A DNA stretch of 64,000 nucleotides from Gemmatimonadetes bacterium SCN 70-22. Its GTDB lineage: Bacteria; Gemmatimonadota; Gemmatimonadetes; Gemmatimonadales; Gemmatimonadaceae. The position numbers and the translations under genes were made by a program. Within the stretch, counting starts at the first letter, position 1, and every line of letters starts with the position of its first letter. The stretch spans positions 1-64,000 of the forward strand of contig MEDZ01000010.1 of the NCBI GenBank assembly GCA_001724275.1, in the 5' to 3' direction. Under the pieces are notes generated by a model. It made no database searches. It saw only the letters and a list, made by a program, of their open reading frames with translations, and was not told the DNA's origin. Below, piece after piece: positions 1 to 64,000 of this stretch.

Positions 1-1311
1 CCCACGCTGTGGGGGGCAAGCCGGGAGCAGAAGGGGCCGTTGGGCGTGGACTACGCGCTCGCCCGCGAGGACGGCGGGGCCGTGCTCGACCTGGGGACCC
101 CGCAGCGCGCGGAGCGCCGGCAGGCGCAAGACCGGGAGGACGACGCCGAGGAGCTGCGCCTGGCGTATGTGGCGCTCACGCGCGCGGTGCATCGGTGCTA
201 CGTGGTGTGGGGGGTGATCGGCACCGGCGAGTCGTCGTCGGTGCACTCGCCGCTCGGGCACCTCATGCGCACGGACAGCGGCAAGGTGGAGCGCGAGGCG
301 TTGCGTGCCCTGGTGGCCGCGGCTGGCGGGACGATGGGGGTGCGCGACGTGGAGCGGGGGGCGCCGTGGGGCGAGGCGCCGCGCGCCGGGGAGGTGGCTG
401 TCGTCGCCGAGCCCCAGGCGTTGCAGCTGGGGCCGCGCCAGCTCGACACCTGGCGCCTCACCTCGTTCACCGGCCTCGTCGCCGACGTTCACAGCGAGGA
501 GAGCCGCGACGTCGCGGACCCGCTCCTCGTCCCGGCGCTCCCGGGGGAACGTCCTGTGGCCACCGGGTTCCGCGCCTTTCCCGCCGGACGGCAGGGGGGG
601 ATCGCGCTGCACGACGTCTTCGAGTCGCTCGACTTCAGGCGCGCGGGGGAGCCGCGCACGCACGAGATGGTGCAGCGCACCCTCGCGCGGCACGGGCTGT
701 TCGCGGACACGCCCGAGGGCGCGCAGCGGGTGGACGACGTGATGCAGATGCTGCAGGTGGTCTCCACGGCGCCCGTCCCCGGCGCTACCTTCGCCCTCGC
801 CGATGTCCCGGTGCGCGACTCGCTGCGGGAGTGGCGCTTCGACCTCTCGATACGGTCGGCATCGGTGCGTCGCATTGCCGACACGCTGGCCCGGCATGGC
901 TCGGCGCACGCGCGCGAGTACGCGCCGCTGCTGCGCACGCTGCGCGATTCCAGCGTGGGGGGATACCTGAGCGGCGTGGTGGACATCGCCTTCGAGCACC
1001 AGGGGCGATGGTGGCTGATGGACTGGAAGTCGAACGACCTGGGGGAAGGCGACCAGGCCTATCACCCTGCGGCCCTCTCCAAGGCGATGATGCAGGCTCA
1101 CTACACACTGCAGTACCACTTGTACCTGCTGGCGCTGCACCGGCACTTGCAGCTGCGGCACCCAGGCTACGACCCGGCGCGGGACTGGGGCGGGGTGGCG
1201 TATGTCTTCCTGCGGGGGGTGGATGGGGTGAGCGAGTGCGGGTGGTTCCGCGACGCGCCCACGCCGGAGCTGCTGGAGGCGCTGGATGCGGCGCTGGGGA
1301 GGCGCGCATGA
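1..1311 (+). CDS. recB: RecB-type exonuclease V beta subunit, C-terminal part (5' end outside window)
   Basis: The reading frame is open from the first base, so the gene starts upstream and only the last 436 residues are seen. VALTRAVHRCYVVWG near residue 55 is UvrD/RecB helicase motif VI. Toward the C-terminus GVVDIAFEHQGRWWLMDWKSN is the RecB-family PD-(D/E)XK nuclease core (Asp...Asp-x-Lys), followed by the Q-x3-Y motif in LQYHLYLLALH. These identify the helicase-nuclease subunit of RecBCD, which processes double-strand DNA ends. The stop codon overlaps the recD start (ATGA), so the two are translationally coupled. An AddA-type protein is the alternative, but the adjacent recD favours RecB. 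Confidence 0.92.
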   Translation, partial: PTLWGASREQKGPLGVDYALAREDGGAVLDLGTPQRAERRQAQDREDDAEELRLAYVALTRAVHRCYVVWGVIGTGESSSVHSPLGHLMRTDSGKVEREALRALVAAAGGTMGVRDVERGAPWGEAPRAGEVAVVAEPQALQLGPRQLDTWRLTSFTGLVADVHSEESRDVADPLLVPALPGERPVATGFRAFPAGRQGGIALHDVFESLDFRRAGEPRTHEMVQRTLARHGLFADTPEGAQRVDDVMQMLQVVSTAPVPGATFALADVPVRDSLREWRFDLSIRSASVRRIADTLARHGSAHAREYAPLLRTLRDSSVGGYLSGVVDIAFEHQGRWWLMDWKSNDLGEGDQAYHPAALSKAMMQAHYTLQYHLYLLALHRHLQLRHPGYDPARDWGGVAYVFLRGVDGVSECGWFRDAPTPELLEALDAALGRRA

Positions 1312-3092
1312 GCGCGCCGGCGTTGACGACGACGGGGGGCGAGGCGGCGCGTCCGTTCGGGGTGCGCGACCTCCTCGCCGCGATGCACGCGGCGCGCCTC
1401 TGCGAGCCGATCGACGTGCAACTGGCGGAGCTCTGCGTGCGGCGCAGCGACGAGGCGGCCGACTGGGCGATGGCGGCGGCGGTGGCCACGGCGATCGCCA
1501 GCCGCGTGCGGCGCGAGGGGCACAGCGCGATCACGCTCCCCCAGCTGGCCCGCCAGGCGCACTCGGCGATGGCGGCGGTGGCGGCGGTGCTGGCCGCGGC
1601 CGATGGAGCGCCGGTCGCGGGGGCGCAGGCCGACGCGCTCCCCGACGGCGACGCCGACTGGTGGCGCGAGGTGCTCGGGCGTTCCTCGCTGATGGGGGAG
1701 GGGAAGGGGCTCACGCCGCTGGTGCTCGACGGCGACGTGCTCCAGTTCCGTCGCTACTTCGACGCCGAGGCGCGCATCGCGACGCGGGTGCAGCAGCTGG
1801 TGGGCGCCGACGCTGCCGCTGGCGGGAAGGCGTTTTCGATCATCACCGGCGGCCCCGGCACGGGAAAGACCACACGGGTCGCCGAGCGGCTGGTGCTGCT
1901 GCGCGAGTCGCAGCCGGGAGTGCGCGTGGCACTGGCGACGCCCACGGGAAAGGCGGCGGCGCGCCTCACCGAGTCGATCCGCCAGCGGCTCGACGCCCTG
2001 GCGCGGGAGACGGGACGGCGGGCCGAGTTCCCCGGCGAGGCGCGAACGCTGCATCGCCTGCTGGGCTACTCGCCGCAAACCGACACCTTCCGCCGCAACG
2101 CGAGCGATCCGCTCGACGACGACCTGGTGATCGTCGACGAGGCGAGCATGGTGGACGTCCTCCTGCTCGACGCGCTCCTCAAGGCGCTCAAGCCCGGTGC
2201 CGCACTGACCCTCGTCGGCGACCACAACCAGCTGGCGAGCGTGGACGCGGGAGACGTGCTGGGGGCGCTCTGTCGCACGGCGAACGCCCTCCCCGAAGGG
2301 GCGCCGCTGCGCGAGAGCGTCGAGTGGCTCACCGAGAGCTGGCGCTTCAAGGCGCACCCGGGGATCGGGAGGCTCGCCGAGGCCATCCTGCGTGGCGACG
2401 GCGACGAGGTGCTGCGGGTGTGTGGCGATGGCGAGACGAGCGAGGTGCAGCAACGCCCGCCGGCGCCCAGCACGGATGCGCTGCTGGAGCCGCTCCTGCC
2501 GAGCCTGGAGCGCTGCCTGGCGGCGCAGTCTCCCGCGGAGCTGCTCGACGCGCTCGACGCCTTCCGCATCCTGGCCCCTGAGCGGGAGGGGCGGATGGGG
2601 GTGAACGGGATCAACGCGGCCGTGGAGCGGTGGCTGGCGCGGCGCGGGCACGCCGTGCATGAGCACTGGTATCATGCACGCCCCATCTTGGTGACGGCCA
2701 ACGACTACGTGACGGGCGTCTTCAACGGCGATGTCGGCGTGGTGTGGCGCGAGGGGGGAGGGGGGAGGGCGCTCGCATACTTCCGCGCCAACGACGGGAC
2801 GATCCGCGCCATCGCGCCGGTGCGCCTCCCGGCGGTGGAGACCGCGTGGGCGATGACCGTGCACAAGTCGCAGGGGTCGGAGTTCGACGACGTGATGGTG
2901 GTGGTCCCCGACTACGACAGCCGGGTGATGAGTCGCGAGCTGCTGTACACGGCGGCCACGCGGGCCCGGCGCGGGGTGACGCTGGTGGGGAGCCCGACGG
3001 CGATTCGCGCGGCGCTGGCGCGCGTGACAGGGCGGACGAGCGGACTCGAGGCGCGGCTGAAGGAGGCCATGGGGAGGGGCGACGATGCCTGA
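1308..3092 (+). CDS. recD: RecD-type exonuclease V alpha subunit (5'-3' helicase)
   Basis: 594 residues, the usual RecD length. The N-terminal helical domain precedes a SF1B helicase core: Walker A GGPGTGKTT at residues 181-189, Walker B DEASMVD near 276, LVGDHNQLASVD, motif V VHKSQGSEF near 518, and motif VI YTAATRARRGV near the C-terminus. The product should form RecBCD with the upstream RecB and act in double-strand break repair. The ATG is chosen because it overlaps the recB stop as ATGA; the same frame stays open far upstream, but that part has no RecD features and lies inside recB. It overlaps the next gene by 8 bases. Confidence 0.94.
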   Translation: MSAPALTTTGGEAARPFGVRDLLAAMHAARLCEPIDVQLAELCVRRSDEAADWAMAAAVATAIASRVRREGHSAITLPQLARQAHSAMAAVAAVLAAADGAPVAGAQADALPDGDADWWREVLGRSSLMGEGKGLTPLVLDGDVLQFRRYFDAEARIATRVQQLVGADAAAGGKAFSIITGGPGTGKTTRVAERLVLLRESQPGVRVALATPTGKAAARLTESIRQRLDALARETGRRAEFPGEARTLHRLLGYSPQTDTFRRNASDPLDDDLVIVDEASMVDVLLLDALLKALKPGAALTLVGDHNQLASVDAGDVLGALCRTANALPEGAPLRESVEWLTESWRFKAHPGIGRLAEAILRGDGDEVLRVCGDGETSEVQQRPPAPSTDALLEPLLPSLERCLAAQSPAELLDALDAFRILAPEREGRMGVNGINAAVERWLARRGHAVHEHWYHARPILVTANDYVTGVFNGDVGVVWREGGGGRALAYFRANDGTIRAIAPVRLPAVETAWAMTVHKSQGSEFDDVMVVVPDYDSRVMSRELLYTAATRARRGVTLVGSPTAIRAALARVTGRTSGLEARLKEAMGRGDDA

Positions 3093-5316
3093 CGAGCGCG
3101 AATACGAGGTGGGAGCGCTCCCGCCGACGGCGCGGGGGAATGCCAAGCTGCAACGCTGGGTCGACCTGGTGGCGGCGCTCCTGACGCGCAGCGTGCCGGC
3201 GACCTTCGCCGAACTGGCGCACGACGTCCCCGAGTACGCCCTCAAGCTGGCGGAGGCGGAGCGGGAGCCGGACGAGGCGAAGCGCCGCACGAAGGTCGAG
3301 TCGCTCAAGCGTGCGTTCGAGCGCGACAAGGACGAGCTGAAGGAGTTCGGCATCCCGATCACCACGCACGAGGACGAGGATGGGAACGCGAGCGGGAAGT
3401 ACCGGCTGAAGCGGGCCGACTTCTACCTCCCGTACCTCTGCTTCGCCGTCCCCGGGGGCGAGATCTCGCGCCCGGCGACCGTGGATGCGTGGGGGTACCA
3501 TGCGCTGGCATCGCTCACCTTCGATGCCGACGAGCTGCAGGCGGTGGTCGATGCCGCCGCGGGGGTGCGGGGGCTGGGCGAACCGCTCCTGGCGGCGCAC
3601 GTCGAGAGCGCGATGCGCAAGCTCGCGGTCGACCTCCCGATCGACGCCGCGCTCCCCTCGCCCGACACGCCGCGCGTGCTGCGCTCGCGCGAACGTCCCG
3701 ATGCCGCCACCTTCGAGTCGTTAGGCGAGGCGTTGCGGCGGCGGAAGGTGGTGACTTTCGCCTATCACGCGATGAGCACCGACCGCGACGAGGGGCGCAC
3801 GGTGGAGCCCTACGGGCTCTTCTTCCTCACCGGGCACTGGTACCTGGCGGGGCGCGACCGCGCGCGCGGCGAGCTGCGCAACTTCCGGCTCAACCGGATG
3901 GGGATGGTGGCCGTCAATGCGAAGCAGCCGCAGACCCCCGACTACGAGGTCCCGGCGACCTTTCGCCTGCGCGAGCACGCCCGCTCGCGTCACGCCTGGG
4001 AGCTGGGGAGCGGCGACGCGAACGAGGCGGTCGTGGACTTCACCGGGACGTCGGGGCCGACCGTGGCGGCAATGAAGCTGGGGCGCGCGGTGGACGGGGC
4101 GCCGACGCAGCGCGCCTTCGACGTGCGGCGTCCCGACGCCTTCGTGCGGTGGGTGATGTCGTTCGCCGGCGAGGCGCGTCCGGTATCGCCGGGGGAGGTG
4201 GTGGCGCGGTATCGCGCGGAGGTGCAGGCGACGGCGCGGCTGTACGAGGGAGCGAGCGCGGGGGAGAATGTTGGAGCGAACGCGGGGGCGCCGGAGTCGG
4301 GCGCGTCACCCGGTGAGGCCCCATCGGGCGCCCGACAGGACGCCGCCTCGCGCCCCTGGGAGCCCAAGGGGGCCGCGGCTCAGCTTCGGCGCATCCTCCA
4401 GCTCGTCCCCCAGATCGCGAACGGCGACGAAGTCCCCCTGCAGGACGTCGCCCACCGCATCGGGACCACCCTCGAGGTCCTCCAGCACGACCTCTACTCG
4501 CTCGTCACCCGCTACGACACCCCGCCAGGCTTCGTCGACGGGGTACAGCTCTTCGTCGAGGCCGACCGCGTGTCGGCGGTGACCAACAACCTCCTGCGCC
4601 CCATGCGGCTCACGGTCGCCGAGCTGTGCGCGCTGGAGCTGGGGCTGGCGCTCCTGCGGACGCATCGCCCGCCGGACGAGCACCAGGTGCTCGATCGCGC
4701 GCGCGACCGGCTGCGCGCCGTGATCGCCCGCCTGCCTAACGACCCCATCCCCGACGGGCTCCACGGGGCATCGCTCGGCGAGGTCGGGAACACCGCGCTC
4801 CTGGCCACGGTCCGCGAGGCGCTGCGCGAGCGGCGCAAGCTGCGCATCACCTATCGCAAGTCGGGGAGTGCGGAGCCGGGGGATCGTGTCATCTGTCCGT
4901 ACGTCCTCGTGTCGCGGCACGGGATGCTGTACATCGTGGCCCACTGTGATCGGGAGGCGGGGATGCGGATCTTCCGGATGGACCGGCTGGAGTCGGCCGA
5001 GCGCACCGGCGAGGGCTTCGAACGCGTCGAGGGATTCGACATCGAGGAGATCTTCCAGGATGGTCGCCCGTTCCAGCACGACGGGGCGGCGACGATGCGC
5101 GTGCGTTACTCGCCGCGCATCGCCCGCTGGATCGCCGAGCGTGAGGGGCGTGCGCTTGCACCTGACGGATCGCTGGTCATGGACCATCCCCTTGCCGACT
5201 GGGAATGGGGGATGCGCCATGTCCTGCAATACGCCGCCGAGGCCGAGGTGCTGGCGCCGGCGGAGATGCGGGAACGGCTAAGGGTGCGGCTGGAGGAGAT
5301 GGCGCGCCAGAGGTAA
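3085..5316 (+). CDS. Tandem WYL-domain transcriptional regulator, PafB-PafC-like fusion
   Basis: 743 residues consisting of two homologous halves. Each half has an N-terminal DNA-binding winged helix and a WYL domain: the first WYL about residues 212-290 (EPYGLFFLTGHWYLAGRD), the second about 572-650 (CPYVLVSRHGMLYIVAHCD). A low-complexity Gly/Ala/Ser linker near residues 390-430 joins them. This is the arrangement of mycobacterial PafB and PafC, which act together as a RecA-independent DNA-damage activator, here in one polypeptide. The gene overlaps recD by 8 bases, so it is probably co-expressed with recBD. A role in DNA-damage control is inferred from family and context; the ligand is unknown. 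An in-frame TTA codon sits at 3721. Confidence 0.85.
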   Translation: MPDEREYEVGALPPTARGNAKLQRWVDLVAALLTRSVPATFAELAHDVPEYALKLAEAEREPDEAKRRTKVESLKRAFERDKDELKEFGIPITTHEDEDGNASGKYRLKRADFYLPYLCFAVPGGEISRPATVDAWGYHALASLTFDADELQAVVDAAAGVRGLGEPLLAAHVESAMRKLAVDLPIDAALPSPDTPRVLRSRERPDAATFESLGEALRRRKVVTFAYHAMSTDRDEGRTVEPYGLFFLTGHWYLAGRDRARGELRNFRLNRMGMVAVNAKQPQTPDYEVPATFRLREHARSRHAWELGSGDANEAVVDFTGTSGPTVAAMKLGRAVDGAPTQRAFDVRRPDAFVRWVMSFAGEARPVSPGEVVARYRAEVQATARLYEGASAGENVGANAGAPESGASPGEAPSGARQDAASRPWEPKGAAAQLRRILQLVPQIANGDEVPLQDVAHRIGTTLEVLQHDLYSLVTRYDTPPGFVDGVQLFVEADRVSAVTNNLLRPMRLTVAELCALELGLALLRTHRPPDEHQVLDRARDRLRAVIARLPNDPIPDGLHGASLGEVGNTALLATVREALRERRKLRITYRKSGSAEPGDRVICPYVLVSRHGMLYIVAHCDREAGMRIFRMDRLESAERTGEGFERVEGFDIEEIFQDGRPFQHDGAATMRVRYSPRIARWIAEREGRALAPDGSLVMDHPLADWEWGMRHVLQYAAEAEVLAPAEMRERLRVRLEEMARQR

Positions 5317-5340
5317 ACGGGGGAGGGCGAGCAGTAACGG

Positions 5341-5384
5341 GGTGTCAGAGCCCCTTCGTACTGTCTCCGGGTGTCTTGGACACC
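5341..5384. repeat. REP-like element with hairpin upstream of lipoprotein gene
   Basis: A short inverted repeat, GGTGTC-TTG-GACACC (5370-5384), is preceded by GGTGTCAGAGCCCCTTCG (5341-5358). The latter resembles the sequence just after the lipoprotein gene (5814-5840). The shape resembles REP-type intergenic elements, but no transposase is nearby. Confidence 0.4.
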
Positions 5385-5404
5385 TTCACCTGGAGGCCAC
5401 TTCG

Positions 5405-5797
5405 ATGGCACGTCGATTGTTCCTGCTGGCCGCATTGCTCCTGACGACCGCTTGCGTCCGGACCAACGCCACCCTGCTCAACCCCTCGCCGGTCGCCCGC
5501 CCCAAGGTTGCTCCGTCCGCCGTCCGCATCTACCGCACCGCCGATCAGGTCGGACGTCCCTTCGAGGAGATCGCCCTCCTCAATTCCACCGGCGAATCGA
5601 ACTTGACGGACGAGAACGACCTGTTCGAATCGATGCGCAAGAAGGCCGGGGAACTCGGCGCCAATGGGGTGATCCTGGATGCCGTGAACGAAGCGAGCGC
5701 CGGGGCAAAGGTTGCGGCCGCGATCTTCGGGACGGGCACGCAGCGGAAGGGGCGGGCGATCGCGATCTATGTGCTTCCCGATTCGGGCAAGCGATAG
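5405..5797 (+). CDS. Small secreted lipoprotein, unknown function
   Basis: 130 residues. The start is set by the TGGAGG ribosome-binding site eight bases upstream. A lipoprotein signal peptide ends in LLTTAC, so Cys17 is the probable lipidated residue. The rest is a small domain with the segment KKAGELGANGVILDAV, a pattern shared by small RcsF/DUF4156-like periplasmic lipoproteins in which a strand-helix-strand unit carries the 'lGAN' turn. No catalytic residues are recognisable. It stands alone between two repeat-like elements and is not in an obvious operon. Confidence 0.75.
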   Translation: MARRLFLLAALLLTTACVRTNATLLNPSPVARPKVAPSAVRIYRTADQVGRPFEEIALLNSTGESNLTDENDLFESMRKKAGELGANGVILDAVNEASAGAKVAAAIFGTGTQRKGRAIAIYVLPDSGKR

Positions 5798-5813
5798 GCA
5801 CATCGCGACGTTA

Positions 5814-5840
5814 GGATGTCAGACCCCCTCCGCAGACTGT
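5814..5840. repeat. Second copy of REP-like sequence
   Basis: GGATGTCAGACCCCCTCCGC followed by AGACTGT matches most positions of 5341-5364 (GGTGTCAGAGCCCCTTCG-TACTGT), in the same orientation, on the other side of the small lipoprotein gene. Confidence 0.4.
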
Positions 5841-5908
5841 GGATGCCAGGTCGCGATTCTCGCGACACGTCAGGCGCTCACACCTCATCAAGGGTCTGGG
5901 AGGGGAAC

Positions 5909-6451
5909 ATGGTACGAACGACCATCAGGACACTTGCCGCCATCGGTCTCGCATCGCTGGTGTTCACGAGCACGGCAGGGGCCCAGCACGCGCAGACGCG
6001 CCAAGGCTTCTGGTTCAATGTCGGTCTCGGTGCCGGCAGCCTTGGCTGCGATGACTGCGGCTCGCGCACGAACGGACTCTCCGGCCAGCTCTCCTTGGGA
6101 GGGACGATCACTCCTCGGCTCCTCCTCGGCGCCGGGACCAACGGCTGGACCAAGAATGAGGATGGGGTCACGCTGACGATGGGGAGCCTCGCCGCGCTGG
6201 TTCGATTCTACCCGTCCACCACGGGCGGATTCTATCTCACCGGTGGGTTGGGGATCGCGACCATCGACCTTGGCGTCGATGGATACGGATCTGCGTCGGA
6301 CACGGGCGTGAGCGCCCTCCTCGGAATCGGCTATGACATTCGCGTTGGCCAGAACGTGAGTCTCACTCCCTTCTGGAATGGCATCGGCGGGAGCTTCGAC
6401 GGGTATGGAGCCAACTTCGGACAGATCGGCCTCGGGCTGACGATTCACTAG
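5909..6451 (+). CDS. Outer-membrane beta-barrel-like secreted protein
   Basis: 180 residues, starting at an ATG with the GGGAGGGG ribosome-binding site. The N-terminal signal peptide ends at STAGAQ. The mature part is a series of alternating short hydrophobic strands with Gly and aromatic residues (FWFNVGLGAGSLG, GGFYLTGGLGIATIDLG, VSALLGIGYDIRVG) and ends in GQIGLGLTIH, typical of small eight-stranded outer-membrane barrels. A CDDC motif at the first loop could form a disulfide. The specific function is unknown. Confidence 0.75.
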   Translation: MVRTTIRTLAAIGLASLVFTSTAGAQHAQTRQGFWFNVGLGAGSLGCDDCGSRTNGLSGQLSLGGTITPRLLLGAGTNGWTKNEDGVTLTMGSLAALVRFYPSTTGGFYLTGGLGIATIDLGVDGYGSASDTGVSALLGIGYDIRVGQNVSLTPFWNGIGGSFDGYGANFGQIGLGLTIH

Positions 6452-6952
6452 GTGCCGTCCGCCACCAGCGCTCGTTGCGTTAGGCGCCCCTTCGCGCCCA
6501 GCGCGCCCGGGAGGCCTCCTCCCGGGCAGGTCGCGGAAGACCGACAGGGGGACCGGATGTCCCCTTGACCAACCTGGGAAAGTCGGCGAAGCATCACGAT
6601 GCGTGGCGATTTCCCGACGTGACGGGCCACGCGGCGCGGCAGCTTCGTTGTCGTGGTCAGCCGTCTGTCTTGCGTGCCATTCGGCCTGCGACCAACCGTC
6701 GCGGGCCGTTCTCGTTATTCGGCGCACTGTTCACGCGCCTCCCATTTCCCCGCTCTGCCGCTGCACCCGGCCGCCTCCGTCTCGGCGGCCAGCACGAAGA
6801 GGACGGCGAGAGCACCGGCTCGTTGACCCGTCCGCCAGACCGTCGCCCTGCCGCTGCCGGCCCGCGCCGGCGCGTCGCGCTCACGCGTCGTGAACGCGCT
6901 CTCTTCGACGCCGTCGGGCCCCCGGGCCGCGACGATCCCGCCGCGCGACCCG
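6452..6952. other. Intergenic region between convergent genes
   Basis: About 500 bases without a supported gene. It holds one copy of the CGTTAGG heptamer (6478-6484), a strong hairpin (6505-6527) and several GC-rich short inverted repeats near 6910-6935. Open frames here have no family features. Confidence 0.6.
6505..6527. terminator. Perfect 10-bp hairpin after beta-barrel gene
   Basis: GCCCGGGAGG-CCT-CCTCCCGGGC is a perfect stem with a three-base loop, 53 bases after the stop at 6451. There is no T tract, so an intrinsic terminator is only probable. Confidence 0.55.
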
Positions 6953-9118
6953 TCAGGGAATCGTCACCGTCCCCGTCGCCTGTGCCGACTTGTAGACCGC
7001 CCCGTCGACGGCCTTCACCGCGCAGTAGCCGGTGAGGATGCAGAAGGTCTCGTCGGCCGACCCGGGGTCGCCCTCGCCTCCGGTCACCGTCCAACGCACC
7101 GCGGCTCCGCGCCGCAGGTTCCAGAACGCGGTGAAGCCGGTGGCGGCCGAGAGGTCGGGGAGGGCGACGTCGTAGGCATTCCCGGCACCCAGCCAGCCGC
7201 GGGTGGCGGTGATCATCATGGCTCGCGGATCGGCGATGGACTCACGCAGGTACATCGACGCGCGGTTCGCGTAGTCGCTGGAAAGTGTCCCGGTGGCGCG
7301 AACGAGCCAGGGGGCGGTCGTCGTACCGGCAGCGACGTTCGGCGCCGACAGCGCCGGTCCGAAGTCGAGCGAGCGACTGGTCACGGTGGCGCCGTAGGCG
7401 ATCACCGCGCGCCTGGCACTCACGTTGTTGGTGGTGGCGACGAACTGGTGCAGGTCACCGGCGAGGAGCTTGTTGGCGGGGACGCCGTACCACGCGCGGC
7501 TGGTGGCGGTGTATGTCCCCGCCGCGTGGAACAGGGCATTCAATCCGTCGGCGGTCAGGAAGTTCGAGATGCTGTAGAACGTCTCGCCATTGGTGTTCCC
7601 CATCGTGATGACGCCCGTCACCGGCGCCACCCCCTCCGTCGTGAAGTCCATCGGGGCAAGGGTTCCGCCGCTGGTCGGGTCGAGCCCGCGGCGCAGGAGG
7701 AGCCGCTGGGGCACGATGGGGACGCTCCCGCCATTGCTGAACGACGACCGCGTCATGAAGAGGTCGAATGGCCCGGGCTGGAGGTTCTGGACGGTGACGG
7801 TGGTGGATGCCCCGCCCGTGCTCCCGGCGAATCCGATCGCCTTGCGGCTGGCGGAGACGACAACGGCGTCGAATGACTGGTATCCGGTCAGGCTCCCGGT
7901 GGCCCGGCGGGTGGTGGCGTCAGGGTGAAGGGTACACTCCCTCGACGCCCGGTCGGCGATCTCGGCGGCGGTCATGTAGTACACCTCCCACCGGAACCCC
8001 TGGATGAGCGGCGACGTGCTGGTCTTCTCGCCGAGGTTGACCATCGCCACCGCGCCGGTGGGCTGGCTGAGGGAGAAGCGGAACGCGGTCGGCGTGGTGG
8101 CCGTCGCGGCTGCCGGCCCGTCGGGAATGACGTGCTGCCACGCCCCGTTTCCGTCGCGCACCGCGAAGTACCTCGGCACGCGGCTGGCACTGCAGAACGT
8201 CCAGGCGATGGCGCCAGTACTCGGCGCCGAAACGCGCAACCGCACCTGCGCCTGCTGCTCGGCGAAGCCGGGAGCAGTGGCCCGCACGGTGGCCGCGTAC
8301 ACCCCGGGCACCGTGCCGTCAGCCGCGAGGGCGAACAGGTTGGTGGCCGCATCGCCGGCTCCGACAGTGGCAGGGGTGGCGACGATGGCCGAGCCCACGG
8401 AGCCGAGGAGCGGCGTGACGGCGACGTTCACCGCCCCGGTGAAGCCATTCGTCCTCGTGATGTTCACGACGCCATACCCGCTCCACCCCTTCCCGGCGGG
8501 GAGGTCAAACTCCACCGGATCGACGGAAATGGTGAAACCGATCGGGAGAGCGGCGGTCGCGGTGACGGTGAGCGACACGCTTCCCGTCTGGGTGGCGATG
8601 CCGGTCCCGCTGGCCGAGATCGTGAGGGTGGCATTTCCCGCCGACGCGTTCGCCGAGGCGGTGATGGTGAGGACCGCGCTCGATGTCGCCGGGTCGAGGG
8701 TGGCCGGGGCGAAGGAGGCCGTCACCCCACCGGGGAGCCCACTCGCTGAGAGGGCGACCGTCCCGCTGAAGCTCCCGCCGCGCACGATGGTAACGGTGAT
8801 GCTGGTGCTCCCGGCGATGCTCACGGTGGCAGCCGTGGTCGGGATGGAGAGGGTCAGCGTCCCGCCCTGCCCCCCGGGTTGTGTGGGCGTCCCGCCGCCG
8901 CCCTCTCCACCGCCGCATGCGCCCAGGCACGCCGCAGCAAGCGCAACCACCAACGGCACGAGCCCGCGCCACGCGACCGACGGGCGTTCGTGCAACGCAG
9001 GGCGGGTGGATTCGCACGCCGTCCCACGAGGGTGAGCGCATTCGTGCCCGGTTGCCGGAAGCTGCGATGCGCGGTGCGGGAAAACCAAGGGTGTCTGGAC
9101 GAAGGCTGGTGGATGCAT
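6953..9118 (-). CDS. Large lipoprotein with Ig-like/fibronectin-like repeats
   Basis: 721 residues from the ATG at 9118. A hydrophobic stretch ending ACLGAC followed by a Gly-rich spacer is a lipoprotein signal, but in this reading it lies about 60 residues in. A TTG at 8995 would place it at the N-terminus with a normal 26-residue signal, so the true start may be there. After the signal come Thr/Ser/Ala-rich beta-sandwich repeats (SGTVALSASGLPGGVTASF is typical of secreted Ig-like modules), then a longer C-terminal region with FCSASRVPRYFAVRDGNGAWQ and a late pair of cysteines (FCILTGYC). It is probably a surface-exposed lipoprotein. No enzymatic motif was seen. It is transcribed divergently from the sigma factor gene. 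Confidence 0.75.
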   Translation of the reverse strand: MHPPAFVQTPLVFPHRASQLPATGHECAHPRGTACESTRPALHERPSVAWRGLVPLVVALAAACLGACGGGEGGGGTPTQPGGQGGTLTLSIPTTAATVSIAGSTSITVTIVRGGSFSGTVALSASGLPGGVTASFAPATLDPATSSAVLTITASANASAGNATLTISASGTGIATQTGSVSLTVTATAALPIGFTISVDPVEFDLPAGKGWSGYGVVNITRTNGFTGAVNVAVTPLLGSVGSAIVATPATVGAGDAATNLFALAADGTVPGVYAATVRATAPGFAEQQAQVRLRVSAPSTGAIAWTFCSASRVPRYFAVRDGNGAWQHVIPDGPAAATATTPTAFRFSLSQPTGAVAMVNLGEKTSTSPLIQGFRWEVYYMTAAEIADRASRECTLHPDATTRRATGSLTGYQSFDAVVVSASRKAIGFAGSTGGASTTVTVQNLQPGPFDLFMTRSSFSNGGSVPIVPQRLLLRRGLDPTSGGTLAPMDFTTEGVAPVTGVITMGNTNGETFYSISNFLTADGLNALFHAAGTYTATSRAWYGVPANKLLAGDLHQFVATTNNVSARRAVIAYGATVTSRSLDFGPALSAPNVAAGTTTAPWLVRATGTLSSDYANRASMYLRESIADPRAMMITATRGWLGAGNAYDVALPDLSAATGFTAFWNLRRGAAVRWTVTGGEGDPGSADETFCILTGYCAVKAVDGAVYKSAQATGTVTIP

Positions 9119-9341
9119 CGCTCGAGACTCGAGGCGCCGGAGTGCCGTCGGGAGAGGGGACAGGGTCGGAGGGTCTGGTGCGCTCCTCGCCTTGCGCAGA
9201 ACGAGGGCGCGGACGGTCACGCTCCGTCGCTGCCACTGGCGCCGCGCCGCGCCGGGCACGACTTTCGCTACAGCGAACCCCAGCATCGGCGATGCCGGAC
9301 TCGTCAACATCCTCCAATCCCTGGCGTTCGGGGGCGCTTCA

Positions 9342-9920
9342 ATGCCGCGAGCGGTGCCTGATCCCTGGTCGTCGCCCGACCCCATCGATGCCGCAATGTC
9401 GCAGAGCGACCGTCGTGCCCTCGACGCCGTCTTCAGCGACGCCTATCAGGAACTGCGACGCCTGGCGTCGTCGGTACGGGCCAGCGATCCCAACGCGACG
9501 CTGACCCCCACCACACTGGTCAACGAGGCCTGGCTCAAGCTCGCTCGCACCCCGCACGTGGCGAGGACGACTCGCCTTCACTTCAAGCGCATCGCGGCGC
9601 GGGCCATGCGGCAGGTCCTCGTCGAGGCCGCGCGGCGCCGGCAGGCGGAGAAGCGCGGAGGTGGAGCGGCATTCGTGACCTTCGACGAATCGCTGGGAGA
9701 GGAGGAGACCGCGGTCGATGATCTCCTCGCCCTCGACGAGGCGCTGGGCGAGCTCGCGCGCCTGAGCCCCCGGCAGGGAATGCTGGTCGAGGCCCGGTTC
9801 TTCGGCGGGCTGGACTTGCGCGAGACGGCCGAGCTCCTGAGTGTCTCGGAGGCGACCATCGTGCGCGACTGGCGCGCCGCGCGCGCCTGGCTGGCGACGG
9901 AGCTGCGCCGATCCCGTTAG
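9342..9920 (+). CDS. ECF-like RNA polymerase sigma factor (acidobacterial-type subfamily)
   Basis: 192 residues. Region 2 is in DAVFSDAYQELRRLASSVR...TLVNEAWLKL and region 4 in LARLSPRQGMLVEARFFGGLDLRETAELLSVSEATIVRDWRAARAWL, a helix-turn-helix ending in the WRAARAWL pattern of the TIGR02999 subfamily. These sigma factors are usually encoded next to a Ser/Thr kinase, as here: the kinase gene starts 22 bases after the stop. The ATG at 9342 is chosen; a second ATG at 9396 would also give a full domain. There is no anti-sigma gene in the vicinity, so control by the kinase is plausible but inferred. The stop TAG lies in a CGTTAGGC motif. Confidence 0.87.
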   Translation: MPRAVPDPWSSPDPIDAAMSQSDRRALDAVFSDAYQELRRLASSVRASDPNATLTPTTLVNEAWLKLARTPHVARTTRLHFKRIAARAMRQVLVEAARRRQAEKRGGGAAFVTFDESLGEEETAVDDLLALDEALGELARLSPRQGMLVEARFFGGLDLRETAELLSVSEATIVRDWRAARAWLATELRRSR

Positions 9921-9942
9921 GCAGGGGTCGCAAGGAGGCACG

Positions 9943-12582
9943 ATGGATCGTGCGCGTTGGGAACGCGTCCAGGAGCTCTTCCACCAGGCGGTCGACCTGC
10001 CGGTACCGGACCGGGAGGCCTTTCTCGCCAAGGCATGCGGTGGCGACGCCTCGCTGCGCGCGGAGGTGGCGTCGCTGCTGCATGGCGACGCGGACGACGC
10101 GTCGCTCCTCGATGGCGACGTGGGGCGCGTCGCGGTCGCCCTCTTCCCACCCGCTCGCTCCGCACCGGTTCCGCCGCATGCCTTCGGACCCTATCGACTG
10201 GTGCGGCTGCTGGGAGAGGGCGGGATGGGCGTCGTCTACCTGGCGAATCGCGCAGACCTGGGCAGCGAGGCGGCGGTCAAGGTGCTCCGTGATGCGTGGC
10301 TGTCGCCGGCCCGCCGCCAGCGCTTCGTCGCCGAGCAGCGGACCCTGGCGCAGCTGAATCACCCCGCCATCGCCCGGCTCTACGATGCGGGAACGCTCGC
10401 CGACGGGACGCCATGGATCGCGATGGAGCGGGTGGACGGTGCCCCCCTCAACGAGTATTGCCGCCGGCAGCGCTGTACGCTGCGCCAGCGGCTGCAACTC
10501 GTCCGCGCCACGAGCGAGGCGGTCCTCCATGCCCACCAGCATCTCGTGATCCATCGCGACCTCAAGCCGTCGAACGTCTTCGTGCGCGGCGATGGGACGG
10601 TGAAGCTCCTCGACTTCGGGATCGCCAAGCAGCTGGCGGACGACGGCGATGACGACGTGACGCGCACGGTGGCCCCCCCGATGACGCCGGCCTACGCGGC
10701 ACCCGAGCAGGTGACCGGGGAGCGTGTCGGCGTCCACAGCGACGTGTATTCACTGGGCGTGATGCTGTACGAGTTGCTGGCGGGAGTACTCCCATTCGAC
10801 CTCGCGCAACGGACGCCGGCCAGCGCCGAGGCGGTCATCGTTGCCGGAAACCCCGTGCGCCCCTCGCAGCGCGAGGCGCCAGGCCGCGTGGCGGCGACGC
10901 GGGCGGAATGGGACGAGCTGGACGTGCTGTGCTTGACGGCGATGCACCACGATCCCGCCCGTCGCTACCGGTCGGTGGAAGCGCTCCTGCGCGACATCGA
11001 CCACTTCCTCGCCGGTGAGCCGCTGGAGGCGCGTGGCGACTCACTCGGCTACCGCACCGCGAAGTTCCTGCGACGCAACGCCCGCACGGTCGCCGCGACC
11101 AGCGCCGCAGCCGTCGCGCTGGTGGCCCTGGTCGGCTTCTACACGTTGCGCCTGGCGCAGGCGCGTGACGCCGCGCTCGTCGAGTCGGTACGAGCCCAGC
11201 GGATCCAGCGCTTCATGTCGACGCTCTTCCAGGGAGGCGACGAGGCCGCCGGACCCGCCGAGTCGTTGCGCGTGGTCACGCTGCTCGACCAGGGCGTGGC
11301 GGCGGCACGCGCCCTCGACCTGGAGCCCCGAGTGCAGGCCGACCTTTACCAGACGCTCGGCGGGATCTACCGGCAGTTGGGGAAGCTCGGGCGCGCCGAC
11401 TCGCTCCTGTCCACCGGACTGGCGCAATGGCGGCGCGTGGCCGGGGAAGCGAGCGCGGAGGCGGGGCGGGCGATGGTGGCGCTGGGCGATCTCAGGACCG
11501 CGCAGGCGCGCTACGACGAGGGAGAGCAGCTGCTGCGCGCGGGGATCGCAACACTGGCGCGCTCGCGCAATTCCGGCGCTCCGGACCTGGTCGAGGCCCA
11601 CACGGCACTGGGTAGGGCACTGGTCGAGCGTGGAGAACACACCCGCGCCATCGCTGCGCTCGACTCCGTGGTGGCGCGGTTGCGCGATCGTCCCGATGGG
11701 CGGCGGGAGCTGCACGAGGCCCTTGGCGAGCTGGCGAATGCCCACTTCTATGCGGGAGACTACGATGTCGCCGATTCGCTCAATCGCCGGGTGCTGGCGA
11801 TGACACGCGCCCTCTACGGCGAACGCCACCCGCGCGTGGCCGAGGACCTCATGAATCTCGGGGCGACCCAGCAGGAACGCGGCCACTACAAGGAGGCGGA
11901 GCAGTACTTCCGCGAGGCGCTGGCCATCAGCAGCGCGTTCTATGGCGAAGACCACTACCGGACGGCGGGCAACCTGACGTACCTGGGACGATCGCTTCTC
12001 TTCCAGAACCGCTACGCCGACGCACGCCAGCCGTTCGAACGGGCCCTCGCCATCCGTGAACGGGTCTTTGGCGCGTGGCACCCGAACGTGGCCAACACGC
12101 TGAACGAACTGGGGAGCCTGGCCATGCGCGAGGAACGCTACGAAGTCGCGGCCAGGGCTTTCACGCGGGTCCGCGCCATCTACCAGCGTGCCTATCCGGG
12201 GCGCAACTACCGCACGGGGGTGGCGACGGGGAACCTTGCCGACACGTATCTCTACCGGAAGGACTACCGTCGGGCCGAGGCGCTCTACCGCGAGGCGCTG
12301 GACATCTACATCGCTTCGCAGGGACCGGCGCACCTGAACACCGGCATCGGCTACATCAAGCTGGGGCGCTGCCTGCTCCGCAGCGGGCGGTTTGCCGCGG
12401 CGGTCTCGGAGTCCGAGCGCGGCTTCGCGATCGTGGCGAAGATCGCGAGTCCGGACGTGAGCTACTTGCAGGCGGCACGCCTGGACCTGTCGCTGGCGCT
12501 TGATTCGTTAGGCAGGGGCGAGGAGGCCGCACGCTACCGAGCCGAGCGAGAGCGGTATCTCCCCAGGCCCGCGGCGAAGTGA
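9943..12582 (+). CDS. Transmembrane Ser/Thr protein kinase with TPR sensor domain
   Basis: 879 residues with ribosome-binding site AAGGAGG. The cytoplasmic kinase domain has the Gly loop GEGGMG near residue 91, the catalytic Lys in AAVKVL near 112, HRDLKPSN near 204 and DFG near 224. One membrane helix follows at about 385-405 (VALVALVGFYTL). The rest is a run of tetratricopeptide repeats, several with the AL.I.....G..H sequence of kinesin-light-chain-type TPRs, expected on the periplasmic side. Together with the sigma factor gene upstream this is a typical sigma/kinase signalling pair in Acidobacteria-like and Gemmatimonadota-like genomes. The partner and the signal are unknown. One TTA codon lies at 12508. 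Confidence 0.92.
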   Translation: MDRARWERVQELFHQAVDLPVPDREAFLAKACGGDASLRAEVASLLHGDADDASLLDGDVGRVAVALFPPARSAPVPPHAFGPYRLVRLLGEGGMGVVYLANRADLGSEAAVKVLRDAWLSPARRQRFVAEQRTLAQLNHPAIARLYDAGTLADGTPWIAMERVDGAPLNEYCRRQRCTLRQRLQLVRATSEAVLHAHQHLVIHRDLKPSNVFVRGDGTVKLLDFGIAKQLADDGDDDVTRTVAPPMTPAYAAPEQVTGERVGVHSDVYSLGVMLYELLAGVLPFDLAQRTPASAEAVIVAGNPVRPSQREAPGRVAATRAEWDELDVLCLTAMHHDPARRYRSVEALLRDIDHFLAGEPLEARGDSLGYRTAKFLRRNARTVAATSAAAVALVALVGFYTLRLAQARDAALVESVRAQRIQRFMSTLFQGGDEAAGPAESLRVVTLLDQGVAAARALDLEPRVQADLYQTLGGIYRQLGKLGRADSLLSTGLAQWRRVAGEASAEAGRAMVALGDLRTAQARYDEGEQLLRAGIATLARSRNSGAPDLVEAHTALGRALVERGEHTRAIAALDSVVARLRDRPDGRRELHEALGELANAHFYAGDYDVADSLNRRVLAMTRALYGERHPRVAEDLMNLGATQQERGHYKEAEQYFREALAISSAFYGEDHYRTAGNLTYLGRSLLFQNRYADARQPFERALAIRERVFGAWHPNVANTLNELGSLAMREERYEVAARAFTRVRAIYQRAYPGRNYRTGVATGNLADTYLYRKDYRRAEALYREALDIYIASQGPAHLNTGIGYIKLGRCLLRSGRFAAAVSESERGFAIVAKIASPDVSYLQAARLDLSLALDSLGRGEEAARYRAERERYLPRPAAK

Positions 12583-12624
12583 AGACGCCAGGGCGAACGA
12601 TCCGCGCCTGGCGCCTCACCCTCA

Positions 12625-12645
12625 CCCGGTGTCCCCCCCACCGGG
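12625..12645. terminator. Hairpin between convergent kinase and barrel genes
   Basis: CCCGGTG-(7 bases)-CACCGGG lies in the 110-base gap between two convergent genes and is followed by pyrimidine-rich sequence. A 15-base direct repeat, tacttccctcccgcc with one variant, is at about 12679-12708. Confidence 0.4.
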
Positions 12646-12692
12646 CGCTCCCCCCTCCCCGCCCAGGCCCCTCCCGCCCACTTCCCTCCCGC

Positions 12693-13274
12693 CTACTTCC
12701 CTCCCGCCAAGCCGAAGGTCACGCCCAGGTTGAGCGTCGACGCCCCGGCGCCAGCATCGGCGTACAGCGCTAGGCGCGGCTTGTAGAAGTAGCGAATCCC
12801 AGCCCGCCCAATGAAGTAGATCCCGCTCGAGTAGTCGCCGGCCCAGTCGGTGCTCACGCTGCTGTTGCCGAGCCCGAGCCCAAGGAACGGATCGATCTTC
12901 GGATTCCCCGCCACGTTGAAGTGGTAGTTGGCCGTCACGCCGATGTTGATGTAACGGAAGTCGTAGTCGACACCGACATAGCGGTTGTTGTAGTTCCAGA
13001 AATCGACGCTGGCCTGAATTCCCAGCACGCCGTTGCCCAGGTCGGGGAGCTGTTTCACGGCGCGTTCGAAGCGCCCGCCGATGGCCATGCCCGCCTCACC
13101 GATCCCCCCGAGCCCGATGGTCGGACCCACGTCGGTGTAGCCGCTGGTGAAGTGACGAGGCGAGGCGCCAGCCCCCGCCCCCGCCCCCTGTGCCCCGAGC
13201 GAGGAGGTCAGGACGGCGGCGGCCAGGGCGATGATGGGGACGGCGGCGCGAGGGGACATCACAAGGGAATGCAT
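12693..13274 (-). CDS. Outer-membrane beta-barrel protein
   Basis: 193 residues, with a good ribosome-binding site (AGGAGG) just upstream of the ATG at 13274. Signal peptide: AVPIIALAAAVLTSSLGAQG. The mature protein shows alternating strands such as NRYVGVDYDFRYINIGVTANYHF, FLGLGLGNSSVS and SGIYFIGRAGIRYFY, and ends ASTLNLGVTFGLAGGK, typical of small porin-like barrels. Function unknown. It is divergent from the UPF0182 gene. Confidence 0.8.
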   Translation of the reverse strand: MHSLVMSPRAAVPIIALAAAVLTSSLGAQGAGAGAGASPRHFTSGYTDVGPTIGLGGIGEAGMAIGGRFERAVKQLPDLGNGVLGIQASVDFWNYNNRYVGVDYDFRYINIGVTANYHFNVAGNPKIDPFLGLGLGNSSVSTDWAGDYSSGIYFIGRAGIRYFYKPRLALYADAGAGASTLNLGVTFGLAGGK

Positions 13275-13497
13275 GGGGCCTCCTGGTGGGGTGTGGTGGG
13301 GTTTGCCGGGATGTCCGAGCCATTCGAGCGACTCTCTTCGCGCCGCATTGCGCAAAGCCGGCGCTCCGACAGTCATGACTCCGTCCCCGGTCAACCCTTG
13401 AGCTTCCGCGCACGGGGGGCGATGCTGAACGGACTGCTCCACGCCTGCGCCCGGATGCCGCGGGCGCGCCCCGCGTCCCGACACCCCGAGGCTCCCC

Positions 13498-16224
13498 GTG
13501 CCACGAGGCCGCGCCCCCTTGGTGATCGCCATCGCGATCGCCTTCGTCGTCTTCATCCTCGCCCCCACCCTCGCCGGCTTCTTCGTCGACCTCTGGTGGT
13601 TCCGCGAGGTGGGGTACGACGTCGTCTTCGTCCGGACCCTCGTCACCCGGCTCCTCCTCTTCCTCGCCGGCGCGCTGCTGGCGGGGGCGATGATGTACCT
13701 CAACCTCACGATCGCCCTCCGCGGCGTTGCCCCCGAACCGATGGTGGTGCAGGCGGGGGACTCGGTCCGCACCATCGATGTCGGCGCCGTCGGGCTCCGG
13801 ATGCGCCGCCCCATCGCACTCCTCTTCGCCTTCTTCACGGGCATCGGCGTGAGCGGGACGTGGAGCACGGTGCTGCAGGCGATCCACGGGACGTCGTTCG
13901 CCGCGCAGGACCCGGTGTTCGGGCGCGACATCGGGTGGTACGTCTTCACCCTCCCCGCCATCGCGACGCTCCTCGCCGTCCTGACGAGCCTCGTCGTCTT
14001 CACCCTGTTCGTCGTCGTCCCCACCTACTTCTTCCGCCGCGACATCATCGTCCTCCCCAACCGGCTCCGCATCGAGCCGTCGGCCCAGTTGCACCTGGCG
14101 ATCCTCCTCGCGGCCTACTTCGTCCTGGCCGCGCTCCGCCTCTGGCTGGTCGACAGCGCCGCCCTCCTCCAGTCGACGACCGGCCCGCTGGTGGGCGCCA
14201 GCTACACCGACCTGCACGCGACGCTCCCCGCCCTCCGCGTCTCGGCGTTCGCCGCCGTGGCGGCGGCGATCCTCCTGGTCGTCGGCGCGCTCCGGCGACA
14301 GCTGGGGTGGTTCGGCTTCCTCGCGATCGGGAGCTACCTCCTGGTCGCGGTGGTGGGGCGCGGGGTCGTCCCGGCGCTCGTCCAGAAGCTCGTCGTCGCC
14401 CCGACGGAGCTCACGCGCGAGACCCCCTTCCTGGCCCGCCACATCGAGGCGACGCGCCGCGCCTGGGGGCTCGACCGCGTGGAGGTGCGCGACCTGGAGG
14501 GCGAGCCGAACCTGACGATGGAGAAGATCCGCGCCAACGCCGCCACCATCGAGAACGTCCGCCTCTGGGACCGCGGCCCCCTGCTGCGCACCTTCGGCCA
14601 GCTGCAAGAGATCCGCACCTACTACGACTTCGTCCAGGTGGACGACGACCGCTACTGGATCGACGGGCGCTACCGGCAGGTCCTCCTCTCGCCGCGCGAG
14701 CTCAACGTCGCCTCGCTCCCCACCCGCACCTTCATCAACGAGCACCTGACCTTCACCCACGGCATGGGGCTCACCATGAGCCCGGTCAACCAGGTCACCA
14801 CGCAGGGGCTCCCGGTCCTCTTCATCAAGGACCTCCCGCCGTCGGCCACCGGGTCGCTCAAGGTCACCCGCCCGCAGATCTACTACGGCGAGATGGCCAA
14901 CGAGTACGTCTTCACCGGGACCCGCCAGCGGGAGTTCGACTACCCGGCGGGCGACGAGAACGTCTACGCGACCTACAACGGGAAAGGTGGCGTGCGGGTG
15001 GGGAACGTCCTCCGCCGCCTGGTCCTCGCGATGCACTTCGGGTCGGCGAAGATCCTCCTCTCGGGCGACATCACGGGCGACAGCCGCATCCTGTACCATC
15101 GCAACATCGGCGAACGGGTGCGGAAGGCGCTCCCCTTCCTCACCCTCGACCGCGATCCGTACCTCGTCGTGACCCCCGAGGGGACGCTCAAGTGGATGCA
15201 GGACGCCTACACGACCACGTCGCGCTACCCCTACTCGTACCGCGGCCCGGACAACGCCACCTACATGCGCAACAGCGTCAAGGTGGTGGTCGACGCCTAC
15301 GACGGGACGCTCGAGGCCTATGCGGCCGATCCGGACGACCCGGTGCTCAAGACCTGGAGCGCCGCCTTCCCCGGGATCTTCCGCCCGCTCGCGGAGATGG
15401 GCGACGACCTGCGCGCCCACATCCGCTACCCGGACGACCTGTTCCGCACCCAGGCGGCGCTCTACACCACCTACCACATGGACCAGGCGGAGGAGTTCTA
15501 CCACCGCGAGGACCAGTGGCAGATCCCGGTGGTGAACCCGGGCGAGGAGAGCGTGCCGTACATGCGGCACATCGTCATGCGCCTCCCCGACGAGCCGGAC
15601 GCCGAGTTCATCTACATGGCGCCGTTCACCCCGCGGGGGAAGGACAACCTGGCAGCGTGGATCGTGGCGCGGAACGACGGGGCAAACTACGGAAAGCTGC
15701 GCGTGTACCGCTTCCCGCGGCAGTCGCTCGTCTTCGGTCCGCGGCAGATCGAGAACCGCATCAACCAGGACACCGAGATCGCGCGCCAGGTCTCGCTGTG
15801 GGACCAGCGCGGGTCGCAGGTCATCCGGGGCGACCTGCTCGTGATCCCGATCGAGGAGGCGCTGCTGTACGTGCAGCCGCTCTACCTGCAGGCCGAGGGG
15901 GGGCGCATCCCCGAGCTCAAGCGCGTCCTGGTGGCGTACGAGAACCAGGTGGTGATGCGCGAGACGCTGGAGCAGGCGCTGCAGGCGCTGTTCGCCGGCG
16001 GTGGCGATGTCCCGGTGGCACGCGCCGTCCCGGTCACCCCCGAGGCGGCCGCACCCGCGGGGGCGCCGTCGCAGGCGAGCGCGGCACTCCAGCAGATGCT
16101 GCAGGAGGCGCGGCGGCTGTACCAGAGTGCCATCGAGGCGCAGCGCGAGGGCGACTGGGCACGCTACGGCGAGGAGATGCGGCGCCTGGGCGAGCTGCTG
16201 GAGCGGATCGGCCGCGAGGAGTGA
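13498..16224 (+). CDS. UPF0182 family integral membrane protein
   Basis: 908 residues from a GTG start. The N-terminal third holds about seven hydrophobic helices. The large C-terminal soluble region carries family landmarks: FVQVDDDRYWIDGRYRQVLLS, RTFINEHLTFTHGMG, YYGEMANEYVFTGTRQREFDYP and LVIPIEEALLYVQPLYLQAE. This matches COG1615/UPF0182, a widespread family of about 900-990 residues without an established function. The C-terminal tail (last 60 residues) is Ala/Gln-rich and probably a coiled coil. No partner gene is nearby, and a tandem repeat array follows the stop. Confidence 0.92.
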   Translation: MPRGRAPLVIAIAIAFVVFILAPTLAGFFVDLWWFREVGYDVVFVRTLVTRLLLFLAGALLAGAMMYLNLTIALRGVAPEPMVVQAGDSVRTIDVGAVGLRMRRPIALLFAFFTGIGVSGTWSTVLQAIHGTSFAAQDPVFGRDIGWYVFTLPAIATLLAVLTSLVVFTLFVVVPTYFFRRDIIVLPNRLRIEPSAQLHLAILLAAYFVLAALRLWLVDSAALLQSTTGPLVGASYTDLHATLPALRVSAFAAVAAAILLVVGALRRQLGWFGFLAIGSYLLVAVVGRGVVPALVQKLVVAPTELTRETPFLARHIEATRRAWGLDRVEVRDLEGEPNLTMEKIRANAATIENVRLWDRGPLLRTFGQLQEIRTYYDFVQVDDDRYWIDGRYRQVLLSPRELNVASLPTRTFINEHLTFTHGMGLTMSPVNQVTTQGLPVLFIKDLPPSATGSLKVTRPQIYYGEMANEYVFTGTRQREFDYPAGDENVYATYNGKGGVRVGNVLRRLVLAMHFGSAKILLSGDITGDSRILYHRNIGERVRKALPFLTLDRDPYLVVTPEGTLKWMQDAYTTTSRYPYSYRGPDNATYMRNSVKVVVDAYDGTLEAYAADPDDPVLKTWSAAFPGIFRPLAEMGDDLRAHIRYPDDLFRTQAALYTTYHMDQAEEFYHREDQWQIPVVNPGEESVPYMRHIVMRLPDEPDAEFIYMAPFTPRGKDNLAAWIVARNDGANYGKLRVYRFPRQSLVFGPRQIENRINQDTEIARQVSLWDQRGSQVIRGDLLVIPIEEALLYVQPLYLQAEGGRIPELKRVLVAYENQVVMRETLEQALQALFAGGGDVPVARAVPVTPEAAAPAGAPSQASAALQQMLQEARRLYQSAIEAQREGDWARYGEEMRRLGELLERIGREE

Positions 16225-16304
16225 GCGAACGCGCAGAGCCGCGAACGCGCAGAGCCGCGAACGCACAACGCCGCGAACGCGCGAAGCCGCGAACGCGCGA
16301 AGCC
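16225..16304. repeat. Tandem repeat, five units of 16 bp
   Basis: The unit gcgaacgcgcagagcc is repeated five times without spacer starting at the stop codon region of the UPF0182 gene; units 3-5 carry a few substitutions. The remaining bases to 16500 contain only low-information GC-rich sequence and the start context of the next gene. Confidence 0.85.
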
Positions 16305-16500
16305 GCCCAATCGCCGAGGTCCTGATCCAGATTCGCGCTGACCGGCATCCCGGCTCCCGCCGGGTGCCACGTCAGCGCGCGCTCATCCCTCGACCGTCGC
16401 CACCCCCGGGGGAGAACGTCTCTCCGCATCCCTGCGTAGTCTAGAAGGCCCCCAAGGCATCTCCCTCGACTCACCCCCCCACCCCAACCCCCACCTTCGC

Positions 16501-19500
16501 ATGTATTCTCACGTTCGCAGGTCCGGCACTTCGCGATGGCGCGACGTCGCTCGCGCCTCCCTCGCGGCTGCCCTCCTTGCCTCGACGCTGACGCCCCTCG
16601 CGGGCGGCGCCCAGGCGCGCCCCGCCGGCGTTCGCGCCCAGGCCCCGCTTCCACCGCTCCCGGCGATGACGGTCGACTCGTCGCTCTTCAACGCGCTTCG
16701 CTGGCGTGAGGTGGGACCGGCGCGCGGCGGGCGCTCGGTGGCCGTGGCCGGCTCGGCGCAGCGCCCGCTGGAATACTGGATGGGGACCACCGGCGGTGGC
16801 GTCTACAAGACCACCGATGGCGGGATGAACTGGCAGCCGGTCACCGACCGCTACTTCGGCGGGACGATCGGCGCCATCGCCGTCGACCACCAGGATCCCG
16901 ACGTCGTCTGGGTGGGAGGGGGCGAGACCGACATTCGCGGCAACACCTCCCACGGCGACGGCCTCTGGAAGACGACCAACGGCGGACGCACGTGGCAGAT
17001 GCTCGGCTTCCGCGACGAGTACATCTCCACCATCCGCATTCACCCGACCAACCCCGACGTCGCCTACATCGGCGTCTTCGGCGATGTCTTCAAGGCGACC
17101 CCGAACCGCGGCATCTACAAGACCACCGACGGCGGGAAGACCTTCAGCAAGATCCTCTTCGTCAACGACTCGGCGGGGGTGATCGACATCGCCATGGACG
17201 TGACCAACCCCGAGGTGCTCTACGTCGCCATGTGGCAGGCGTGGCGTGCGCCGTGGGGGATGTCGTCGGGGGGCGTGCACTCGGGGATCTACAAGACCAC
17301 CGACGGCGGCGCCTCGTGGCACAACCTCGTGAAGGAGTCCAAGGGACTTCCGCAGGGGGTCATCGGGAAGGTCGGGCTGGCCGTGTCGCCGGTGAACCCG
17401 CGGCTGGTCTGGGCGCTCATCGAGCACGACTCGGGGGGCGTGTACCGGTCGAGCGACGCCGGGGCCACTTGGCAGTACATCAACCGCGAGCGGAAGCTGC
17501 GCCAGCGCGCCTGGTACTACTCGCAGATCTACGCCGACACCAAGGACACCAACATCGTCTACGGGCTCAACGTCGGCTTCTTCCGGTCGAATGACGGCGG
17601 GAAGACGTTCCCGGCGTCGATCAACCCGCCGCACGGCGACAACCACGACCTGTGGATCGCCCCGAACGACAACCAGCGGATGGTGCAGGGAAACGACGGC
17701 GGGGCGAATGTGTCGTTCACCGCGGGACGCACGTGGACCGACCAGGAGTTCCCGACGGCGCAGTTCTACCATGTCTCGACCACCAACGAGTGGCCGTACA
17801 AGATCTGCGGGGCGCAGCAGGACAACTCCACGCTCTGCGGCCCGTCGCGCAAGCAGGGGACCATCGAGATCTCCGACTGGTACGACGCGGGCGGCTGCGA
17901 GTCGGGGTACATCGCGGCGCACCCGCTCAAGCCCAACGTGACGTTCGCCGGCTGCTATGGCGGCAACCTCGATCGCAAGGATCGCGAGACCGGCTTCACG
18001 CGCGACGTGACCGTGTATCCGCGCAACCCGATGGGGCACTCGTCCGAGGACATCAAGGTCCGCTTCCAGTGGACCTTCCCCATCGTCTTCTCGCGGCACA
18101 ACCCGAACGTCCTCTACGCCGCCGGTTCGCAGCTCTTCCGTTCCACCAACGAGGGGGAGAGCTGGACCGCCGTCTCGCCCGAGCTGGCGCGGCGCGACCC
18201 GAAGACCATGGGCCCCTCGGGCGGCCCGATCACCAGGGACCAGACCGGCGTCGAGACGTACGGGCTGATCTTCGCCTTCGACGAGTCGCCGGTCACGCCG
18301 GGGCTTCTCTGGGCGGGGACCGACGACGGCTACATCTGGATCTCGCACAACAACGGGGTGAAGTGGGAGAACGTGACGCCGAAGGACATCGGCGACTTCA
18401 CCCGCATCAGCATCATCGAACCGTCGCGCTACGCGGCGGGGACGGCGTACGTGGCGGCCAACCGCTACGCGCTGGGCGACAAGCAGCCGATCTTCTACAA
18501 GACCACGGACTACGGCAAGACGTGGGTGAAGATCGTCAACGGGATCAAGCCCGATCACTTCGCCCGCACCATCCGCGAGGATCCCGTGCGTCGTGGCCTC
18601 CTGTTCGCGGGGACCGAGCGCGGCGTGTACGTCTCGTTCGATGACGGGCAGGACTGGCAGTGGCTGCAGAAGAACCTCCCGCTCGTCCCCGTGCACGACA
18701 TCGCCGTCAAGGACAACGACGTGATCCTGGCGACGCACGGGCGGTCGTTCTGGGTCATGGACGACATCTCGGCGCTCCGGCAGTACCAGCCGGCCCTCGC
18801 CGACAAGGGGGCGCACCTGTTCAAGCCGGCCGACGCCTACCGCACGCAGTGGAGCGGCGGCTTCGGGGGGGGCGGGCGTGGCGGCGCCTCGCAGGTCGGG
18901 GCCAACCCGCCCTCGGGGGCCATCGTCTACTACACGCTCAAGTCGCCCAACCAGAAGGTGACGCTCGACTTCATGGACGCGAAGGGCGAGGTGATCCAGT
19001 CGTTCACCAGCGAGCTGGACCCCGACGCGGCCGCCGACAGCGTCCGCCAGGAGCAACTGCGGGCCGCGCGCCTCGATTCGCTGGTGCGCGCCGGCGTGCC
19101 GCGCGACAGCGCCACGCGCCTCGTGCGCGCCCCGGGCGCGCCGGGAGGCGCCGGCGGCTTCGGCCGCGGCGCGCGCCCCCGCGTCCCCAACCGCGCGGGG
19201 CTCAACACGTTCTCGTGGAACCTGCGCTACCCCGACGCGGTCTCGTTCGACAACCTCATCATGTGGGCCGCCAGCACCACCGGCCCCGTCGCCCCGCCGG
19301 GGACCTACGCCGTGAAGCTGACGGTGAACGGCGAGAGCCAGTCGCAGCGCTTCCTGGTCAAGAAGGACCCGCGCGGCACCGCGACCGACGCCGACCTGCA
19401 GGAGCAGTTCCGCCTCCTCATCGCCATCCGCGACAAGACCACGGAGGCCAACAATGCCGTGCGCATGGTGCGCAACATGCGCTGGAACGTGAACGACCGG

Positions 19501-19884
19501 ACCGGCAAGCTCCCGGGGGACAAGGTCGGCGAGTTCAGGACCATTGCCGACGGGATGATGAAGGAGCTGACCTCGGGCGAGCAGGAGGTGTACCAGACGC
19601 GGAACGAGTCCAACCAGGATCCGCTCAACTTCCCCATCAAGCTCAACAACGAGATTGCCGGCGTGGCGACCTACGTGGGGCAGGGCGAGTATCGCCCCAC
19701 CAAGCAGGCCTACGCCGTCTTCGAGGAGTTGAAGGTGGAGCTCGACAAGCAGCTCAAGGCGATCAAGTCGTCGATGGACACGAACCTGCCGAAGCTGAAC
19801 GCGATCCTGCGCGCGGCGGGGCTGGAGGAGCTCAAGCCGTCGACGGAGGAGATCAAGCCGAACAAGCCGAACGTGGTGTCTTGA
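16501..19884 (+). CDS. Sortilin/VPS10-type BNR-repeat (beta-propeller) secreted protein
   Basis: 1127 residues with an N-terminal signal (LAAALLASTLTPLAGGAQA). Repeated Asp-box motifs of the type GVYKTTDGGMNW, GLWKTTNGGRTW, GIYKTTDGGKTF, GVYRSSDAGATW and FRSNDGGKTF define two multi-bladed propellers like those in sortilin and sialidase/BNR proteins, residues about 60-780. The C-terminal part (about 850-1127) has an Ig-like segment and helices. Such large proteins are commonly annotated as glycosyl hydrolases, but no catalytic residues are obvious to me. Located in the cell envelope or secreted; substrate unknown. No clear ribosome-binding site precedes the ATG. Confidence 0.85.
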   Translation: MYSHVRRSGTSRWRDVARASLAAALLASTLTPLAGGAQARPAGVRAQAPLPPLPAMTVDSSLFNALRWREVGPARGGRSVAVAGSAQRPLEYWMGTTGGGVYKTTDGGMNWQPVTDRYFGGTIGAIAVDHQDPDVVWVGGGETDIRGNTSHGDGLWKTTNGGRTWQMLGFRDEYISTIRIHPTNPDVAYIGVFGDVFKATPNRGIYKTTDGGKTFSKILFVNDSAGVIDIAMDVTNPEVLYVAMWQAWRAPWGMSSGGVHSGIYKTTDGGASWHNLVKESKGLPQGVIGKVGLAVSPVNPRLVWALIEHDSGGVYRSSDAGATWQYINRERKLRQRAWYYSQIYADTKDTNIVYGLNVGFFRSNDGGKTFPASINPPHGDNHDLWIAPNDNQRMVQGNDGGANVSFTAGRTWTDQEFPTAQFYHVSTTNEWPYKICGAQQDNSTLCGPSRKQGTIEISDWYDAGGCESGYIAAHPLKPNVTFAGCYGGNLDRKDRETGFTRDVTVYPRNPMGHSSEDIKVRFQWTFPIVFSRHNPNVLYAAGSQLFRSTNEGESWTAVSPELARRDPKTMGPSGGPITRDQTGVETYGLIFAFDESPVTPGLLWAGTDDGYIWISHNNGVKWENVTPKDIGDFTRISIIEPSRYAAGTAYVAANRYALGDKQPIFYKTTDYGKTWVKIVNGIKPDHFARTIREDPVRRGLLFAGTERGVYVSFDDGQDWQWLQKNLPLVPVHDIAVKDNDVILATHGRSFWVMDDISALRQYQPALADKGAHLFKPADAYRTQWSGGFGGGGRGGASQVGANPPSGAIVYYTLKSPNQKVTLDFMDAKGEVIQSFTSELDPDAAADSVRQEQLRAARLDSLVRAGVPRDSATRLVRAPGAPGGAGGFGRGARPRVPNRAGLNTFSWNLRYPDAVSFDNLIMWAASTTGPVAPPGTYAVKLTVNGESQSQRFLVKKDPRGTATDADLQEQFRLLIAIRDKTTEANNAVRMVRNMRWNVNDRTGKLPGDKVGEFRTIADGMMKELTSGEQEVYQTRNESNQDPLNFPIKLNNEIAGVATYVGQGEYRPTKQAYAVFEELKVELDKQLKAIKSSMDTNLPKLNAILRAAGLEELKPSTEEIKPNKPNVVS

Positions 19885-19891
19885 TCGGCTA

Positions 19892-19920
19892 GACGGGCGA
19901 CGGGAGAGGGGAGACGGGAG
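19892..19920. repeat. Purine-rich GACGGGAG-type repeat tract
   Basis: gacgggcgacgggagaggg followed by gagacgggag lies between the sortilin-like gene and the terminator hairpin. It belongs to the same family as tracts at 29219, 34427, 39665, 44103, 49353 and 51064. Confidence 0.6.
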
Positions 19921-19946
19921 GGGGCCCGGCCGGGTGGCCGGGCCCC
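19921..19946. terminator. Strong intrinsic terminator between convergent genes
   Basis: GGGGCCCGGCC-GGGT-GGCCGGGCCCC is a perfect 11-bp stem followed on the + strand by TTCTCTTCCCC. It lies between the + strand sortilin-like gene and the - strand phospholipase D gene, so it may serve both. Confidence 0.75.
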
Positions 19947-19956
19947 TTCTCTTCCC

Positions 19957-21198
19957 CTAGCCCGGCGCGCTCCTCCACCACCTGAGCTCCCGCGACCGCT
20001 CCAGGTCCTCCAGGAACATCTGCTCGGCCTCGGCCCCGATCGCCATGTCCTCGATGATCGCGTCGAGCTCGTAGTTCAGCGCGACCCCCAGGAGGTTGAT
20101 GTCGGTCGATCCCACGCGCACCCAGCGTCCGTCGACCACGCTCGTCTTGGCGTGCATCATCTCGCCCCGCCACTCCCACACCCGCACTCCGTGCTTCAGG
20201 AGCCGCTGGTAGAACGGGGCGATCAGCGTGCGGAGCCACGGGTGGTCGAAGCGGCTGGGGACGAGGACGCGTACGTCGACCCCGTCGCGCGCCGCCCCGG
20301 CCAGCGCCTCCACCAGCCCTAACGAGGGAGCGAAGTAGGCGCTGGCGATCCAGATGGACCGCTCGGCGCTCAGCGACTGCATCTGCAGCGCGCGCGAGGC
20401 GCGCATGCGCCCGGGCACGCCCTCGACGATCCCCACCAGCGACGGCGGGTCGACCGATGGGTCGAGGTGCGAGGCGCTGGGGCGGCGCACGAGGCGGATC
20501 TCCTTTGCGCGCCCCTCGTGGGCCACCGTCCACATGCGGTCGAACGACTCGTGCATGTCGGCGGCGGCCGGGCCGGCGATGCGGACCGCCGTGTCGCGCC
20601 ACGGCGACCGGCGGCGCCGGAGCACGCCGTGCTTCCACTCCTTCCCCACGCCGATCCCCCCCGTGATCCCCGCCAGCTTGTCGGCCGCCACCAGCTTGCG
20701 ATGGTCGCGCGGGAGGAGCCCGCCCCAACGATGAAAACCCGGCGGGTTGAAGATCTTCACCTTGACCCCGGCCCGCTCCATCACGCGAAAGAACCGGTAC
20801 GGCGTCCCCATCCGCCCCACCCAGTCCACCAGGAGCCGCACCTGCACCCCGCGCATCGCCGCCTGGATCAGCGCCTCGCGGAACCGTTCCCCCACCTCGT
20901 CGTCGCGGAAGATGTACCCCTCGAAGTCGAGCCGCTCGCGCGCCTCGTCGATGAGGGCGTGCATCGCGTCGAAGGTCGCCGGGCCATCGCGGAGGAGTTG
21001 CACCCGGTTGTCGCAGGTGACGTCGGCCGCCGCGATGCGCCACAACCCGCGGGCGAAGGTGCGCGTGCGCTGCGCGGTGGCGAGGAGGGGCGGCCGGGGC
21101 TCGACCCGGGGCAGGGCAGGGAAGCCGCCCGCGTCCACCTCGCCGGCCTCGCGCTCGCCGCCATCGGGGGTGAGGGCCACCTCGCCGTCGCCGCGCAT
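19957..21198 (-). CDS. Phospholipase D / cardiolipin synthase-like protein
   Basis: 413 residues. Two HKD motifs are intact: HRKLVAADK near residue 162 and HAKTSVVDG near 347, the latter followed by GSTDIN, as in cardiolipin synthases and related phosphatidyltransferases. There is no N-terminal membrane segment, so it resembles the soluble ClsB-like class. The ATG overlaps the stop of the upstream ThrE-like gene (TGATG), so the two form an operon. An envelope phospholipid role is likely. An in-frame TTA occurs at 20322-20320 within SLGL. Confidence 0.88.
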   Translation of the reverse strand: MRGDGEVALTPDGGEREAGEVDAGGFPALPRVEPRPPLLATAQRTRTFARGLWRIAAADVTCDNRVQLLRDGPATFDAMHALIDEARERLDFEGYIFRDDEVGERFREALIQAAMRGVQVRLLVDWVGRMGTPYRFFRVMERAGVKVKIFNPPGFHRWGGLLPRDHRKLVAADKLAGITGGIGVGKEWKHGVLRRRRSPWRDTAVRIAGPAAADMHESFDRMWTVAHEGRAKEIRLVRRPSASHLDPSVDPPSLVGIVEGVPGRMRASRALQMQSLSAERSIWIASAYFAPSLGLVEALAGAARDGVDVRVLVPSRFDHPWLRTLIAPFYQRLLKHGVRVWEWRGEMMHAKTSVVDGRWVRVGSTDINLLGVALNYELDAIIEDMAIGAEAEQMFLEDLERSRELRWWRSAPG

Positions 21199-22502
21199 CA
21201 GCGCTCGTACTCGCGCGACATCACCGGGCGCAACAGCACCCGCGCCAGCAGGGCCCCGATGGCCAGCGACAGCGCCACCAGCAGCATCTGGAATCCGGTC
21301 TGGATGGCCCCGTTCACGTTCTGGTCGAGGAGCGACCCGAAGCTCAGGAAGCCGATCGTCCCCGGGACCAGGAGCACCGTGGCCGGCTGCTGCAACACCA
21401 CGTACGGGAGGCGCAGCCGGCGGGCCAGCAGCGTCCCGAGCGCCGTCGCCGTGAAGGCGCCGACGAAGGCGCCGGCGGTGGTCCCGAAGGCGTTCCCGCT
21501 CACGTACGACGCGAATGACGTGAGGATGCAGATGAGGATGATCCAGACCGTGTCCTTGCGCCTGGCGTCGAACAGGTGCGCCAGCGCGAGCCCGGCCGCC
21601 AGCGGCGACAGGACGCGGATCCACGCCGGGATGCTCCCCGCCGAGGGGAGCACCAGGCGCACGTCCCGCGACATGTCCACCGCCTCCACCCCCACCACGA
21701 CCCCAACCACCAACAGCAGCAAGGTGACGACCGCCGACAGGAATCGCCCCGACCCCGCCGTCCAGTGCCCCTCCGCCAGCTCGCTCATCGACACCGTCAG
21801 CCGCCACCCGGGGAGGAGGATCACGACCGAGGCCACGATGACCGGGACGGGGCGCACGATCCCGATCCCGAGCCGGTGGAACCCGAACGCCGCCGCCGAG
21901 GCCAACGCCGCCAGCATCACCGTGGCCAGGGGGGCCAGCCCCTGCCGCCCCCCCACCAGGTGCAACACGATCCCCACCATGGCGCCGAGCAGGGCCACGA
22001 GCCCCAACTCGGTGCGGTCGGCCCGAAGGAGGAGCGCCGCCGATGCCGTCAGGAGCGCCCCCGCCCCGACGTCGAGGAGGACCGATGGCTTGGCGCGCCA
22101 TGCCAGGAGCGTCGTCAGGCGCTCGGCGGCGTCGCGGGGCGAGATCTCGCCCCCCACTACACGCTCGAGGACGCGGTGCAGCGCCACGGCCCGCGTGTAG
22201 TCGGGCGACGAGGCGCGGACGCGGATCACCTCCGTCCAGCTGCGAGCCCCCTTGGACAGCGTCATGAAGATCGACGTCGCCGTCGCCGTGCAGTCGGCGG
22301 TGAAGCCGAACCGGCCCGCCAGGAACTCGAGCGTCTCCTCGGTGCGGGCGGGGATCTCGTCCACCGCCGCCTGGGCGCGCGCCGTCACCGCGATGAAGTG
22401 GACCACGTCCTCGTCCGACGTCGGCTCCGCCGAGGGGGGGGCCTCGTAGAGCGCCGTGAGCGAGAGCGGAGTGGGGGTGGCGATCCTGGCGGGTGTGGTC
22501 AT
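21198..22502 (-). CDS. ThrE/YjjP-type threonine/serine exporter family membrane protein
   Basis: 434 residues. The N-terminal soluble domain (about 35-165) contains FGFTADCTATATSIFMTLSKG and a conserved VRASSPDYTRAVALHRV stretch; about ten membrane helices follow. This is the DUF1212-plus-DUF3815 fusion seen in amino-acid exporters of the ThrE family. The substrate here is unproven. It is the first gene of a two-gene operon with the phospholipase D-like gene, a link that is uncommon and of unknown meaning. Confidence 0.8.
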   Translation of the reverse strand: MTTPARIATPTPLSLTALYEAPPSAEPTSDEDVVHFIAVTARAQAAVDEIPARTEETLEFLAGRFGFTADCTATATSIFMTLSKGARSWTEVIRVRASSPDYTRAVALHRVLERVVGGEISPRDAAERLTTLLAWRAKPSVLLDVGAGALLTASAALLLRADRTELGLVALLGAMVGIVLHLVGGRQGLAPLATVMLAALASAAAFGFHRLGIGIVRPVPVIVASVVILLPGWRLTVSMSELAEGHWTAGSGRFLSAVVTLLLLVVGVVVGVEAVDMSRDVRLVLPSAGSIPAWIRVLSPLAAGLALAHLFDARRKDTVWIILICILTSFASYVSGNAFGTTAGAFVGAFTATALGTLLARRLRLPYVVLQQPATVLLVPGTIGFLSFGSLLDQNVNGAIQTGFQMLLVALSLAIGALLARVLLRPVMSREYER

Positions 22503-22650
22503 GTGGACGACGGGAGGTCCCTCACCTTAGCGCCGCATCGAATGCCGGAGAAGGGGCGTGTTCCCGCCCCCCGTACGCGCACGCCGGTTGGGGAGCGGGG
22601 GTTCGTGCGACGTCTTGCGACACCCCCCCGGACAAGGCGATATACCCTGC

Positions 22651-23580
22651 ATGCTCTCCATCGACCTCACCGGCAAGCGCGCCCTCGTGGCTGGCGTCGC
22701 CGACGACAACGGCTTTGGGTTCGCCATCGCCAAGGCCATGGCCGAAGCTGGCGCCTCGGTGTGCGTGGCCACCTGGCCCCCCGCGCTCAACATCTTCCGC
22801 AACCTCCTGGACCGCGGCAAGATCGACGACTCCCGCCGGCTCTCCAACGGCGAGCTGCTGCAGTTCGAGCGCATCTATCCGCTCGACGCCGCGTACGACA
22901 CGCTCGACGACGTCCCCGAGGACATCCGGACGAGCAAGCGCTACAAGGAGGTCGGCGACTTCACGATCACCGGGATGGCTGCCTCCGTCGCCGCCGACTT
23001 CGGGCAGGGGGGGATCGACATCGTCGTCCATTCGCTGGCCAACGGCCCCGAGGTCAGGAAGGCGCTGGTCGACACCTCGCGCAATGGCTACCTGACCGCC
23101 ATCGGCGTCAGCGCCTACTCCCTCACGTCGATGGTGCGGTCGCTCGCCCCGCTCATGGCGCCGGGCGGGTCGTTCCTGTCGCTCTCGTACCTGGCGTCGG
23201 AGCGGGTGGTGCGCGGCTACGGCGGCGGGATGTCGACCGCCAAGGCGGCGCTGGAGGCCGACACGCGGCAGCTGTCGTTCGAGGCCGGGCGTCGCTGGGG
23301 GGTGCGGGTCAACACCATCTCGGCCGGCCCGCTCGCCTCGCGTGCCGCCAGCGCGATCGGGATCGTGGAGAAGATGGTGAGCTACTACCGCCTCAACGCC
23401 CCGCTCACCGACGACCTCAGCGCGATGGAGGTGGGGCACACGGCGGCCTTCCTGGCCTCGCCACTGGCGAGCGCCATCACCGGGGCGACGATCTACGTCG
23501 ACAAGGGGTACCACGCCATGGGGATGGCGGTGGCGATCCCGCAGTGGATGAAGGACGAGGAGGCGGCGCAGGGGGGGTGA
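22651..23580 (+). CDS. fabI: Enoyl-[acyl-carrier-protein] reductase, plant-type FabI
   Basis: 309 residues. The NAD-binding segment is GVADDNGFGFAIAKAMAEAGA. An insertion of about 40 residues between strands 2 and 3 (WPPALNIFRNLLDRGKID...RIYPLDA) and the active site YGGGMSTAK, with eight residues between Tyr and Lys, are those of plant, chlamydial and Bacteroidetes-type enoyl reductases rather than the E. coli type. It catalyses the last reduction of fatty-acid elongation with NADH. The start ATG at 22651 lies directly before the conserved beta strand; an upstream extension has no family match. Single gene, convergent with the next. Confidence 0.93.
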   Translation: MLSIDLTGKRALVAGVADDNGFGFAIAKAMAEAGASVCVATWPPALNIFRNLLDRGKIDDSRRLSNGELLQFERIYPLDAAYDTLDDVPEDIRTSKRYKEVGDFTITGMAASVAADFGQGGIDIVVHSLANGPEVRKALVDTSRNGYLTAIGVSAYSLTSMVRSLAPLMAPGGSFLSLSYLASERVVRGYGGGMSTAKAALEADTRQLSFEAGRRWGVRVNTISAGPLASRAASAIGIVEKMVSYYRLNAPLTDDLSAMEVGHTAAFLASPLASAITGATIYVDKGYHAMGMAVAIPQWMKDEEAAQGG

Positions 23581-23602
23581 GCCCCCGCTCCGCCCGACGT
23601 GC

Positions 23603-24763
23603 CTAGTGCCGCCTCGCGCTCGAATCCGGCACGAACGTGAACGGCAGCTGCACCACCTGCTGCACCGTGATCCCCTTCCGCATCGCCGGGACGAACTGCT
23701 GCGTGCGCAGCGACGCGCGCACCGCGTCCGCGAAGGCCGGATGACTCGCCGTCACCACGTTGAACGTGTCCAGGTTCACGTCGCCCTGCGCGTCCACTAC
23801 GAACTCGGCCAGCACCCGCCCCGGGACCAGGTTCTGGTACAGCGAGTCGGGATACACGGGGCGTGACAGCTGCGACGAGTCCACGCGCGCCTGCTGGTCC
23901 ACCTGGTCGGCCGTGAACACCGAGAACTGCTGCACCAGCTGGGCGATCTGCGCCGCGGGCGAAGGCTCTCCCTTCTTCCGCTTCTTGGGGCGCAGCTCGC
24001 CCTGCCGCGACCAGAGGATGATGGTCCCGCACGCGCTGCTGAGGTTGCGGTTCCCCTGGAACTCGGCCGGGACGCCTGCTGCCCCGTTGTAGATCTCGAT
24101 CCCCTCGAACGAGCGCGGGTCCACCGCGTCGAGGTCGAATTCTCCGGCGTACAGCGGCGAGCCGTCCAGCCAGGTGAGCGGCGCGCACCGCGACCCGCGG
24201 AACCGCACCGCCGTGTTGAAGCCGCGCGTCTCCACCCGCGCCCCCGGCACCATGCGGAACAGGTCCGTCATGTTCATCGGGTTGCGTTTCTCCACCTGCT
24301 CGTGCGTGATGAAGGTCCCGCCGCCGCGCGACATGCGCTGGTAGAAGCCCGCCATGCGCCCGGTGAGCTCCTTGCGCCCGAGGACCACCACGGGGGTCAG
24401 CTCCACCGCCAAACGCCGCAGCCGGATCTCCGCCGGGACGCTCTCCCCGGCCAGGACGTTCACCGTCACCGAGTCGGGGCGAAAGCCGATGCGCCGGACG
24501 TGGATCTTCAGCTGTCCGGCGTTGGCCTTGGTGAGGACGAACTCCCCTCCCGCCCCGCTCTCGCCGCGCATCGGCGAACCGGCCACGGAGACCTGCGCCC
24601 CTTCGATGGGCGTGCCTGACGAGTCCCGGACCGTCCCCTTCACCCCCCCCGTCCCGATCGCCCCTTCCTGCGCATCGGCGCTCGCCGTGAAACACGTGAA
24701 CAGCGCCGCGACGGCAACCGATGACCGGCGCGAGACGGTGTGGATCGGACGGTGGTACCTCAC
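23603..24763 (-). CDS. Secreted hybrid: carboxypeptidase-regulatory domain, TonB-receptor plug and TonB C-terminal domain
   Basis: 386 residues from a GTG with a strong GGGGGAGG ribosome-binding site. Signal peptide: SSVAVAALFTCFTASADAQ. Domains in order: a carboxypeptidase regulatory-like beta sandwich (VKGTVRDSSGTPIEGAQVSV), a plug-like region (FITHEQVEKRNPMNMTDLF, then VPGARV), and a TonB C-terminal domain (GRVLAEFVVDAQGDVNL ... RTQQFVPAMRKG ... LPFTF). There is no 22-stranded barrel and no membrane anchor besides the signal peptide. It combines receptor-side and transducer-side elements in one short protein. Role unknown; possibly an envelope adaptor. Confidence 0.8.
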   Translation of the reverse strand: MRYHRPIHTVSRRSSVAVAALFTCFTASADAQEGAIGTGGVKGTVRDSSGTPIEGAQVSVAGSPMRGESGAGGEFVLTKANAGQLKIHVRRIGFRPDSVTVNVLAGESVPAEIRLRRLAVELTPVVVLGRKELTGRMAGFYQRMSRGGGTFITHEQVEKRNPMNMTDLFRMVPGARVETRGFNTAVRFRGSRCAPLTWLDGSPLYAGEFDLDAVDPRSFEGIEIYNGAAGVPAEFQGNRNLSSACGTIILWSRQGELRPKKRKKGEPSPAAQIAQLVQQFSVFTADQVDQQARVDSSQLSRPVYPDSLYQNLVPGRVLAEFVVDAQGDVNLDTFNVVTASHPAFADAVRASLRTQQFVPAMRKGITVQQVVQLPFTFVPDSSARRH

Positions 24764-24978
24764 GAGAACCTCCCCCGCCGTGGCGGGTGCGCAGCATCCT
24801 GGGGGTGATGGCTGGCAGGCAGCAGTCATCGTACCCCTCTGGACGAAGAAATGCACCACCGGCAAGTTCGGTTGCCAGTTCCGCATCTCCCGATAAACCC
24901 GGATATCCTCCGCCCGATTCGCGATCCGTCCCTGCCCCTCCACTCCGGGAGAGCGGGGCGTAACTCACGAGGCTCCAC

Positions 24979-27237
24979 ATGCTTCCCGGCGTCCGCCGCA
25001 CCCTCCTCCCGGCCACCCTCCTCGCCCTCTCCCCCCTGGCCCAGCCGCAGGACGGAGGGGCGCTGCGCGGCTTCACCCCCGAGTCGGCCCGCACCCAGCG
25101 GGAGTGGGAGGCGAAGTTCCGCGCCCTCCCCGACACCGCTCGCCTCCGCGCCTACATGCGCCGGCTCTCCGCCCGCCCGCACCACGTGGGGTCGGCGTAC
25201 CAGAAGGAGAATGCCGACTACCTGCGCGAGCTCTTCGCCAGCTGGGGGTGGGACGCGAAGCTCGAGCGCTACGACGTCCTCTTCCCCACGCCCAAGGTGC
25301 GGCGCCTCGAGCTCCTCGGCCCCAACCGCTACGTCGCCCGGCTCGCCGAACCGGCACTGAAAGACGACCCCTCGACGGCGTACACGTCGGAGCAGCTCCC
25401 GACCTACAACGCCTATTCCGGTGACGGCGACGTGACCGCACCGCTCGTCTACGTCAACTACGGCGTGCCGGCCGACTACGAGGAGCTCGAGAAGCACGGG
25501 ATCTCGGTCAAGGGGGCGATCGTGATCGCCCGCTACGGCGGCTCATGGCGGGGGATCAAGCCGAAGGTCGCCTTCGAGCACGGCGCCGTGGGGTGCCTCA
25601 TCTACTCGGACCCGCGCGACGACGGCTACGCGCAGGGCGATGTGTATCCCAAGGGAGCGTGGCGCCCGCGCGATGGCGTGCAGCGCGGCTCCGTCCTGGA
25701 CATGCCGGTTGCGCCTGGCGACCCGCTCACCGTGGGGCACGGCGCCACCCCCGGGGCGCCGCGCATCGACCGCAAGGACGCGGCGACGATCATGAAGATC
25801 CCGGTCCTCCCCATCTCCTACGAGGACGCGCAGCCACTCCTGGCCGCCCTCGCCGGCCCGGTGGCCCCCCCGTCGTGGCGCGGGGCGCTCCCCCTCACCT
25901 ACAAGCTGGGCCCCAGCGCCGCCAGGGTGCGCCTGGTGGTGCAGAACGACTGGAAGCTCACCCCGGCCTATGACGTGGTCGCCACGCTCCGGGGGAGCAC
26001 GACCCCCGACGAGTGGGTGGTGCGCGGGAACCACTACGACGGGTGGGTGAACGGCGCCGAGGACCCCATTGCCGGGATGATCAGCGTGCTGGAGGAGGCA
26101 CGCGCCATGGGCGAGCTGTACAAGCAGGGGTGGCGCCCCAGGCGCACCATCGTCTACGCGGGATGGGACGCCGAGGAGCCGGCGCTGCTGGGCTCGACGG
26201 AGTGGGCCGAGGACCATGGCCCCGAGCTCAGGGAGAAGGCGGTGGCGTACATCAACACCGACGGCAACGGGCGTGGCTACTTCGGCGCCGGCGGCTCGCA
26301 CTCGCTGGAGTCGTTCATCAATGAGGTGACGAAGGACATCGAGGATCCGGAGACCGGGCTCTCGGTCTGGAAGCGCTCGCAGGCCGCGCTCGTCCGGAAC
26401 GGGAGCGCCACCGAACGGCGCGAGGCGCGCGAGCGCGCCGATCTCCGCATCGAGGCGTTGGGCTCGGGTTCCGACTTCACCCCGTTCATCCAGCACCTGG
26501 GGATCGCCTCGCTCAACCTGGGCTATGGCGGCGAGGATGGGGGCGGGATCTACCACTCCATCTACGACACGTGGCAGTGGTACGAGCGCTTCAGCGACGG
26601 CAATTACCTCTATGGGCGCGCCCTGGCACAGACGGTGGGGACGGCGGTGATGCGCCTGGCCAGCGCCGACGTGCTCCCGTACGGCTTCAACAACCTGGCC
26701 GAGACGCTCCGCGGCTACGTGACCGAGATCAAGGGCGTGCGCGACGACCTGGCGGCCCGCGCCGCCGAGCACAATCGCCAGCTGCAGGACGGTGTCTTCG
26801 CGGCGACGAACGACCCCAAGGCGCCCCTCGCGCTCCCGTCGGCGAAGTCGCTCCCGCCGCACCTGAACTTCGCCCCGCTCGACAACGCGGTCGACTCGCT
26901 CACCCGGGCGGCGGCCAGGTACGAGGCGGCGTTAGGCGCAGCGCTGCGTGGCGGAGCATCACCTTCGGCGATGGCGCGGGCCAACGCGATGCTGAAGGAT
27001 GCCGAGCGCATGTTCGCCGACGACGCCGGCCTCCCGCGCCGCCCCTGGTACAAGCACCTGCTGTACGCGCCGGGCTACTACACGGGCTACGGCGTCAAGA
27101 CGCTCCCCGGGGTGCGCGAGGCGGTGGAGCAGGAGTCGTGGGACGAGGCCGCGCGGGAGGTCACGCGCCTGTCGGCGGCCATCGAGCGCGGGGCGGGGCA
27201 CGTCGCGAGGGTGTCCGCCACGCTGGAGGGACGATGA
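24979..27237 (+). CDS. Secreted M28 family metallopeptidase, glutamate carboxypeptidase II / transferrin-receptor type
   Basis: 752 residues with an N-terminal signal. A protease-associated domain (about 130-310, with APLVYVNYGVPADYEELEKHG and KGAIVIARYGGSWRGIK) is inserted into the M28 catalytic domain. Zinc ligands and the catalytic Glu are visible: GNHYDGWVNGAEDP near 351-363, DAEEPALLGS near 396, NTDG near 427 and YHSIYDT near 525. The C-terminal helical dimerisation domain is present. Human homologues cleave N-acetyl-aspartyl-glutamate and gamma-glutamates, so peptide scavenging is expected in the periplasm. Its stop overlaps the start of the next amidohydrolase gene (ATGA), suggesting joint peptide/N-acyl amino acid use. 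One TTA codon at 26932. Confidence 0.92.
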   Translation: MLPGVRRTLLPATLLALSPLAQPQDGGALRGFTPESARTQREWEAKFRALPDTARLRAYMRRLSARPHHVGSAYQKENADYLRELFASWGWDAKLERYDVLFPTPKVRRLELLGPNRYVARLAEPALKDDPSTAYTSEQLPTYNAYSGDGDVTAPLVYVNYGVPADYEELEKHGISVKGAIVIARYGGSWRGIKPKVAFEHGAVGCLIYSDPRDDGYAQGDVYPKGAWRPRDGVQRGSVLDMPVAPGDPLTVGHGATPGAPRIDRKDAATIMKIPVLPISYEDAQPLLAALAGPVAPPSWRGALPLTYKLGPSAARVRLVVQNDWKLTPAYDVVATLRGSTTPDEWVVRGNHYDGWVNGAEDPIAGMISVLEEARAMGELYKQGWRPRRTIVYAGWDAEEPALLGSTEWAEDHGPELREKAVAYINTDGNGRGYFGAGGSHSLESFINEVTKDIEDPETGLSVWKRSQAALVRNGSATERREARERADLRIEALGSGSDFTPFIQHLGIASLNLGYGGEDGGGIYHSIYDTWQWYERFSDGNYLYGRALAQTVGTAVMRLASADVLPYGFNNLAETLRGYVTEIKGVRDDLAARAAEHNRQLQDGVFAATNDPKAPLALPSAKSLPPHLNFAPLDNAVDSLTRAAARYEAALGAALRGGASPSAMARANAMLKDAERMFADDAGLPRRPWYKHLLYAPGYYTGYGVKTLPGVREAVEQESWDEAAREVTRLSAAIERGAGHVARVSATLEGR

Positions 27238-28952
27238 GCGGCACCCGCTGGATCGCCGTACTGGCTGTCGCAGTCATGGCGTGCGGCCGGGCGCCGTCCC
27301 TTGCCCTCACCCCCGACCGCGGCCCCTACGACGTCATCATCGAGAACGGGCGCATCGTCGACGGCTCCGGCAATCCCTGGTTTGCCGGCGACCTCGCCAT
27401 CACGGGCGACCGCATCGCCGCCATCACCATCGCCGGGGGGTTGCGCCACGCCTCGGCGAGGGAGCGCGTCGACGCCAGCCACCGCGTCGTGGCGCCGGGA
27501 TTCATCGACATCCAGTCGCACTCGTGGGACCCCTTCCTGTGGCGCGACGGGCGCGTCGTCTCCAAGGTCACGCAAGGGGTCACCAGCGAGATCCTGGGCG
27601 AGGCGACCACGCCGGCCCCCTCCAACGACAAGGTGGAGGCGCTCGAGGAGATCGACCGGATGGCCCCCCGCCGCGCCGAGCTGCAGCGCGCCTTCCGGGG
27701 GACGCACGGCTTCGGGGCCTGGCTCTCGGCCATGGAGCGCAACGGGATCTCCGTCAACGCCGGGTCGTACCTGGGCGCCACGACCGTGCGCGCCTACGTG
27801 ATGGGGCAGTCGCCGGGCACGCCCGACGCGACGCAGGTCGACACCATGCGCGCCGTGGTCGCCAACGCCATGCGCGACGGCGCCTTCGGGATCTCCACCG
27901 CCCTCATCTACCCGCCGGGCTCGTACGCCGGCACCGGGGAGCTGGTCGAGATGGCGAAGGCCATGGCCCCCTTCCAGGGGGGATACATCACCCACATGCG
28001 CTCGGAGGACGACTCGCTCTACGAGGCGATGGACGAGGCCTTCCGCATCGGGCGCGAGGGAGGGGTGCGCGTCGACATCTATCACCTCAAGGCGTCCAAC
28101 CGTCGCAACTGGGGCAAGGCCCCGGGGATGGTCGCGAGGATCGACTCGGCGCGTGGCGCGGGCCTCGACGTGGCGGCGACGATGTACCCGTATCCCTTCT
28201 CGGGAAACAACCTGGGCGAGTGCTTCCCCGACTGGGCCGCTGCCGAGGGGAAGTTGTTCGACAACCTGCGAAATGCAGACACGCGCGCGCGCATCGTGCG
28301 CGAGATGACGGACATGAATGGCGCGCCGCTCTGCCAGCTCGAGGGGCCGTCGGCGTACATGATCGCCGGCTTCGAGAAGCCGGAGCACCGGCCGTACGAG
28401 GGGAAGTTCCTGGGCGACATCGCCGCCGCGATGAACCGGCCGTGGGCCGAGGCCATCATCGACCTGATCCTCGCCGAGGGGCACGATCTCTCGAAGATCA
28501 ACTTCACGATGTCCGAGGAGAACGTGCGCATGCAGCTCAAGTCGCCGTGGGTCTCGATCGGGACCGATGCCGGCGGCGTGGATCCGGACAGCGCCACCGG
28601 GATCGTCCACCCTCGCGCCTACGGGAGCTACCCACGCATCCTCGGGCGCTACGTGCGCGAGCAGAAGCTCCTGACGCTGGAGGACGCCGTGCGCCGCATG
28701 TCGTCCGCCGTCGCCTCGCGCCTGGCGCTCCGCGACCGGGGCTCGCTGCACCGGGGGATGTATGCCGACGTCATCGTCTTCGACCCGGCGACGATCATCG
28801 ACCTCGCGACGGCGGAGAAGCCGCATCAGTTGAGCCGGGGGGTGGAGCAGGTCTGGGTGAACGGCGTCCGTGTGCTGCGGGATGGACGCCACACCAACGC
28901 CAAGCCGGGTCGGGCCCTGCGCGGCCCCGGGTGGGACGGATCGGTGCGATAG
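27234..28952 (+). CDS. D-aminoacylase/N-acyl-D-amino-acid deacylase family lipoprotein
   Basis: 572 residues. Lipoprotein signal AVAVMAC. Amidohydrolase fold with YDVIIENGRIVDGSGNPWF at the N-terminus, GYITHMRSEDD and VDIYHLKASN (two His), and SIGTDAGGVDP (catalytic Asp) at the expected spacing for D-aminoacylases. At the first metal motif, where D-aminoacylases have HxH, this protein has FIDIQSHSWDP, and the Cys-containing GNCG loop is replaced by LGEATT. It is probably a periplasmic amidase acting on N-acyl or D-residue substrates, but the substrate is uncertain. Translationally coupled to the M28 peptidase upstream. Confidence 0.85.
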   Translation: MSGTRWIAVLAVAVMACGRAPSLALTPDRGPYDVIIENGRIVDGSGNPWFAGDLAITGDRIAAITIAGGLRHASARERVDASHRVVAPGFIDIQSHSWDPFLWRDGRVVSKVTQGVTSEILGEATTPAPSNDKVEALEEIDRMAPRRAELQRAFRGTHGFGAWLSAMERNGISVNAGSYLGATTVRAYVMGQSPGTPDATQVDTMRAVVANAMRDGAFGISTALIYPPGSYAGTGELVEMAKAMAPFQGGYITHMRSEDDSLYEAMDEAFRIGREGGVRVDIYHLKASNRRNWGKAPGMVARIDSARGAGLDVAATMYPYPFSGNNLGECFPDWAAAEGKLFDNLRNADTRARIVREMTDMNGAPLCQLEGPSAYMIAGFEKPEHRPYEGKFLGDIAAAMNRPWAEAIIDLILAEGHDLSKINFTMSEENVRMQLKSPWVSIGTDAGGVDPDSATGIVHPRAYGSYPRILGRYVREQKLLTLEDAVRRMSSAVASRLALRDRGSLHRGMYADVIVFDPATIIDLATAEKPHQLSRGVEQVWVNGVRVLRDGRHTNAKPGRALRGPGWDGSVR

Positions 28953-29249
28953 GGGCGGGGGCGACGAGCTACTGGTCGGGGGCACCACGGTTGGTCCACG
29001 CCCTCCCCCCGTCCTGCTCAGCCTCGTCCATCCGCCCTCGCCGACCGGGCGCTGACGCCCGCTCCCCCAGTCTGGCGCACCGCGGTTCCGGCGGCAGATT
29101 GAGCGTCGTCCGTCCCCGGCGAGTCGGTCCGTGTTGTAGTATGTTGGTTGGAATCCCGTAATCGGGTTCGGATATTCCCGGGAGGCGCCTCGCGGAGCCC
29201 CGCGCCCCCCGGGGGCCCTCTCGTCTTCTCGTCTTCTCGTCTTCTGAGT
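28953..29249. other. Intergenic region upstream of kinase gene
   Basis: 297 bases without a gene. An AT-richer patch at 29130-29180 (ttgtagtatgttggttgg) could hold a promoter. GCCCCCCGGGGGC (29205-29217) is a near-palindrome, and the octamer repeat begins at 29219. Confidence 0.5.
29219..29246. repeat. TCGTCTTC octamer repeat, 3.5 copies
   Basis: tctcgtcttctcgtcttctc is part of a pure 8-base tandem repeat that ends four bases before the TTG start of the kinase gene and occupies the place of a ribosome-binding site. Confidence 0.85.
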
Positions 29250-32030
29250 TTGGAACGCACCTGCCCCCAGTGCGGCAAGACGTACGGCGCCGACGACCGC
29301 TTCTGCACGGTCGACGGGGCCGCGCTGATCGCGGCCGGGGGCACCAACGCCCTCCTCGGAACGGTCATCGCCGACCGCTACCTGGTGCAGGAGCGGCTGG
29401 GCGAGGGGGGGATGGGCGAGGTCTACCTGGCCGAGCACATCCGCATCAAGCGCAAGGTCGCCATCAAGCTGATGCGCACGTGGATGGTGGGCGATCCGGT
29501 GGCGGTGTCGCGCTTCCATCGCGAAGCCGAGAACGCGTCGCAGATCTCGCATCCGAACGTCGCCCAGGTCTATGACTTCGGCGAGACCTCCGACGGGATG
29601 ATCTACCTCGCCATGGAGTTCGTCCCGGGCGAGCCGCTCTCGTCGATCCTGGACCGTGAAGAGCGCCTGCACACCGTTCGCTCGGCGGAGATCGTGCGCC
29701 AGACCGCGGAAGCGCTGGTGGCCGCGCACGCGATGGGGATCCTCCATCGCGACCTGAAGCCCGACAACATCATGATCGCCCGGTCGCGTGCGGGGACCGA
29801 CATCGTGAAGCTGGTCGACTTCGGGATCGCGCGGGCGATGAACCGTGGGACGCAGCAGTTCACCTCCACGGGGATGATCGTCGGGACGCCGGACTACATG
29901 AGCCCGGAGCAGCTGACGGGTGACCAGCTGGACGAGCGATCCGACCTGTATGCCCTGGCGCTCATCGCCTTCCGCCTTCTCACCGGCCAGGGCGCCTTCA
30001 AGTCGGGGAACGACGCCCTGGTGGCGCGCTTCACGAGCCAGCCGCGCACCTTGGCCGAGGCGCATCCCGAGATCCCGTGGCCAGCGGCGCTGCAGGCGGC
30101 GTTCGACAAGGCGCTGAACTCCGACCCGGCCCAGCGCCACGCCGACGCGCTGGAGTTCGCGGCCGAGCTGGATGGGGCGATTGCCTCGCTCCCGTTGACC
30201 GAGGAGGAGCAGGAATACCTCGTCCTCCTGTCTCAGCGCATGGCGACACCGAGCCGCGGCGGGATGGTGATCGACGCCGCGACGCCGGTACGGGCCATGC
30301 GCAGCATCGATGGGGCGACGCCGACACCGACCGTCCCTCGTGCCTCGACCGGGGTGGTGACCCCCCCCAGCGAATCGCGTCCGATGGTGCGCCCGCCGAC
30401 GCCCTCCGCCGAGTCACCGCGCAGTGCCGGAGGGGGGACGGTCGAGGGGGAGCGGGAGCCGGCGTCGCGCGATGCAGCTGACGAAGGGAAGGGAACAGGC
30501 GTGGACCTCCCCCCGGCCCGAATAGCCACGCCCGCCGCTCCGCACGCCTTCTACGAGGCCGCGCACGAGGCGGCGCACGAGACCGCGCCACCCGGCGCAT
30601 TGGCCCCGGCGCCGGCGGCCGGTTCCGGGGCGCGTCGTCGCGTCGTCCCCATCGCCGCCGCCGCGGTGCTGGGCATCGTCGCCATCGGGTGGCTGGCGAC
30701 GCGAGGCGGCGACGCGGCCCCCAGCACCACCTCGCAGGCGCAGCTGACCGCCGACTCCCTCGCGGCTGCCGCGCAGGATTCCGCCAGCGACTCGCTGGCG
30801 GCGGTCGCCGGGGCAGGCGACAGTGCGGTCGCGGCGGCGCGTGTGGCGCAGGCGCGGCGAGGGGTGCTCGCCCTCACGTCGAGCGCGGGACAGGGGAGCG
30901 CCTTCCTGGCCGACTCCACGGGGCTCCTGATCACGGCCGCTGCGTTGATTCCGCGCGACCAGCGGGTGGATCTGTTCGTGGACGCCGATCACACGGTGCG
31001 GGCGACGGTCGTGCGGGTGGACAGCGCCGCCGGCGTTGCCGCGCTCCTCATGCCTCGCGACCACTGCCGGCGGTGCCGCCCCCTCGACGTGGGGCGGGGC
31101 GACACGGCGGTGACGACGGTGGCAACGGGCGACTCGCTCGTCGTCCTTCCCGTCGCACGCCGAACCGTGGTCACGCCGCATGCGGCGGTGGTGTCGCGCG
31201 TGGGTGGCGGGACGCTGGCGACGTCGGGGACGCTCCCGTCCTCGACCACGGGAGCGCCGCTGTTCAACGCCCGGACCGGGGGGGTGGCGGGAGTCGTCGC
31301 CCGCGTGCGCGGTCGGCAAGGGGTGGTGCCGGCGTCGGCCATCCGGGCCCTGGTGGCCGCCGCGGCGCCGGCAGCTGCACGCCTCGCCCCCAACGACACG
31401 GTGTATCGCGCCTACCCGCTGCGCCCTTTCAGCGAGTCCGACCTGGCCGCCGCCGAGGGGCGCGCGCTCGACCTGCAGCCGTATCGCGTGGCGCAGGGGG
31501 GGTTCGACGTCCTGGCGATGACCCCGCCGGTGCTGGCGTGGCGCCTGGCCAAGTCGGCCCCGTCACCCGAGGAGAACAACCCGTTCGCCATTCCCACGGG
31601 CAAGACGCCGTCCATCCCCGATCCACTCCTCGAGTGGCGTGCCTCGCGCGACTATCGCGATGAACGCCGCGCGGTGGTCGTCTTCGACATCTCGCCTGCC
31701 GCCGCGGCCTTCCCCGCCCGCCCCGACAAGCCGCTCGACGCGAGGAAGGGCGACTTCTTCTCGATGCGCCTCACGCGGGATGGGACGCCGCTCGTCCCGC
31801 TGGAGAGCCAGCGCATCCATGCGGTGGGGAATCCCGATGCATACCGGCGCGACCGGAAGGCGGTGCCCAACGCCGGCATCTACGTCTTCCACCCTGCCGA
31901 CTTCGCGAACGCCGGCGCCACCTACCAGATGGAGATCGTCGACGCCGACCGGAACCGGCGGGTGGCGCTGACCCTCCCCCCCGCGATGCTGCAGGCCATC
32001 GCGCGGGACCTCGGGCCTTGGCAGCGTTAG
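29250..32030 (+). CDS. Ser/Thr protein kinase with zinc ribbon and degenerate trypsin-like domain
   Basis: 926 residues from a TTG start that places the zinc ribbon (CPQCGKTYGADDRFC) at the N-terminus. Kinase motifs are complete: GEGGMGEVY, AIKLM, HRDLKPDN and DFGIA, with MSPEQL in the activation segment. After a Pro/Ser/Thr-rich linker, one membrane helix (IAAAAVLGIVAIGWLA, about 465-485) leads to an extracytoplasmic domain (about 535-715) that resembles a trypsin/DegP-type fold. Here the His position reads LLITAAALI and the Ser position STTGAPLFN, so catalysis appears lost. A further unrecognised C-terminal domain follows (about 720-926). A sensor kinase whose receptor is a pseudo-protease is the best reading. 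Confidence 0.88.
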   Translation: MERTCPQCGKTYGADDRFCTVDGAALIAAGGTNALLGTVIADRYLVQERLGEGGMGEVYLAEHIRIKRKVAIKLMRTWMVGDPVAVSRFHREAENASQISHPNVAQVYDFGETSDGMIYLAMEFVPGEPLSSILDREERLHTVRSAEIVRQTAEALVAAHAMGILHRDLKPDNIMIARSRAGTDIVKLVDFGIARAMNRGTQQFTSTGMIVGTPDYMSPEQLTGDQLDERSDLYALALIAFRLLTGQGAFKSGNDALVARFTSQPRTLAEAHPEIPWPAALQAAFDKALNSDPAQRHADALEFAAELDGAIASLPLTEEEQEYLVLLSQRMATPSRGGMVIDAATPVRAMRSIDGATPTPTVPRASTGVVTPPSESRPMVRPPTPSAESPRSAGGGTVEGEREPASRDAADEGKGTGVDLPPARIATPAAPHAFYEAAHEAAHETAPPGALAPAPAAGSGARRRVVPIAAAAVLGIVAIGWLATRGGDAAPSTTSQAQLTADSLAAAAQDSASDSLAAVAGAGDSAVAAARVAQARRGVLALTSSAGQGSAFLADSTGLLITAAALIPRDQRVDLFVDADHTVRATVVRVDSAAGVAALLMPRDHCRRCRPLDVGRGDTAVTTVATGDSLVVLPVARRTVVTPHAAVVSRVGGGTLATSGTLPSSTTGAPLFNARTGGVAGVVARVRGRQGVVPASAIRALVAAAAPAAARLAPNDTVYRAYPLRPFSESDLAAAEGRALDLQPYRVAQGGFDVLAMTPPVLAWRLAKSAPSPEENNPFAIPTGKTPSIPDPLLEWRASRDYRDERRAVVVFDISPAAAAFPARPDKPLDARKGDFFSMRLTRDGTPLVPLESQRIHAVGNPDAYRRDRKAVPNAGIYVFHPADFANAGATYQMEIVDADRNRRVALTLPPAMLQAIARDLGPWQR

Positions 32031-32032
32031 GC

Positions 32033-32059
32033 GCGGCGCCAGGGGGCGCGGGGCGCCGC
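32033..32059. terminator. Hairpin between convergent genes
   Basis: GCGGCGCC-(11)-GGCGCCGC lies between the kinase stop and the M20 gene stop. There is no T tract, so terminator function is probable only. Confidence 0.45.
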
Positions 32060-33306
32060 TAGCGGCCGCTCGCCAGTTCCTCGCTCGCCACTCGCGCGCA
32101 CTCCGCCAGGACGGAGGCTCCGACGAGGATGGCCCCGTCGGCGGCATGGAAGCGCGGCGAGTGCGCCGCCACCGCCTCGCCTCCCGCCTCGCGCGCCCCG
32201 ATCCGCATGAAGCACCCCGGGATGCGTTCCATGTAGAAGGCGAAGTCCTCGCCCCCCATGTTCGTGATCCCGAAGGGGACGACCGCCCCCTCGCCCAACA
32301 CAGCGGTTGCCGCCCGGCGCGCCCAGGCGGCCTCGCGCTCCGGATTCACGATGGGCGGGGTCCCCAGCTCCACCGCGACGTCGGCGCGTACCCCGTGCGC
32401 GGCCGCGATCGCGGTGGCGAGGCGCGTGAGCTCCTCGCCCAGGCGTCGGCGGGTGGCGGGATCCATCGCCCGCAGCGTCCCGGTGAGCGTCGCCGTCTCG
32501 GGGATCACGTTGGGCGCCACGCCGGCGTGCACGCTCCCGACGGTGCAGACCGCGGGGAAGGCGGGGTCGAGGCGGCGCGCGACGATGGTCTGGAGGGCGG
32601 TGATGACGGCAGCGGCCGCCACCACCGGGTCGGCCGACTCGTGCGGCCGTGCCCCATGGGCCCCGCGCCCGGTGAGGGTGATGGTGAAGGTGTCGGCCGA
32701 GGCGGCGAGGGGGCCGGGCTCGGCGACGACCTGGCCGACGGCGAAGCGCCGGTCCACGTGGCCGCCGAAGATGGCCGCCACGCCGTCGAGGGCGCCGCTG
32801 GCGAGGATGGCGGGGGCGCCCGCCCCCACCTCCTCCGCCGGCTGCAACACCACGAGCACGTCGCCCCGCGCGGGGCGACGGACGAGGTCCATCGCGGCCC
32901 CGATGGCCCAGGTGGCGTGCACGTCGTGCCCGCAGGCGTGCATCACCCCGGGAACGGTCGAGGCGTAGGCGAGTCCCGTCTCCTCCTGGATGGGGAGGGC
33001 GTCGATGTCGCCGCGGACGGCGACCACGGGGCCCTTCGGGTCGCGCCCGCGGAAGCGGGCCACCACCCCGGTGCCCGCCACCCGCGCCACCTCGCCGCCT
33101 AACGTTTCAACGGCCGCCGCCAGGCGGTCGGCGGTGGCCTGCTCCTGCCACGACAGCTCGGGGTGGCGGTGCAGCTCGCGGCGGAGGACGAGGAGGCGCG
33201 CGACCTCGTCGTCCGTGAAGCGTGCGAGGGCGGCGGCGGGGACGTCGATATGCCCGGTGCCCGACTGGCCCGCCGCCGGGGCGCCGTCCCCCGGCGCGCT
33301 ATTCAC
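32059..33306 (-). CDS. M20 family amidohydrolase, probable N-succinyl/N-acyl-L-amino-acid deacylase
   Basis: 415 residues from a GTG overlapping the upstream gene by 8 bases. M20D metal-binding motifs: GDIDALP, MHACGHDVH and EEVGAGAP, a dimerisation domain in the middle (GRGAHGARPHESADP) and GGEDFAFYMERIPG near the C-terminus. The family removes acyl groups from N-acyl amino acids. Being the third gene of an operon with a GNAT transferase and an N-succinylamino-acid racemase, the likely substrate is N-succinyl-L-amino acid, giving free L-amino acid. No signal peptide, so cytoplasmic. One TTA codon lies at 33102-33100. Confidence 0.88.
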   Translation of the reverse strand: MNSAPGDGAPAAGQSGTGHIDVPAAALARFTDDEVARLLVLRRELHRHPELSWQEQATADRLAAAVETLGGEVARVAGTGVVARFRGRDPKGPVVAVRGDIDALPIQEETGLAYASTVPGVMHACGHDVHATWAIGAAMDLVRRPARGDVLVVLQPAEEVGAGAPAILASGALDGVAAIFGGHVDRRFAVGQVVAEPGPLAASADTFTITLTGRGAHGARPHESADPVVAAAAVITALQTIVARRLDPAFPAVCTVGSVHAGVAPNVIPETATLTGTLRAMDPATRRRLGEELTRLATAIAAAHGVRADVAVELGTPPIVNPEREAAWARRAATAVLGEGAVVPFGITNMGGEDFAFYMERIPGCFMRIGAREAGGEAVAAHSPRFHAADGAILVGASVLAECARVASEELASGR

Positions 33307-34420
33307 CCAGCCGCTCCAGCCGCACCGTGAGGTCGTCGATGCGGTCGGTGTCGACCGTGACGCCGAGCCCCGGGCGCCCGAGCGGGACCTGGACCGTCCC
33401 GTCGGCGGTCATCGTCCACTCGGGGGTGACCACGTCGCGCGCCCAGTAGCGCGCGCTGGGGCTCACGTCCCCCGGCTTCTGGAAGTTGGGGAGCGAGGCG
33501 AGGGCGACGTTGTACGCGCGCCCGATCCCGCTCTCGAGCATCCCCCCGCACCAGACCGGGATCCCGTTCGCCTCGCAGAAGTCGTGGATGGCGATCGACG
33601 ACGAGAAGCCGCCGACGCGCCCCGGCTTGATGTTGATGATCCGCCCCGAGCCCAGGGTGACCATGTCCTGCGCGCGCGCGAGCGTGGTGATGGACTCGTC
33701 GAGGCAGACCGGCGTGCGGAGCCGCCGCTGCAGCTCTGCGTGGCGGACGAGGTCCTCCCAGTCGAGCGGCTGCTCGAACATCATGAGGTCGAGGTCGTCC
33801 ATGGCCACGAACGTCTCGATGTCGTCGAGCGTGTATGCGTTGTTGGCGTCGGCCATCAGCGGGGCGTCGGGGAAGGCCTCGCGCACGGCCCGCACGTAGT
33901 CCACGTCCTTGCCGGGCTTGATCTTGATCTTGATCTTGCGGTACCCCTCGGCGAGGGCGGCCCGCGCCTTCTCGACCAGGTGCGCGGGCGAGGGCTGGAT
34001 ACCTAACGATATGCCGACCGGGATCTCCGGGCGCGTCCCGCCGATGAGCGTGGCGAGGGGGATCCCGAGGCGCTCCGCCTCCACCCCCCACATCCCCATC
34101 TCGACCGCGCCCTTGGCCATGTTGTGCCCGCGGAAGTCCTGCTCCAGCGCGGCGTGCACCGCGCCCGGCCCGCCGAACTCGCGGAAGAGGACGCGGGGGG
34201 CGACCCACTTGGTGATCGCCAGCCAGGCGGTGTCGGTCGTCTCGGAGGTGTAGTTTGGTGTGTCGTCGGCCACGCACTCGCTCCAGGCGGTGGCGCCGTC
34301 GGCGTCGCGCAGCTCGAGGAGGAGGATGCGCCGCTCGCTCATCGTCCCCGACGAGATCTGGAAGGGTTCGCGAAGCGGGAGGCGGATCTCGCGGAGGGTG
34401 ATGCCGGTGAGGCGGAGCAT
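33299..34420 (-). CDS. Enolase-superfamily N-succinylamino-acid racemase / o-succinylbenzoate synthase (MenC type 2)
   Basis: 373 residues. Muconate-lactonising-enzyme subgroup features: the Lys pair in KIKIKIKPG near residue 163, metal ligands in MADANNAY (about 189), MFEQPL (about 214) and CLDES (about 240), and the second catalytic Lys in INIKPGRVGG (about 265). Sequence alone does not separate menaquinone synthesis (o-succinylbenzoate synthase) from racemisation of N-succinyl amino acids; many members do both. The flanking COG3375-type GNAT gene and M20 deacylase, and no men genes, support the racemase role. One TTA codon at 34006-34004. Confidence 0.88.
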   Translation of the reverse strand: MLRLTGITLREIRLPLREPFQISSGTMSERRILLLELRDADGATAWSECVADDTPNYTSETTDTAWLAITKWVAPRVLFREFGGPGAVHAALEQDFRGHNMAKGAVEMGMWGVEAERLGIPLATLIGGTRPEIPVGISLGIQPSPAHLVEKARAALAEGYRKIKIKIKPGKDVDYVRAVREAFPDAPLMADANNAYTLDDIETFVAMDDLDLMMFEQPLDWEDLVRHAELQRRLRTPVCLDESITTLARAQDMVTLGSGRIINIKPGRVGGFSSSIAIHDFCEANGIPVWCGGMLESGIGRAYNVALASLPNFQKPGDVSPSARYWARDVVTPEWTMTADGTVQVPLGRPGLGVTVDTDRIDDLTVRLERLGE

Positions 34421-34426
34421 GGAGTC

Positions 34427-34453
34427 GAGACGGAAGACGGGAGACGGGAGAGG
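34427..34453. repeat. GAGACGG-type repeat tract within operon
   Basis: gagacggaagacgggagacg, continuing ggagagg, fills the 45-base gap between the GNAT gene stop and the racemase gene start. Confidence 0.6.
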
Positions 34454-34465
34454 ATGGCGCGGGGA

Positions 34466-35284
34466 TCAGGCCTGGCGCGTGAACACGTAGTACGGCGACG
34501 CACCGCCCGTGGGGCGGACGAAGCGCGTGACGGCGAGGCCGCGCGTCAGCAGCGTGTGGAAGGACTCGCGCACGCTCAGGCGCCAGCGGAGGGCCGCGTC
34601 GTCGGACTGGTCCTGCACCTCGCCGTGGTCGTGCGGCACCTGGACGCGGGCGCCGTCCGCGCTCCCGGTGTGCGCGAAGGAAGGGAGGCCGTCGGGGGCG
34701 AGCGGGTTCGCCATGGGGAGCGCGGAGTCCCCCGGGCGCTCGACATCGGCCCCGGGGGCGGGGCGGGAGTCTGCCGACAGCTGCCACCCGTAGACCAGCC
34801 GGTCGGTGGGGAGCGCGCCGTGGAGCGTGCTCCCGGTGATGCCGTACATGTTGTCCACGTACTCCACCGGGCGGGCGCCGAGGCGGTTGATGTTGAAGTG
34901 CGCGTTGCGGGCGACCAGCGGGTCGGCGGTCCAGAGCATGACCTCCACGCCGAGCGCCTGCACCTGCTGCCGCTGGTAGTGCTTGAGCCGATCGCCGATG
35001 TGGCGCCCGCGCGCCTCGACGCGGACGGCGAGCATGTCCGACCAGTGCGCCGGCTTCCCGTTCCTGAGCCCCGTGAGGCCGAAGACGAAGCCGACCATGC
35101 GCCCGTTGCCGTCGAAGGCGCCGGCCGTGACTCCCCCCACCTTCTGCGAGACGCGCAGGATGGCCGCCGGGACGCGCTCCGAGAATCCGCGCCCCCAGGT
35201 CTCCTCCTGAATCTCGCAGCACTCGACATATTCCTCGAGGGTACGGAGGTCGCGAATGCTGATGTTCTCGAGCGGATCGATCAT
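34466..35284 (-). CDS. GNAT acyltransferase of the COG3375 type, probable D-amino-acid N-succinyltransferase
   Basis: 272 residues, start at the ATG before IDPLENISIRDL. Family features: EIQEETWGRGFSERVPAAI, VGGVTAGAF, the acetyl-CoA-binding-like loop VRVEARGRHIGDRLKHYQR, MLWTADPLVARNAHFNINRLGA and the C-terminal PTDRLVYGW. In Geobacillus kaustophilus a homologue works with N-succinylamino-acid racemase and an M20 desuccinylase to turn D- into L-amino acids irreversibly, and here the same three gene types form one operon. The activity is therefore inferred from family and context. No ribosome-binding site was seen. Transcription should begin near the GntR-type palindrome at 35371. Confidence 0.85.
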   Translation of the reverse strand: MIDPLENISIRDLRTLEEYVECCEIQEETWGRGFSERVPAAILRVSQKVGGVTAGAFDGNGRMVGFVFGLTGLRNGKPAHWSDMLAVRVEARGRHIGDRLKHYQRQQVQALGVEVMLWTADPLVARNAHFNINRLGARPVEYVDNMYGITGSTLHGALPTDRLVYGWQLSADSRPAPGADVERPGDSALPMANPLAPDGLPSFAHTGSADGARVQVPHDHGEVQDQSDDAALRWRLSVRESFHTLLTRGLAVTRFVRPTGGASPYYVFTRQA

Positions 35285-35370
35285 GCGGAGGCGCGGCGGA
35301 GCGTGAAGTCGTGGGAACCGCCCAGGTTCGGGACTCGTCGCGATGCGGGACGAGCGGTTGCACAGCACGG

Positions 35371-35384
35371 AATTGTATACAATT
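35371..35384. promoter_or_regulatory. GntR-family operator between divergent genes
   Basis: AATTGTATACAATT is a perfect 14-base palindrome whose core TTGTATACAA is repeated before the downstream deacylase gene. It overlaps TACAAT, a -10-like hexamer, on both strands. It lies 87 bases from the GNAT start and 44 bases from the regulator start. Confidence 0.8.
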
Positions 35385-35427
35385 TTCGGGAAGTGGGAAG
35401 GGCAAGTTTTCCCCGACGGGAGGAATC

Positions 35428-36144
35428 GTGAAGCGAGTAGCGAAGACTGGCGCGCCCTCGCGCGCCGCACGCCCCGAGATCGTCTACCGCAAGCTCCGTG
35501 AGCTCATCGTCCGTGGCCAGCTGGCGCCGGGGACCCGTATCGTCGAGACCGACGTGGCGCAGCGGCTGGGGGTGAGCCGCACGCCCGTCCGCGGCGCACT
35601 CCAGCGCCTGCAGCAGGAGGGGTACATCGTCGACTCGCCCGCGTTGCAGCAGTCGCGCCCCACCGTCGCCCCCCTCACGCGCGAGGACGAGCGCGAGCTC
35701 TTCTCCATCGTCGCCGAGGTGGAAGGGCTGGCCGCCCGCATCGCGGCCCAGCGCCCGGTGGCCGATCGCGAGAAGCTGGTCGCCGAGCTCACCGCCATCA
35801 ACGAGCAGTTCCGCAAGGCGGCGGAGGCGAAGCAGCACAACCACAACCGGCTGTGGGAGCTGGACGAACGCTTCCACCGCACGTACGTGGAGGCGGCCGC
35901 CGGGCCGCGCCTCCTCGCCCTGTACGAGGCGGTCAAGCCGCAGGCCGAGCGCTACGAGCGCATCTACGTGAGTCTCCTCGCGCGCGACCTCTCCCCATCG
36001 GTCGGCGAGCACGCGGCGATCATCCGCGCCATCAAGGGCGGCAACGCGGACGTCGCGCAGCACGCGGTCCAGACCAACTGGCGCAACGCCGCCGAACGGC
36101 TGGGGAACGTGATCACCAGCGTGGGTGAACGCGGGCAGTGGTGA
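35428..36144 (+). CDS. GntR-family transcriptional regulator, FadR subfamily (FCD domain)
   Basis: 238 residues from a GTG with ribosome-binding site GGGAGGA. N-terminal winged helix-turn-helix: LRELIVRGQLAPGTRIVETDVAQRLGVSRTPVRGALQRLQQEGY. The all-helical FCD effector domain follows, with the metal-ligand pattern ERFHRTYVEAA, GEHAAIIRAIKGGN and AVQTNW. It is divergent from the GNAT/racemase/M20 operon and followed by a D-aminoacylase-type gene; palindromes TTGTATACAA sit before both transcription units. A repressor that senses a D-amino acid or N-acyl amino acid is the simplest inference; the ligand is not shown by sequence. Confidence 0.9.
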   Translation: MKRVAKTGAPSRAARPEIVYRKLRELIVRGQLAPGTRIVETDVAQRLGVSRTPVRGALQRLQQEGYIVDSPALQQSRPTVAPLTREDERELFSIVAEVEGLAARIAAQRPVADREKLVAELTAINEQFRKAAEAKQHNHNRLWELDERFHRTYVEAAAGPRLLALYEAVKPQAERYERIYVSLLARDLSPSVGEHAAIIRAIKGGNADVAQHAVQTNWRNAAERLGNVITSVGERGQW

Positions 36145-36177
36145 CCGGACGCCGGCGGTTGCCGGGCGTGGACGGAT

Positions 36178-36187
36178 TTGTATACAA
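36178..36187. promoter_or_regulatory. GntR-family operator at a likely leaderless promoter
   Basis: TTGTATACAA is identical to the core of the palindrome at 35371. TACAAT (36183-36188) fits a -10 element, with TTGCCG at 36159-36164 as a weak -35 and an 18-base spacer. Seven bases after the -10 is the A of the ATG at 36195, so the transcript probably has no leader. Confidence 0.75.
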
Positions 36188-36194
36188 TTATCGC

Positions 36195-37937
36195 ATGCCC
36201 ACCACCGCGCACCTCCCGACTCGCCGCGTCACGGCACGCCCCGGACGCATCGCCCCTCCCCTCTCGCTCGCCCTCGCCCTCGCCGCCGGGGGCTGCCGCG
36301 GCGCGAGCCCGGCCCCCGCCCCGTCCCCCGCGGTGGTCGCCCAGGCCTCGCGCGATGCGCCTGACGGCCGCGTCCGCCTGGGGGGCGCCGAGTACGACGT
36401 GGTCATCCGCAACGGGCGCGTCCTCGACGGGATGGGGAACCCGTGGATCCTGGCCGACGTCGGTATCCGCGACGGCAAGTTCGCCCGCATCGGGAAGATC
36501 GACGGACAAGGCGTGCGCGAGATCGACGCCCGCGGGCTCTACGTCTCCCCAGGGTGGATCGACATGATGGACCAGTCGGGCGGGGTCCTCCCGCGCAACG
36601 GGCTGGCCGAGAACAAGCTGCGCATGGGGGTGACGACGGCGATCGGCGGCGAGGGCGGATTCCCCGTCGGCGCGTCGCGCATCCCGGAGTACTTCGCCAC
36701 CCTCGAACGACAGGGGATCAGCATCAACTTCGGGAGCTACTACAGCGCGACCCAGGCCCGCTCGGCGGTGATCGGCGCCTTCAACCGCGCCCCCACCCCC
36801 GCCGAGTTGGACCGGATGCGCGCCAGCATGGACACGGCGATGCGCGCCGGGGCGATGGGGATGACCACGGCGCTCATCTACCCACCCAGTTCCTACAGCA
36901 CCACCGAGGAACTGGTCGAGCTGGCGAAGGTCGCGGCGAAGTACGGCGGCGTCTACGCGAGCCATATCCGCGGTGAGGGCGCGGAAGTGGTGCAGTCGGT
37001 GCGCGAGCTGGTGCGCATCGCCGAGGAAGGGGGGCTCCCCGGCGAGGTCTTCCACCTCAAGGTGGCGTATCGCCCCGGGTGGGGGGTGCTGATGGACAGC
37101 GTGCGCCAGGTGGTGGAGGCCGCCCGCGCGCGCAACGTGGATGTTGCCGCCGATTTGTATGTCTACACGGCCGGTGGCACGGGGCTCGAGGCCACGATCC
37201 CGTCGTGGGCCGCCGACGGCGGACGCGATTCGCTGCTCAAGCGCCTCGCCGACCCCGCGATCCGCGAGCGCCTCAAGCGCGAGCTGCAGACCGGATCCCC
37301 CGGATGGTGGAACATCGTGGAGGCGGCCGGCGGCTGGGATGGCGTGGTGCTGGTGAACGCGCGGAACCCGGCCAACGCGAAGTACGAGCGGAAGACGCTC
37401 ACCCAGATCGCGCGGGAGATGGGGAAGGAACCGGCCGACGCGGCGTGGGACCTGGTGGCCCAGGGGAACGGGCGCGTCATGGCGATCTACCACATGATGA
37501 GCGAGCAGGACATCGAGACCGCGCTCCGCTTCCCGTGGACGAGCATCGGGAGCGACGCGGGGGCCCAGCTCGCCGCTGGGAGCGTGGACCAGACGGGACT
37601 GCCGCACCCGCGCATGTACGGCAACGCGGTGCGCGTCCTCTCGCGCTACGCGCGCGACCGCAAGGTCCTGTCGCTCGAGGAAGCCGTTCGCAAGCAGACG
37701 TCGTGGCCGGCCACGCGGATGCGCCTGGCCGCCCGCGGTTCCATCAAGGAGGGGAACTGGGCCGACGTCACGATCTTCAACCTCGAGACGCTCGACGATC
37801 GGGCCACCTACGACGACCCGATCGCCTATCCCACGGGGATCGAGTACGTCCTGGTCAACGGCCAGGTGACGATCGACCGCGGGACGCACACCACGGCGCG
37901 CGCCGGCCACGTGCTGTACGGGCCGGGAAAGCGTTAG
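36195..37937 (+). CDS. D-aminoacylase/N-acyl-D-amino-acid deacylase family protein, secreted
   Basis: 580 residues with a signal peptide ending in a lipobox-like AAGGC. Amidohydrolase fold: YDVVIRNGRVLDGMGNPW, GVTTAIGGEGGF, YASHIRGEG and VFHLKVAY (His ligands), SIGSDAGAQ (catalytic Asp). The first metal motif is altered: SPGWIDMMDQSG where HxH is normal, and GGEGG replaces the Cys loop. The control region holds a GntR operator shared with the adjacent D-amino-acid conversion operon, so it may release D-amino acids from N-acyl or peptide precursors outside the cytoplasm. No ribosome-binding site; probably leaderless. The stop TAG lies in a CGTTAGGC motif. Confidence 0.88.
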   Translation: MPTTAHLPTRRVTARPGRIAPPLSLALALAAGGCRGASPAPAPSPAVVAQASRDAPDGRVRLGGAEYDVVIRNGRVLDGMGNPWILADVGIRDGKFARIGKIDGQGVREIDARGLYVSPGWIDMMDQSGGVLPRNGLAENKLRMGVTTAIGGEGGFPVGASRIPEYFATLERQGISINFGSYYSATQARSAVIGAFNRAPTPAELDRMRASMDTAMRAGAMGMTTALIYPPSSYSTTEELVELAKVAAKYGGVYASHIRGEGAEVVQSVRELVRIAEEGGLPGEVFHLKVAYRPGWGVLMDSVRQVVEAARARNVDVAADLYVYTAGGTGLEATIPSWAADGGRDSLLKRLADPAIRERLKRELQTGSPGWWNIVEAAGGWDGVVLVNARNPANAKYERKTLTQIAREMGKEPADAAWDLVAQGNGRVMAIYHMMSEQDIETALRFPWTSIGSDAGAQLAAGSVDQTGLPHPRMYGNAVRVLSRYARDRKVLSLEEAVRKQTSWPATRMRLAARGSIKEGNWADVTIFNLETLDDRATYDDPIAYPTGIEYVLVNGQVTIDRGTHTTARAGHVLYGPGKR

Positions 37938-37957
37938 GCATTCCCCCCCTCCACCCG

Positions 37958-37992
37958 CGGGGCGCGACGCGACGTTCACGCGCCGCGCCCCG
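37958..37992. terminator. Hairpin after deacylase gene
   Basis: CGGGGCGCG-(17)-CGCGCCCCG forms a 9-bp stem in the 67-base gap before the next gene. No T run, so attenuation or partial termination is possible. Confidence 0.4.
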
Positions 37993-38004
37993 ACCCCCCG
38001 GAGC

Positions 38005-39594
38005 ATGCCCATCATGCCGCATTCGACTCGTCCCTTCCCCCGCCGTGCACGGTTCGGCGCCGCCGGGGCGGCGGCCCTCGCCCTCACCCTCGCGCTCCCC
38101 GCCCTTGCGCTCCCCGCCCATGCCCAGCAGGCCAAGGGCAATGCCGCTCGGCTGTCGCAGCTCGACGCCTACGTGGCCGCGACGATGAGGGAGTGGAAGG
38201 TCCCGGGGCTCGCCCTGGCGATCGTGAAGGACGATTCCGTGATCTACGCCAAGGGGTACGGGACCCGCACCGTGGGCAGGGCGGAGCCGGTCGACCAGAA
38301 CACCCTCTTCGCCATCGGCTCCTCGTCCAAGGCCTTCACGGCGGCGCTGGTGGCCATGGCGGTGGACGACGGGAAGATGAAGTGGGACGAGAGGGTGACG
38401 GCCTACCTCCCCGGGTTGCAGCTGTACGACCGGTACGCATCGCGCGACCTCACCATCCGCGACGCCCTGTCGCATCGGAGCGGCCTCGCGCGCGGCGACT
38501 TCGCCTGGTACATCAGCGGCTTCCCCCGCGACGAGATCCTGCGGCGCGTGCGCTACCTCGAGCCCAGCTGGGGATTCCGGGCGCAATTCGGCTACCAGAA
38601 CCTGATGTACCTGGCGGCCGGCGAGGCGGCGGCCGCGGCCGGCGGGGCCTCGTGGGACGCCCTGGTGCAGACGAGGATCTTCGCCCCGCTGGGAATGACG
38701 TCGTCGTCCACCTCGATCCGCGCGCTGGCCGGGGCCGCGAACGTGGCGACGCCGCACGCCGAGGTCAACGACACGGTCGTCACCCTCCCCTGGAAGGACA
38801 TCGACAACATCGCCCCGGCAGGGTCGATCAACTCCAACGTGCGCGACATGGCGCAGTGGCTGCGGTTGCAGCTGGGGCGCGGGAAGTACGCCGGGAAGCA
38901 GCTCATCTCCGCCCGCAACCACGGCGAGATGTGGCTCCCCAACATCCACATCCGCCTGCAGGGACCCACCGCCAGCTACCTCGCCCCGGGGGCCAGGCTG
39001 TCGTCGTACGGGATGGGGTGGTTCCTCCAGGACTTCGACGGGCGGCTGGCGGTGCACCACGGCGGCAACATCGACGGGATGTCGGCCATGGTGGCCATGC
39101 TCCCCGACGAGAACCTGGGCGTCGTGGTCCTCACGAACATGAACGGCTCGCCGGCGCCGCTGTCGATCTTCCCCCGCGTCTTCGACCTGTTCACGCGCGA
39201 CACGCCGCGCGACTGGAATGCCGAGTACCTGAAGATCGTGCAACCGATGCGCGAGGCCGCCCGGGCCGCCGAGGAGGCGCAGCGGAAGGCACGCGTCCCG
39301 GGAACAAGGCCGTCACTCGAGCTCGCGAAGTACGCGGGAACCTACACCGACTCGCTCTACGGTGACATCGTCATCACCGAGAAGGATGGCGCGCTGAGCT
39401 TCCAGTTCGGGCGCGTGGGCGGCGCCATGGAGCACTGGCACTACGACACCTTCCGCGCCTCGATGGCGGCGCCGGTCCCGACCAAGGCGACCGTGAGCTT
39501 CATCCTCGACGCCAAGGGAGCCCCCGCCGAGCTGAAGCTCGACATCGCCCCCGAATCCAGGTTCCGCGCCGCCAACCCCGGCCCACGAAGGTAG
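38005..39594 (+). CDS. Secreted serine hydrolase, class C beta-lactamase / D-aminopeptidase-like
   Basis: 529 residues with a signal ending LALPAHAQ. The active-site motif SSSK (catalytic Ser and Lys, in AIGSSSKAFTAAL) and the second motif YQN (GYQNLMYL) are clear; a HGG triad occurs in VHHGGNIDGM. The C-terminal 110 residues match the DUF3471-type domain of this group. Members include D-aminopeptidases, DD-peptidases and esterases rather than true antibiotic resistance enzymes. Being just behind the D-aminoacylase gene, a role in releasing D-amino acids from peptides is plausible but inferred. A second ATG at 38014 is possible. Confidence 0.88.
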   Translation: MPIMPHSTRPFPRRARFGAAGAAALALTLALPALALPAHAQQAKGNAARLSQLDAYVAATMREWKVPGLALAIVKDDSVIYAKGYGTRTVGRAEPVDQNTLFAIGSSSKAFTAALVAMAVDDGKMKWDERVTAYLPGLQLYDRYASRDLTIRDALSHRSGLARGDFAWYISGFPRDEILRRVRYLEPSWGFRAQFGYQNLMYLAAGEAAAAAGGASWDALVQTRIFAPLGMTSSSTSIRALAGAANVATPHAEVNDTVVTLPWKDIDNIAPAGSINSNVRDMAQWLRLQLGRGKYAGKQLISARNHGEMWLPNIHIRLQGPTASYLAPGARLSSYGMGWFLQDFDGRLAVHHGGNIDGMSAMVAMLPDENLGVVVLTNMNGSPAPLSIFPRVFDLFTRDTPRDWNAEYLKIVQPMREAARAAEEAQRKARVPGTRPSLELAKYAGTYTDSLYGDIVITEKDGALSFQFGRVGGAMEHWHYDTFRASMAAPVPTKATVSFILDAKGAPAELKLDIAPESRFRAANPGPRR

Positions 39595-39664
39595 GAGAGG
39601 AAGCAAGCACCCGCGTCACGGCAGACGGGAAGCGCCCCACGCACGCCAGGCGTGCGCCGGGCGC

Positions 39665-39723
39665 TCTCGTCTTCTCGTCTTCTCGTCTTCTCGTCTTCTC
39701 GTCTTCTCGTCTTCTCGTCTTCT
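39665..39723. repeat. TCGTCTTC octamer repeat, about seven copies
   Basis: A pure 8-base tandem repeat, the longest of its kind here, lies between the convergent serine hydrolase and desulfhydrase genes and ends five bases before the stop codon of the latter. Confidence 0.92.
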
Positions 39724-39727
39724 GCCC

Positions 39728-40708
39728 CTAAGCAAAGAGCCCCACCTGCCCCCCCGTGTGCCAGAACATCACGGTCTGCCCATCCTTGAAGCGACCGGCG
39801 CGCGCGTAGGCGATGAGGCCGGCCATCGCCTTGGCCGTGTACCAGTGGTCCAGGAAGATCGCCTCGGTGCGGGCGGCGAGCGCCTGCGCCTCGCGCGACG
39901 CTTCGGTCGGGATCCCGTATCCCTCGCCGATGAACGCGTCGTCGGCCTCGAAGCGCGACTCGGCGCCGAGCGCGCCCGCCGGGAGCTCGAGCAGCCCTTC
40001 CATGCCGTGGCAGATGGAGGTGACGACGTGCCGGATCTCATCCACCGTGTCGTCGGCGCTGATCCCGATGATCCGCGTCGGCACCTCGAACAGGGCACAC
40101 CCGGCGATGAGCCCCGCCTGCGTCCCCCCCGACGAGGTGGCGTGGATGATGTAGTCGGGGACGATGCCCTGGCGCACGACTTCCCCGATGCCGAGGGCGA
40201 GCCCCAGCCCCCCGAGCGGGGTCGAGGCGCCTAACGGGATGACGAGCGGCGTGCGCCCCTCGGCGCGCAGCCGCCCGGCCAGCGCGTCCATGGCGGGATT
40301 GCGATCGGTGCGCTGCGCGACGTAGTGGACGTGCGCGCCGAGGAGGGCGTCGAGGAGGGCGTTCCCCGTGAGGCGGTCGGGTGGGGTACCGTTGGCGACG
40401 ATGTGGCACGCCATCCCGAGCCTGGCGGCGGTGGCCGCCGTGGCGCGGCAGTGATTGGACTGCACGCCGCCGCAGGTGATGAGGGTGTCGACACCATCGC
40501 GCTGGGCCCGGGCGGCGACGAGGCCCAGCTTGCGGACCTTGTTGCCACCAAAGCCGAAGGGGAGGGCGTCGTCGCGCTTGATGACGAGGCGCGCGCCCAT
40601 CCCGATCGCATCACGCAGTCGCGGAGCCTCGTCCACGGGGGTAGGTAGTGCCCCCAGGGCCAGATGGGGGAGGGCGAGAAGGCGGTCGCGAGCGGCGGTG
40701 AGGGACAT
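39728..40708 (-). CDS. D-cysteine desulfhydrase / ACC deaminase family PLP enzyme
   Basis: 326 residues. Fold type II PLP enzyme with the PLP Lys in FGFGGNKVRKL, the CGGVQSNHCRATAA segment, SSGGTQAGL (phosphate-binding loop) and VMFWHTGGQVGLF at the C-terminus, all as in DcyD. The family splits D-cysteine to pyruvate, ammonia and sulfide or deaminates 1-aminocyclopropane carboxylate. Near a D-amino-acid salvage cluster the D-cysteine role is favoured. The ATG at 40708 fits family N-termini; a GTG at 40723 is also possible. One TTA codon at 40234-40232. Confidence 0.88.
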   Translation of the reverse strand: MSLTAARDRLLALPHLALGALPTPVDEAPRLRDAIGMGARLVIKRDDALPFGFGGNKVRKLGLVAARAQRDGVDTLITCGGVQSNHCRATAATAARLGMACHIVANGTPPDRLTGNALLDALLGAHVHYVAQRTDRNPAMDALAGRLRAEGRTPLVIPLGASTPLGGLGLALGIGEVVRQGIVPDYIIHATSSGGTQAGLIAGCALFEVPTRIIGISADDTVDEIRHVVTSICHGMEGLLELPAGALGAESRFEADDAFIGEGYGIPTEASREAQALAARTEAIFLDHWYTAKAMAGLIAYARAGRFKDGQTVMFWHTGGQVGLFA

Positions 40709-40909
40709 TGGTCGATGGGTCACGCTGGAGGCGGTCGGTGGTCGAGCGCGCTACCAGACGGTGAATACGGGCGAGTGCGGGGGCGAGGGAAGGGAAGATG
40801 CCCCCAGGGCTGCAGCTTCGCATCGGCATCGGGGTCGGCTCCCGCATTAACGGGCGCGACAGCCTGCCGCCCACAACTTGCATGGCGTACCAGGCACCGT
40901 GTGTAGCCG

Positions 40910-41809
40910 TTGCGACCACCTCCTGAAGCGAACCTCCTGCTGTCTCGGCCGCGCCCGTTGGCGACGGTCGGCGCGATCGCGTGGATCGGTGCGATGGCGC
41001 TGGCGTCCCTCGCGGGGTGCGGGGCTCCACACCCCGGCCTCGCCCCTCACGATGCGGCGCTGCGCGACGCGCCCGCGAGACTCTATCCGGCGGCCGACAG
41101 CACTCGGCCACCGCGTGCGATCGTCTTCTTCTTCGGCAACGACGTGGGATTCTGGGGCCCACACCAGCAGTTGGCCTGGTCGCTCAGTCGCGAGCAGTAT
41201 GCCGTGGCGGGGTTCGACATCCGGCACTTCCTCGCATCGCTCCCCGACGAGCCGACGGTGCGCGATTCGGTCGCCGCGGTTCGGCTGGCGCGGTACATCG
41301 CGGCGGCGCGACGGGAGCTGGCACGGGAAGGTGGTGCGGGGACGGCCGGTGCGCCGGCCATCCCTCTCGTGCTGGCCGGCCACTCGATCGGGAGCGAGTT
41401 GGCGCTCTGGACCGCGGCGCACCTCCCGCTGGACGGATTGGTCGGCGTGCTGGCGATGTCACCGGGGAACCGCAGCCATCTCGAGATCTCGGCGTCCGAC
41501 CTCCTCATGACCTCGGAGCCCTCGGGCCCGGGGAGCTTCTCGGTGGCGGAGCAGGTGGCGCTGCTCCGCTCGCGCGCGCGGGTGGCGATCGTGCGGGGGG
41601 AGCGTGACAAGCTGGCGGACGCCGATCCTGCGCTGCTTGCGGCTGGCGGCGTGATGGCGCGACGCTGGGTCGTTCCGTTCTCGGGACACTCGCTCAAATC
41701 CACCTTGCTGGGGTCGGGCTACGTGTTGCGGGCGCTCGACTGGTTGCTCGCGCCCCCCCACGTCGGCTGGTCGGCCGGCCTGGAGCGCGTACGTGTGGCG
41801 CGGCGCTGA
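40910..41809 (+). CDS. Alpha/beta-hydrolase lipoprotein, VirJ/AcvB-like
   Basis: 299 residues from a TTG; the start is uncertain. A lipobox (LASLAGC) follows a hydrophobic segment. The hydrolase core shows IVFFFGNDVGFWG, the nucleophile elbow GHSIGSEL (Ser), ERDKLADAD (acidic residue) and PFSGHSLK (His). The pattern resembles the VirJ domain of the Agrobacterium virulence-associated proteins, several of which act on lysyl-phosphatidylglycerol or are periplasmic esterases. Substrate unknown. It is divergent from the desulfhydrase gene. Confidence 0.75.
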   Translation: MRPPPEANLLLSRPRPLATVGAIAWIGAMALASLAGCGAPHPGLAPHDAALRDAPARLYPAADSTRPPRAIVFFFGNDVGFWGPHQQLAWSLSREQYAVAGFDIRHFLASLPDEPTVRDSVAAVRLARYIAAARRELAREGGAGTAGAPAIPLVLAGHSIGSELALWTAAHLPLDGLVGVLAMSPGNRSHLEISASDLLMTSEPSGPGSFSVAEQVALLRSRARVAIVRGERDKLADADPALLAAGGVMARRWVVPFSGHSLKSTLLGSGYVLRALDWLLAPPHVGWSAGLERVRVARR

Positions 41810-41905
41810 CGCGCGCGGGAGGTGACGTCGGGAGCGACGGTTCGCTGTACCGGGTGCGCACGGGCGATATCATTCGTGGGGTAGCGCCCGAACCTGACTC
41901 CCCGA

Positions 41906-42487
41906 TTGCCCCGCGTGTCCTCCTCGATCGACGCAGAACTCTCCGACAAGTGGCGACGAGGCCCCGGTATCTTCGTCGTGGTCGATGCCCGCGGAGTGGC
42001 CGGCGATCGTATCCACGCCCTCCAGCAGCGGTACGACCCCAAGCTCGCCAACTATCTCCCCCCCCACCTCACCCTGGCCGGATCGTCGGGGGTGGGCCCC
42101 ATCGAGCCGTCGACCCCTCGCGAGCGGCTCCGCGAGGTGATGGAACGCGTCGCCGGCGAGACGGCCCCGATGGAGCTCGAGTTCAAGGCGCCGATCCGCT
42201 TCATGCAGACCGACATCATCGTCCTCCCCGTGGACCACCACGGCCCCCTGCGCGAGCTGCACGATCGTATTTCGGCGAGCGGCCTGGCCTTCCAGCCCGC
42301 GCGGTTCGCCTTCACCCCGCACGTCACCCTCTCGTTCTTCCGCACCCTCACCGCGCAGCAACGGCGCGAGCTGCTGGCCGTGCGCGTGGAACAGCCACTG
42401 GTGGTGGACCACATCCGCTGCTCGCTCACCGACGAGCCGCTCCCGCCACGCCACCTCTTCGAGCTCCCGCTCACCGGATGTCGTTAG
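41906..42487 (+). CDS. 2'-5' RNA ligase / cyclic phosphodiesterase superfamily protein
   Basis: 193 residues from a TTG start (no ATG available). Two HxT motifs at the expected spacing, PPHLTLAG near 54 and TPHVTLSFF near 137, define the 2H phosphoesterase family. Such proteins hydrolyse or ligate 2'-5' or 2',3'-cyclic phosphodiester bonds; the actual substrate here is unknown. The stop TAG is in a CGTTAGGC motif, 19 bases before the decarboxylase start, so the two may be co-transcribed. Confidence 0.82.
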   Translation: MPRVSSSIDAELSDKWRRGPGIFVVVDARGVAGDRIHALQQRYDPKLANYLPPHLTLAGSSGVGPIEPSTPRERLREVMERVAGETAPMELEFKAPIRFMQTDIIVLPVDHHGPLRELHDRISASGLAFQPARFAFTPHVTLSFFRTLTAQQRRELLAVRVEQPLVVDHIRCSLTDEPLPPRHLFELPLTGCR

Positions 42488-42506
42488 GCACCCCGAGGGC
42501 CTGTTG

Positions 42507-44006
42507 ATGACCAGGGACGAACTGCTGGAGTCGCTGCGCGCCGATGCCACCGGCGAGGCGGCGCAGACCATCGTGCAACTGGCGGTCGATTACCTCGCGC
42601 GAGCGGGGGGCGGCGAGGGGGCGGTCTCGCGGGGGACGCCGCCTCGCGACGTGGCGGCGCGCTTCGACGAGCCGCTCCCCTCCCTCGGCCTCCCGCTGGA
42701 CGTCGTCGCCCAGCGCCTGCGCGACGACGTCATCGCCGAGGCCAACCGTCTCTCGCACCCCATGTACGCGGGGCACCAGGTCTCTCCCCCGCTCCCCGTT
42801 GCCGCGTGGACCGAGGCCGTCATCGCCGCGCTCAACAACTCGCAGGCGGTGCGCGAGATGTCACCCGCCTCGACCCACGTGGAGCGGCAGGTGATCCGCT
42901 GGATGTGCCAGCTGGCCGGGCTCGGCGAGCGGAGCGGCGGCGCCTTCACCTCCGGCGGGACCGAGGCGACCCTCACCGCCCTCCTCGCCGCCCGCGGACG
43001 CCTGATGCCCGAGGCATGGGCCACCGGCGTGGGGGCGGCCCCACCGGTCGTGCTCTGCGGCGCCCACGCGCACTACGCCGTCAGCCGCGCGGTCGGCGTC
43101 ATGGGACTCGGCGTGCGCAACCTCCTCACGGTCCCGTCCGACGGCTACCGCATGGATGCACGCCAGGTGGCCGGGATGCTGCAGCGCCAGAAGGACGAGG
43201 GACGGGCGGTGCTTGCGGTCGTCGCGACCGCGGGGAGCACGGCGACCGGGGCGTTCGACGACCTCGAAACCGTCGCCGACGCCTGCGCCGGGCACGGCAC
43301 GTGGTTCCACGTCGACGCGGCGCACGGCGGGTCGGCGCTCTTCTCCGAGTCGCACCGTGCCCGCCTGCGTGGCATCGAGCGCGCCGACTCGCTGGCCTGG
43401 GATCCTCACAAGATGATGCTCGTCCCGTTGTCTGCCGGGATGGTGCTGCTGCGCGACGCATCCGCGCTCGACGGGGCCTTCGCCCAGCAGGCGCCGTACC
43501 TGTTTCACCTGTGCGAGGACGAACCGTCGTACGACCTGGGGCCGCGCTCGCTGCAGTGCTCGCGCCGCGCCGATGTCCTCAAGGTGTGGGCGGCGATCCT
43601 CCGATACGGGGCCAGCGGGATCGCGGGCTTCTACGACCATCTCTGCGCGCTGACCTCGGCATTCCACGCCATGGTGATGGCCCACCCGCGCTTCGAGGCG
43701 TTGCACCTGCCGGAGACGAACATCCTCTGCTTCCGCCATCTCGGCGCCAATCCCCGCGCCTCGGGCGCCGCGGCGGCCATGGGCCGGGGAGAGGCCGCCG
43801 CCGATGACGCCACCGCCCTCGACGAACTCAATCGCCTGACCCGCGAGCGGTACAACGCCTCCGGCGAGGGGTGGATCACCTCGACCGTCCTCGACGGCCG
43901 GCGCGTCCTCCGCGTGACGATCATCAACCCCCGCACCACCGAGGGACACCTGCAGCGCCTGCTGGACGGCATCGATCGGATCGCGCTGGACATCGCCAAC
44001 GCGTGA
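42507..44006 (+). CDS. PLP-dependent amino-acid decarboxylase, group II (aspartate/glutamate/aromatic type)
   Basis: 499 residues. Group II decarboxylase features: HPMYAGHQVSPPLPVA, SGGTEATLTALL, FHVDAAHGGSALFS, the PLP Lys in WDPHKMML and SLQCSRRADVLKVW. Substrate choice cannot be read with confidence; glutamate, aspartate, tyrosine and 2,4-diaminobutyrate enzymes share these motifs. An ATG with a GAGGG sequence nine bases upstream was chosen. It follows the 2H phosphoesterase gene closely. Confidence 0.9.
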   Translation: MTRDELLESLRADATGEAAQTIVQLAVDYLARAGGGEGAVSRGTPPRDVAARFDEPLPSLGLPLDVVAQRLRDDVIAEANRLSHPMYAGHQVSPPLPVAAWTEAVIAALNNSQAVREMSPASTHVERQVIRWMCQLAGLGERSGGAFTSGGTEATLTALLAARGRLMPEAWATGVGAAPPVVLCGAHAHYAVSRAVGVMGLGVRNLLTVPSDGYRMDARQVAGMLQRQKDEGRAVLAVVATAGSTATGAFDDLETVADACAGHGTWFHVDAAHGGSALFSESHRARLRGIERADSLAWDPHKMMLVPLSAGMVLLRDASALDGAFAQQAPYLFHLCEDEPSYDLGPRSLQCSRRADVLKVWAAILRYGASGIAGFYDHLCALTSAFHAMVMAHPRFEALHLPETNILCFRHLGANPRASGAAAAMGRGEAAADDATALDELNRLTRERYNASGEGWITSTVLDGRRVLRVTIINPRTTEGHLQRLLDGIDRIALDIANA

Positions 44007-44102
44007 CGCGTCACACGTACGCGAGCGTCGCAGGCGGAGTGATGGAGCTGCGGTGGGAGCGTCTGGGGGCGCGCAGAGATGGGAGAGCCTGAATCCGACT
44101 CG

Positions 44103-44121
44103 CCTCCCGTCTCCCGTCTCC
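44103..44121. repeat. CTCCCGTCTCCCGTCTCC repeat tract
   Basis: A short copy of the pyrimidine-rich repeat family in the 119-base gap between convergent genes, ending four bases before the TlpA-like gene stop. Confidence 0.5.
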
Positions 44122-44125
44122 TGGC

Positions 44126-44683
44126 CTACAACGCCTTCCGGATTGCCCCCTCGATGTCCTGGTCGCCCCCGGCGCCGGCGTAGACGATCTTCCCGGCCTT
44201 GTTCACCACGATCACGGTGGACGTGGCCTTCACCCCGTACACGGCGTCGGCCTCTCCCTTGCGGTCGTAGAACGTCTCCACGTCGAAGCCGTGCTTCTCC
44301 ATGTGGAGCTTCACGCGCTGCGGCGACTGGTTGAACGAAACCGCGAGCCCCACGAACTTGACCTGCCCCCCGTACTTCTTCTTGGCGGCGATGATCCGCG
44401 GCTCCAGCGCCTTGCAGTTCTCGCACCAGGTCGCCCACACCTCGATGAGGAGCGGCGTTTTCCCGATGTAGGGGGCGAGCGAGGCGGGCTTGCCGTCGAG
44501 CGTCTCGACCTTGAGGTCCGGGAGCGTCGCGCCCAGCGGGAGGTCGATGGCGTGCTGGGCGTGCACCGGCGCAGGGGCGCCAGCGGCCACGACGCCCATC
44601 ACGGCGGCGGCCACGAGCACGCGCGAGCGTCGGGCCATGGACGCGCTTCCGGTCACGAACGAGCGCAGGACTCGAGCGATCAT
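44126..44683 (-). CDS. TlpA/ResA-like thioredoxin-fold protein
   Basis: 185 residues. An N-terminal signal (VLVAAAVMGVVAAGAPAPVHAQ) is followed by a thioredoxin fold with active site WCENCK. The start at 44683 overlaps the stop of the upstream CcdA gene (ATGA); an internal ATG at 44638 gives a shorter signal peptide. It is a periplasmic thiol-disulfide reductant that should receive electrons from the CcdA-like membrane protein, for cytochrome c maturation or general disulfide reduction. Confidence 0.9.
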   Translation of the reverse strand: MIARVLRSFVTGSASMARRSRVLVAAAVMGVVAAGAPAPVHAQHAIDLPLGATLPDLKVETLDGKPASLAPYIGKTPLLIEVWATWCENCKALEPRIIAAKKKYGGQVKFVGLAVSFNQSPQRVKLHMEKHGFDVETFYDRKGEADAVYGVKATSTVIVVNKAGKIVYAGAGGDQDIEGAIRKAL

Positions 44684-45402
44684 ATCAACAACTGCCCCAT
44701 CTTCACGAGGTAGTACTCGGCCACGCCGAGCATCACGATGCCGAAGAGCTTCTTCACCCGCACCATCCACATCCCCGCCCTGGGGAGGCGCGACAGCGAT
44801 CCCGACGACACGCCGACGACCACCAGAAGCGCGCACATCCCGAGCGAGAAGGTGAACAGATAGATGAACCCCAGAAGGGCGCTTTTCGTTTCGGTGACCC
44901 AGGTCAGGACCGCGATCATCACCGGCGCCGAGCAGGGCGCGGCGACCAGCCCCGACATGGCGCCCATCGCGAAGGCGCCACCGAAACGCCCGCCGTTTCC
45001 GGCCGTCGCCGCCCGCTGCGTCACCCAGGCGGGGAGTCGCACCGGGAGCACGTCGAGCATGGAGAGCGCGGCCAGGACGAGGACGTTGGCCATCGCGAAG
45101 TAGAGCCACGGGTTGGTGCTCACGCGCCCGAACATCGTCCCCGACATCCCGGCAAAGAGGCCCAACCCGGCATACACGAGGGCGAGCCCGACGACGTAGG
45201 TGAGCGTCAGGAGGAATGGGCGGAGCCGCGCCCGGCGCGTGCCCGAGCCTTCCACCGCCTCGCCCCCCACGATCGCCGCCGTGATCGGGATCATCGGGTA
45301 GATGCACGGCGTGAGCGACGTCAGCACCCCGGCCAGGAAGAGGAGCGGGAGGGCGGTCGCGGGGGAGCCGGACAGGCGGTCGGTGATGGAGGCGAAATCC
45401 AT
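44680..45402 (-). CDS. ccdA: CcdA/DsbD-type transmembrane electron transfer protein
   Basis: 240 residues, six to eight membrane helices. The redox cysteines are in LTPCIYPMIPIT and in VAAPCSAPVMI, the paired motifs of the CcdA/DsbD core. It moves reducing equivalents from cytoplasmic thioredoxin to periplasmic partners, most likely the TlpA-like protein encoded by the overlapping gene downstream. Confidence 0.9.
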   Translation of the reverse strand: MDFASITDRLSGSPATALPLLFLAGVLTSLTPCIYPMIPITAAIVGGEAVEGSGTRRARLRPFLLTLTYVVGLALVYAGLGLFAGMSGTMFGRVSTNPWLYFAMANVLVLAALSMLDVLPVRLPAWVTQRAATAGNGGRFGGAFAMGAMSGLVAAPCSAPVMIAVLTWVTETKSALLGFIYLFTFSLGMCALLVVVGVSSGSLSRLPRAGMWMVRVKKLFGIVMLGVAEYYLVKMGQLLI

Positions 45403-45446
45403 ACGGGGTGAACCTCATCGCCCGTCGCGCGGTTCCGCCGTGCACG

Positions 45447-46622
45447 TCATCGCCATACCTCGCCCAACAATCGCATCCAGTTGCCGCCGAGGATCTTCTC
45501 GATCCGCGCCGCGGGGTGTCCTGCCCCGGCCAGAGCGTCGGCCACGAGCTCCATGCGACGCGGCGAGTTGAAGTCGGGGACGTAGTTGAAGACGTTGGCA
45601 TCCTCGCCCGGCGCCGAGATCCCCGCCTTGCGCCGCGCTTCCACGAAGTCGGCGTGGACCTTCCGGAACTCGGGGGTGAGGTCGAGCGGCGTGATCGAGT
45701 TGTCGCTCCCCACGCCCACGTGATCCTCGCCGCACACGTTCACGCAGTGGGTCACGTGGCGCACGAAGTCGTCGGCCGTCGGCTGCCCGCGCTCGCGCAG
45801 GAAGGGCATCATGAAGACGCCCACCACCCCCCCCTTGTCGGCGAGCGCGCGAAGGACGTCGTCCGGCTTGTTGCGGGGGACGTTGGTCACGGCGGCCGCC
45901 CCGGAGTGCGTGGCGGCGATGGGGCGGCGCGAGGCGACGATCGCCTGGCGCGTGGTCTCCCACCCCGTGTGGCTGATGTCGACGAGAATCCCCATCTCGT
46001 TCATGCGCGCGACCAGGTCGCGCCCATACGGCTTGAGCCCTCCGTCCTTCGGCACGAGGCACCCGTCGCCGACCAGGTTGGGGCCATTGTACGTCAGCTG
46101 CACGATGCGCACGCCAAGGCGATGGAACATCTCGAGGCGCTCGGGCCGGTCCCAGATGGGCGTGGTGTCCTGGAAGCCGAGGATCGCCCCGAGCTTGCGC
46201 TCGGCCTTGGCCCGGCGGATGTCGGCGACCGTGCGGACCTTCGTGAAGACGTCGGGCGAGCGTTGCAGCTCGTACTCCCAGGATGCGATGTTGGCCACCG
46301 TCGCCTCGAAGGCCGTGCTGGCATCGCCCGTGGCGCTCACCGTCGAGTTGACCGCCGTGATCCCCGAGCGGCGCGCGTTCTCGATCATGGCGCGGGTGAG
46401 CGGTCCCTTGAGCCAGTCGGGGACGTTGAACGGCCCCGGGGTGGCCAGCATGTCGATGACGATGGCGTCGTCGTAGCCCGGCCAGCGCCAGGGCGAGACG
46501 GGCGCTGGGAGCCGGGAGGCGGGAGAGGCGCCGCCGAGCAGCGCCCGCGGGAGGGCACCGGTGGCGACGGCGGCGACGGCGACACGGCTGAAGTCGCGGC
46601 GGGACAGGGGGGGATTCGGCAT
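45447..46622 (-). CDS. Membrane dipeptidase (M19) family protein with Tat signal
   Basis: 391 residues. The start at 46622 gives a Tat-type signal (SRRDFSRVAVAAVATGALP). M19 features: LGFQDTTPIWDRPERLEMF, VQLTYNGPNLVGDGC, LVDISHTG (His ligand), IAATHSGAAAV (His) and GVGSDN. At the N-terminal metal motif, where renal dipeptidase has DGHND, this protein reads VIDMLATPGPFN, so one zinc site seems altered. M19 enzymes cleave dipeptides, often with a C-terminal D-residue, in line with other D-amino-acid enzymes nearby. Exported to the periplasm, folded. Confidence 0.87.
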   Translation of the reverse strand: MPNPPLSRRDFSRVAVAAVATGALPRALLGGASPASRLPAPVSPWRWPGYDDAIVIDMLATPGPFNVPDWLKGPLTRAMIENARRSGITAVNSTVSATGDASTAFEATVANIASWEYELQRSPDVFTKVRTVADIRRAKAERKLGAILGFQDTTPIWDRPERLEMFHRLGVRIVQLTYNGPNLVGDGCLVPKDGGLKPYGRDLVARMNEMGILVDISHTGWETTRQAIVASRRPIAATHSGAAAVTNVPRNKPDDVLRALADKGGVVGVFMMPFLRERGQPTADDFVRHVTHCVNVCGEDHVGVGSDNSITPLDLTPEFRKVHADFVEARRKAGISAPGEDANVFNYVPDFNSPRRMELVADALAGAGHPAARIEKILGGNWMRLLGEVWR

Positions 46623-46698
46623 GGCGGGGGCGGCGCGGTTGGGTGCGTCATCATGCGGCGCCGCCCCGGCGGCGGGAAGGGGCGAAGTGGCGACGTCG

Positions 46699-49191
46699 CT
46701 ACACCCCGCCGCTCCCGTCCCCCCATCGCCGCCGGTCGAGCATCGTGCGCACCCGTCGCACCAGGGCCTCGGGGGCGAACGGCTTCTCCAGCAGCTCGAT
46801 CCCGGGTTGCATGTCGCCCGAGCGAGTGAAGGCATTCTCCGTGAAGCCGGAGACGAAGAGGATGGGGAGCTCCGGGCGGATGGCGCGCAGCTCCTTCGCC
46901 AGCTGCGCCCCGTTCATCCGCGGCAACACGATGTCGGTGACGACGGCGTCGATCGCGTGGACCCCCTCGCGGAAGGTCGCCAGCGCCGGCTCCGCGGCCC
47001 GCGCCTCGATGACGATGTATCCATGCCGCATGAGCGCGGTCACCGACACTCGGCGGACCCGTTCGTCATCCTCCACCAGGAGCACCGTCTCGTGGCCCGC
47101 GAGCGGCGCCGTGGCATCGGCGGCGATCGATGCCGCCACCACTCCTTCCTCCACGGCGCGGGGGAGAAAGAGCTTGAACGTGCTCCCCCGCCCGACCTCG
47201 CTGTAGACCGATATGTGCCCGCCCGACTGCTGGATGATCCCGTAGCTCGTCGCCAGCCCGAGTCCGGTCCCCTTGTCGCGGTCCTTGGTGGAGAAGAACG
47301 GCTCGAAGACGTGTTCGAGCGTGTGCGGATCCATCCCGATCCCGGTGTCGGTGACGGCGATGACGACGAATTCGCCTGCCGGCGCGCGGTGGTCGTCGTC
47401 CAGGACGGCGATCGACGTCTCGATGGTGAGGAGCCCGCCCTCGGGCATCGCATCGCGCGCGTTCACCACGAGGTTCAGGATCACCTGCTCGAGCTGTCCC
47501 GGATCGACGAGGACCAGCGGGAGTTGCGGCGCCAGGAAGGTCTGCAGGTCGACGTCCTCGCCCAGCACGCGGGCCAGCATCTTCTGCAAGGCGCGAAGCG
47601 AGTCGTTCACCTCGACCAGTTGCGGCTGCAGCACCTGGCGGCGCGAGAAGGCGAGGAGGTGGCGGGTGAGGGTGGCCGCCCGGTCGATGGCTTGCAGGAT
47701 CTCGCCCAGGTCCTCGCGCGACCGGCTGTCGCTCGGCAGGTCCTCGAGGGCGAAGGTGGCGAAGCCGTGGATGGCGGTGAGGACGTTGTTGAAGTCGTGC
47801 GCCACCCCTCCCGCCAGCCGGCCGATCGCCTCGAGCCGCTGCGCCACCGCCAGCTGCTCCTCCTGCTTCTGCTGTGCGGTGATGTCGGTCAGCGACCCGA
47901 CGACGCGCGCCGGGCCCTCATCGTCATAGGCGATGACGATGCGATCGTCGACGAGCGCCTCGCTTCCGTCGCCGCGCTTGAAGCGGAAGCGGCGCCTGCA
48001 CTCCTCGCGCCTGGCCTGGAGTGCGTCGGAGAGCACCGCCGCGCATGCCATCCGGTCGTCCGGGTGGACGCGCGACATCAGCCAGTCGGGCGACTGCGTG
48101 GCGTCACTGGGGGCGAAGCGGAAGAGCTCCGAGAAGGCGGGGTTCCACTCCAGCTCCCCCGTCCGCGGCCGCCACTCCCAGAGCGCCTCCTTCGTCACGC
48201 GGGAGACCAGGCGCTGGCGGTCCGATGCCGCGCGAAGTGCGGTGAACGCCTGGACCCGATCGGTGACATCGAGCGACTGGACGATGACGGCGCCGCGACC
48301 CCCGATCTCCACCTCGTGGGTGCGGACCTCCACCAGGAGCCGCGTTCCATCCGCGCGCCAGTGCTGCGCCACTCGGTCCGTGTGCGACAGGCCGGACTGG
48401 GATCGGGCCAGCTGCAGCGCCTCCGGCAGCCCCTCCGGGGGCTCGAGGTCGCGCGCGCTCATCTGCAGCAGGGCGTCCTCGCTCCACCCATACTGCTCGA
48501 CGGCTGCCGCATTCACCGCGAGGATGCGCAGCGTCTCGGCGTCGTGCACCCACATGGCGATGGGGCTCGCCGCGAACAGGTTGCGGAATCGTGATTCCGA
48601 CTCCCCGAGCCGCGCGATGAGCTGTGTCCGCTGGTCGAGCTCGCGGCGCAGTTGCGCGATCAGGCGGCCATTGATGATCGCGAAGGCGGCGCGCTGCGCG
48701 ACGCCCCCCACCACGGTCAGGTCCGACTCCACGTACCGCCGACGGCCGTGCGTGGCCAGGACCTGCAGGAGGCCGAGCCGTTCGCCGTGCGCCCGGAGCG
48801 GCGCGAAGATCACGGAGAGCGGGAGGAGGGGGTGGTAGTGTGTCGCGTCCACCCCCTCCGGCAAGGCAGGGAGCGCCTCGCGGGAGTCGACGTGGATCAC
48901 CTGCGCCGCGTCCGCCTGCAGGAAGCGATCGCTCCCCCCGAAGAGGTCGGCCGGCGCCAGCGCCGACTCCCAGCGCGAGCCGTCGTGGCCGGGGAAGTCG
49001 ATCGAGGCGACCGCGACGCGCTTCATCTCGCCCTCGTCCAGCACGTCGAACGACGCCCACGACGCGTACTCAGGGACGAAGAGGTCGACGACCCCTCGCA
49101 TGATCGTCGCCTCGTCCGGGCCGGAGGCGAAGAGTGCCGTCATGCGATCGACGAGCGCGAAGCGCTCCCGGTCGCCAGCCGGATCGGTCAT
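46699..49191 (-). CDS. Hybrid sensor histidine kinase with GAF, two PAS domains and receiver
   Basis: 830 residues, ribosome-binding site AAGGGG. Order: GAF-like domain about 10-190, PAS about 210-330, PAS about 345-455, HisKA with His in LAGGVAHDFNN near 464, HATPase (NLVVNARDAMPEGG, GIGMDPHTLEHVFEPFFSTK, GTGLGLATSYGI), and a C-terminal receiver with VEDDERVRR, phosphoacceptor Asp in VVTDIVLPRMNG near 754 and LEKPFAP. No membrane segment, so it is a soluble sensor. No separate response regulator gene adjoins; output by an external partner is likely. Signal unknown. Confidence 0.92.
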   Translation of the reverse strand: MTDPAGDRERFALVDRMTALFASGPDEATIMRGVVDLFVPEYASWASFDVLDEGEMKRVAVASIDFPGHDGSRWESALAPADLFGGSDRFLQADAAQVIHVDSREALPALPEGVDATHYHPLLPLSVIFAPLRAHGERLGLLQVLATHGRRRYVESDLTVVGGVAQRAAFAIINGRLIAQLRRELDQRTQLIARLGESESRFRNLFAASPIAMWVHDAETLRILAVNAAAVEQYGWSEDALLQMSARDLEPPEGLPEALQLARSQSGLSHTDRVAQHWRADGTRLLVEVRTHEVEIGGRGAVIVQSLDVTDRVQAFTALRAASDRQRLVSRVTKEALWEWRPRTGELEWNPAFSELFRFAPSDATQSPDWLMSRVHPDDRMACAAVLSDALQARREECRRRFRFKRGDGSEALVDDRIVIAYDDEGPARVVGSLTDITAQQKQEEQLAVAQRLEAIGRLAGGVAHDFNNVLTAIHGFATFALEDLPSDSRSREDLGEILQAIDRAATLTRHLLAFSRRQVLQPQLVEVNDSLRALQKMLARVLGEDVDLQTFLAPQLPLVLVDPGQLEQVILNLVVNARDAMPEGGLLTIETSIAVLDDDHRAPAGEFVVIAVTDTGIGMDPHTLEHVFEPFFSTKDRDKGTGLGLATSYGIIQQSGGHISVYSEVGRGSTFKLFLPRAVEEGVVAASIAADATAPLAGHETVLLVEDDERVRRVSVTALMRHGYIVIEARAAEPALATFREGVHAIDAVVTDIVLPRMNGAQLAKELRAIRPELPILFVSGFTENAFTRSGDMQPGIELLEKPFAPEALVRRVRTMLDRRRWGDGSGGV

Positions 49192-49352
49192 GGTACCCCT
49201 TCGTGAATGGATGCGGACGTGAAAACCTGCCCACAGACATCGCTATTTGGCCCGTGGCGCCACCAGATGCAAGGGTGCGCTTGTGCCGCGCCGCCTCCCT
49301 CTCCCCCGTTCCATTAGATTCCCCTCGGTGACGTCGCGCGCGATTCGCGCGC

Positions 49353-49384
49353 ACTCCCGTCTCCCGCCTCCCGCCTCCCGCCTC
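49353..49384. repeat. CTCCCGTCTCCCGCCTCCCG repeat tract
   Basis: A pyrimidine-rich 7-base period repeat directly in front of the EttA start, in the position of a ribosome-binding site. A self-complementary GCGCGCGATTCGCGCGC lies just before it. Confidence 0.6.
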
Positions 49385-49389
49385 ACGAC

Positions 49390-51063
49390 ATGGCCCCACA
49401 GTTCATCTACGTCATGAAGGCGCTGACGAAGGTCGTCCCTCCGTCGCGCGTGATCCTGAACGACATCTGGCTCTCCTTCTACCCCGGGGCCAAGATCGGC
49501 GTCCTCGGCAGCAACGGGGCCGGCAAGTCGTCGCTCCTTCGCATCATGGCGGGGGTGGACAAGGACTGGAACGGCGAGGCGTGGGCGGCGCAGGGGACCC
49601 GGATCGGCTACCTGCCGCAGGAGCCCCAGCTCGACCCCACGCTCACCGTGCAGGGGAACGTCGAACTGGCGGTCAAGGAGCAGCGCGACCTGCTCAATCG
49701 CTTCAACGAGATCTCGATGCAGTTCGCCGAGCCGATGAGCGACGAGGCGATGCAGAAGCTCCTCGACGAGCAGGCCAGGGTGCAGGACAAGATCGACCAC
49801 CTGGACCTGTGGAACCTCGACAACAAGATCGAGGTGGCGATGGACGCGTTGCGCCTCCCGCCGGCCGATGCCGACGTCACGACGCTGTCGGGGGGTGAGA
49901 AGCGTCGCGTCGCGCTCTGTCGCGTGTTGCTGGAGCAGCCCGACATGCTCCTCCTCGACGAGCCGACGAACCACCTGGACGCCGAGAGCGTGGCGTGGCT
50001 GGAGCACTTCCTGGCCGACTTCCCCGGGACCGTGGTAGCCATCACCCACGATCGCTACTTCCTGGACAACGTGGCCAAGTGGATCCTCGAGCTCGACCGC
50101 GGGAGCGGCTACCCGTACGAGGGGAACTACACCAGCTGGCTGGAGCAGAAGAAGTCGCGCCTGGCGCAGGAGGAGAAGACGGCCAGCGTGCGCCAGAAGA
50201 CGCTGGAGCGCGAGCTGGAGTGGGTGCGCATGGCGCCGCGGGCGCGGCAGGCCAAGAACAAGGCGCGCATCCAGGCCTACGAGGAGCTGGCGAGCGAGGC
50301 GGCGCAGGAGCGGGTGACGCAGCACGAGATCGTCATCCCGCCGGCGCCGCGGCTGGGCAACGACGTCGTCATCGCCGACAAGCTGAAGAAGTCGTTCGGC
50401 GAAAAGCTCCTGTTCGAGAACCTCAGCTTTTCGCTCCCGCGCGGCGGGATCGTCGGGATCATCGGCCCCAACGGGGCGGGGAAGACGACGCTCTTCCGGA
50501 TGATCACGGGAGGCGAGACGCCGGACGAGGGGACGCTCAAGGTCGGCGACACGGTGCAGATCTCGTACGGCGACCAGACGCGCACGCTGGACGGGGCACG
50601 CACCGTGTGGGACGAGATTTCCGGTGGGCGCGAGATGATCCCCGTGGGGAAGCGGGAGATGAACTCGCGGGCCTACGTCGGGTCGTTCGGCTTCAAGGGG
50701 AGCGACCAGCAGAAGCTGGTGGCCAACATGTCCGGGGGGGAGCGCAACCGCTTGCACCTGGCGAAGACGCTGATGACGGGCGGCAACCTCCTCCTCCTCG
50801 ACGAGCCCACCAACGACCTCGACGTCGATACGCTGCGTGCGCTGGAAGATGCGCTCCTCGACTTTGCCGGCTGTGCGGTGATCATCTCCCACGACCGGTG
50901 GTTCCTGGACCGCGTCGCCACGCACATCCTGGCGTTCGAGGGGAACTCGGAGGTGGTGTGGTTCGAGGGGAACTACGGGGCGTACATCGAGGATCTCAAG
51001 AAGCGAAAGGGGCCGGATGCGGACCAGCCGCACCGGATCGCATACCGGAAGTTGGTGAGATAG
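49390..51063 (+). CDS. ettA: ABC-F translation factor EttA (energy-dependent translational throttle)
   Basis: 557 residues, close to E. coli EttA (555). Two ABC domains: Walker [10 protein letters not shown] near 39 and GPNGAGKTT near 361; signature LSGGE and MSGGE; Walker [12 protein letters not shown] and [11 protein letters not shown]. The linker has the arm and P-site tRNA interaction motif ([19 protein letters not shown]). The protein binds the ribosomal E site and gates the first elongation steps by ATP/ADP ratio. Cytoplasmic. Confidence 0.95.
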
Positions 51064-51119
51064 GAGAAGACGGGAAGACGAGAAGACGAGAAGACGGGAA
51101 GACGAGAGCCCGTCTTCTC
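51064..51119. repeat. GAAGACGR octamer repeat with terminal hairpin
   Basis: Five units of gagaagac/gggaagac directly after the EttA stop. The last unit pairs with CGTCTTC, giving GAAGACG-(6)-CGTCTTC (51098-51117), so the repeat also forms a possible terminator. Confidence 0.85.
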
Positions 51120-51733
51120 ATCGATATTGTCGTCGACGAAGGGCGGTCGTGTGCGGCGATGTGTGTAGTTCGGGGGCCGGCGCGGATTCGGCCTCGAAGT
51201 CGACACGGCCGCCGTCCATATTCTGGGTGACACTGCCCACCAGTGGGGTTGGCGCCGCACGCAGCCAAGAAGGTGTTCGCGGGCCGCCTCGGAGACGCCC
51301 GCCAAGATGCGGCTCTCCGATGGTAGTCGGACGTCGGGAGGCTGCCTAACGTCCTGGTGCTCGCCACCCAGAACGCGAACTTGACACATCCTGGTACTCG
51401 ACCCTCGGCCTGCTACGTCGCAGTGGACAACCTCGTCGTCATCCACACCTGGCGACCGTGATGTAGCGTGAGGCGAGAAGCGCGAGATCTCCGTTGGGCA
51501 CATCCGGCCGACCGCAGTACCCGTACCCGAATCGTCATGGATCGGGCGTAAGCCTCGGGAGACTCATCCACATGCTCGGGCGGCGACCGGACATCACACG
51601 TTGTCGGGGGTGGCACCGACGAGGGGGGTGCTCAACGGCAGAGAGTGCTCGCGCGCTCGCGCGTGACGTGCCATTCTCCGTTGCAGGTCGCGCACGAGCG
51701 CCGCCGCGCAGCTCCCATCGACAGGAGATCGCC
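51120..51733. other. Gene-poor junction region
   Basis: About 610 bases with no supported gene. It contains the last CGTTAGG motif (51345-51351, - strand). Scattered open frames, such as one on the - strand through 51150-51480, have no recognised family. It separates the region of uniform style on the left from the redox/metal genes on the right, and may be remains of a junction. Confidence 0.45.
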
Positions 51734-52333
51734 ATGACCGCATTCACCGTGGGCTTCTTCGTCGGCAGCCTCGCGAAGGCGTCGATCAACCGGAAGCTTG
51801 CGACAGCCCTCACGCGGCTCGCGCCGCCAGAGCTGACGCTCCGCGAGATCCCCATCGGCAACCTGCCGCTGTACTCGTACGACTACGACGCGAACTATCC
51901 GCCGGAAGGGCGGGCACTCAAGGACGCCATCGCCGCCGTGGACGCGGTGCTCTTCGTGACGCCGGAGTACAATCGCTCGATCCCCGGGGCACTGAAGAAC
52001 GCCATCGACTGGGCGAGCCGACCGTGGGGCGCGAACTCCTTCGCGCGCAAGCCGTCCGCGGTGATCGGCGCCTCGCCAGGCAAGATCGGCACGGCGGTTG
52101 GCCAGCAGCACGTCCGCAGCATCATGGCCTTCTGCAACTCGCCGATGTTCAACGCCATCGAGGCGTACATCGAGTTCACCCCGAACCTCGTCACCGACGA
52201 CGGCGAGGTCACGGTAGTGTCGACGCGAGACTTCCTCGCGAGTTACATGAACGAGTTCCACAGCTACATCACGCGCGTGTACACGGCGATCCCACGTGCG
52301 AGCGGCTCGGCGCCCGCCGACGCGTCGTCATGA
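51734..52333 (+). CDS. NAD(P)H-dependent FMN reductase (ChrR/YieF type)
   Basis: 199 residues, ribosome-binding site AGGAG. A flavodoxin-like fold: VGFFVGSLAKASINRKLATAL (FMN phosphate loop), IPIGNLPLYSYDYDANYPPEG and VTPEYNRSIPGALKNAIDW, all diagnostic of the FMN-dependent quinone/chromate/azo reductase family. Predicted to reduce quinones or other electrophiles by two electrons, protecting from redox cycling. First gene of a run of same-strand stress genes. Confidence 0.9.
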   Translation: MTAFTVGFFVGSLAKASINRKLATALTRLAPPELTLREIPIGNLPLYSYDYDANYPPEGRALKDAIAAVDAVLFVTPEYNRSIPGALKNAIDWASRPWGANSFARKPSAVIGASPGKIGTAVGQQHVRSIMAFCNSPMFNAIEAYIEFTPNLVTDDGEVTVVSTRDFLASYMNEFHSYITRVYTAIPRASGSAPADASS

Positions 52334-52414
52334 GCGACGAGCCGACGCCGGCCGGTACGCAGCGCGGCACGAGGGCATCGCGCACGATCCGGTCGATTCA
52401 CCGCTGGAGGGAAT

Positions 52415-52879
52415 ATGGGCGCCACGTCAGCAGGGCGAGACACATACGCGACTCGCAACATGGAGCTCATGCAGACGCTCGACGATGCGTGGAACGCGCA
52501 GGACCTGAGAATCTTCGAGGCGCGACACCGCCGCGACGTGGTGGTCTCCTGGCCGGGCAAGCCGCCGACGCACGGCATCGAAGCGCACAATCAGGAAGCG
52601 CGTGACTTCTTCCGCGCGTTCCCCGACCAGCAGCTCGAGAATCGGCCCTATCGCGTGTTCTTCGCGTCGGGTGAGTGGACCTGCTCCATCGCACGATTCA
52701 CCGGCACCTTCCGCGGGCCGATGCGGGGTCCGGATGGCAAGGACATCCCGCCGACGGGCAAGCGATTCGACGTGGAGTTCTGCACCGTCGCACGCTGGGG
52801 GGAGGACGGGCAGATCATCGAGGAGAATCTCTTCTACGACCTCGGAGGGTTCCTGCAGCAGATTGGCCTCGGCGGATAA
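52415..52879 (+). CDS. SnoaL-like/ester cyclase family protein
   Basis: 154 residues, with GGAGGGAAT upstream of the ATG. NTF2-like fold of the SnoaL-like type: MELMQTLDDAWNAQDLRIF, a central HGIEAHNQEARDFFRAFPD and DIPPTGKRFDVEFCTVARW, ending in ENLFYDLGGFLQQIGL. Members include polyketide cyclases and many uncharacterised small-molecule-binding proteins. No specific reaction can be assigned. It lies between the FMN reductase and copper ATPase genes. Confidence 0.82.
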   Translation: MGATSAGRDTYATRNMELMQTLDDAWNAQDLRIFEARHRRDVVVSWPGKPPTHGIEAHNQEARDFFRAFPDQQLENRPYRVFFASGEWTCSIARFTGTFRGPMRGPDGKDIPPTGKRFDVEFCTVARWGEDGQIIEENLFYDLGGFLQQIGLGG

Positions 52880-53063
52880 TGGGAGACGCAACGGACGCCC
52901 GGGGGGGACCGCCGGCCCCTCGGCGCTCGAGTACAGCGAGCTCCCCTGGTCTTCCCTCTGGCAGCGAGGCGTCGGCGTCCGCCCTTCGATGGCACTGACG
53001 GGCGCGGCGACAGGCGGCCCGCAGCGCTTCCAGCGAGGTCATCACCTTCCAGAGGGACGAGGT

Positions 53064-55148
53064 ATGGGCGATCCAGGCGCGCATGCACGGCATACGCACG
53101 ACGCGCACGACGCGCACGACGCGCACGACGCGCACGACGCGCACGACGCGCACGACGCGCACGACGCGCACGACGCGCACGCCGGCCATTCGGTGGCGAT
53201 GTTCCGCGACAAGTTCTGGCTGTCGCTCGTGCTGACGCTCCCCACGCTCGCCTGGGGGCACATGCTCCAGAATGCGCTGGGCTACACCGCGCCGAGCGTT
53301 CCGGGGGCGCGGTACATCCCGCCGCTGTTCGGCACGGCGGTGTTCCTCTACGGCGGCCGGCCCTTTCTCCAGGGTGCCGCGCGCGAGATCCGCGACCGGC
53401 TGCCGGGCATGATGACGCTCATCGCGCTCGCGATCACGGTCGCCTTCGCGTTCAGCGCCGCCGTCCTTCTCGGCTTTCCCGGAATGCCGTTGTGGGAAGA
53501 GCTGGCGACGCTCGTCACCATCATGCTGCTCGGCCATTGGATGGAAATGCGCTCGATCAGTCAGGCGCAGGGGGCGCTTGGCGAACTGGCCAAGCTTCTC
53601 CCCGACGTCGCAACGCGCGTGCACGGCGAAGGCGCCGATGAGCAGTTCGAAGAGGTCGCCGTCGACGATCTCCGGATTGGCGACACGGTCCTTGTGCGAC
53701 CGGGCGCGAGCATCCCGGCAGATGGCGTGGTGCGCGCAGGGCAGAGCAGTGTGAACGAGGCCATGATCACGGGAGAGTCGGCGCCCGTGCACAAGACGCC
53801 TGGTGAGGCGGTCATTGCCGGCACCGTGAACGGCGCCGGTTCGCTCCGGGTGGAAGTCAGAGGCACCGGCGAGCGAACGGCTCTCGCTGGCATCATGCGG
53901 CTCGTACAGCAGGCGCAGGCATCGCGCTCTAGAGCGCAGGCGCTCGCCGACCGGGCTGCCAGCGGACTGACGTGGGTCGCGCTCGGCGCCGGCGCGGTGA
54001 CGCTCGTCGCATGGCTCCTCGCGGGTGCCACGGCTGCCACGGCCGTCGAGCGGCTTGTAACAGTGCTCGTCATTGCCTGCCCGCACGCGCTTGGCCTCGC
54101 GGTCCCGCTCGTCCTCGCAATCTCGACGACGCTCGGCGCGCGCGGCGGACTGCTGGTGCGCAACCGCCGCGGGCTGGAGGACGCGCGTAACCTGACCACC
54201 GTCGTCTTCGACAAGACCGGCACCCTCACACTTGGCCAGCACCGGGTTGTCGCCACCCGCGCTGCACCGGGCGTGGACGAGCGCGAGGCCCTCCGACTTG
54301 CCGCAGGCGTCGAGCGCGATGCTGAGCATCCGGTCGCGCGCGCCATCGTGACGAGCGCCCAGGAGGCAGGGCTCACGATTCCTGCATCGACCGGATTCGA
54401 GGCGATTCCCGGCCATGGGGTGCGCGCTACGGTCGCAGGGCGGCAGTTGGCAGCGGGCGGTCCGAACCTGCTGGCCAAGCTGGGGGTCACGCCGTCGCCC
54501 GATCTGGCGCAATTCGCGAGCGAGGCGGCGGGGCGCGGCCAGGGCGTGATCTACCTCGTTGAGGGTGCACGAGCGCTCGCGGCCTTCGCCGTGGCCGACG
54601 CCGTGCGTCCAGAATCCGCGGACGCGATCCGGCAACTTCACGAGGCCGGCATCGAGGTGGCGATGATGACCGGCGATGCGAGGGCCGTGGCGGAGGCTGT
54701 CGGTCACGAACTTGGCATCGACACCGTCTTCTCGCAGGTGCTGCCCGAGGACAAGGCGGGGCACATCGACCGGCTGCAGCGGCAAGGCAAGCGCGTGGCC
54801 ATGGTCGGCGATGGGGTGAACGATGCCCCCGCACTGGTGACCGCGGCGGTGGGCATTGCCGTCGGTGCGGGCACTGACGTCGCCGTGGAAGCAGGCGACA
54901 TCGTACTGGTGCGGAGTGACCCGCGCGACGTGCCGCGGATCATCAATCTGTCGCGCGTGAGCTACCGGAAGATGGTGCAGAACCTGTGGTGGGCGGCCGG
55001 CTACAACATCGTGGCGATCCCGCTCGCGGCTGGTGTACTTGCGCCTTGGGGCATCCTGCTCACCCCCGCCATGGGCGCCGTGCTCATGTCGCTCTCGACG
55101 ATCATCGTCGCCATCAACGCACAGCTGCTCCGGCGTGCCAGGCTGTAG
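53064..55148 (+). CDS. copB: Copper-exporting P1B-type ATPase, CopB-like, with His-rich tail
   Basis: 694 residues. Membrane motif CPH (VIACPHALG) of the P1B-3 subgroup (CopB, Cu(II)/Cu(I) export), phosphorylation site DKTGTLT, TGES actuator motif, HP in AEHPVARA, and GDGVNDAPAL. Instead of a CxxC metal-binding domain the N-terminus carries nine consecutive His-Asp-Ala triplets plus flanking His, typical in function of the His-rich tails of CopB proteins but unusually regular. It should remove copper from the cytoplasm. The start ATG lies just before the tail. It is the only clear metal-homeostasis gene of this cluster. Confidence 0.92.
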   Translation: MGDPGAHARHTHDAHDAHDAHDAHDAHDAHDAHDAHDAHAGHSVAMFRDKFWLSLVLTLPTLAWGHMLQNALGYTAPSVPGARYIPPLFGTAVFLYGGRPFLQGAAREIRDRLPGMMTLIALAITVAFAFSAAVLLGFPGMPLWEELATLVTIMLLGHWMEMRSISQAQGALGELAKLLPDVATRVHGEGADEQFEEVAVDDLRIGDTVLVRPGASIPADGVVRAGQSSVNEAMITGESAPVHKTPGEAVIAGTVNGAGSLRVEVRGTGERTALAGIMRLVQQAQASRSRAQALADRAASGLTWVALGAGAVTLVAWLLAGATAATAVERLVTVLVIACPHALGLAVPLVLAISTTLGARGGLLVRNRRGLEDARNLTTVVFDKTGTLTLGQHRVVATRAAPGVDEREALRLAAGVERDAEHPVARAIVTSAQEAGLTIPASTGFEAIPGHGVRATVAGRQLAAGGPNLLAKLGVTPSPDLAQFASEAAGRGQGVIYLVEGARALAAFAVADAVRPESADAIRQLHEAGIEVAMMTGDARAVAEAVGHELGIDTVFSQVLPEDKAGHIDRLQRQGKRVAMVGDGVNDAPALVTAAVGIAVGAGTDVAVEAGDIVLVRSDPRDVPRIINLSRVSYRKMVQNLWWAAGYNIVAIPLAAGVLAPWGILLTPAMGAVLMSLSTIIVAINAQLLRRARL
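53097..53177 (+). repeat. In-frame 9-bp tandem repeat, nine perfect copies (His-Asp-Ala)
   Basis: cacgacgcg is repeated nine times without change within the ATPase gene. Identical codons throughout indicate recent expansion by slippage. Confidence 0.97.
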
Positions 55149-55242
55149 GTGCTGGCGAGCGGTGGCAGGTCGGCCCGCTGCGGATTCGGCGTCCTCGGGC
55201 CGATGTGACCGAGACACCTGATATTTGCCCCATGTCAGTGTC

Positions 55243-55271
55243 TTGACATTGAATGTTATAACACATATTAT
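55243..55271 (+). promoter_or_regulatory. Strong sigma-70-type promoter upstream of DoxX gene
   Basis: TTGACA (55243-55248), a 17-base spacer and TATTAT (55266-55271). It is the closest match to the bacterial consensus in the window and lies in an AT-rich island. The spacer contains the palindrome TGTTATAACA. Confidence 0.75.
55254..55270. promoter_or_regulatory. Operator-like element, copy 1
   Basis: TGTTATAACACATATTA, repeated 105 bases downstream with two differences. It overlaps the promoter spacer and the -10 element, so binding would block transcription. Confidence 0.55.
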
Positions 55272-55358
55272 CCTGTTGTCGCTCGCGTTCTCCGCGACAA
55301 GCCGCGGAAGCACACAGCGATGCTGTCCTTCGGCGGGAGGCGGTTTCGGCCTTCTTGG

Positions 55359-55375
55359 TGTGATAACACTTATTA
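55359..55375. promoter_or_regulatory. Operator-like element, copy 2
   Basis: TGTGATAACACTTATTA matches the element at 55254 in 15 of 17 positions and lies 66 bases before the DoxX start. Confidence 0.55.
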
Positions 55376-55440
55376 ACGCATCACGTTCATCCTCTCTCGG
55401 CCATCTCTTCATGGCCATCCCCCATACCAGAAATCCCATC

Positions 55441-55905
55441 ATGCGTCCGCTTCAGCTTACCGCTACTCGCAGGCTCGACTTTGGTCTCCTCCTGCTCCGC
55501 GTCGTGGCGGGGATAGTCTTCGCCGCCCACGGCGGTCAGAAGCTCTTCGTCATCGGCCTCTCCGGCGTCGTCGGCGCGTTCGGCCAGATGGGCGTTCCGC
55601 TTCCGAGCGTCACCGGCCCGCTCGTCGCGCTCCTGGAGTTCTTCGGTGGACTCGCGCTCATCGCGGGGCTCCTGACGCGCCTTGTCGGCCTTGGCCTGGC
55701 GGTCACGATGCTCGGCGCGCTCTTCATGGTGCACCTCACGGCGGGATTCTTCGCGCCGAACGGCATCGAGTTCGTGCTCACGCTCGCGTCGGTCGCTGCC
55801 ACACTGGCCATCACCGGCGGCGGCCGCTACGCGGCGGACGTGCTCGTCGCGCGCCGCCCGAACGGCGGGTCCCGGGAATCGCGGCCGCTCCGTAACGCCG
55901 CCTGA
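55441..55905 (+). CDS. DoxX family membrane protein
   Basis: 154 residues, four membrane helices. Family features: LLLLRVVAGIVFAAHGGQKL, GPLVALLEFFGGLALIAGLLTR and AGFFAPNGIEFVLTLASVAATL. DoxX proteins are small quinone-interacting or redox-linked membrane proteins; in mycobacteria a DoxX homologue partners with superoxide dismutase and a thiol transferase. The start ATG at 55441 fits the family; there is no clear ribosome-binding site. Its strong upstream promoter suggests it heads a unit with the next genes. Confidence 0.88.
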   Translation: MRPLQLTATRRLDFGLLLLRVVAGIVFAAHGGQKLFVIGLSGVVGAFGQMGVPLPSVTGPLVALLEFFGGLALIAGLLTRLVGLGLAVTMLGALFMVHLTAGFFAPNGIEFVLTLASVAATLAITGGGRYAADVLVARRPNGGSRESRPLRNAA

Positions 55906-55956
55906 TCGTCGCGCCCCGCGCCTCGCTCGACCATCCCTTCCACAGGAGTACCTCTC

Positions 55957-56616
55957 ATGCAGGTCCTCATCATCGGCACCGGCAGCATGGGCCGCGGCAT
56001 CGCGACACGACTCATCGCCGGCGGCAACGACGTCACGCTCTTCGACCAATCACCGGATGCGGCACGCACACTTGCCGTGCAGCTGCAGGGCGCTGTGCCG
56101 GGGACCAACGTGGCGGTCGCCGCAGGCGCGGCGGACGCTGTGCGAGAGAGCCACGTCGTGATCCTTGCGACCCCGTACGACGGAACTCTCGAAATCGCCC
56201 GCGAACTCCGCAAGGCACTCGACGACAAGGTCGTCGTCGACATCTCGAATCCGCTGAACGCCACGTACGACGCCCTCGTCACGTCGCCGTCAACCTCCGC
56301 GGCTGAGACGATCCGGGCCGTGCTGCCCAGCAGCGCGAAGCTCGTCAAGGCCTTCAACACCACCTTTGCCGGGACGCTCGTTGCCGGCGAGGTCGCTGGG
56401 ATGCCGCTCGATGTTCTCATCGCGGGCGACGACGACGGCGCAAAGAGCAAGGTGGCCGATCTGGTTCGCGGCGGCGGCATGATCCCGATCGACGTCGGCG
56501 CCCTGGAGCGCGCGCGGCAGCTCGAGGCGCTGGGGCTGCTCGGCATCACGCTGCAGGGTCGCCTCGGCACGGGATTCATGAGCGGCTGGAAGCTCGTGAT
56601 GCCGAAGGGCAGTTGA
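55957..56616 (+). CDS. NADP-binding oxidoreductase, F420-dependent NADP reductase family
   Basis: 219 residues with an AGGAG ribosome-binding site. N-terminal Rossmann fold IIGTGSMGRGIATRLIAGG, VVVDISNPLN and VKAFNTTFAGTLVAGEVAGMP are diagnostic of the NPDR/F420-reductase family (COG2085). Whether F420 is used is unknown; many members in bacteria without F420 bind only NADP(H). A redox role in the surrounding stress cluster is likely. Confidence 0.87.
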   Translation: MQVLIIGTGSMGRGIATRLIAGGNDVTLFDQSPDAARTLAVQLQGAVPGTNVAVAAGAADAVRESHVVILATPYDGTLEIARELRKALDDKVVVDISNPLNATYDALVTSPSTSAAETIRAVLPSSAKLVKAFNTTFAGTLVAGEVAGMPLDVLIAGDDDGAKSKVADLVRGGGMIPIDVGALERARQLEALGLLGITLQGRLGTGFMSGWKLVMPKGS

Positions 56617-56672
56617 TCGGGTTCCACCCACTCGACAGCGTGCGCCCACTCACTTCATCAAGGAGATGCATC

Positions 56673-57443
56673 ATGCTCGACGGCAAGATTGCAATCGTCA
56701 CTGGCGCCGGCTCGGGTCTCGGCGAGGCCATTTCCCTTGCGTTCGCGAAGAACGGTGCGACCGTGGTGCTCGCGGACGTCGACACTGACGGTGCAGGGCG
56801 CGTGCTGCGACAGATCCAGGAGCGAGGCGGTAGCGGGCGAGTCGCCAAGACCGACGTCTCGAAGCCCGACGCGGCCAAGGCCCTCGTCGACATCGCGGTG
56901 ACGCAGTTCGGCCGACTCGACATCGCCGTGAACAACGCCGGAATCGGTGGCCCCACTGCGCCAGTGGGCGAGTACCCTATCGATCAGTGGGACAGGATCA
57001 TCGCCACCAACCTGTCGGGCATATTCTACGGGATGCACTTCCAGATCCCCGCGATGCTGGCCGCCGGTGGCGGCGCGATCGTGAACATGGCATCGATCGC
57101 CGGCACGGTCGGTCTTGCTCACGCCAGCGGCTACTCTGCCGCGAAGCACGGCGTCGTTGGCCTCACCAAGACCGCAGCGGTCGAGTACGGTGCGCATGGC
57201 ATCCGTGTCAACGCCGTCGGGCCCGGGTTCATCAAGACCCCATTGCTCGGCAAGCGAGCGGTGATGGACACCAGCGGCGCCACCGCGGACAGCGAGATGC
57301 AGGCGCTCGCCGCGCTCCACCCGATGAACCGTTTGGGTGAGGCACACGAAGTTGCCGAACTCGTCCTCTTCCTCGCCTCCGAGCGGGCGTCGTTCATCAC
57401 CGGCGCCTACTACAACATCGACGGCGGCTATCTGGCCCGATAG
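56673..57443 (+). CDS. Short-chain dehydrogenase/reductase (SDR), copy A
   Basis: 256 residues, AAGGAG ribosome-binding site. TGAGSGLG cofactor loop, NNAG, catalytic Ser in NMASIAG, YSAAK (Tyr and Lys), and a C-terminal FITGAYYNIDGGYLAR. A classical SDR. The Asp after the second strand (LADVDTD) favours NAD(H). Substrate unknown. It is closely related to copy B downstream, which suggests a tandem duplication followed by divergence. Confidence 0.9.
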   Translation: MLDGKIAIVTGAGSGLGEAISLAFAKNGATVVLADVDTDGAGRVLRQIQERGGSGRVAKTDVSKPDAAKALVDIAVTQFGRLDIAVNNAGIGGPTAPVGEYPIDQWDRIIATNLSGIFYGMHFQIPAMLAAGGGAIVNMASIAGTVGLAHASGYSAAKHGVVGLTKTAAVEYGAHGIRVNAVGPGFIKTPLLGKRAVMDTSGATADSEMQALAALHPMNRLGEAHEVAELVLFLASERASFITGAYYNIDGGYLAR

Positions 57444-57712
57444 ATACCGCGAACGAAGCGAAGGCGCGTCGCGTCACGACCAGGCGCTGGTGTGAGGCGA
57501 CGTGCCTGCTTCTTTCGCCGGCGGCGTGGCGATGGACCGCGAGGGATCACCGCCGCGGGATGAAGCGTTCATTCCCGGGTGGGTGTTCGCTGGGGCCGTG
57601 GGCAGTCGCCGGACATTCGACTCGACGATGCCCGCCGGGCCTTGGCCTGCAGCGGCCCTGAGAACATCCGCTTCGCCGATCATGGTTACCCCCACACACG
57701 AGGGAGCTCACG

Positions 57713-58468
57713 ATGAAAGGACTTTCCGGAAAGGTCGCGATCGTCACCGGCGGAGGCTCCGGCCTCGGCGAGGCGATCGGCAAGCGGTTCGCGAAGGAGA
57801 ACGTGAAGGTCGTGCTGTCCGACATCAAGCTCGACGCGGCCGAGCGCGTGGCGCGCGAGATCACCAGCGCGGGCGGTACGGCAAGCGCGATCCAGCACGA
57901 CACCGCGCGCGCGTCCGACTCGGAGAAGGTCGTGGACTTTGCGGTCAAGACCTACGGCGCGCTGCACTATGCCGTCAACAACGCGGGAATTGGCGGTGCG
58001 CAGGCGCCGGCGGGCGAGGTCGATCTCGCCGATTGGGACCGCGTCATCGACATCAACCTGAACGGCGTGCTGTACGGGATGCGATACCAGATTCCCGCCA
58101 TGCTGCGGGCGGGGGCACGCGAATCCGCGATCGTCAACATGGCGTCGATTCATGGCGCCGTGGCCGCCATCGGCAACGCGGCTTACACGGCTGCAAAGCA
58201 CGGCGTGGTGGGGCTGACGCGGAACGCGGCCGCCGAGTACGGACCGCAGGGGCTGCGGATCAACAGCGTCGGGCCGGCCTACATCGAGACGCCGTTGCTC
58301 GCGGGGCTCCCGCCGGAGCACAAGGCGGCGCTCGTGGGAAAGCACCCGTTGGGCCGCCTCGGCCAGCCGGATGAGGTGGCGCCACTCGTCTGCTTTCTCC
58401 TCTCGGCGGAAGCCTCGTTCATGACCGGCGGGTACTACCTGGTCGACGGAGGGTACACCACGGTGTGA
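57713..58468 (+). CDS. Short-chain dehydrogenase/reductase (SDR), copy B
   Basis: 251 residues with a GAGGGAG ribosome-binding site. [33 protein letters not shown] and [13 protein letters not shown]. The segments [18 protein letters not shown] and [10 protein letters not shown] are also found nearly unchanged in copy A, so the two are paralogues. Substrate unknown. The 269-base gap between the copies holds no recognisable gene. Confidence 0.9.
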
Positions 58469-58490
58469 GTCCAGGCGGATACTCCCCCGG

Positions 58491-59051
58491 CTATCGTCGG
58501 TCGTTGATCGGCGGAGCCGGGTCGGGAGTGCCGTTGGGGCCGTTCTGCGCCCCGACCGGCTCACGCCAGTTGGAGGTCCGGCAAGAATTGTCGCAGAACG
58601 GCACCTGACGGCTGAGCGCGCACCGGCACAGCGACACGCGGGTGTCGCGACGCAGCACGGAGCCGTCGAGCGCGCGAATCTCGATGTCGCCGCGTGCGTA
58701 GAGCGGCCCGTTCCGGATCGGCGTCAGCGTCGTCGGCCGGTCGGGCTGTTCCTGCGCGCCGGCGTCGTGCCGGACGAAGTGGAGCGCACCAGACGGGCAG
58801 CGTAGCACTGTCGTGGCGATGTCGTCGGGTGACGCGGCCGTCGGATCAATCCATGGGCGGCGCCTGGGGTCGAACACCGCGTGGAGCGCCCGCGCGCAGT
58901 ACCCGCTGTGAATGCAGCGTGAGGCGTACCACTGCACGGTGATGTCGGCCGTCCGGTACTCACGCGTCAGGTCGGGGGCTGGGTACGGGGCCTCGGGCGC
59001 CGGCACCGCCTCCGCGCCCCCCGCATCGGCTCCAATGTCGTCTGTGCTCAT
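58491..59051 (-). CDS. Iron-sulfur protein: single-cluster ferredoxin-like domain plus CDGSH-like domain
   Basis: 186 residues. The first domain (about 35-95, with ASRCIHSGYCARAL and LRCPSGAL) matches the small divergent 4Fe-4S domain Fer4_19. The second is CDGSH-like: LCRCALSRQVPFCDNSC. In normal CDGSH proteins the cluster ligands are three Cys and one His (PFCDGSH); here the His position is Cys, giving a four-cysteine site, which in mitoNEET mutants changes cluster stability and potential. The nucleotide sequence reads TGC at this codon. Role is probably electron transfer in the redox cluster. Confidence 0.85.
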   Translation of the reverse strand: MSTDDIGADAGGAEAVPAPEAPYPAPDLTREYRTADITVQWYASRCIHSGYCARALHAVFDPRRRPWIDPTAASPDDIATTVLRCPSGALHFVRHDAGAQEQPDRPTTLTPIRNGPLYARGDIEIRALDGSVLRRDTRVSLCRCALSRQVPFCDNSCRTSNWREPVGAQNGPNGTPDPAPPINDRR

Positions 59052-59604
59052 GGCCGCGCCGCCGGAGTCCTGCGGGCGAACTCGAATGTGGTAGCGATCG
59101 AGCGATCGAATGGCTCGTCATCGCCGATCTGTAAGATGCATGCGTCATCGTCTCTGAGCCGCCCTCCCGGAAGAGCGCGCGGCGGTCGTGAGGCCGCTCC
59201 TTCGCTGGTCGTGCGGAGCGGCGCCCGGCAATTGTTGTCCAGTAGACGATGCTGACGAGTCCGCTGCGATTGCGGCGGCTGCAAGTTAGGGGAAATATCC
59301 TTTCCGCGGCGAGATCGGGCACCCGTCTTCGGTGATTGGCAGTGCAACGGGATCTCGCTCGGGGAGAGTGGCTTGTTGTTTTCCGACGGTGTGTCGCGTC
59401 GGAGGGTCAGCGAGATGAAACCAGCGCTCCAAGTCCGCGCAGCGCTGCATGGCGAACGGCGGACGCAAGCACTGACGATTTCGGACCCGGGCCGGCTTGA
59501 CTCCCGCCGCCAGGATTCGCACTGTAGCGACCACGGAGAACATCCGGGGAATGGGTACTCACGACACCGTGGCGCCCATGGCAGGCACTTTGGTCCTCCC
59601 GCCC
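59052..59604. other. Intergenic region between divergent genes
   Basis: About 550 bases. An open frame on the - strand ends in FEFARRTPAARP with a stop overlapping the Fe-S protein start, but has no recognised family. A slightly AT-rich patch (59280-59305) could be a promoter. Nothing else is supported. Confidence 0.4.
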
Positions 59605-60675
59605 ATGGAAATCCCGCCCGCATGCAGGCTGTCCGTTGTCGTCTGCCTGGTGGTCGCCGCGCGGCCGTTCGTCGGCTTGGCACAGACGCGACCCGGGACG
59701 CCGGTGCAGCCGACCACGATCCGCCGGACGGCCGACCGCGCTATCTCACTCATCCCGATCCGCTCGATCGGGTCCGAGCACGGGGAGTGGGATGCCTTCG
59801 GCCGCATCGCCCAGGTGGCGATCCGCCGCGACGGCTCCCTCGTTGTTCTCGACCCGTCCATCCCGGCGGTGCTCCTCTTCGGCCCGGATGGACGGTACCG
59901 GCAGAGCATGGCACGCAAGGGCGACGGTCCGGGCGAAGTGCGCGCGCCCGCGTACGTGGCGAACATCCGCGGCGACAGCCTCGTCGTCTTTGACGCCGGA
60001 CATCGACGAGGGCTCGTCTACGACGCCGCCCTCCGCTATGTGCGGACGATTCGCTTCCCGCCTCATCTCGCGATTCGCCGTCTTATCTACGACTCCACCG
60101 CCGACCGGCTGCTCGCCTCCGGGTTCGGCCCCGGGGAGAAGTTCGGCGTGCACGCGCTTGCGCTGGATGGCACGCTCCTGGACCGGTATGTCCCGACCCC
60201 CAGCCGCCCGGAGTTGCTCGGCTTCCAGACCTCGTTCCTCGCCGGATTCGTCGCTCCGTGGCGCGACGGCGGCTTCGTCTTCGCCGACCAGTCCCCCTAC
60301 CGCCTGCGCTTCTACGACGCGCGCGGGCGTGAGCGGCGACGGTGCGTCATGGACCCGGACCCTACCGACGACCCGGCGCAATTCGTATTCGCCCGAGGGA
60401 TCACCATGGGCGTGCGCAACGTGAGCGCATGGAAGCACGTCGCGGGGATCCTTCTCATCCCGGGTGAGCGCACGCCGACGTACATCGTGCCCGTGATGAC
60501 GGGGCGGGAGGGGCGACAATATTGGGATTTCGTCACTGAGTCGTGTGAACGCATCGCGCGCTTCACGGGACCGACGTCGTGGTATTACCCGTCCGCCATC
60601 GCCGGTGATGCGGTGGCGATCGTGGACTGGGGTGAGGTGCCGATGGTGCACCTCGCGCGGCTGCAGCTGCGCTGA
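59605..60675 (+). CDS. Secreted six-bladed beta-propeller (NHL-like) protein
   Basis: 356 residues. Signal peptide LSVVVCLVVAARPFVGLAQ. The mature protein shows propeller-blade repeats: AFGRIAQVAIRRDGSLVVLDPSIPAVLLF, ANIRGDSLVVFDAGHRRGLVYD and FADQSPYRLRFYDARGRE. The GEV segment in KGDGPGEVRAP is common in the 6-bladed 'NHL' proteins of Bacteroidota and Gemmatimonadota-like genomes. Function unknown. Upstream ATGs at 59551 and 59578 are possible; 59605 gives the best signal peptide. Confidence 0.75.
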   Translation: MEIPPACRLSVVVCLVVAARPFVGLAQTRPGTPVQPTTIRRTADRAISLIPIRSIGSEHGEWDAFGRIAQVAIRRDGSLVVLDPSIPAVLLFGPDGRYRQSMARKGDGPGEVRAPAYVANIRGDSLVVFDAGHRRGLVYDAALRYVRTIRFPPHLAIRRLIYDSTADRLLASGFGPGEKFGVHALALDGTLLDRYVPTPSRPELLGFQTSFLAGFVAPWRDGGFVFADQSPYRLRFYDARGRERRRCVMDPDPTDDPAQFVFARGITMGVRNVSAWKHVAGILLIPGERTPTYIVPVMTGREGRQYWDFVTESCERIARFTGPTSWYYPSAIAGDAVAIVDWGEVPMVHLARLQLR

Positions 60676-60825
60676 CCACGCCGACAGACGTATCAGGTCG
60701 TGCCGCTCCGTGGCAGGGGGGTAACTCGCTTGCCTGGTGTCGGGGGCCGTGTCGTTGACGACCCACCAAGGGGGCGGCCGCGTTCTCCAGAGTCACGCTG
60801 TGGAGCGGCCACGAAAGACGCCGAG

Positions 60826-61143
60826 ATGGACCTCGTGAAGTGCACGCTCGACGCGTTCGTCTTGAAGACGCTGAGTGGGGGGCCGCGCCACGGTTGCAGC
60901 ATCGCCCGCCGGATTCGCGAAACCTCCGACGAGACGCTGGTGGTGGAGGATCGCGCGCTCTACCTCGCGCTGTATCGCCTGGCGGAGCGGGGGCTGGTCG
61001 AGAGCGAGTGGGGCTACTCGGAAAACCGTCGCCGCGCGAAGTGCTATCAGCTTCCTTCCGCTGCGCGCCGGGTGCTTCAATGCAGAAATCCGGTTTCACC
61101 TAGAGCGTCGGATCGCCGACCTCCTGAGCGGCGGTTCCTCTGA
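60826..61143 (+). CDS. PadR-family regulator with altered C-terminus
   Basis: 105 residues. The PadR winged-helix is intact: LDAFVLKTLSGGPRHGCSIARRI, VEDRALYLALYRLAERGLVESEWG and ENRRRAKCYQL. After residue 84 the family's C-terminal helix is missing and the sequence turns into a short basic tail; another frame at this point matches the N-terminal domain of an ADOP-type ABC permease. A deletion that joined padR to its usual neighbour gene is the likely cause, so the regulator may be non-functional. In related genomes PadR of this type stands directly before an ADOP permease gene. Confidence 0.72.
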   Translation: MDLVKCTLDAFVLKTLSGGPRHGCSIARRIRETSDETLVVEDRALYLALYRLAERGLVESEWGYSENRRRAKCYQLPSAARRVLQCRNPVSPRASDRRPPERRFL

Positions 61144-61345
61144 GGCGGGCGCGCGTCGGACCGCCGAGCTCGAGTTCGGTGAGATCGAGGCGGCACGGGC
61201 CGAGCTCGCCGCCGTCGACCGCCGTGTCGGGCGCCGCCGAGGGTGAGGCGTCAGGCGAGACGCGCTGTCCCAGGATGCGACCTTCGCCGTGCGCGCGCTG
61301 CGGCGGTTTGCCTCGATCCCGCGTGGCGCGCCCGTCTCCTGCATC
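61083..61345 (+). pseudogene. Remnant of ADOP-type ABC transporter permease
   Basis: One frame reads AEIRFHLERRIADLLSGGSS and then TAELEFGEIEAARAELAAVD, corresponding to the N-terminal MacB-like cytoplasmic segment of acidobacterial duplicated orphan permeases. After a stop at 61246 a second frame reads RRDALSQDATFAVRALRRFA, which matches the next conserved stretch before the first membrane helix. The rest of the about 800-residue gene is absent. So the gene has lost its start, is frameshifted and is truncated. Confidence 0.7.
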
Positions 61346-61435
61346 GGGATTCAGCGGACCGCGTCGGTGTGGAGCCCTAGCGAGCGCAGCGCCCCTTCCC
61401 GAGTCGCCACGCGAGGCAGGCGCACCAGATCGCCC

Positions 61436-62350
61436 CTACCACGCTCGCTCCCGTGGCACGTGCCAGCGGGCACTCCCGGCGATCGGCTCTCGCACTCCTC
61501 CCGCCGCCGCCAGCAACAACTCGACCTCCGCCTCGGGTTGCTCCAGGACTTCCGCAAATTCGCGTGTGGTGCCCGAGCCATACTCCGCGAGGACCGTTGC
61601 CGGTGTCATCGGCCGCTGCGGCGGAAGCTCTCCCAGGACGGCTTGCAGTGCGCGCTCCAGGCGATGATATGGCTGCGTCCCGCGCAGCACCCACGCCCGC
61701 TCTGCCTGGGGAGCGTCGACCATCAACGTCGGAAAGCCTGCAATACCCAGGGTGCGGAGCTGCGCCCGGTCCTCACTGAAGCTGCGCTGGATCTCGAGCG
61801 ATTCGAACGCCTCGTGGAAGGCGTCACCATCGACCCCGATCTCGACGGCGTATCCGCGCAGCTCCGACGGTCGCGCGATGTTGCGTCCTTCCAGAAAGAG
61901 CGCCTCGCGGATCCGCCTTAGGTATCGATCCTCGAGGGCTGGCGCCAGGGAACGTACGGCGAGCGCGGCGAGGGTGGGCGGATAGGAGCTGTGCAGCGGG
62001 TCGCGCAACCACACCGACGAGTCGATGGGCTGGCGATAGCGGGCGACGACCTCGTCCCAGTGCGGCGCAACATCGGCAGGGCTCGCGATCCCCGCCCCGA
62101 GGTCGCGAAATCCGTTCCAAGAGGGGAGCAGCCCACCGTACACGTGGCGCACTTCGATCAGCTCGCCGAAGTGATACAGGAAGCGGCGCCACGCCGGCTC
62201 CATGGCCCAGCAATGCGAGCAGATGGGATCGGTGGCGAACAGGATGGTCACCCTCGCCGGTTCCGCACCATGTGGAGACGTGCCGGCGGCGGCATATTGG
62301 CTCGCGCTGCCGACAGGGAGGGTGAGGCGTGGTGACTGGGCAGGTGACAT
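61436..62350 (-). CDS. DsbA family thioredoxin-like protein (FrnE-like oxidoreductase)
   Basis: 304 residues from the ATG at 62350. Active site CSHC in FATDPICSHCWAMEP; helical insertion with RIREALFLEGRNI; the cis-Pro region IAGFPTLMVD. It resembles the cytoplasmic DsbA/FrnE group rather than periplasmic DsbA, as no signal peptide is seen. The C-terminal extension of about 80 residues is unassigned. Eight bases upstream of the start is a palindrome-like site also found before the marR gene, so it is probably controlled by that MarR protein. Confidence 0.85.
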   Translation of the reverse strand: MSPAQSPRLTLPVGSASQYAAAGTSPHGAEPARVTILFATDPICSHCWAMEPAWRRFLYHFGELIEVRHVYGGLLPSWNGFRDLGAGIASPADVAPHWDEVVARYRQPIDSSVWLRDPLHSSYPPTLAALAVRSLAPALEDRYLRRIREALFLEGRNIARPSELRGYAVEIGVDGDAFHEAFESLEIQRSFSEDRAQLRTLGIAGFPTLMVDAPQAERAWVLRGTQPYHRLERALQAVLGELPPQRPMTPATVLAEYGSGTTREFAEVLEQPEAEVELLLAAAGGVREPIAGSARWHVPRERAW

Positions 62351-62357
62351 GGGAATA

Positions 62358-62373
62358 ATCTCTGTGCAAAGAT
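62358..62373. promoter_or_regulatory. Probable MarR operator, copy 1
   Basis: ATCTCTGTGCAAAGAT, an imperfect palindrome immediately before the DsbA-like gene, matching the site upstream of marR (62901-62916, read on the - strand) in 13 of 16 positions. Confidence 0.65.
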
Positions 62374-62381
62374 AAATCGGG

Positions 62382-62402
62382 AAAAAAAACGGCCTACGAG
62401 GC
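62382..62402 (-). terminator. Weak intrinsic terminator after marR
   Basis: On the - strand GCCT-CGT-AGGC overlaps the marR stop and is followed by CG and eight T. The stem is short, so termination is probably partial. Confidence 0.45.
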
Positions 62403-62864
62403 GCGCGCGGGCGGCTCGATGGCAAGCGCCGCGGCTGCGTGCCCCAGCGTGCGAAGCAGGCGGACCGCCTCCTCCTTCTGCTCGAGTGAGAGTCCGCTGA
62501 GTGCACGCGAGATCACGGCCGCGTGCGCGGGAAAGGCCGCGGCGATGAGCTGACGCCCGGCCCTGGTGAGGAGGACCAGGCGGGCACGTGCATCATCCGG
62601 TACCGGACGCCGCTCGATGAGCGCGCGCCCTTCCAGCTTGTCGAGGACGAAGGAGAGGCCTCCGCTGGACTTGAGCACCCGTCGCTGTACCTCACCGATG
62701 AGCATCGGTCCCTTGTGGTACAGCGCCTCGAGTACGCCGAACTCGCCCGGCGTGAACTGCCGCCGAGCGAGGTCGGCGTACGCGTGCGCCTCCACCGCCG
62801 CGTGCGCGCGCACCAGCACGGTCCACAGTTTCAGGTCGAGGGCGCGATCGATAGCGTCGGGCAT
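62394..62864 (-). CDS. MarR-family transcriptional regulator
   Basis: 156 residues starting at the ATG before PDAIDRALDLKLW. Winged helix: FTPGEFGVLEALYHKGPMLIGEVQRRVLKSSGGLSFVLDKLEGRALIERRPVPDDARARLV, with the wing Asp-Arg pattern (DDARARLV) of MarR proteins. No conserved redox Cys is present, so it differs from OhrR. A site like the one before the DsbA-like gene lies 37 bases upstream of its start, indicating autoregulation plus control of the dsbA-like gene. Confidence 0.9.
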   Translation of the reverse strand: MPDAIDRALDLKLWTVLVRAHAAVEAHAYADLARRQFTPGEFGVLEALYHKGPMLIGEVQRRVLKSSGGLSFVLDKLEGRALIERRPVPDDARARLVLLTRAGRQLIAAAFPAHAAVISRALSGLSLEQKEEAVRLLRTLGHAAAALAIEPPARAS

Positions 62865-62900
62865 GGTGGTGTCGGCGGGTCTGGATCGCAAGCGGCCGAT

Positions 62901-62916
62901 AGCTCTGCGCAGAGAT
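62901..62916. promoter_or_regulatory. Probable MarR operator, copy 2
   Basis: AGCTCTGCGCAGAGAT contains the perfect 12-base palindrome CTCTGCGCAGAG (62903-62914) and is followed by atatata, a likely promoter. It lies upstream of marR. Confidence 0.65.
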
Positions 62917-62979
62917 ATATACACTGCACCTCACCGTCGCAACCCCTTGGCCCCGCGTGCGCCAGTCGGGGCGAGCGAT

Positions 62980-63888
62980 TCAGGCGGCGGTATCGAGCGG
63001 TGCGCGCGCCGGCACCACCACTACGCTCATCGGCGCGTCGTGCAGCACGCCGCGCGACACCGACCCCTTCCACAGGCGGTCGAAGCCGCGGCGCTGGTTG
63101 GACCCGACGACGATGAGGTCGTGCCCCTGCGTGCGCGCCAGCTGCACCAGCGCGGCGTCGACGCGCCCGATGTTGGGCTCCAGGTGCAACTCCATCGTCG
63201 GCAGCGCGCCGTGCACCCCGGCCAGCCGCTGGAGCTCGTACCAGAGCCCCGCCCGCGTCTTCGGGAGCAGCTCGACCCCTCCCCCCTCGCCCTCGGCGCC
63301 GAAGCGCCGGTTCTCGAGCCCGGGGTGGACGACCCAGCACACCGTCAGCTGCATGTTCCCGGCGCGGGCGAAGTCGCTGGCCCAGGTGAGCGCCGCCGCC
63401 GCCGAGGGGCCGACATCGAAGGCGACCAGGACGCGCAGCGGGCGCTCGTCCGCCGCCCAGGCGCGCCAGGGCGCCTCGTCGCGAACCACGAGCACGGGCT
63501 TGGTGGACTGCATCGCCACCCGCTCCGATACGCTCCCCAGGATCAGCCGCTCGAGCCGGGAGCGCCCCACGGCGCCCAGCACCACGAGCTCGACATCGTC
63601 GCCCTCGGCCCGGCGCGCGATCGCGAAATCGGGGACGGACGGGTCGAGGTGCCCCGTGACCGAGACGCCGAGCGCACGCAGCCGGTCGACTTCCGCCTGG
63701 AGCGAGCTCGCCGTCAGCTCACCCACGGGGATGGGCTGCGGCGGAAACTCGGACTCGCCCAGTGCCGGTGCGCGCCGCCCGCTGGCGCAGATGAGCTCCA
63801 GGGAAGTCCCGTTGCGCATGGCCAGCTGGGCGGCGACGGTCGCCGCCGCCACTGCATGGGACGAAAGGTCGGTTCCGCAAACGATCAT
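62980..63888 (-). CDS. Universal stress protein, tandem UspA domains
   Basis: 302 residues, AGGAA ribosome-binding site. Two Usp domains: the first (about 1-140) has the ATP-binding pattern G-2x-G-9x-GS in LGAVGRSRLERLILGSVSERV; the second (about 150-295) has VVGSNQRRGFDRLWKGSVSRG, with the first Gly pattern altered. Such proteins respond to energy and oxidative stress; the partner domain may bind ATP differently. A second Usp gene is just upstream. Confidence 0.92.
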   Translation of the reverse strand: MIVCGTDLSSHAVAAATVAAQLAMRNGTSLELICASGRRAPALGESEFPPQPIPVGELTASSLQAEVDRLRALGVSVTGHLDPSVPDFAIARRAEGDDVELVVLGAVGRSRLERLILGSVSERVAMQSTKPVLVVRDEAPWRAWAADERPLRVLVAFDVGPSAAAALTWASDFARAGNMQLTVCWVVHPGLENRRFGAEGEGGGVELLPKTRAGLWYELQRLAGVHGALPTMELHLEPNIGRVDAALVQLARTQGHDLIVVGSNQRRGFDRLWKGSVSRGVLHDAPMSVVVVPARAPLDTAA

Positions 63889-63951
63889 GTCGGCATTCCT
63901 CGATTAGATGTCGCGCAGGGCGCGGGTCACGAGCGCTGGCTCCAATGTGGC

Positions 63952-64000
63952 CTACGGCACGTACACGAGCACGGGGACGGCGGCTCCCCGCACGACCTTG
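63952..64000 (-). CDS. Universal stress protein, C-terminal end only (gene continues beyond window)
   Basis: The - strand frame ending at a TAG reads KVVRGAAVPVLVYVP, the last strand of a UspA domain (consensus L-R-x-A-x-x-P-V-L-V). Sixty-three bases separate it from the downstream Usp gene on the same strand, so the two probably form a pair. Confidence 0.65.
   Translation of the reverse strand, partial: KVVRGAAVPVLVYVP

Follow-up and report, generated by a model that had tools for sequence, protein, structure and literature searches.

A predicted GntR-controlled operon for D- to L-amino-acid conversion in a Gemmatimonadota bacterium

Three genes of Gemmatimonadetes bacterium SCN 70-22 very probably encode a cytoplasmic pathway for the conversion of D- to L-amino acids, which would be the inner part of a GntR-controlled D-amino-acid salvage regulon. 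The genes lie within the 64,000-nucleotide stretch of DNA that we analyzed (the window) and encode a GNAT protein, a racemase of the NSAR/OSBS subfamily, and an M20 metallo-amidohydrolase (Table 1). In the pathway that we propose, a D-amino acid first receives an N-acyl group from the GNAT protein, with succinyl-CoA as the most likely donor. The racemase would then use its two catalytic lysines to convert the N-acyl-D form to the N-acyl-L form and back, and the M20 protein would hydrolyze the N-acyl-L form only, drawing the sequence towards the L-amino acid. The conversion would be irreversible because the acyl-CoA thioester is consumed. We infer all of these enzymatic steps, including the L-selectivity of the M20 protein, from sequence.

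A previous sequence-only reading of this DNA had placed three adjacent minus-strand genes at 32059-35284, with the racemase and deacylase genes overlapping. All three open reading frames are present there; the overlap amounts to 8 bp (33299-33306), and a gap of 45 bp separates the GNAT and racemase genes. The end coordinate is exact, because the ATG of the GNAT gene can be read directly in the sequence at 35284-35282.

Table 1. Features of the operon and its surroundings in the window
Feature	Position	Strand	Basis
GNAT-fold N-acyltransferase (predicted), 272 aa, operon gene 1	34466..35284	-	ATG read; weak PF13508/PF00583; AlphaFold/Foldseek; racemase adjacency
NSAR/OSBS-subfamily racemase (enolase superfamily), 373 aa	33299..34420	-	TIGR01928; PDB relatives; invariant residues
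M20 metallo-amidohydrolase, 415 aa	32059..33306	-	TIGR01891; YxeP; 8 bp overlap with racemase; order in relatives
TTGTATACAA palindrome in divergent GNAT/GntR intergenic region, predicted GntR operator	35373..35382	.	Copy counts; conservation in relatives
GntR/FCD-family transcription regulator, divergent to operon	35428..36144	+	PF07729 and PF00392; orthologues close to GNAT
Second TTGTATACAA palindrome, 7 bp 5' of likely start of D-aminoacylase-like gene	36178..36187	.	Copy counts; also before orthologue at loci L099 and L039
Exported Amidohydro_3 protein, relative of D-aminoacylase / N-acyl-D-amino-acid deacylase, predicted regulon member	36195..37937	+	PF07969; PDB matches; operator-like site in front
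Exported beta-lactamase-fold serine hydrolase, downstream neighbor, possible D-peptide or D-acyl hydrolase	38005..39594	+	PF00144 and PF11954; PDB matches
Second exported Amidohydro_3 (D-aminoacylase-like) protein	27234..28952	+	PF07969; other genera have relatives placed between GntR and GNAT

The racemase scores 329 bits against TIGR01928 (cut-off, 200.65), and its best solved relatives in the PDB are the N-acylamino acid racemases 1r0m, 2ggg, and 1sja (315 to 324 bits). Residues K164, K166, D191, E216, D241, K265, and R268 are invariant across 73 relatives. By sequence the protein belongs to the NSAR/OSBS subfamily with intact catalytic residues, and we propose that it acts as an N-acyl(succinyl)-amino-acid racemase. 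Its scores fall far below the cut-offs for muconate cycloisomerase and for the DgcA racemase (114.5 bits against the equivalog cut-off of 400 of NF042940), and we rejected both identities. The peptidases in the neighborhood of the operon, which include an M19 family protein at 45447-46835, would fit a racemase acting on dipeptides in peptidoglycan recycling, like L-Ala-D/L-Glu epimerases. However, the protein reaches only 76.8 and 83 bits where the epimerase equivalog cut-offs are 343 and 500, and it shares 46% identity with a Lysinibacillus enzyme that is likewise placed with M20 and GNAT genes; an epimerase identity was rejected, and we give the dipeptide role almost no credence.

Enzymes of the NSAR/OSBS subfamily can also make o-succinylbenzoate (PMC4215206), which makes their physiological role hard to settle. 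Both the name of TIGR01928, an equivalog model whose cut-off the racemase exceeds, and the menC label of its homologues in public records point to an o-succinylbenzoate synthase (MenC) for menaquinone. However, profile searches of the genome (99.98% complete) found no MenD (the best match, at E 1.7e-7, fell short of the 244-bit cut-off) and no other menC over the cut-off, while MqnC is present (466 to 468 bits, over the cut-off) with an MqnE-like gene adjoining. The absence of MenD and the presence of MqnC indicate that the cell makes menaquinone by the futalosine route, without need for OSBS. Gemmatimonadales favor this route according to a published survey (PMC9426454), and in a set of 53 genomes from this family no MenD scored above the cut-off, though 35 retain a GNAT-racemase pair. 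The operon partners of the racemase are the GNAT and M20 genes, not men genes. A MenC role in this genome is ruled out by the pattern of MenD and MqnC, and as an explanation of the gene it keeps very little probability. The sequence-only reading had argued against a plain menC role from the lack of menaquinone genes nearby, and both the observation and the argument hold. It saw a difficulty in a menaquinone-making genome with no other menC, and proposed a search for men genes elsewhere; no other menC was found, yet with MenD missing and MqnC present this does not speak against it.

Within the phylum the active-site residues do not separate NSAR-only from OSBS-type enzymes, the catalytic residues being identical in menD and futalosine genomes. 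In the racemase tree the enzymes of futalosine genomes group together (4 changes versus 23 in shuffles) but without forming a single clade; the position of the root is uncertain.

The GNAT protein has no Pfam or NCBIfam match over the cut-off in profile searches (PF13508 and PF00583 are weak), and a sequence search found no solved relative. Its AlphaFold model (pLDDT 77, pTM 0.75) has GNAT acetyltransferases as top Foldseek matches (E about 4e-6), from which we assign it a GNAT fold; in our proposal it would N-acylate, probably N-succinylate, D-amino acids. The M20 protein scores 337.6 bits against TIGR01891 (cut-off, 153.75), has YxeP as its closest solved structure, and is proposed to be an N-acyl-L-amino-acid deacylase (desuccinylase). 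Succinyl is the most likely acyl group by the Geobacillus precedent; homology does not fix it, and N-acetyl is possible for the GNAT and M20 proteins. The same three-step logic could thus run on an acetyl-CoA-dependent GNAT, an N-acetylamino acid racemase, and an aminoacylase: acetyl-CoA is the usual donor of GNAT proteins, most of which use it, deacetylases are among the M20 enzymes grouped under TIGR01891, and the relative from Deinococcus goes by the name N-acylamino acid racemase. However, characterized NSAR/OSBS-subfamily enzymes reportedly prefer N-succinyl substrates, and we consider an N-acetyl pathway unlikely.

All three genes are present in 34 of the 53 family genomes and none in 17, with part of the trio in 2. 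Gemmatirosa kalamazoonensis, a culturable relative that also carries the trio, has these genes at two places. The GNAT gene adjoins the racemase gene in every one of the 35 genomes having both, and 30 of the 34 with the full set have the M20 gene immediately 3' of a racemase gene; the genomes are related to one another, so these counts are not independent. A further 44 plasmid records carry a homologue of the GNAT gene and come largely from phyla other than Gemmatimonadota; in 43 of them the racemase gene lies on the same strand within about 1.1 kb. The near all-or-none occurrence, the conserved order in relatives, and the adjacency on plasmids argue for a cluster beyond chance, and the three-gene order that the sequence-only reading had proposed to look for is indeed conserved. 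A scan of the genome collection with the GNAT protein gave three loci only. The trio had been thought little described outside Firmicutes-type genomes; it is more widespread, the trio or its GNAT-racemase core occurring in Gemmatimonadota, Acidobacteriota, Deinococcota, Actinomycetota, Alphaproteobacteria, and Gammaproteobacteria. A literature search found no paper on a Gemmatimonadota D-amino-acid racemase. Next to GNAT-racemase pairs elsewhere, the M20 proteins belong to different branches, with 29% identity in Lysinibacillus and no detectable similarity in Deinococcus ficus and Streptomyces, which makes the third step of the pathway less secure than the first two.

Geobacillus kaustophilus reportedly has an N-succinyl pathway for irreversible D- to L-amino-acid conversion, described as the same three activities from a GNAT acyltransferase, an NSAR of the enolase superfamily, and an M20 deacylase. 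The operon studied here differs in its phylum, in its futalosine background, in which OSBS is not required, in that its activities are predicted, and in the predicted GntR operator joining it to exported D-aminoacylase-like and D-peptidase-like genes. A Lysinibacillus fusiformis plasmid (NZ_CP130332) has the three families side by side (nearly full-length identities of 46% for the racemase, 29% for M20, and 25% for GNAT), but in the order M20-GNAT-"menC", with a peptide transporter upstream and no adjoining GntR or D-aminoacylase gene. The GNAT and NAAAR genes of D. radiodurans MP1 (NC_000958) and Deinococcus sp. QL22 (NZ_CP097151) are also close together on one strand (identities about 32 to 34% for GNAT and 44 to 45% for the racemase), and QL22 adds ABC transporter, serine hydrolase, and D-aminoacylase genes. 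In contrast to our operon, transporter genes lie beside or between the two, and M20 is absent from both stretches (that of D. ficus is of an unrelated branch). The DgcN-DgcA D-glutamate pathway (dgcN is discussed in PMC12363236) is likewise an irreversible multistep racemization of a D-amino acid with an enolase-superfamily racemase, but our racemase is not of the DgcA type, and acylation in our operon would fall to a GNAT protein.

The regulatory evidence comes from the palindrome TTGTATACAA, of which the window holds 2 exact copies where 0.03 are expected with up to 1 mismatch. In the 4.7-Mb genome it occurs exactly in four places only (reversed control, 0): between the operon and the divergent GntR/FCD gene, before the D-aminoacylase-like lipoprotein gene, before a serine hydrolase gene on contig C19, and before a TonB-dependent receptor gene on contig C52. 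We placed the GntR start at 35428 by conservation; the longest open reading frame begins at 35311. In related genomes the palindrome accompanies the regulator and is kept in front of GNAT, GntR, or both. A genome of the same genus has five sites: besides the GNAT/GntR region, they mark the D-aminoacylase orthologue and three genes for serine hydrolases. In four genomes the palindrome precedes GntR where the trio is absent or located elsewhere, as autoregulation predicts. Before GNAT, an exact copy is found in 8 of 35 family genomes (10 with up to one mismatch, 13 with up to two), so we rejected a family-wide operator, and regulation through the palindrome belongs to part of the family. We infer that the GntR/FCD protein recognizes this predicted operator and would control the operon, itself, and the genes behind the other three sites.

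The neighboring and coregulated genes point to D-amino acids. The protein encoded at 36195-37937, with a lipoprotein-type signal judged by eye, best matches D-aminoacylase (1rjp/1m7j, E 3e-61) and N-acyl-D-glutamate deacylase (3gip) in the PDB, and the serine hydrolase downstream matches a PBP-related beta-lactamase and the ClbP peptidase. Homologues of the second Amidohydro_3 protein adjoin GNAT at seven other loci. The C19 hydrolase, also exported, has D-specific relatives: alkaline D-peptidase (the closest), DD-carboxypeptidase, D-aminopeptidase, and D-amino acid amidase. In independent GNAT-racemase neighborhoods we found M20 proteins, D-aminoacylase, ABC transporters for peptides or amino acids, and serine hydrolases, the last of which recur beside the pair in Streptomyces, Arthrobacter, and Deinococcus. 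Several genera have a GntR orthologue near GNAT, and in two genomes a second copy of GNAT also adjoins a GntR paralogue. The operator-like site at the exported D-aminoacylase-like gene suggests that N-acyl-D-amino acids are relevant substrates, and the operon might then process them after import, with the GNAT protein doing something else, such as detoxifying an amine or amino-acid analogue. However, the exported deacylase would strip the acyl group prior to uptake, and no other gene, M20 included, accompanies the racemase across phyla as constantly as GNAT does, which makes this reading quite improbable. D- to L-amino-acid conversion, as originally suggested, is supported by the racemase family, the exclusion of MenC, the D-specific neighbors, and the common operator-like site.

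The N-succinyl route is known from Geobacillus; what is added here is a predicted regulon, a natural experiment provided by the futalosine route, and a wide spread. The NSAR/OSBS ambiguity falls away in futalosine-route genomes whose racemase still shares an operon with GNAT and M20. We lean towards a general picture in which Gemmatimonadaceae-type bacteria combine exported D-aminoacylases and D-peptidases, an outer-membrane receptor, and cytoplasmic acylation, racemization, and deacylation in a complete, GntR-controlled scavenging regulon for D-amino acids, with a GNAT-racemase core that occurs in at least six phyla and is widely misannotated as menaquinone biosynthesis. In this soil-type bacterium, the operon and the exported enzymes look like a small scavenging program, and the predicted regulon, which suggests that a good many of the "menC" labels in public records are mistaken, offers testable targets for the way in which soil bacteria recycle the D-amino acids of dead biomass and cell walls.

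The sequence-only reading had proposed a D- to L-amino-acid conversion operon, and its three minus-strand genes, encoding a GNAT-fold N-acyltransferase (GNAT), an NSAR/OSBS-family racemase and an M20 deacylase, are present as open reading frames at that place. The racemase scored 329 bits against the NCBIfam profile TIGR01928 (cut-off, 201), and its top matches among solved structures were N-acylamino acid racemases. Alignment to the family identifies its lysine pair as K166 and K265; the two-lysine mechanism has been reviewed (PMC8142540). M20 exceeded the TIGR01891 cut-off, with YxeP as its nearest solved relative. Too divergent in sequence, the GNAT protein reached no Pfam or NCBIfam cut-off in profile searches, and the top structural matches of its AlphaFold model (built from four sequences) were GNAT acetyltransferases.

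Features of the window and copies of the operator-like palindrome in the genome
Feature	Position	Strand	Remarks
GNAT	34466-35284	minus	ATG at 35284-35282
Racemase	33299-34420	minus	over TIGR01928 cut-off
M20	32059-33306	minus	8-bp overlap with racemase
TTGTATACAA site 1	35373		between GNAT and GntR
TTGTATACAA site 2	36178		before exported amidohydrolase gene, next after GntR
TTGTATACAA site 3	contig C19		25 bp before serine hydrolase gene
TTGTATACAA site 4	contig C52		about 70 bp before TonB-dependent receptor gene
D-aminoacylase-related protein	36195-37937		nearest relatives D-aminoacylase and N-acyl-D-glutamate deacylase
PLP-dependent enzyme	39728-40723		convergent with the window's own serine hydrolase gene (38005-39594)
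M19 membrane-dipeptidase family protein	45447-46835
Sortilin/VPS10-like repeat protein	16501-19884
TonB plug-domain protein	23603-24943
M28 peptidase	24979-27237		transferrin-receptor-like dimerisation domain

We infer a pathway in which an exported D-peptidase and D-aminoacylase would free D-amino acids, which would enter the cell and be acylated by GNAT from acyl-CoA, probably succinyl-CoA. The racemase would interconvert the N-acyl-D and N-acyl-L forms via K166/K265 and M20 would hydrolyze the N-acyl-L form, the acyl-CoA cost making the conversion one-way. The same chemistry and gene trio were reportedly described in Geobacillus already, by Sakai et al. in 2006.

NCBIfam and public records name this racemase family o-succinylbenzoate synthase (OSBS, or MenC). 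An OSBS role is excluded in this genome: MenD is absent (none over the 244-bit cut-off; best match, E 1.7e-7), and of the two futalosine-route genes examined, MqnC was found (466-468 bits versus a cut-off of 428) and is adjoined by an MqnE-like gene slightly below its cut-off (426 versus 435 bits). The lack of menaquinone genes nearby, taken earlier as an argument against a plain menC role, was confirmed. MenD was over the cut-off in none of the 53 genomes of the family, and the split that we observe between families agrees with a survey (PMC9426454) reporting a preference for the futalosine route in Gemmatimonadales and use of the classical route in the SG8-23 order. An older survey (PMC3914697) lists MenC-like proteins together with MqnA, C, and D, and no MenB entry, in its single Gemmatimonadetes proteome and all 12 Deinococcus-Thermus proteomes, the pattern expected if these proteins are racemases and not OSBS. 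The TIGR01928 equivalog model gives the OSBS name to the entire NSAR/OSBS group; hence, in genomes with the futalosine route, the racemases carry menaquinone-enzyme annotations.

Each protein was used as a query against 150 genomes of the phylum. Within the family, the trio is complete in 34/53 genomes, and 17 have none of the three genes; of the other two, one lacks only M20 and the other has just a divergent racemase. Wherever both GNAT and racemase occur (35 genomes), GNAT lies upstream of a racemase and shares its strand, at a distance of 39-171 bp as measured between matched stretches. Of the 34 trio-bearing genomes, 30 have M20 directly after a racemase; M20 is divergent in G053 and G077 and 8-22 kb distant in G018 and G046. 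In Gemmatirosa kalamazoonensis (G078), the racemase copy beside GNAT is not the one beside M20. Shared ancestry means that these counts are not independent events. Second GNAT copies, each divergent to a GntR paralogue and with no racemase match found in the vicinity, occur in G032 (C14:49325-50095) and G061 (C9:288028-288804, containing an in-frame TAG). In the MenD-bearing families f5 and f7, GNAT often adjoins the racemase as well, and a close M20 orthologue is absent at E 1e-70; there, a single enzyme may serve both pathways. One f5 locus (L010) carries a pyridine-nucleotide-disulphide oxidoreductase gene (2493-3734, minus) between GNAT and racemase.

A domain search identified a GntR/FCD regulator divergent to the operon, and the palindrome TTGTATACAA is its predicted site. 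Two exact copies lie in the window (chance expectation, 0.03 with one mismatch allowed) and four in the whole genome, compared with none of a reversed control pattern. The best solved relatives of the C19 serine hydrolase are alkaline D-peptidase, DD-carboxypeptidase, D-aminopeptidase, and D-amino acid amidase. G088 belongs to the same genus, and its five exact sites lie at the GNAT/GntR region, at the orthologues of the D-aminoacylase and of the C19 serine hydrolase, and at two more serine-hydrolase-like genes, one a weak match (29% identity). A copy also closely precedes GntR in G010 and G060 (regulator without trio) and in G151 and G046 (GntR on its own), as expected for an autoregulated regulator. 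Before GNAT, the site is exact in 8 of 35 family genomes, rising to 10 and 13 with up to one and two mismatches, and no GntR orthologue was found in several genomes without it (G004, G026, G030, and G063); the predicted wiring is therefore limited to part of the family. G061, another family genome, has nine exact sites, which may reflect a larger regulon or the presence of a second regulator.

Elsewhere in the window, the PLP-dependent enzyme belongs to the D-cysteine desulfhydrase/D-cysteate sulfo-lyase group, scoring below equivalog cut-offs, and is possibly another D-amino-acid enzyme. In the sister MAG L099, an M19-like gene adjoins GntR. The Sortilin/VPS10-like, TonB plug-domain, and M28 proteins are likely further exported degradation or uptake functions.

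Beyond the phylum, 44 plasmid records from Deinococcota, Actinomycetota, Bacillota, Alpha- and Gammaproteobacteria, and one Gemmatimonadota carry a GNAT homologue, with a racemase at most about 1.1 kb away on the same strand in 43; D. radiodurans accounts for 15 of these, so fewer of them are independent. In a contig of Vicinamibacteraceae (Acidobacteriota), GNAT (45% identity) is directly followed by a racemase that the contig end truncates (64% identity over 193 residues). Similar neighborhoods recur elsewhere: D. ficus has RpiR regulator-racemase-SBP-GNAT-M20; Sulfitobacter, amino-acid ABC transporter-racemase-GNAT; Arthrobacter, M20-serine hydrolase-(gap)-GNAT-racemase; Streptomyces, peptide transporter-serine hydrolase-M20-GNAT-racemase; and Deinococcus QL22, racemase-GNAT-ABC transporter-serine hydrolase-D-aminoacylase. 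By sequence comparison, the M20s beside these pairs are not a single orthologous set, suggesting repeated recruitment of the deacylase.

Our literature search, with subscription journals mostly outside it, found no paper on a D-amino-acid racemase in Gemmatimonadota. As far as that literature shows, what is new is the trio in Gemmatimonadota with an OSBS role excluded there, the predicted GntR operator and its regulon with D-specific exported hydrolases, and a GNAT-racemase core that occurs across phyla under the label menC.
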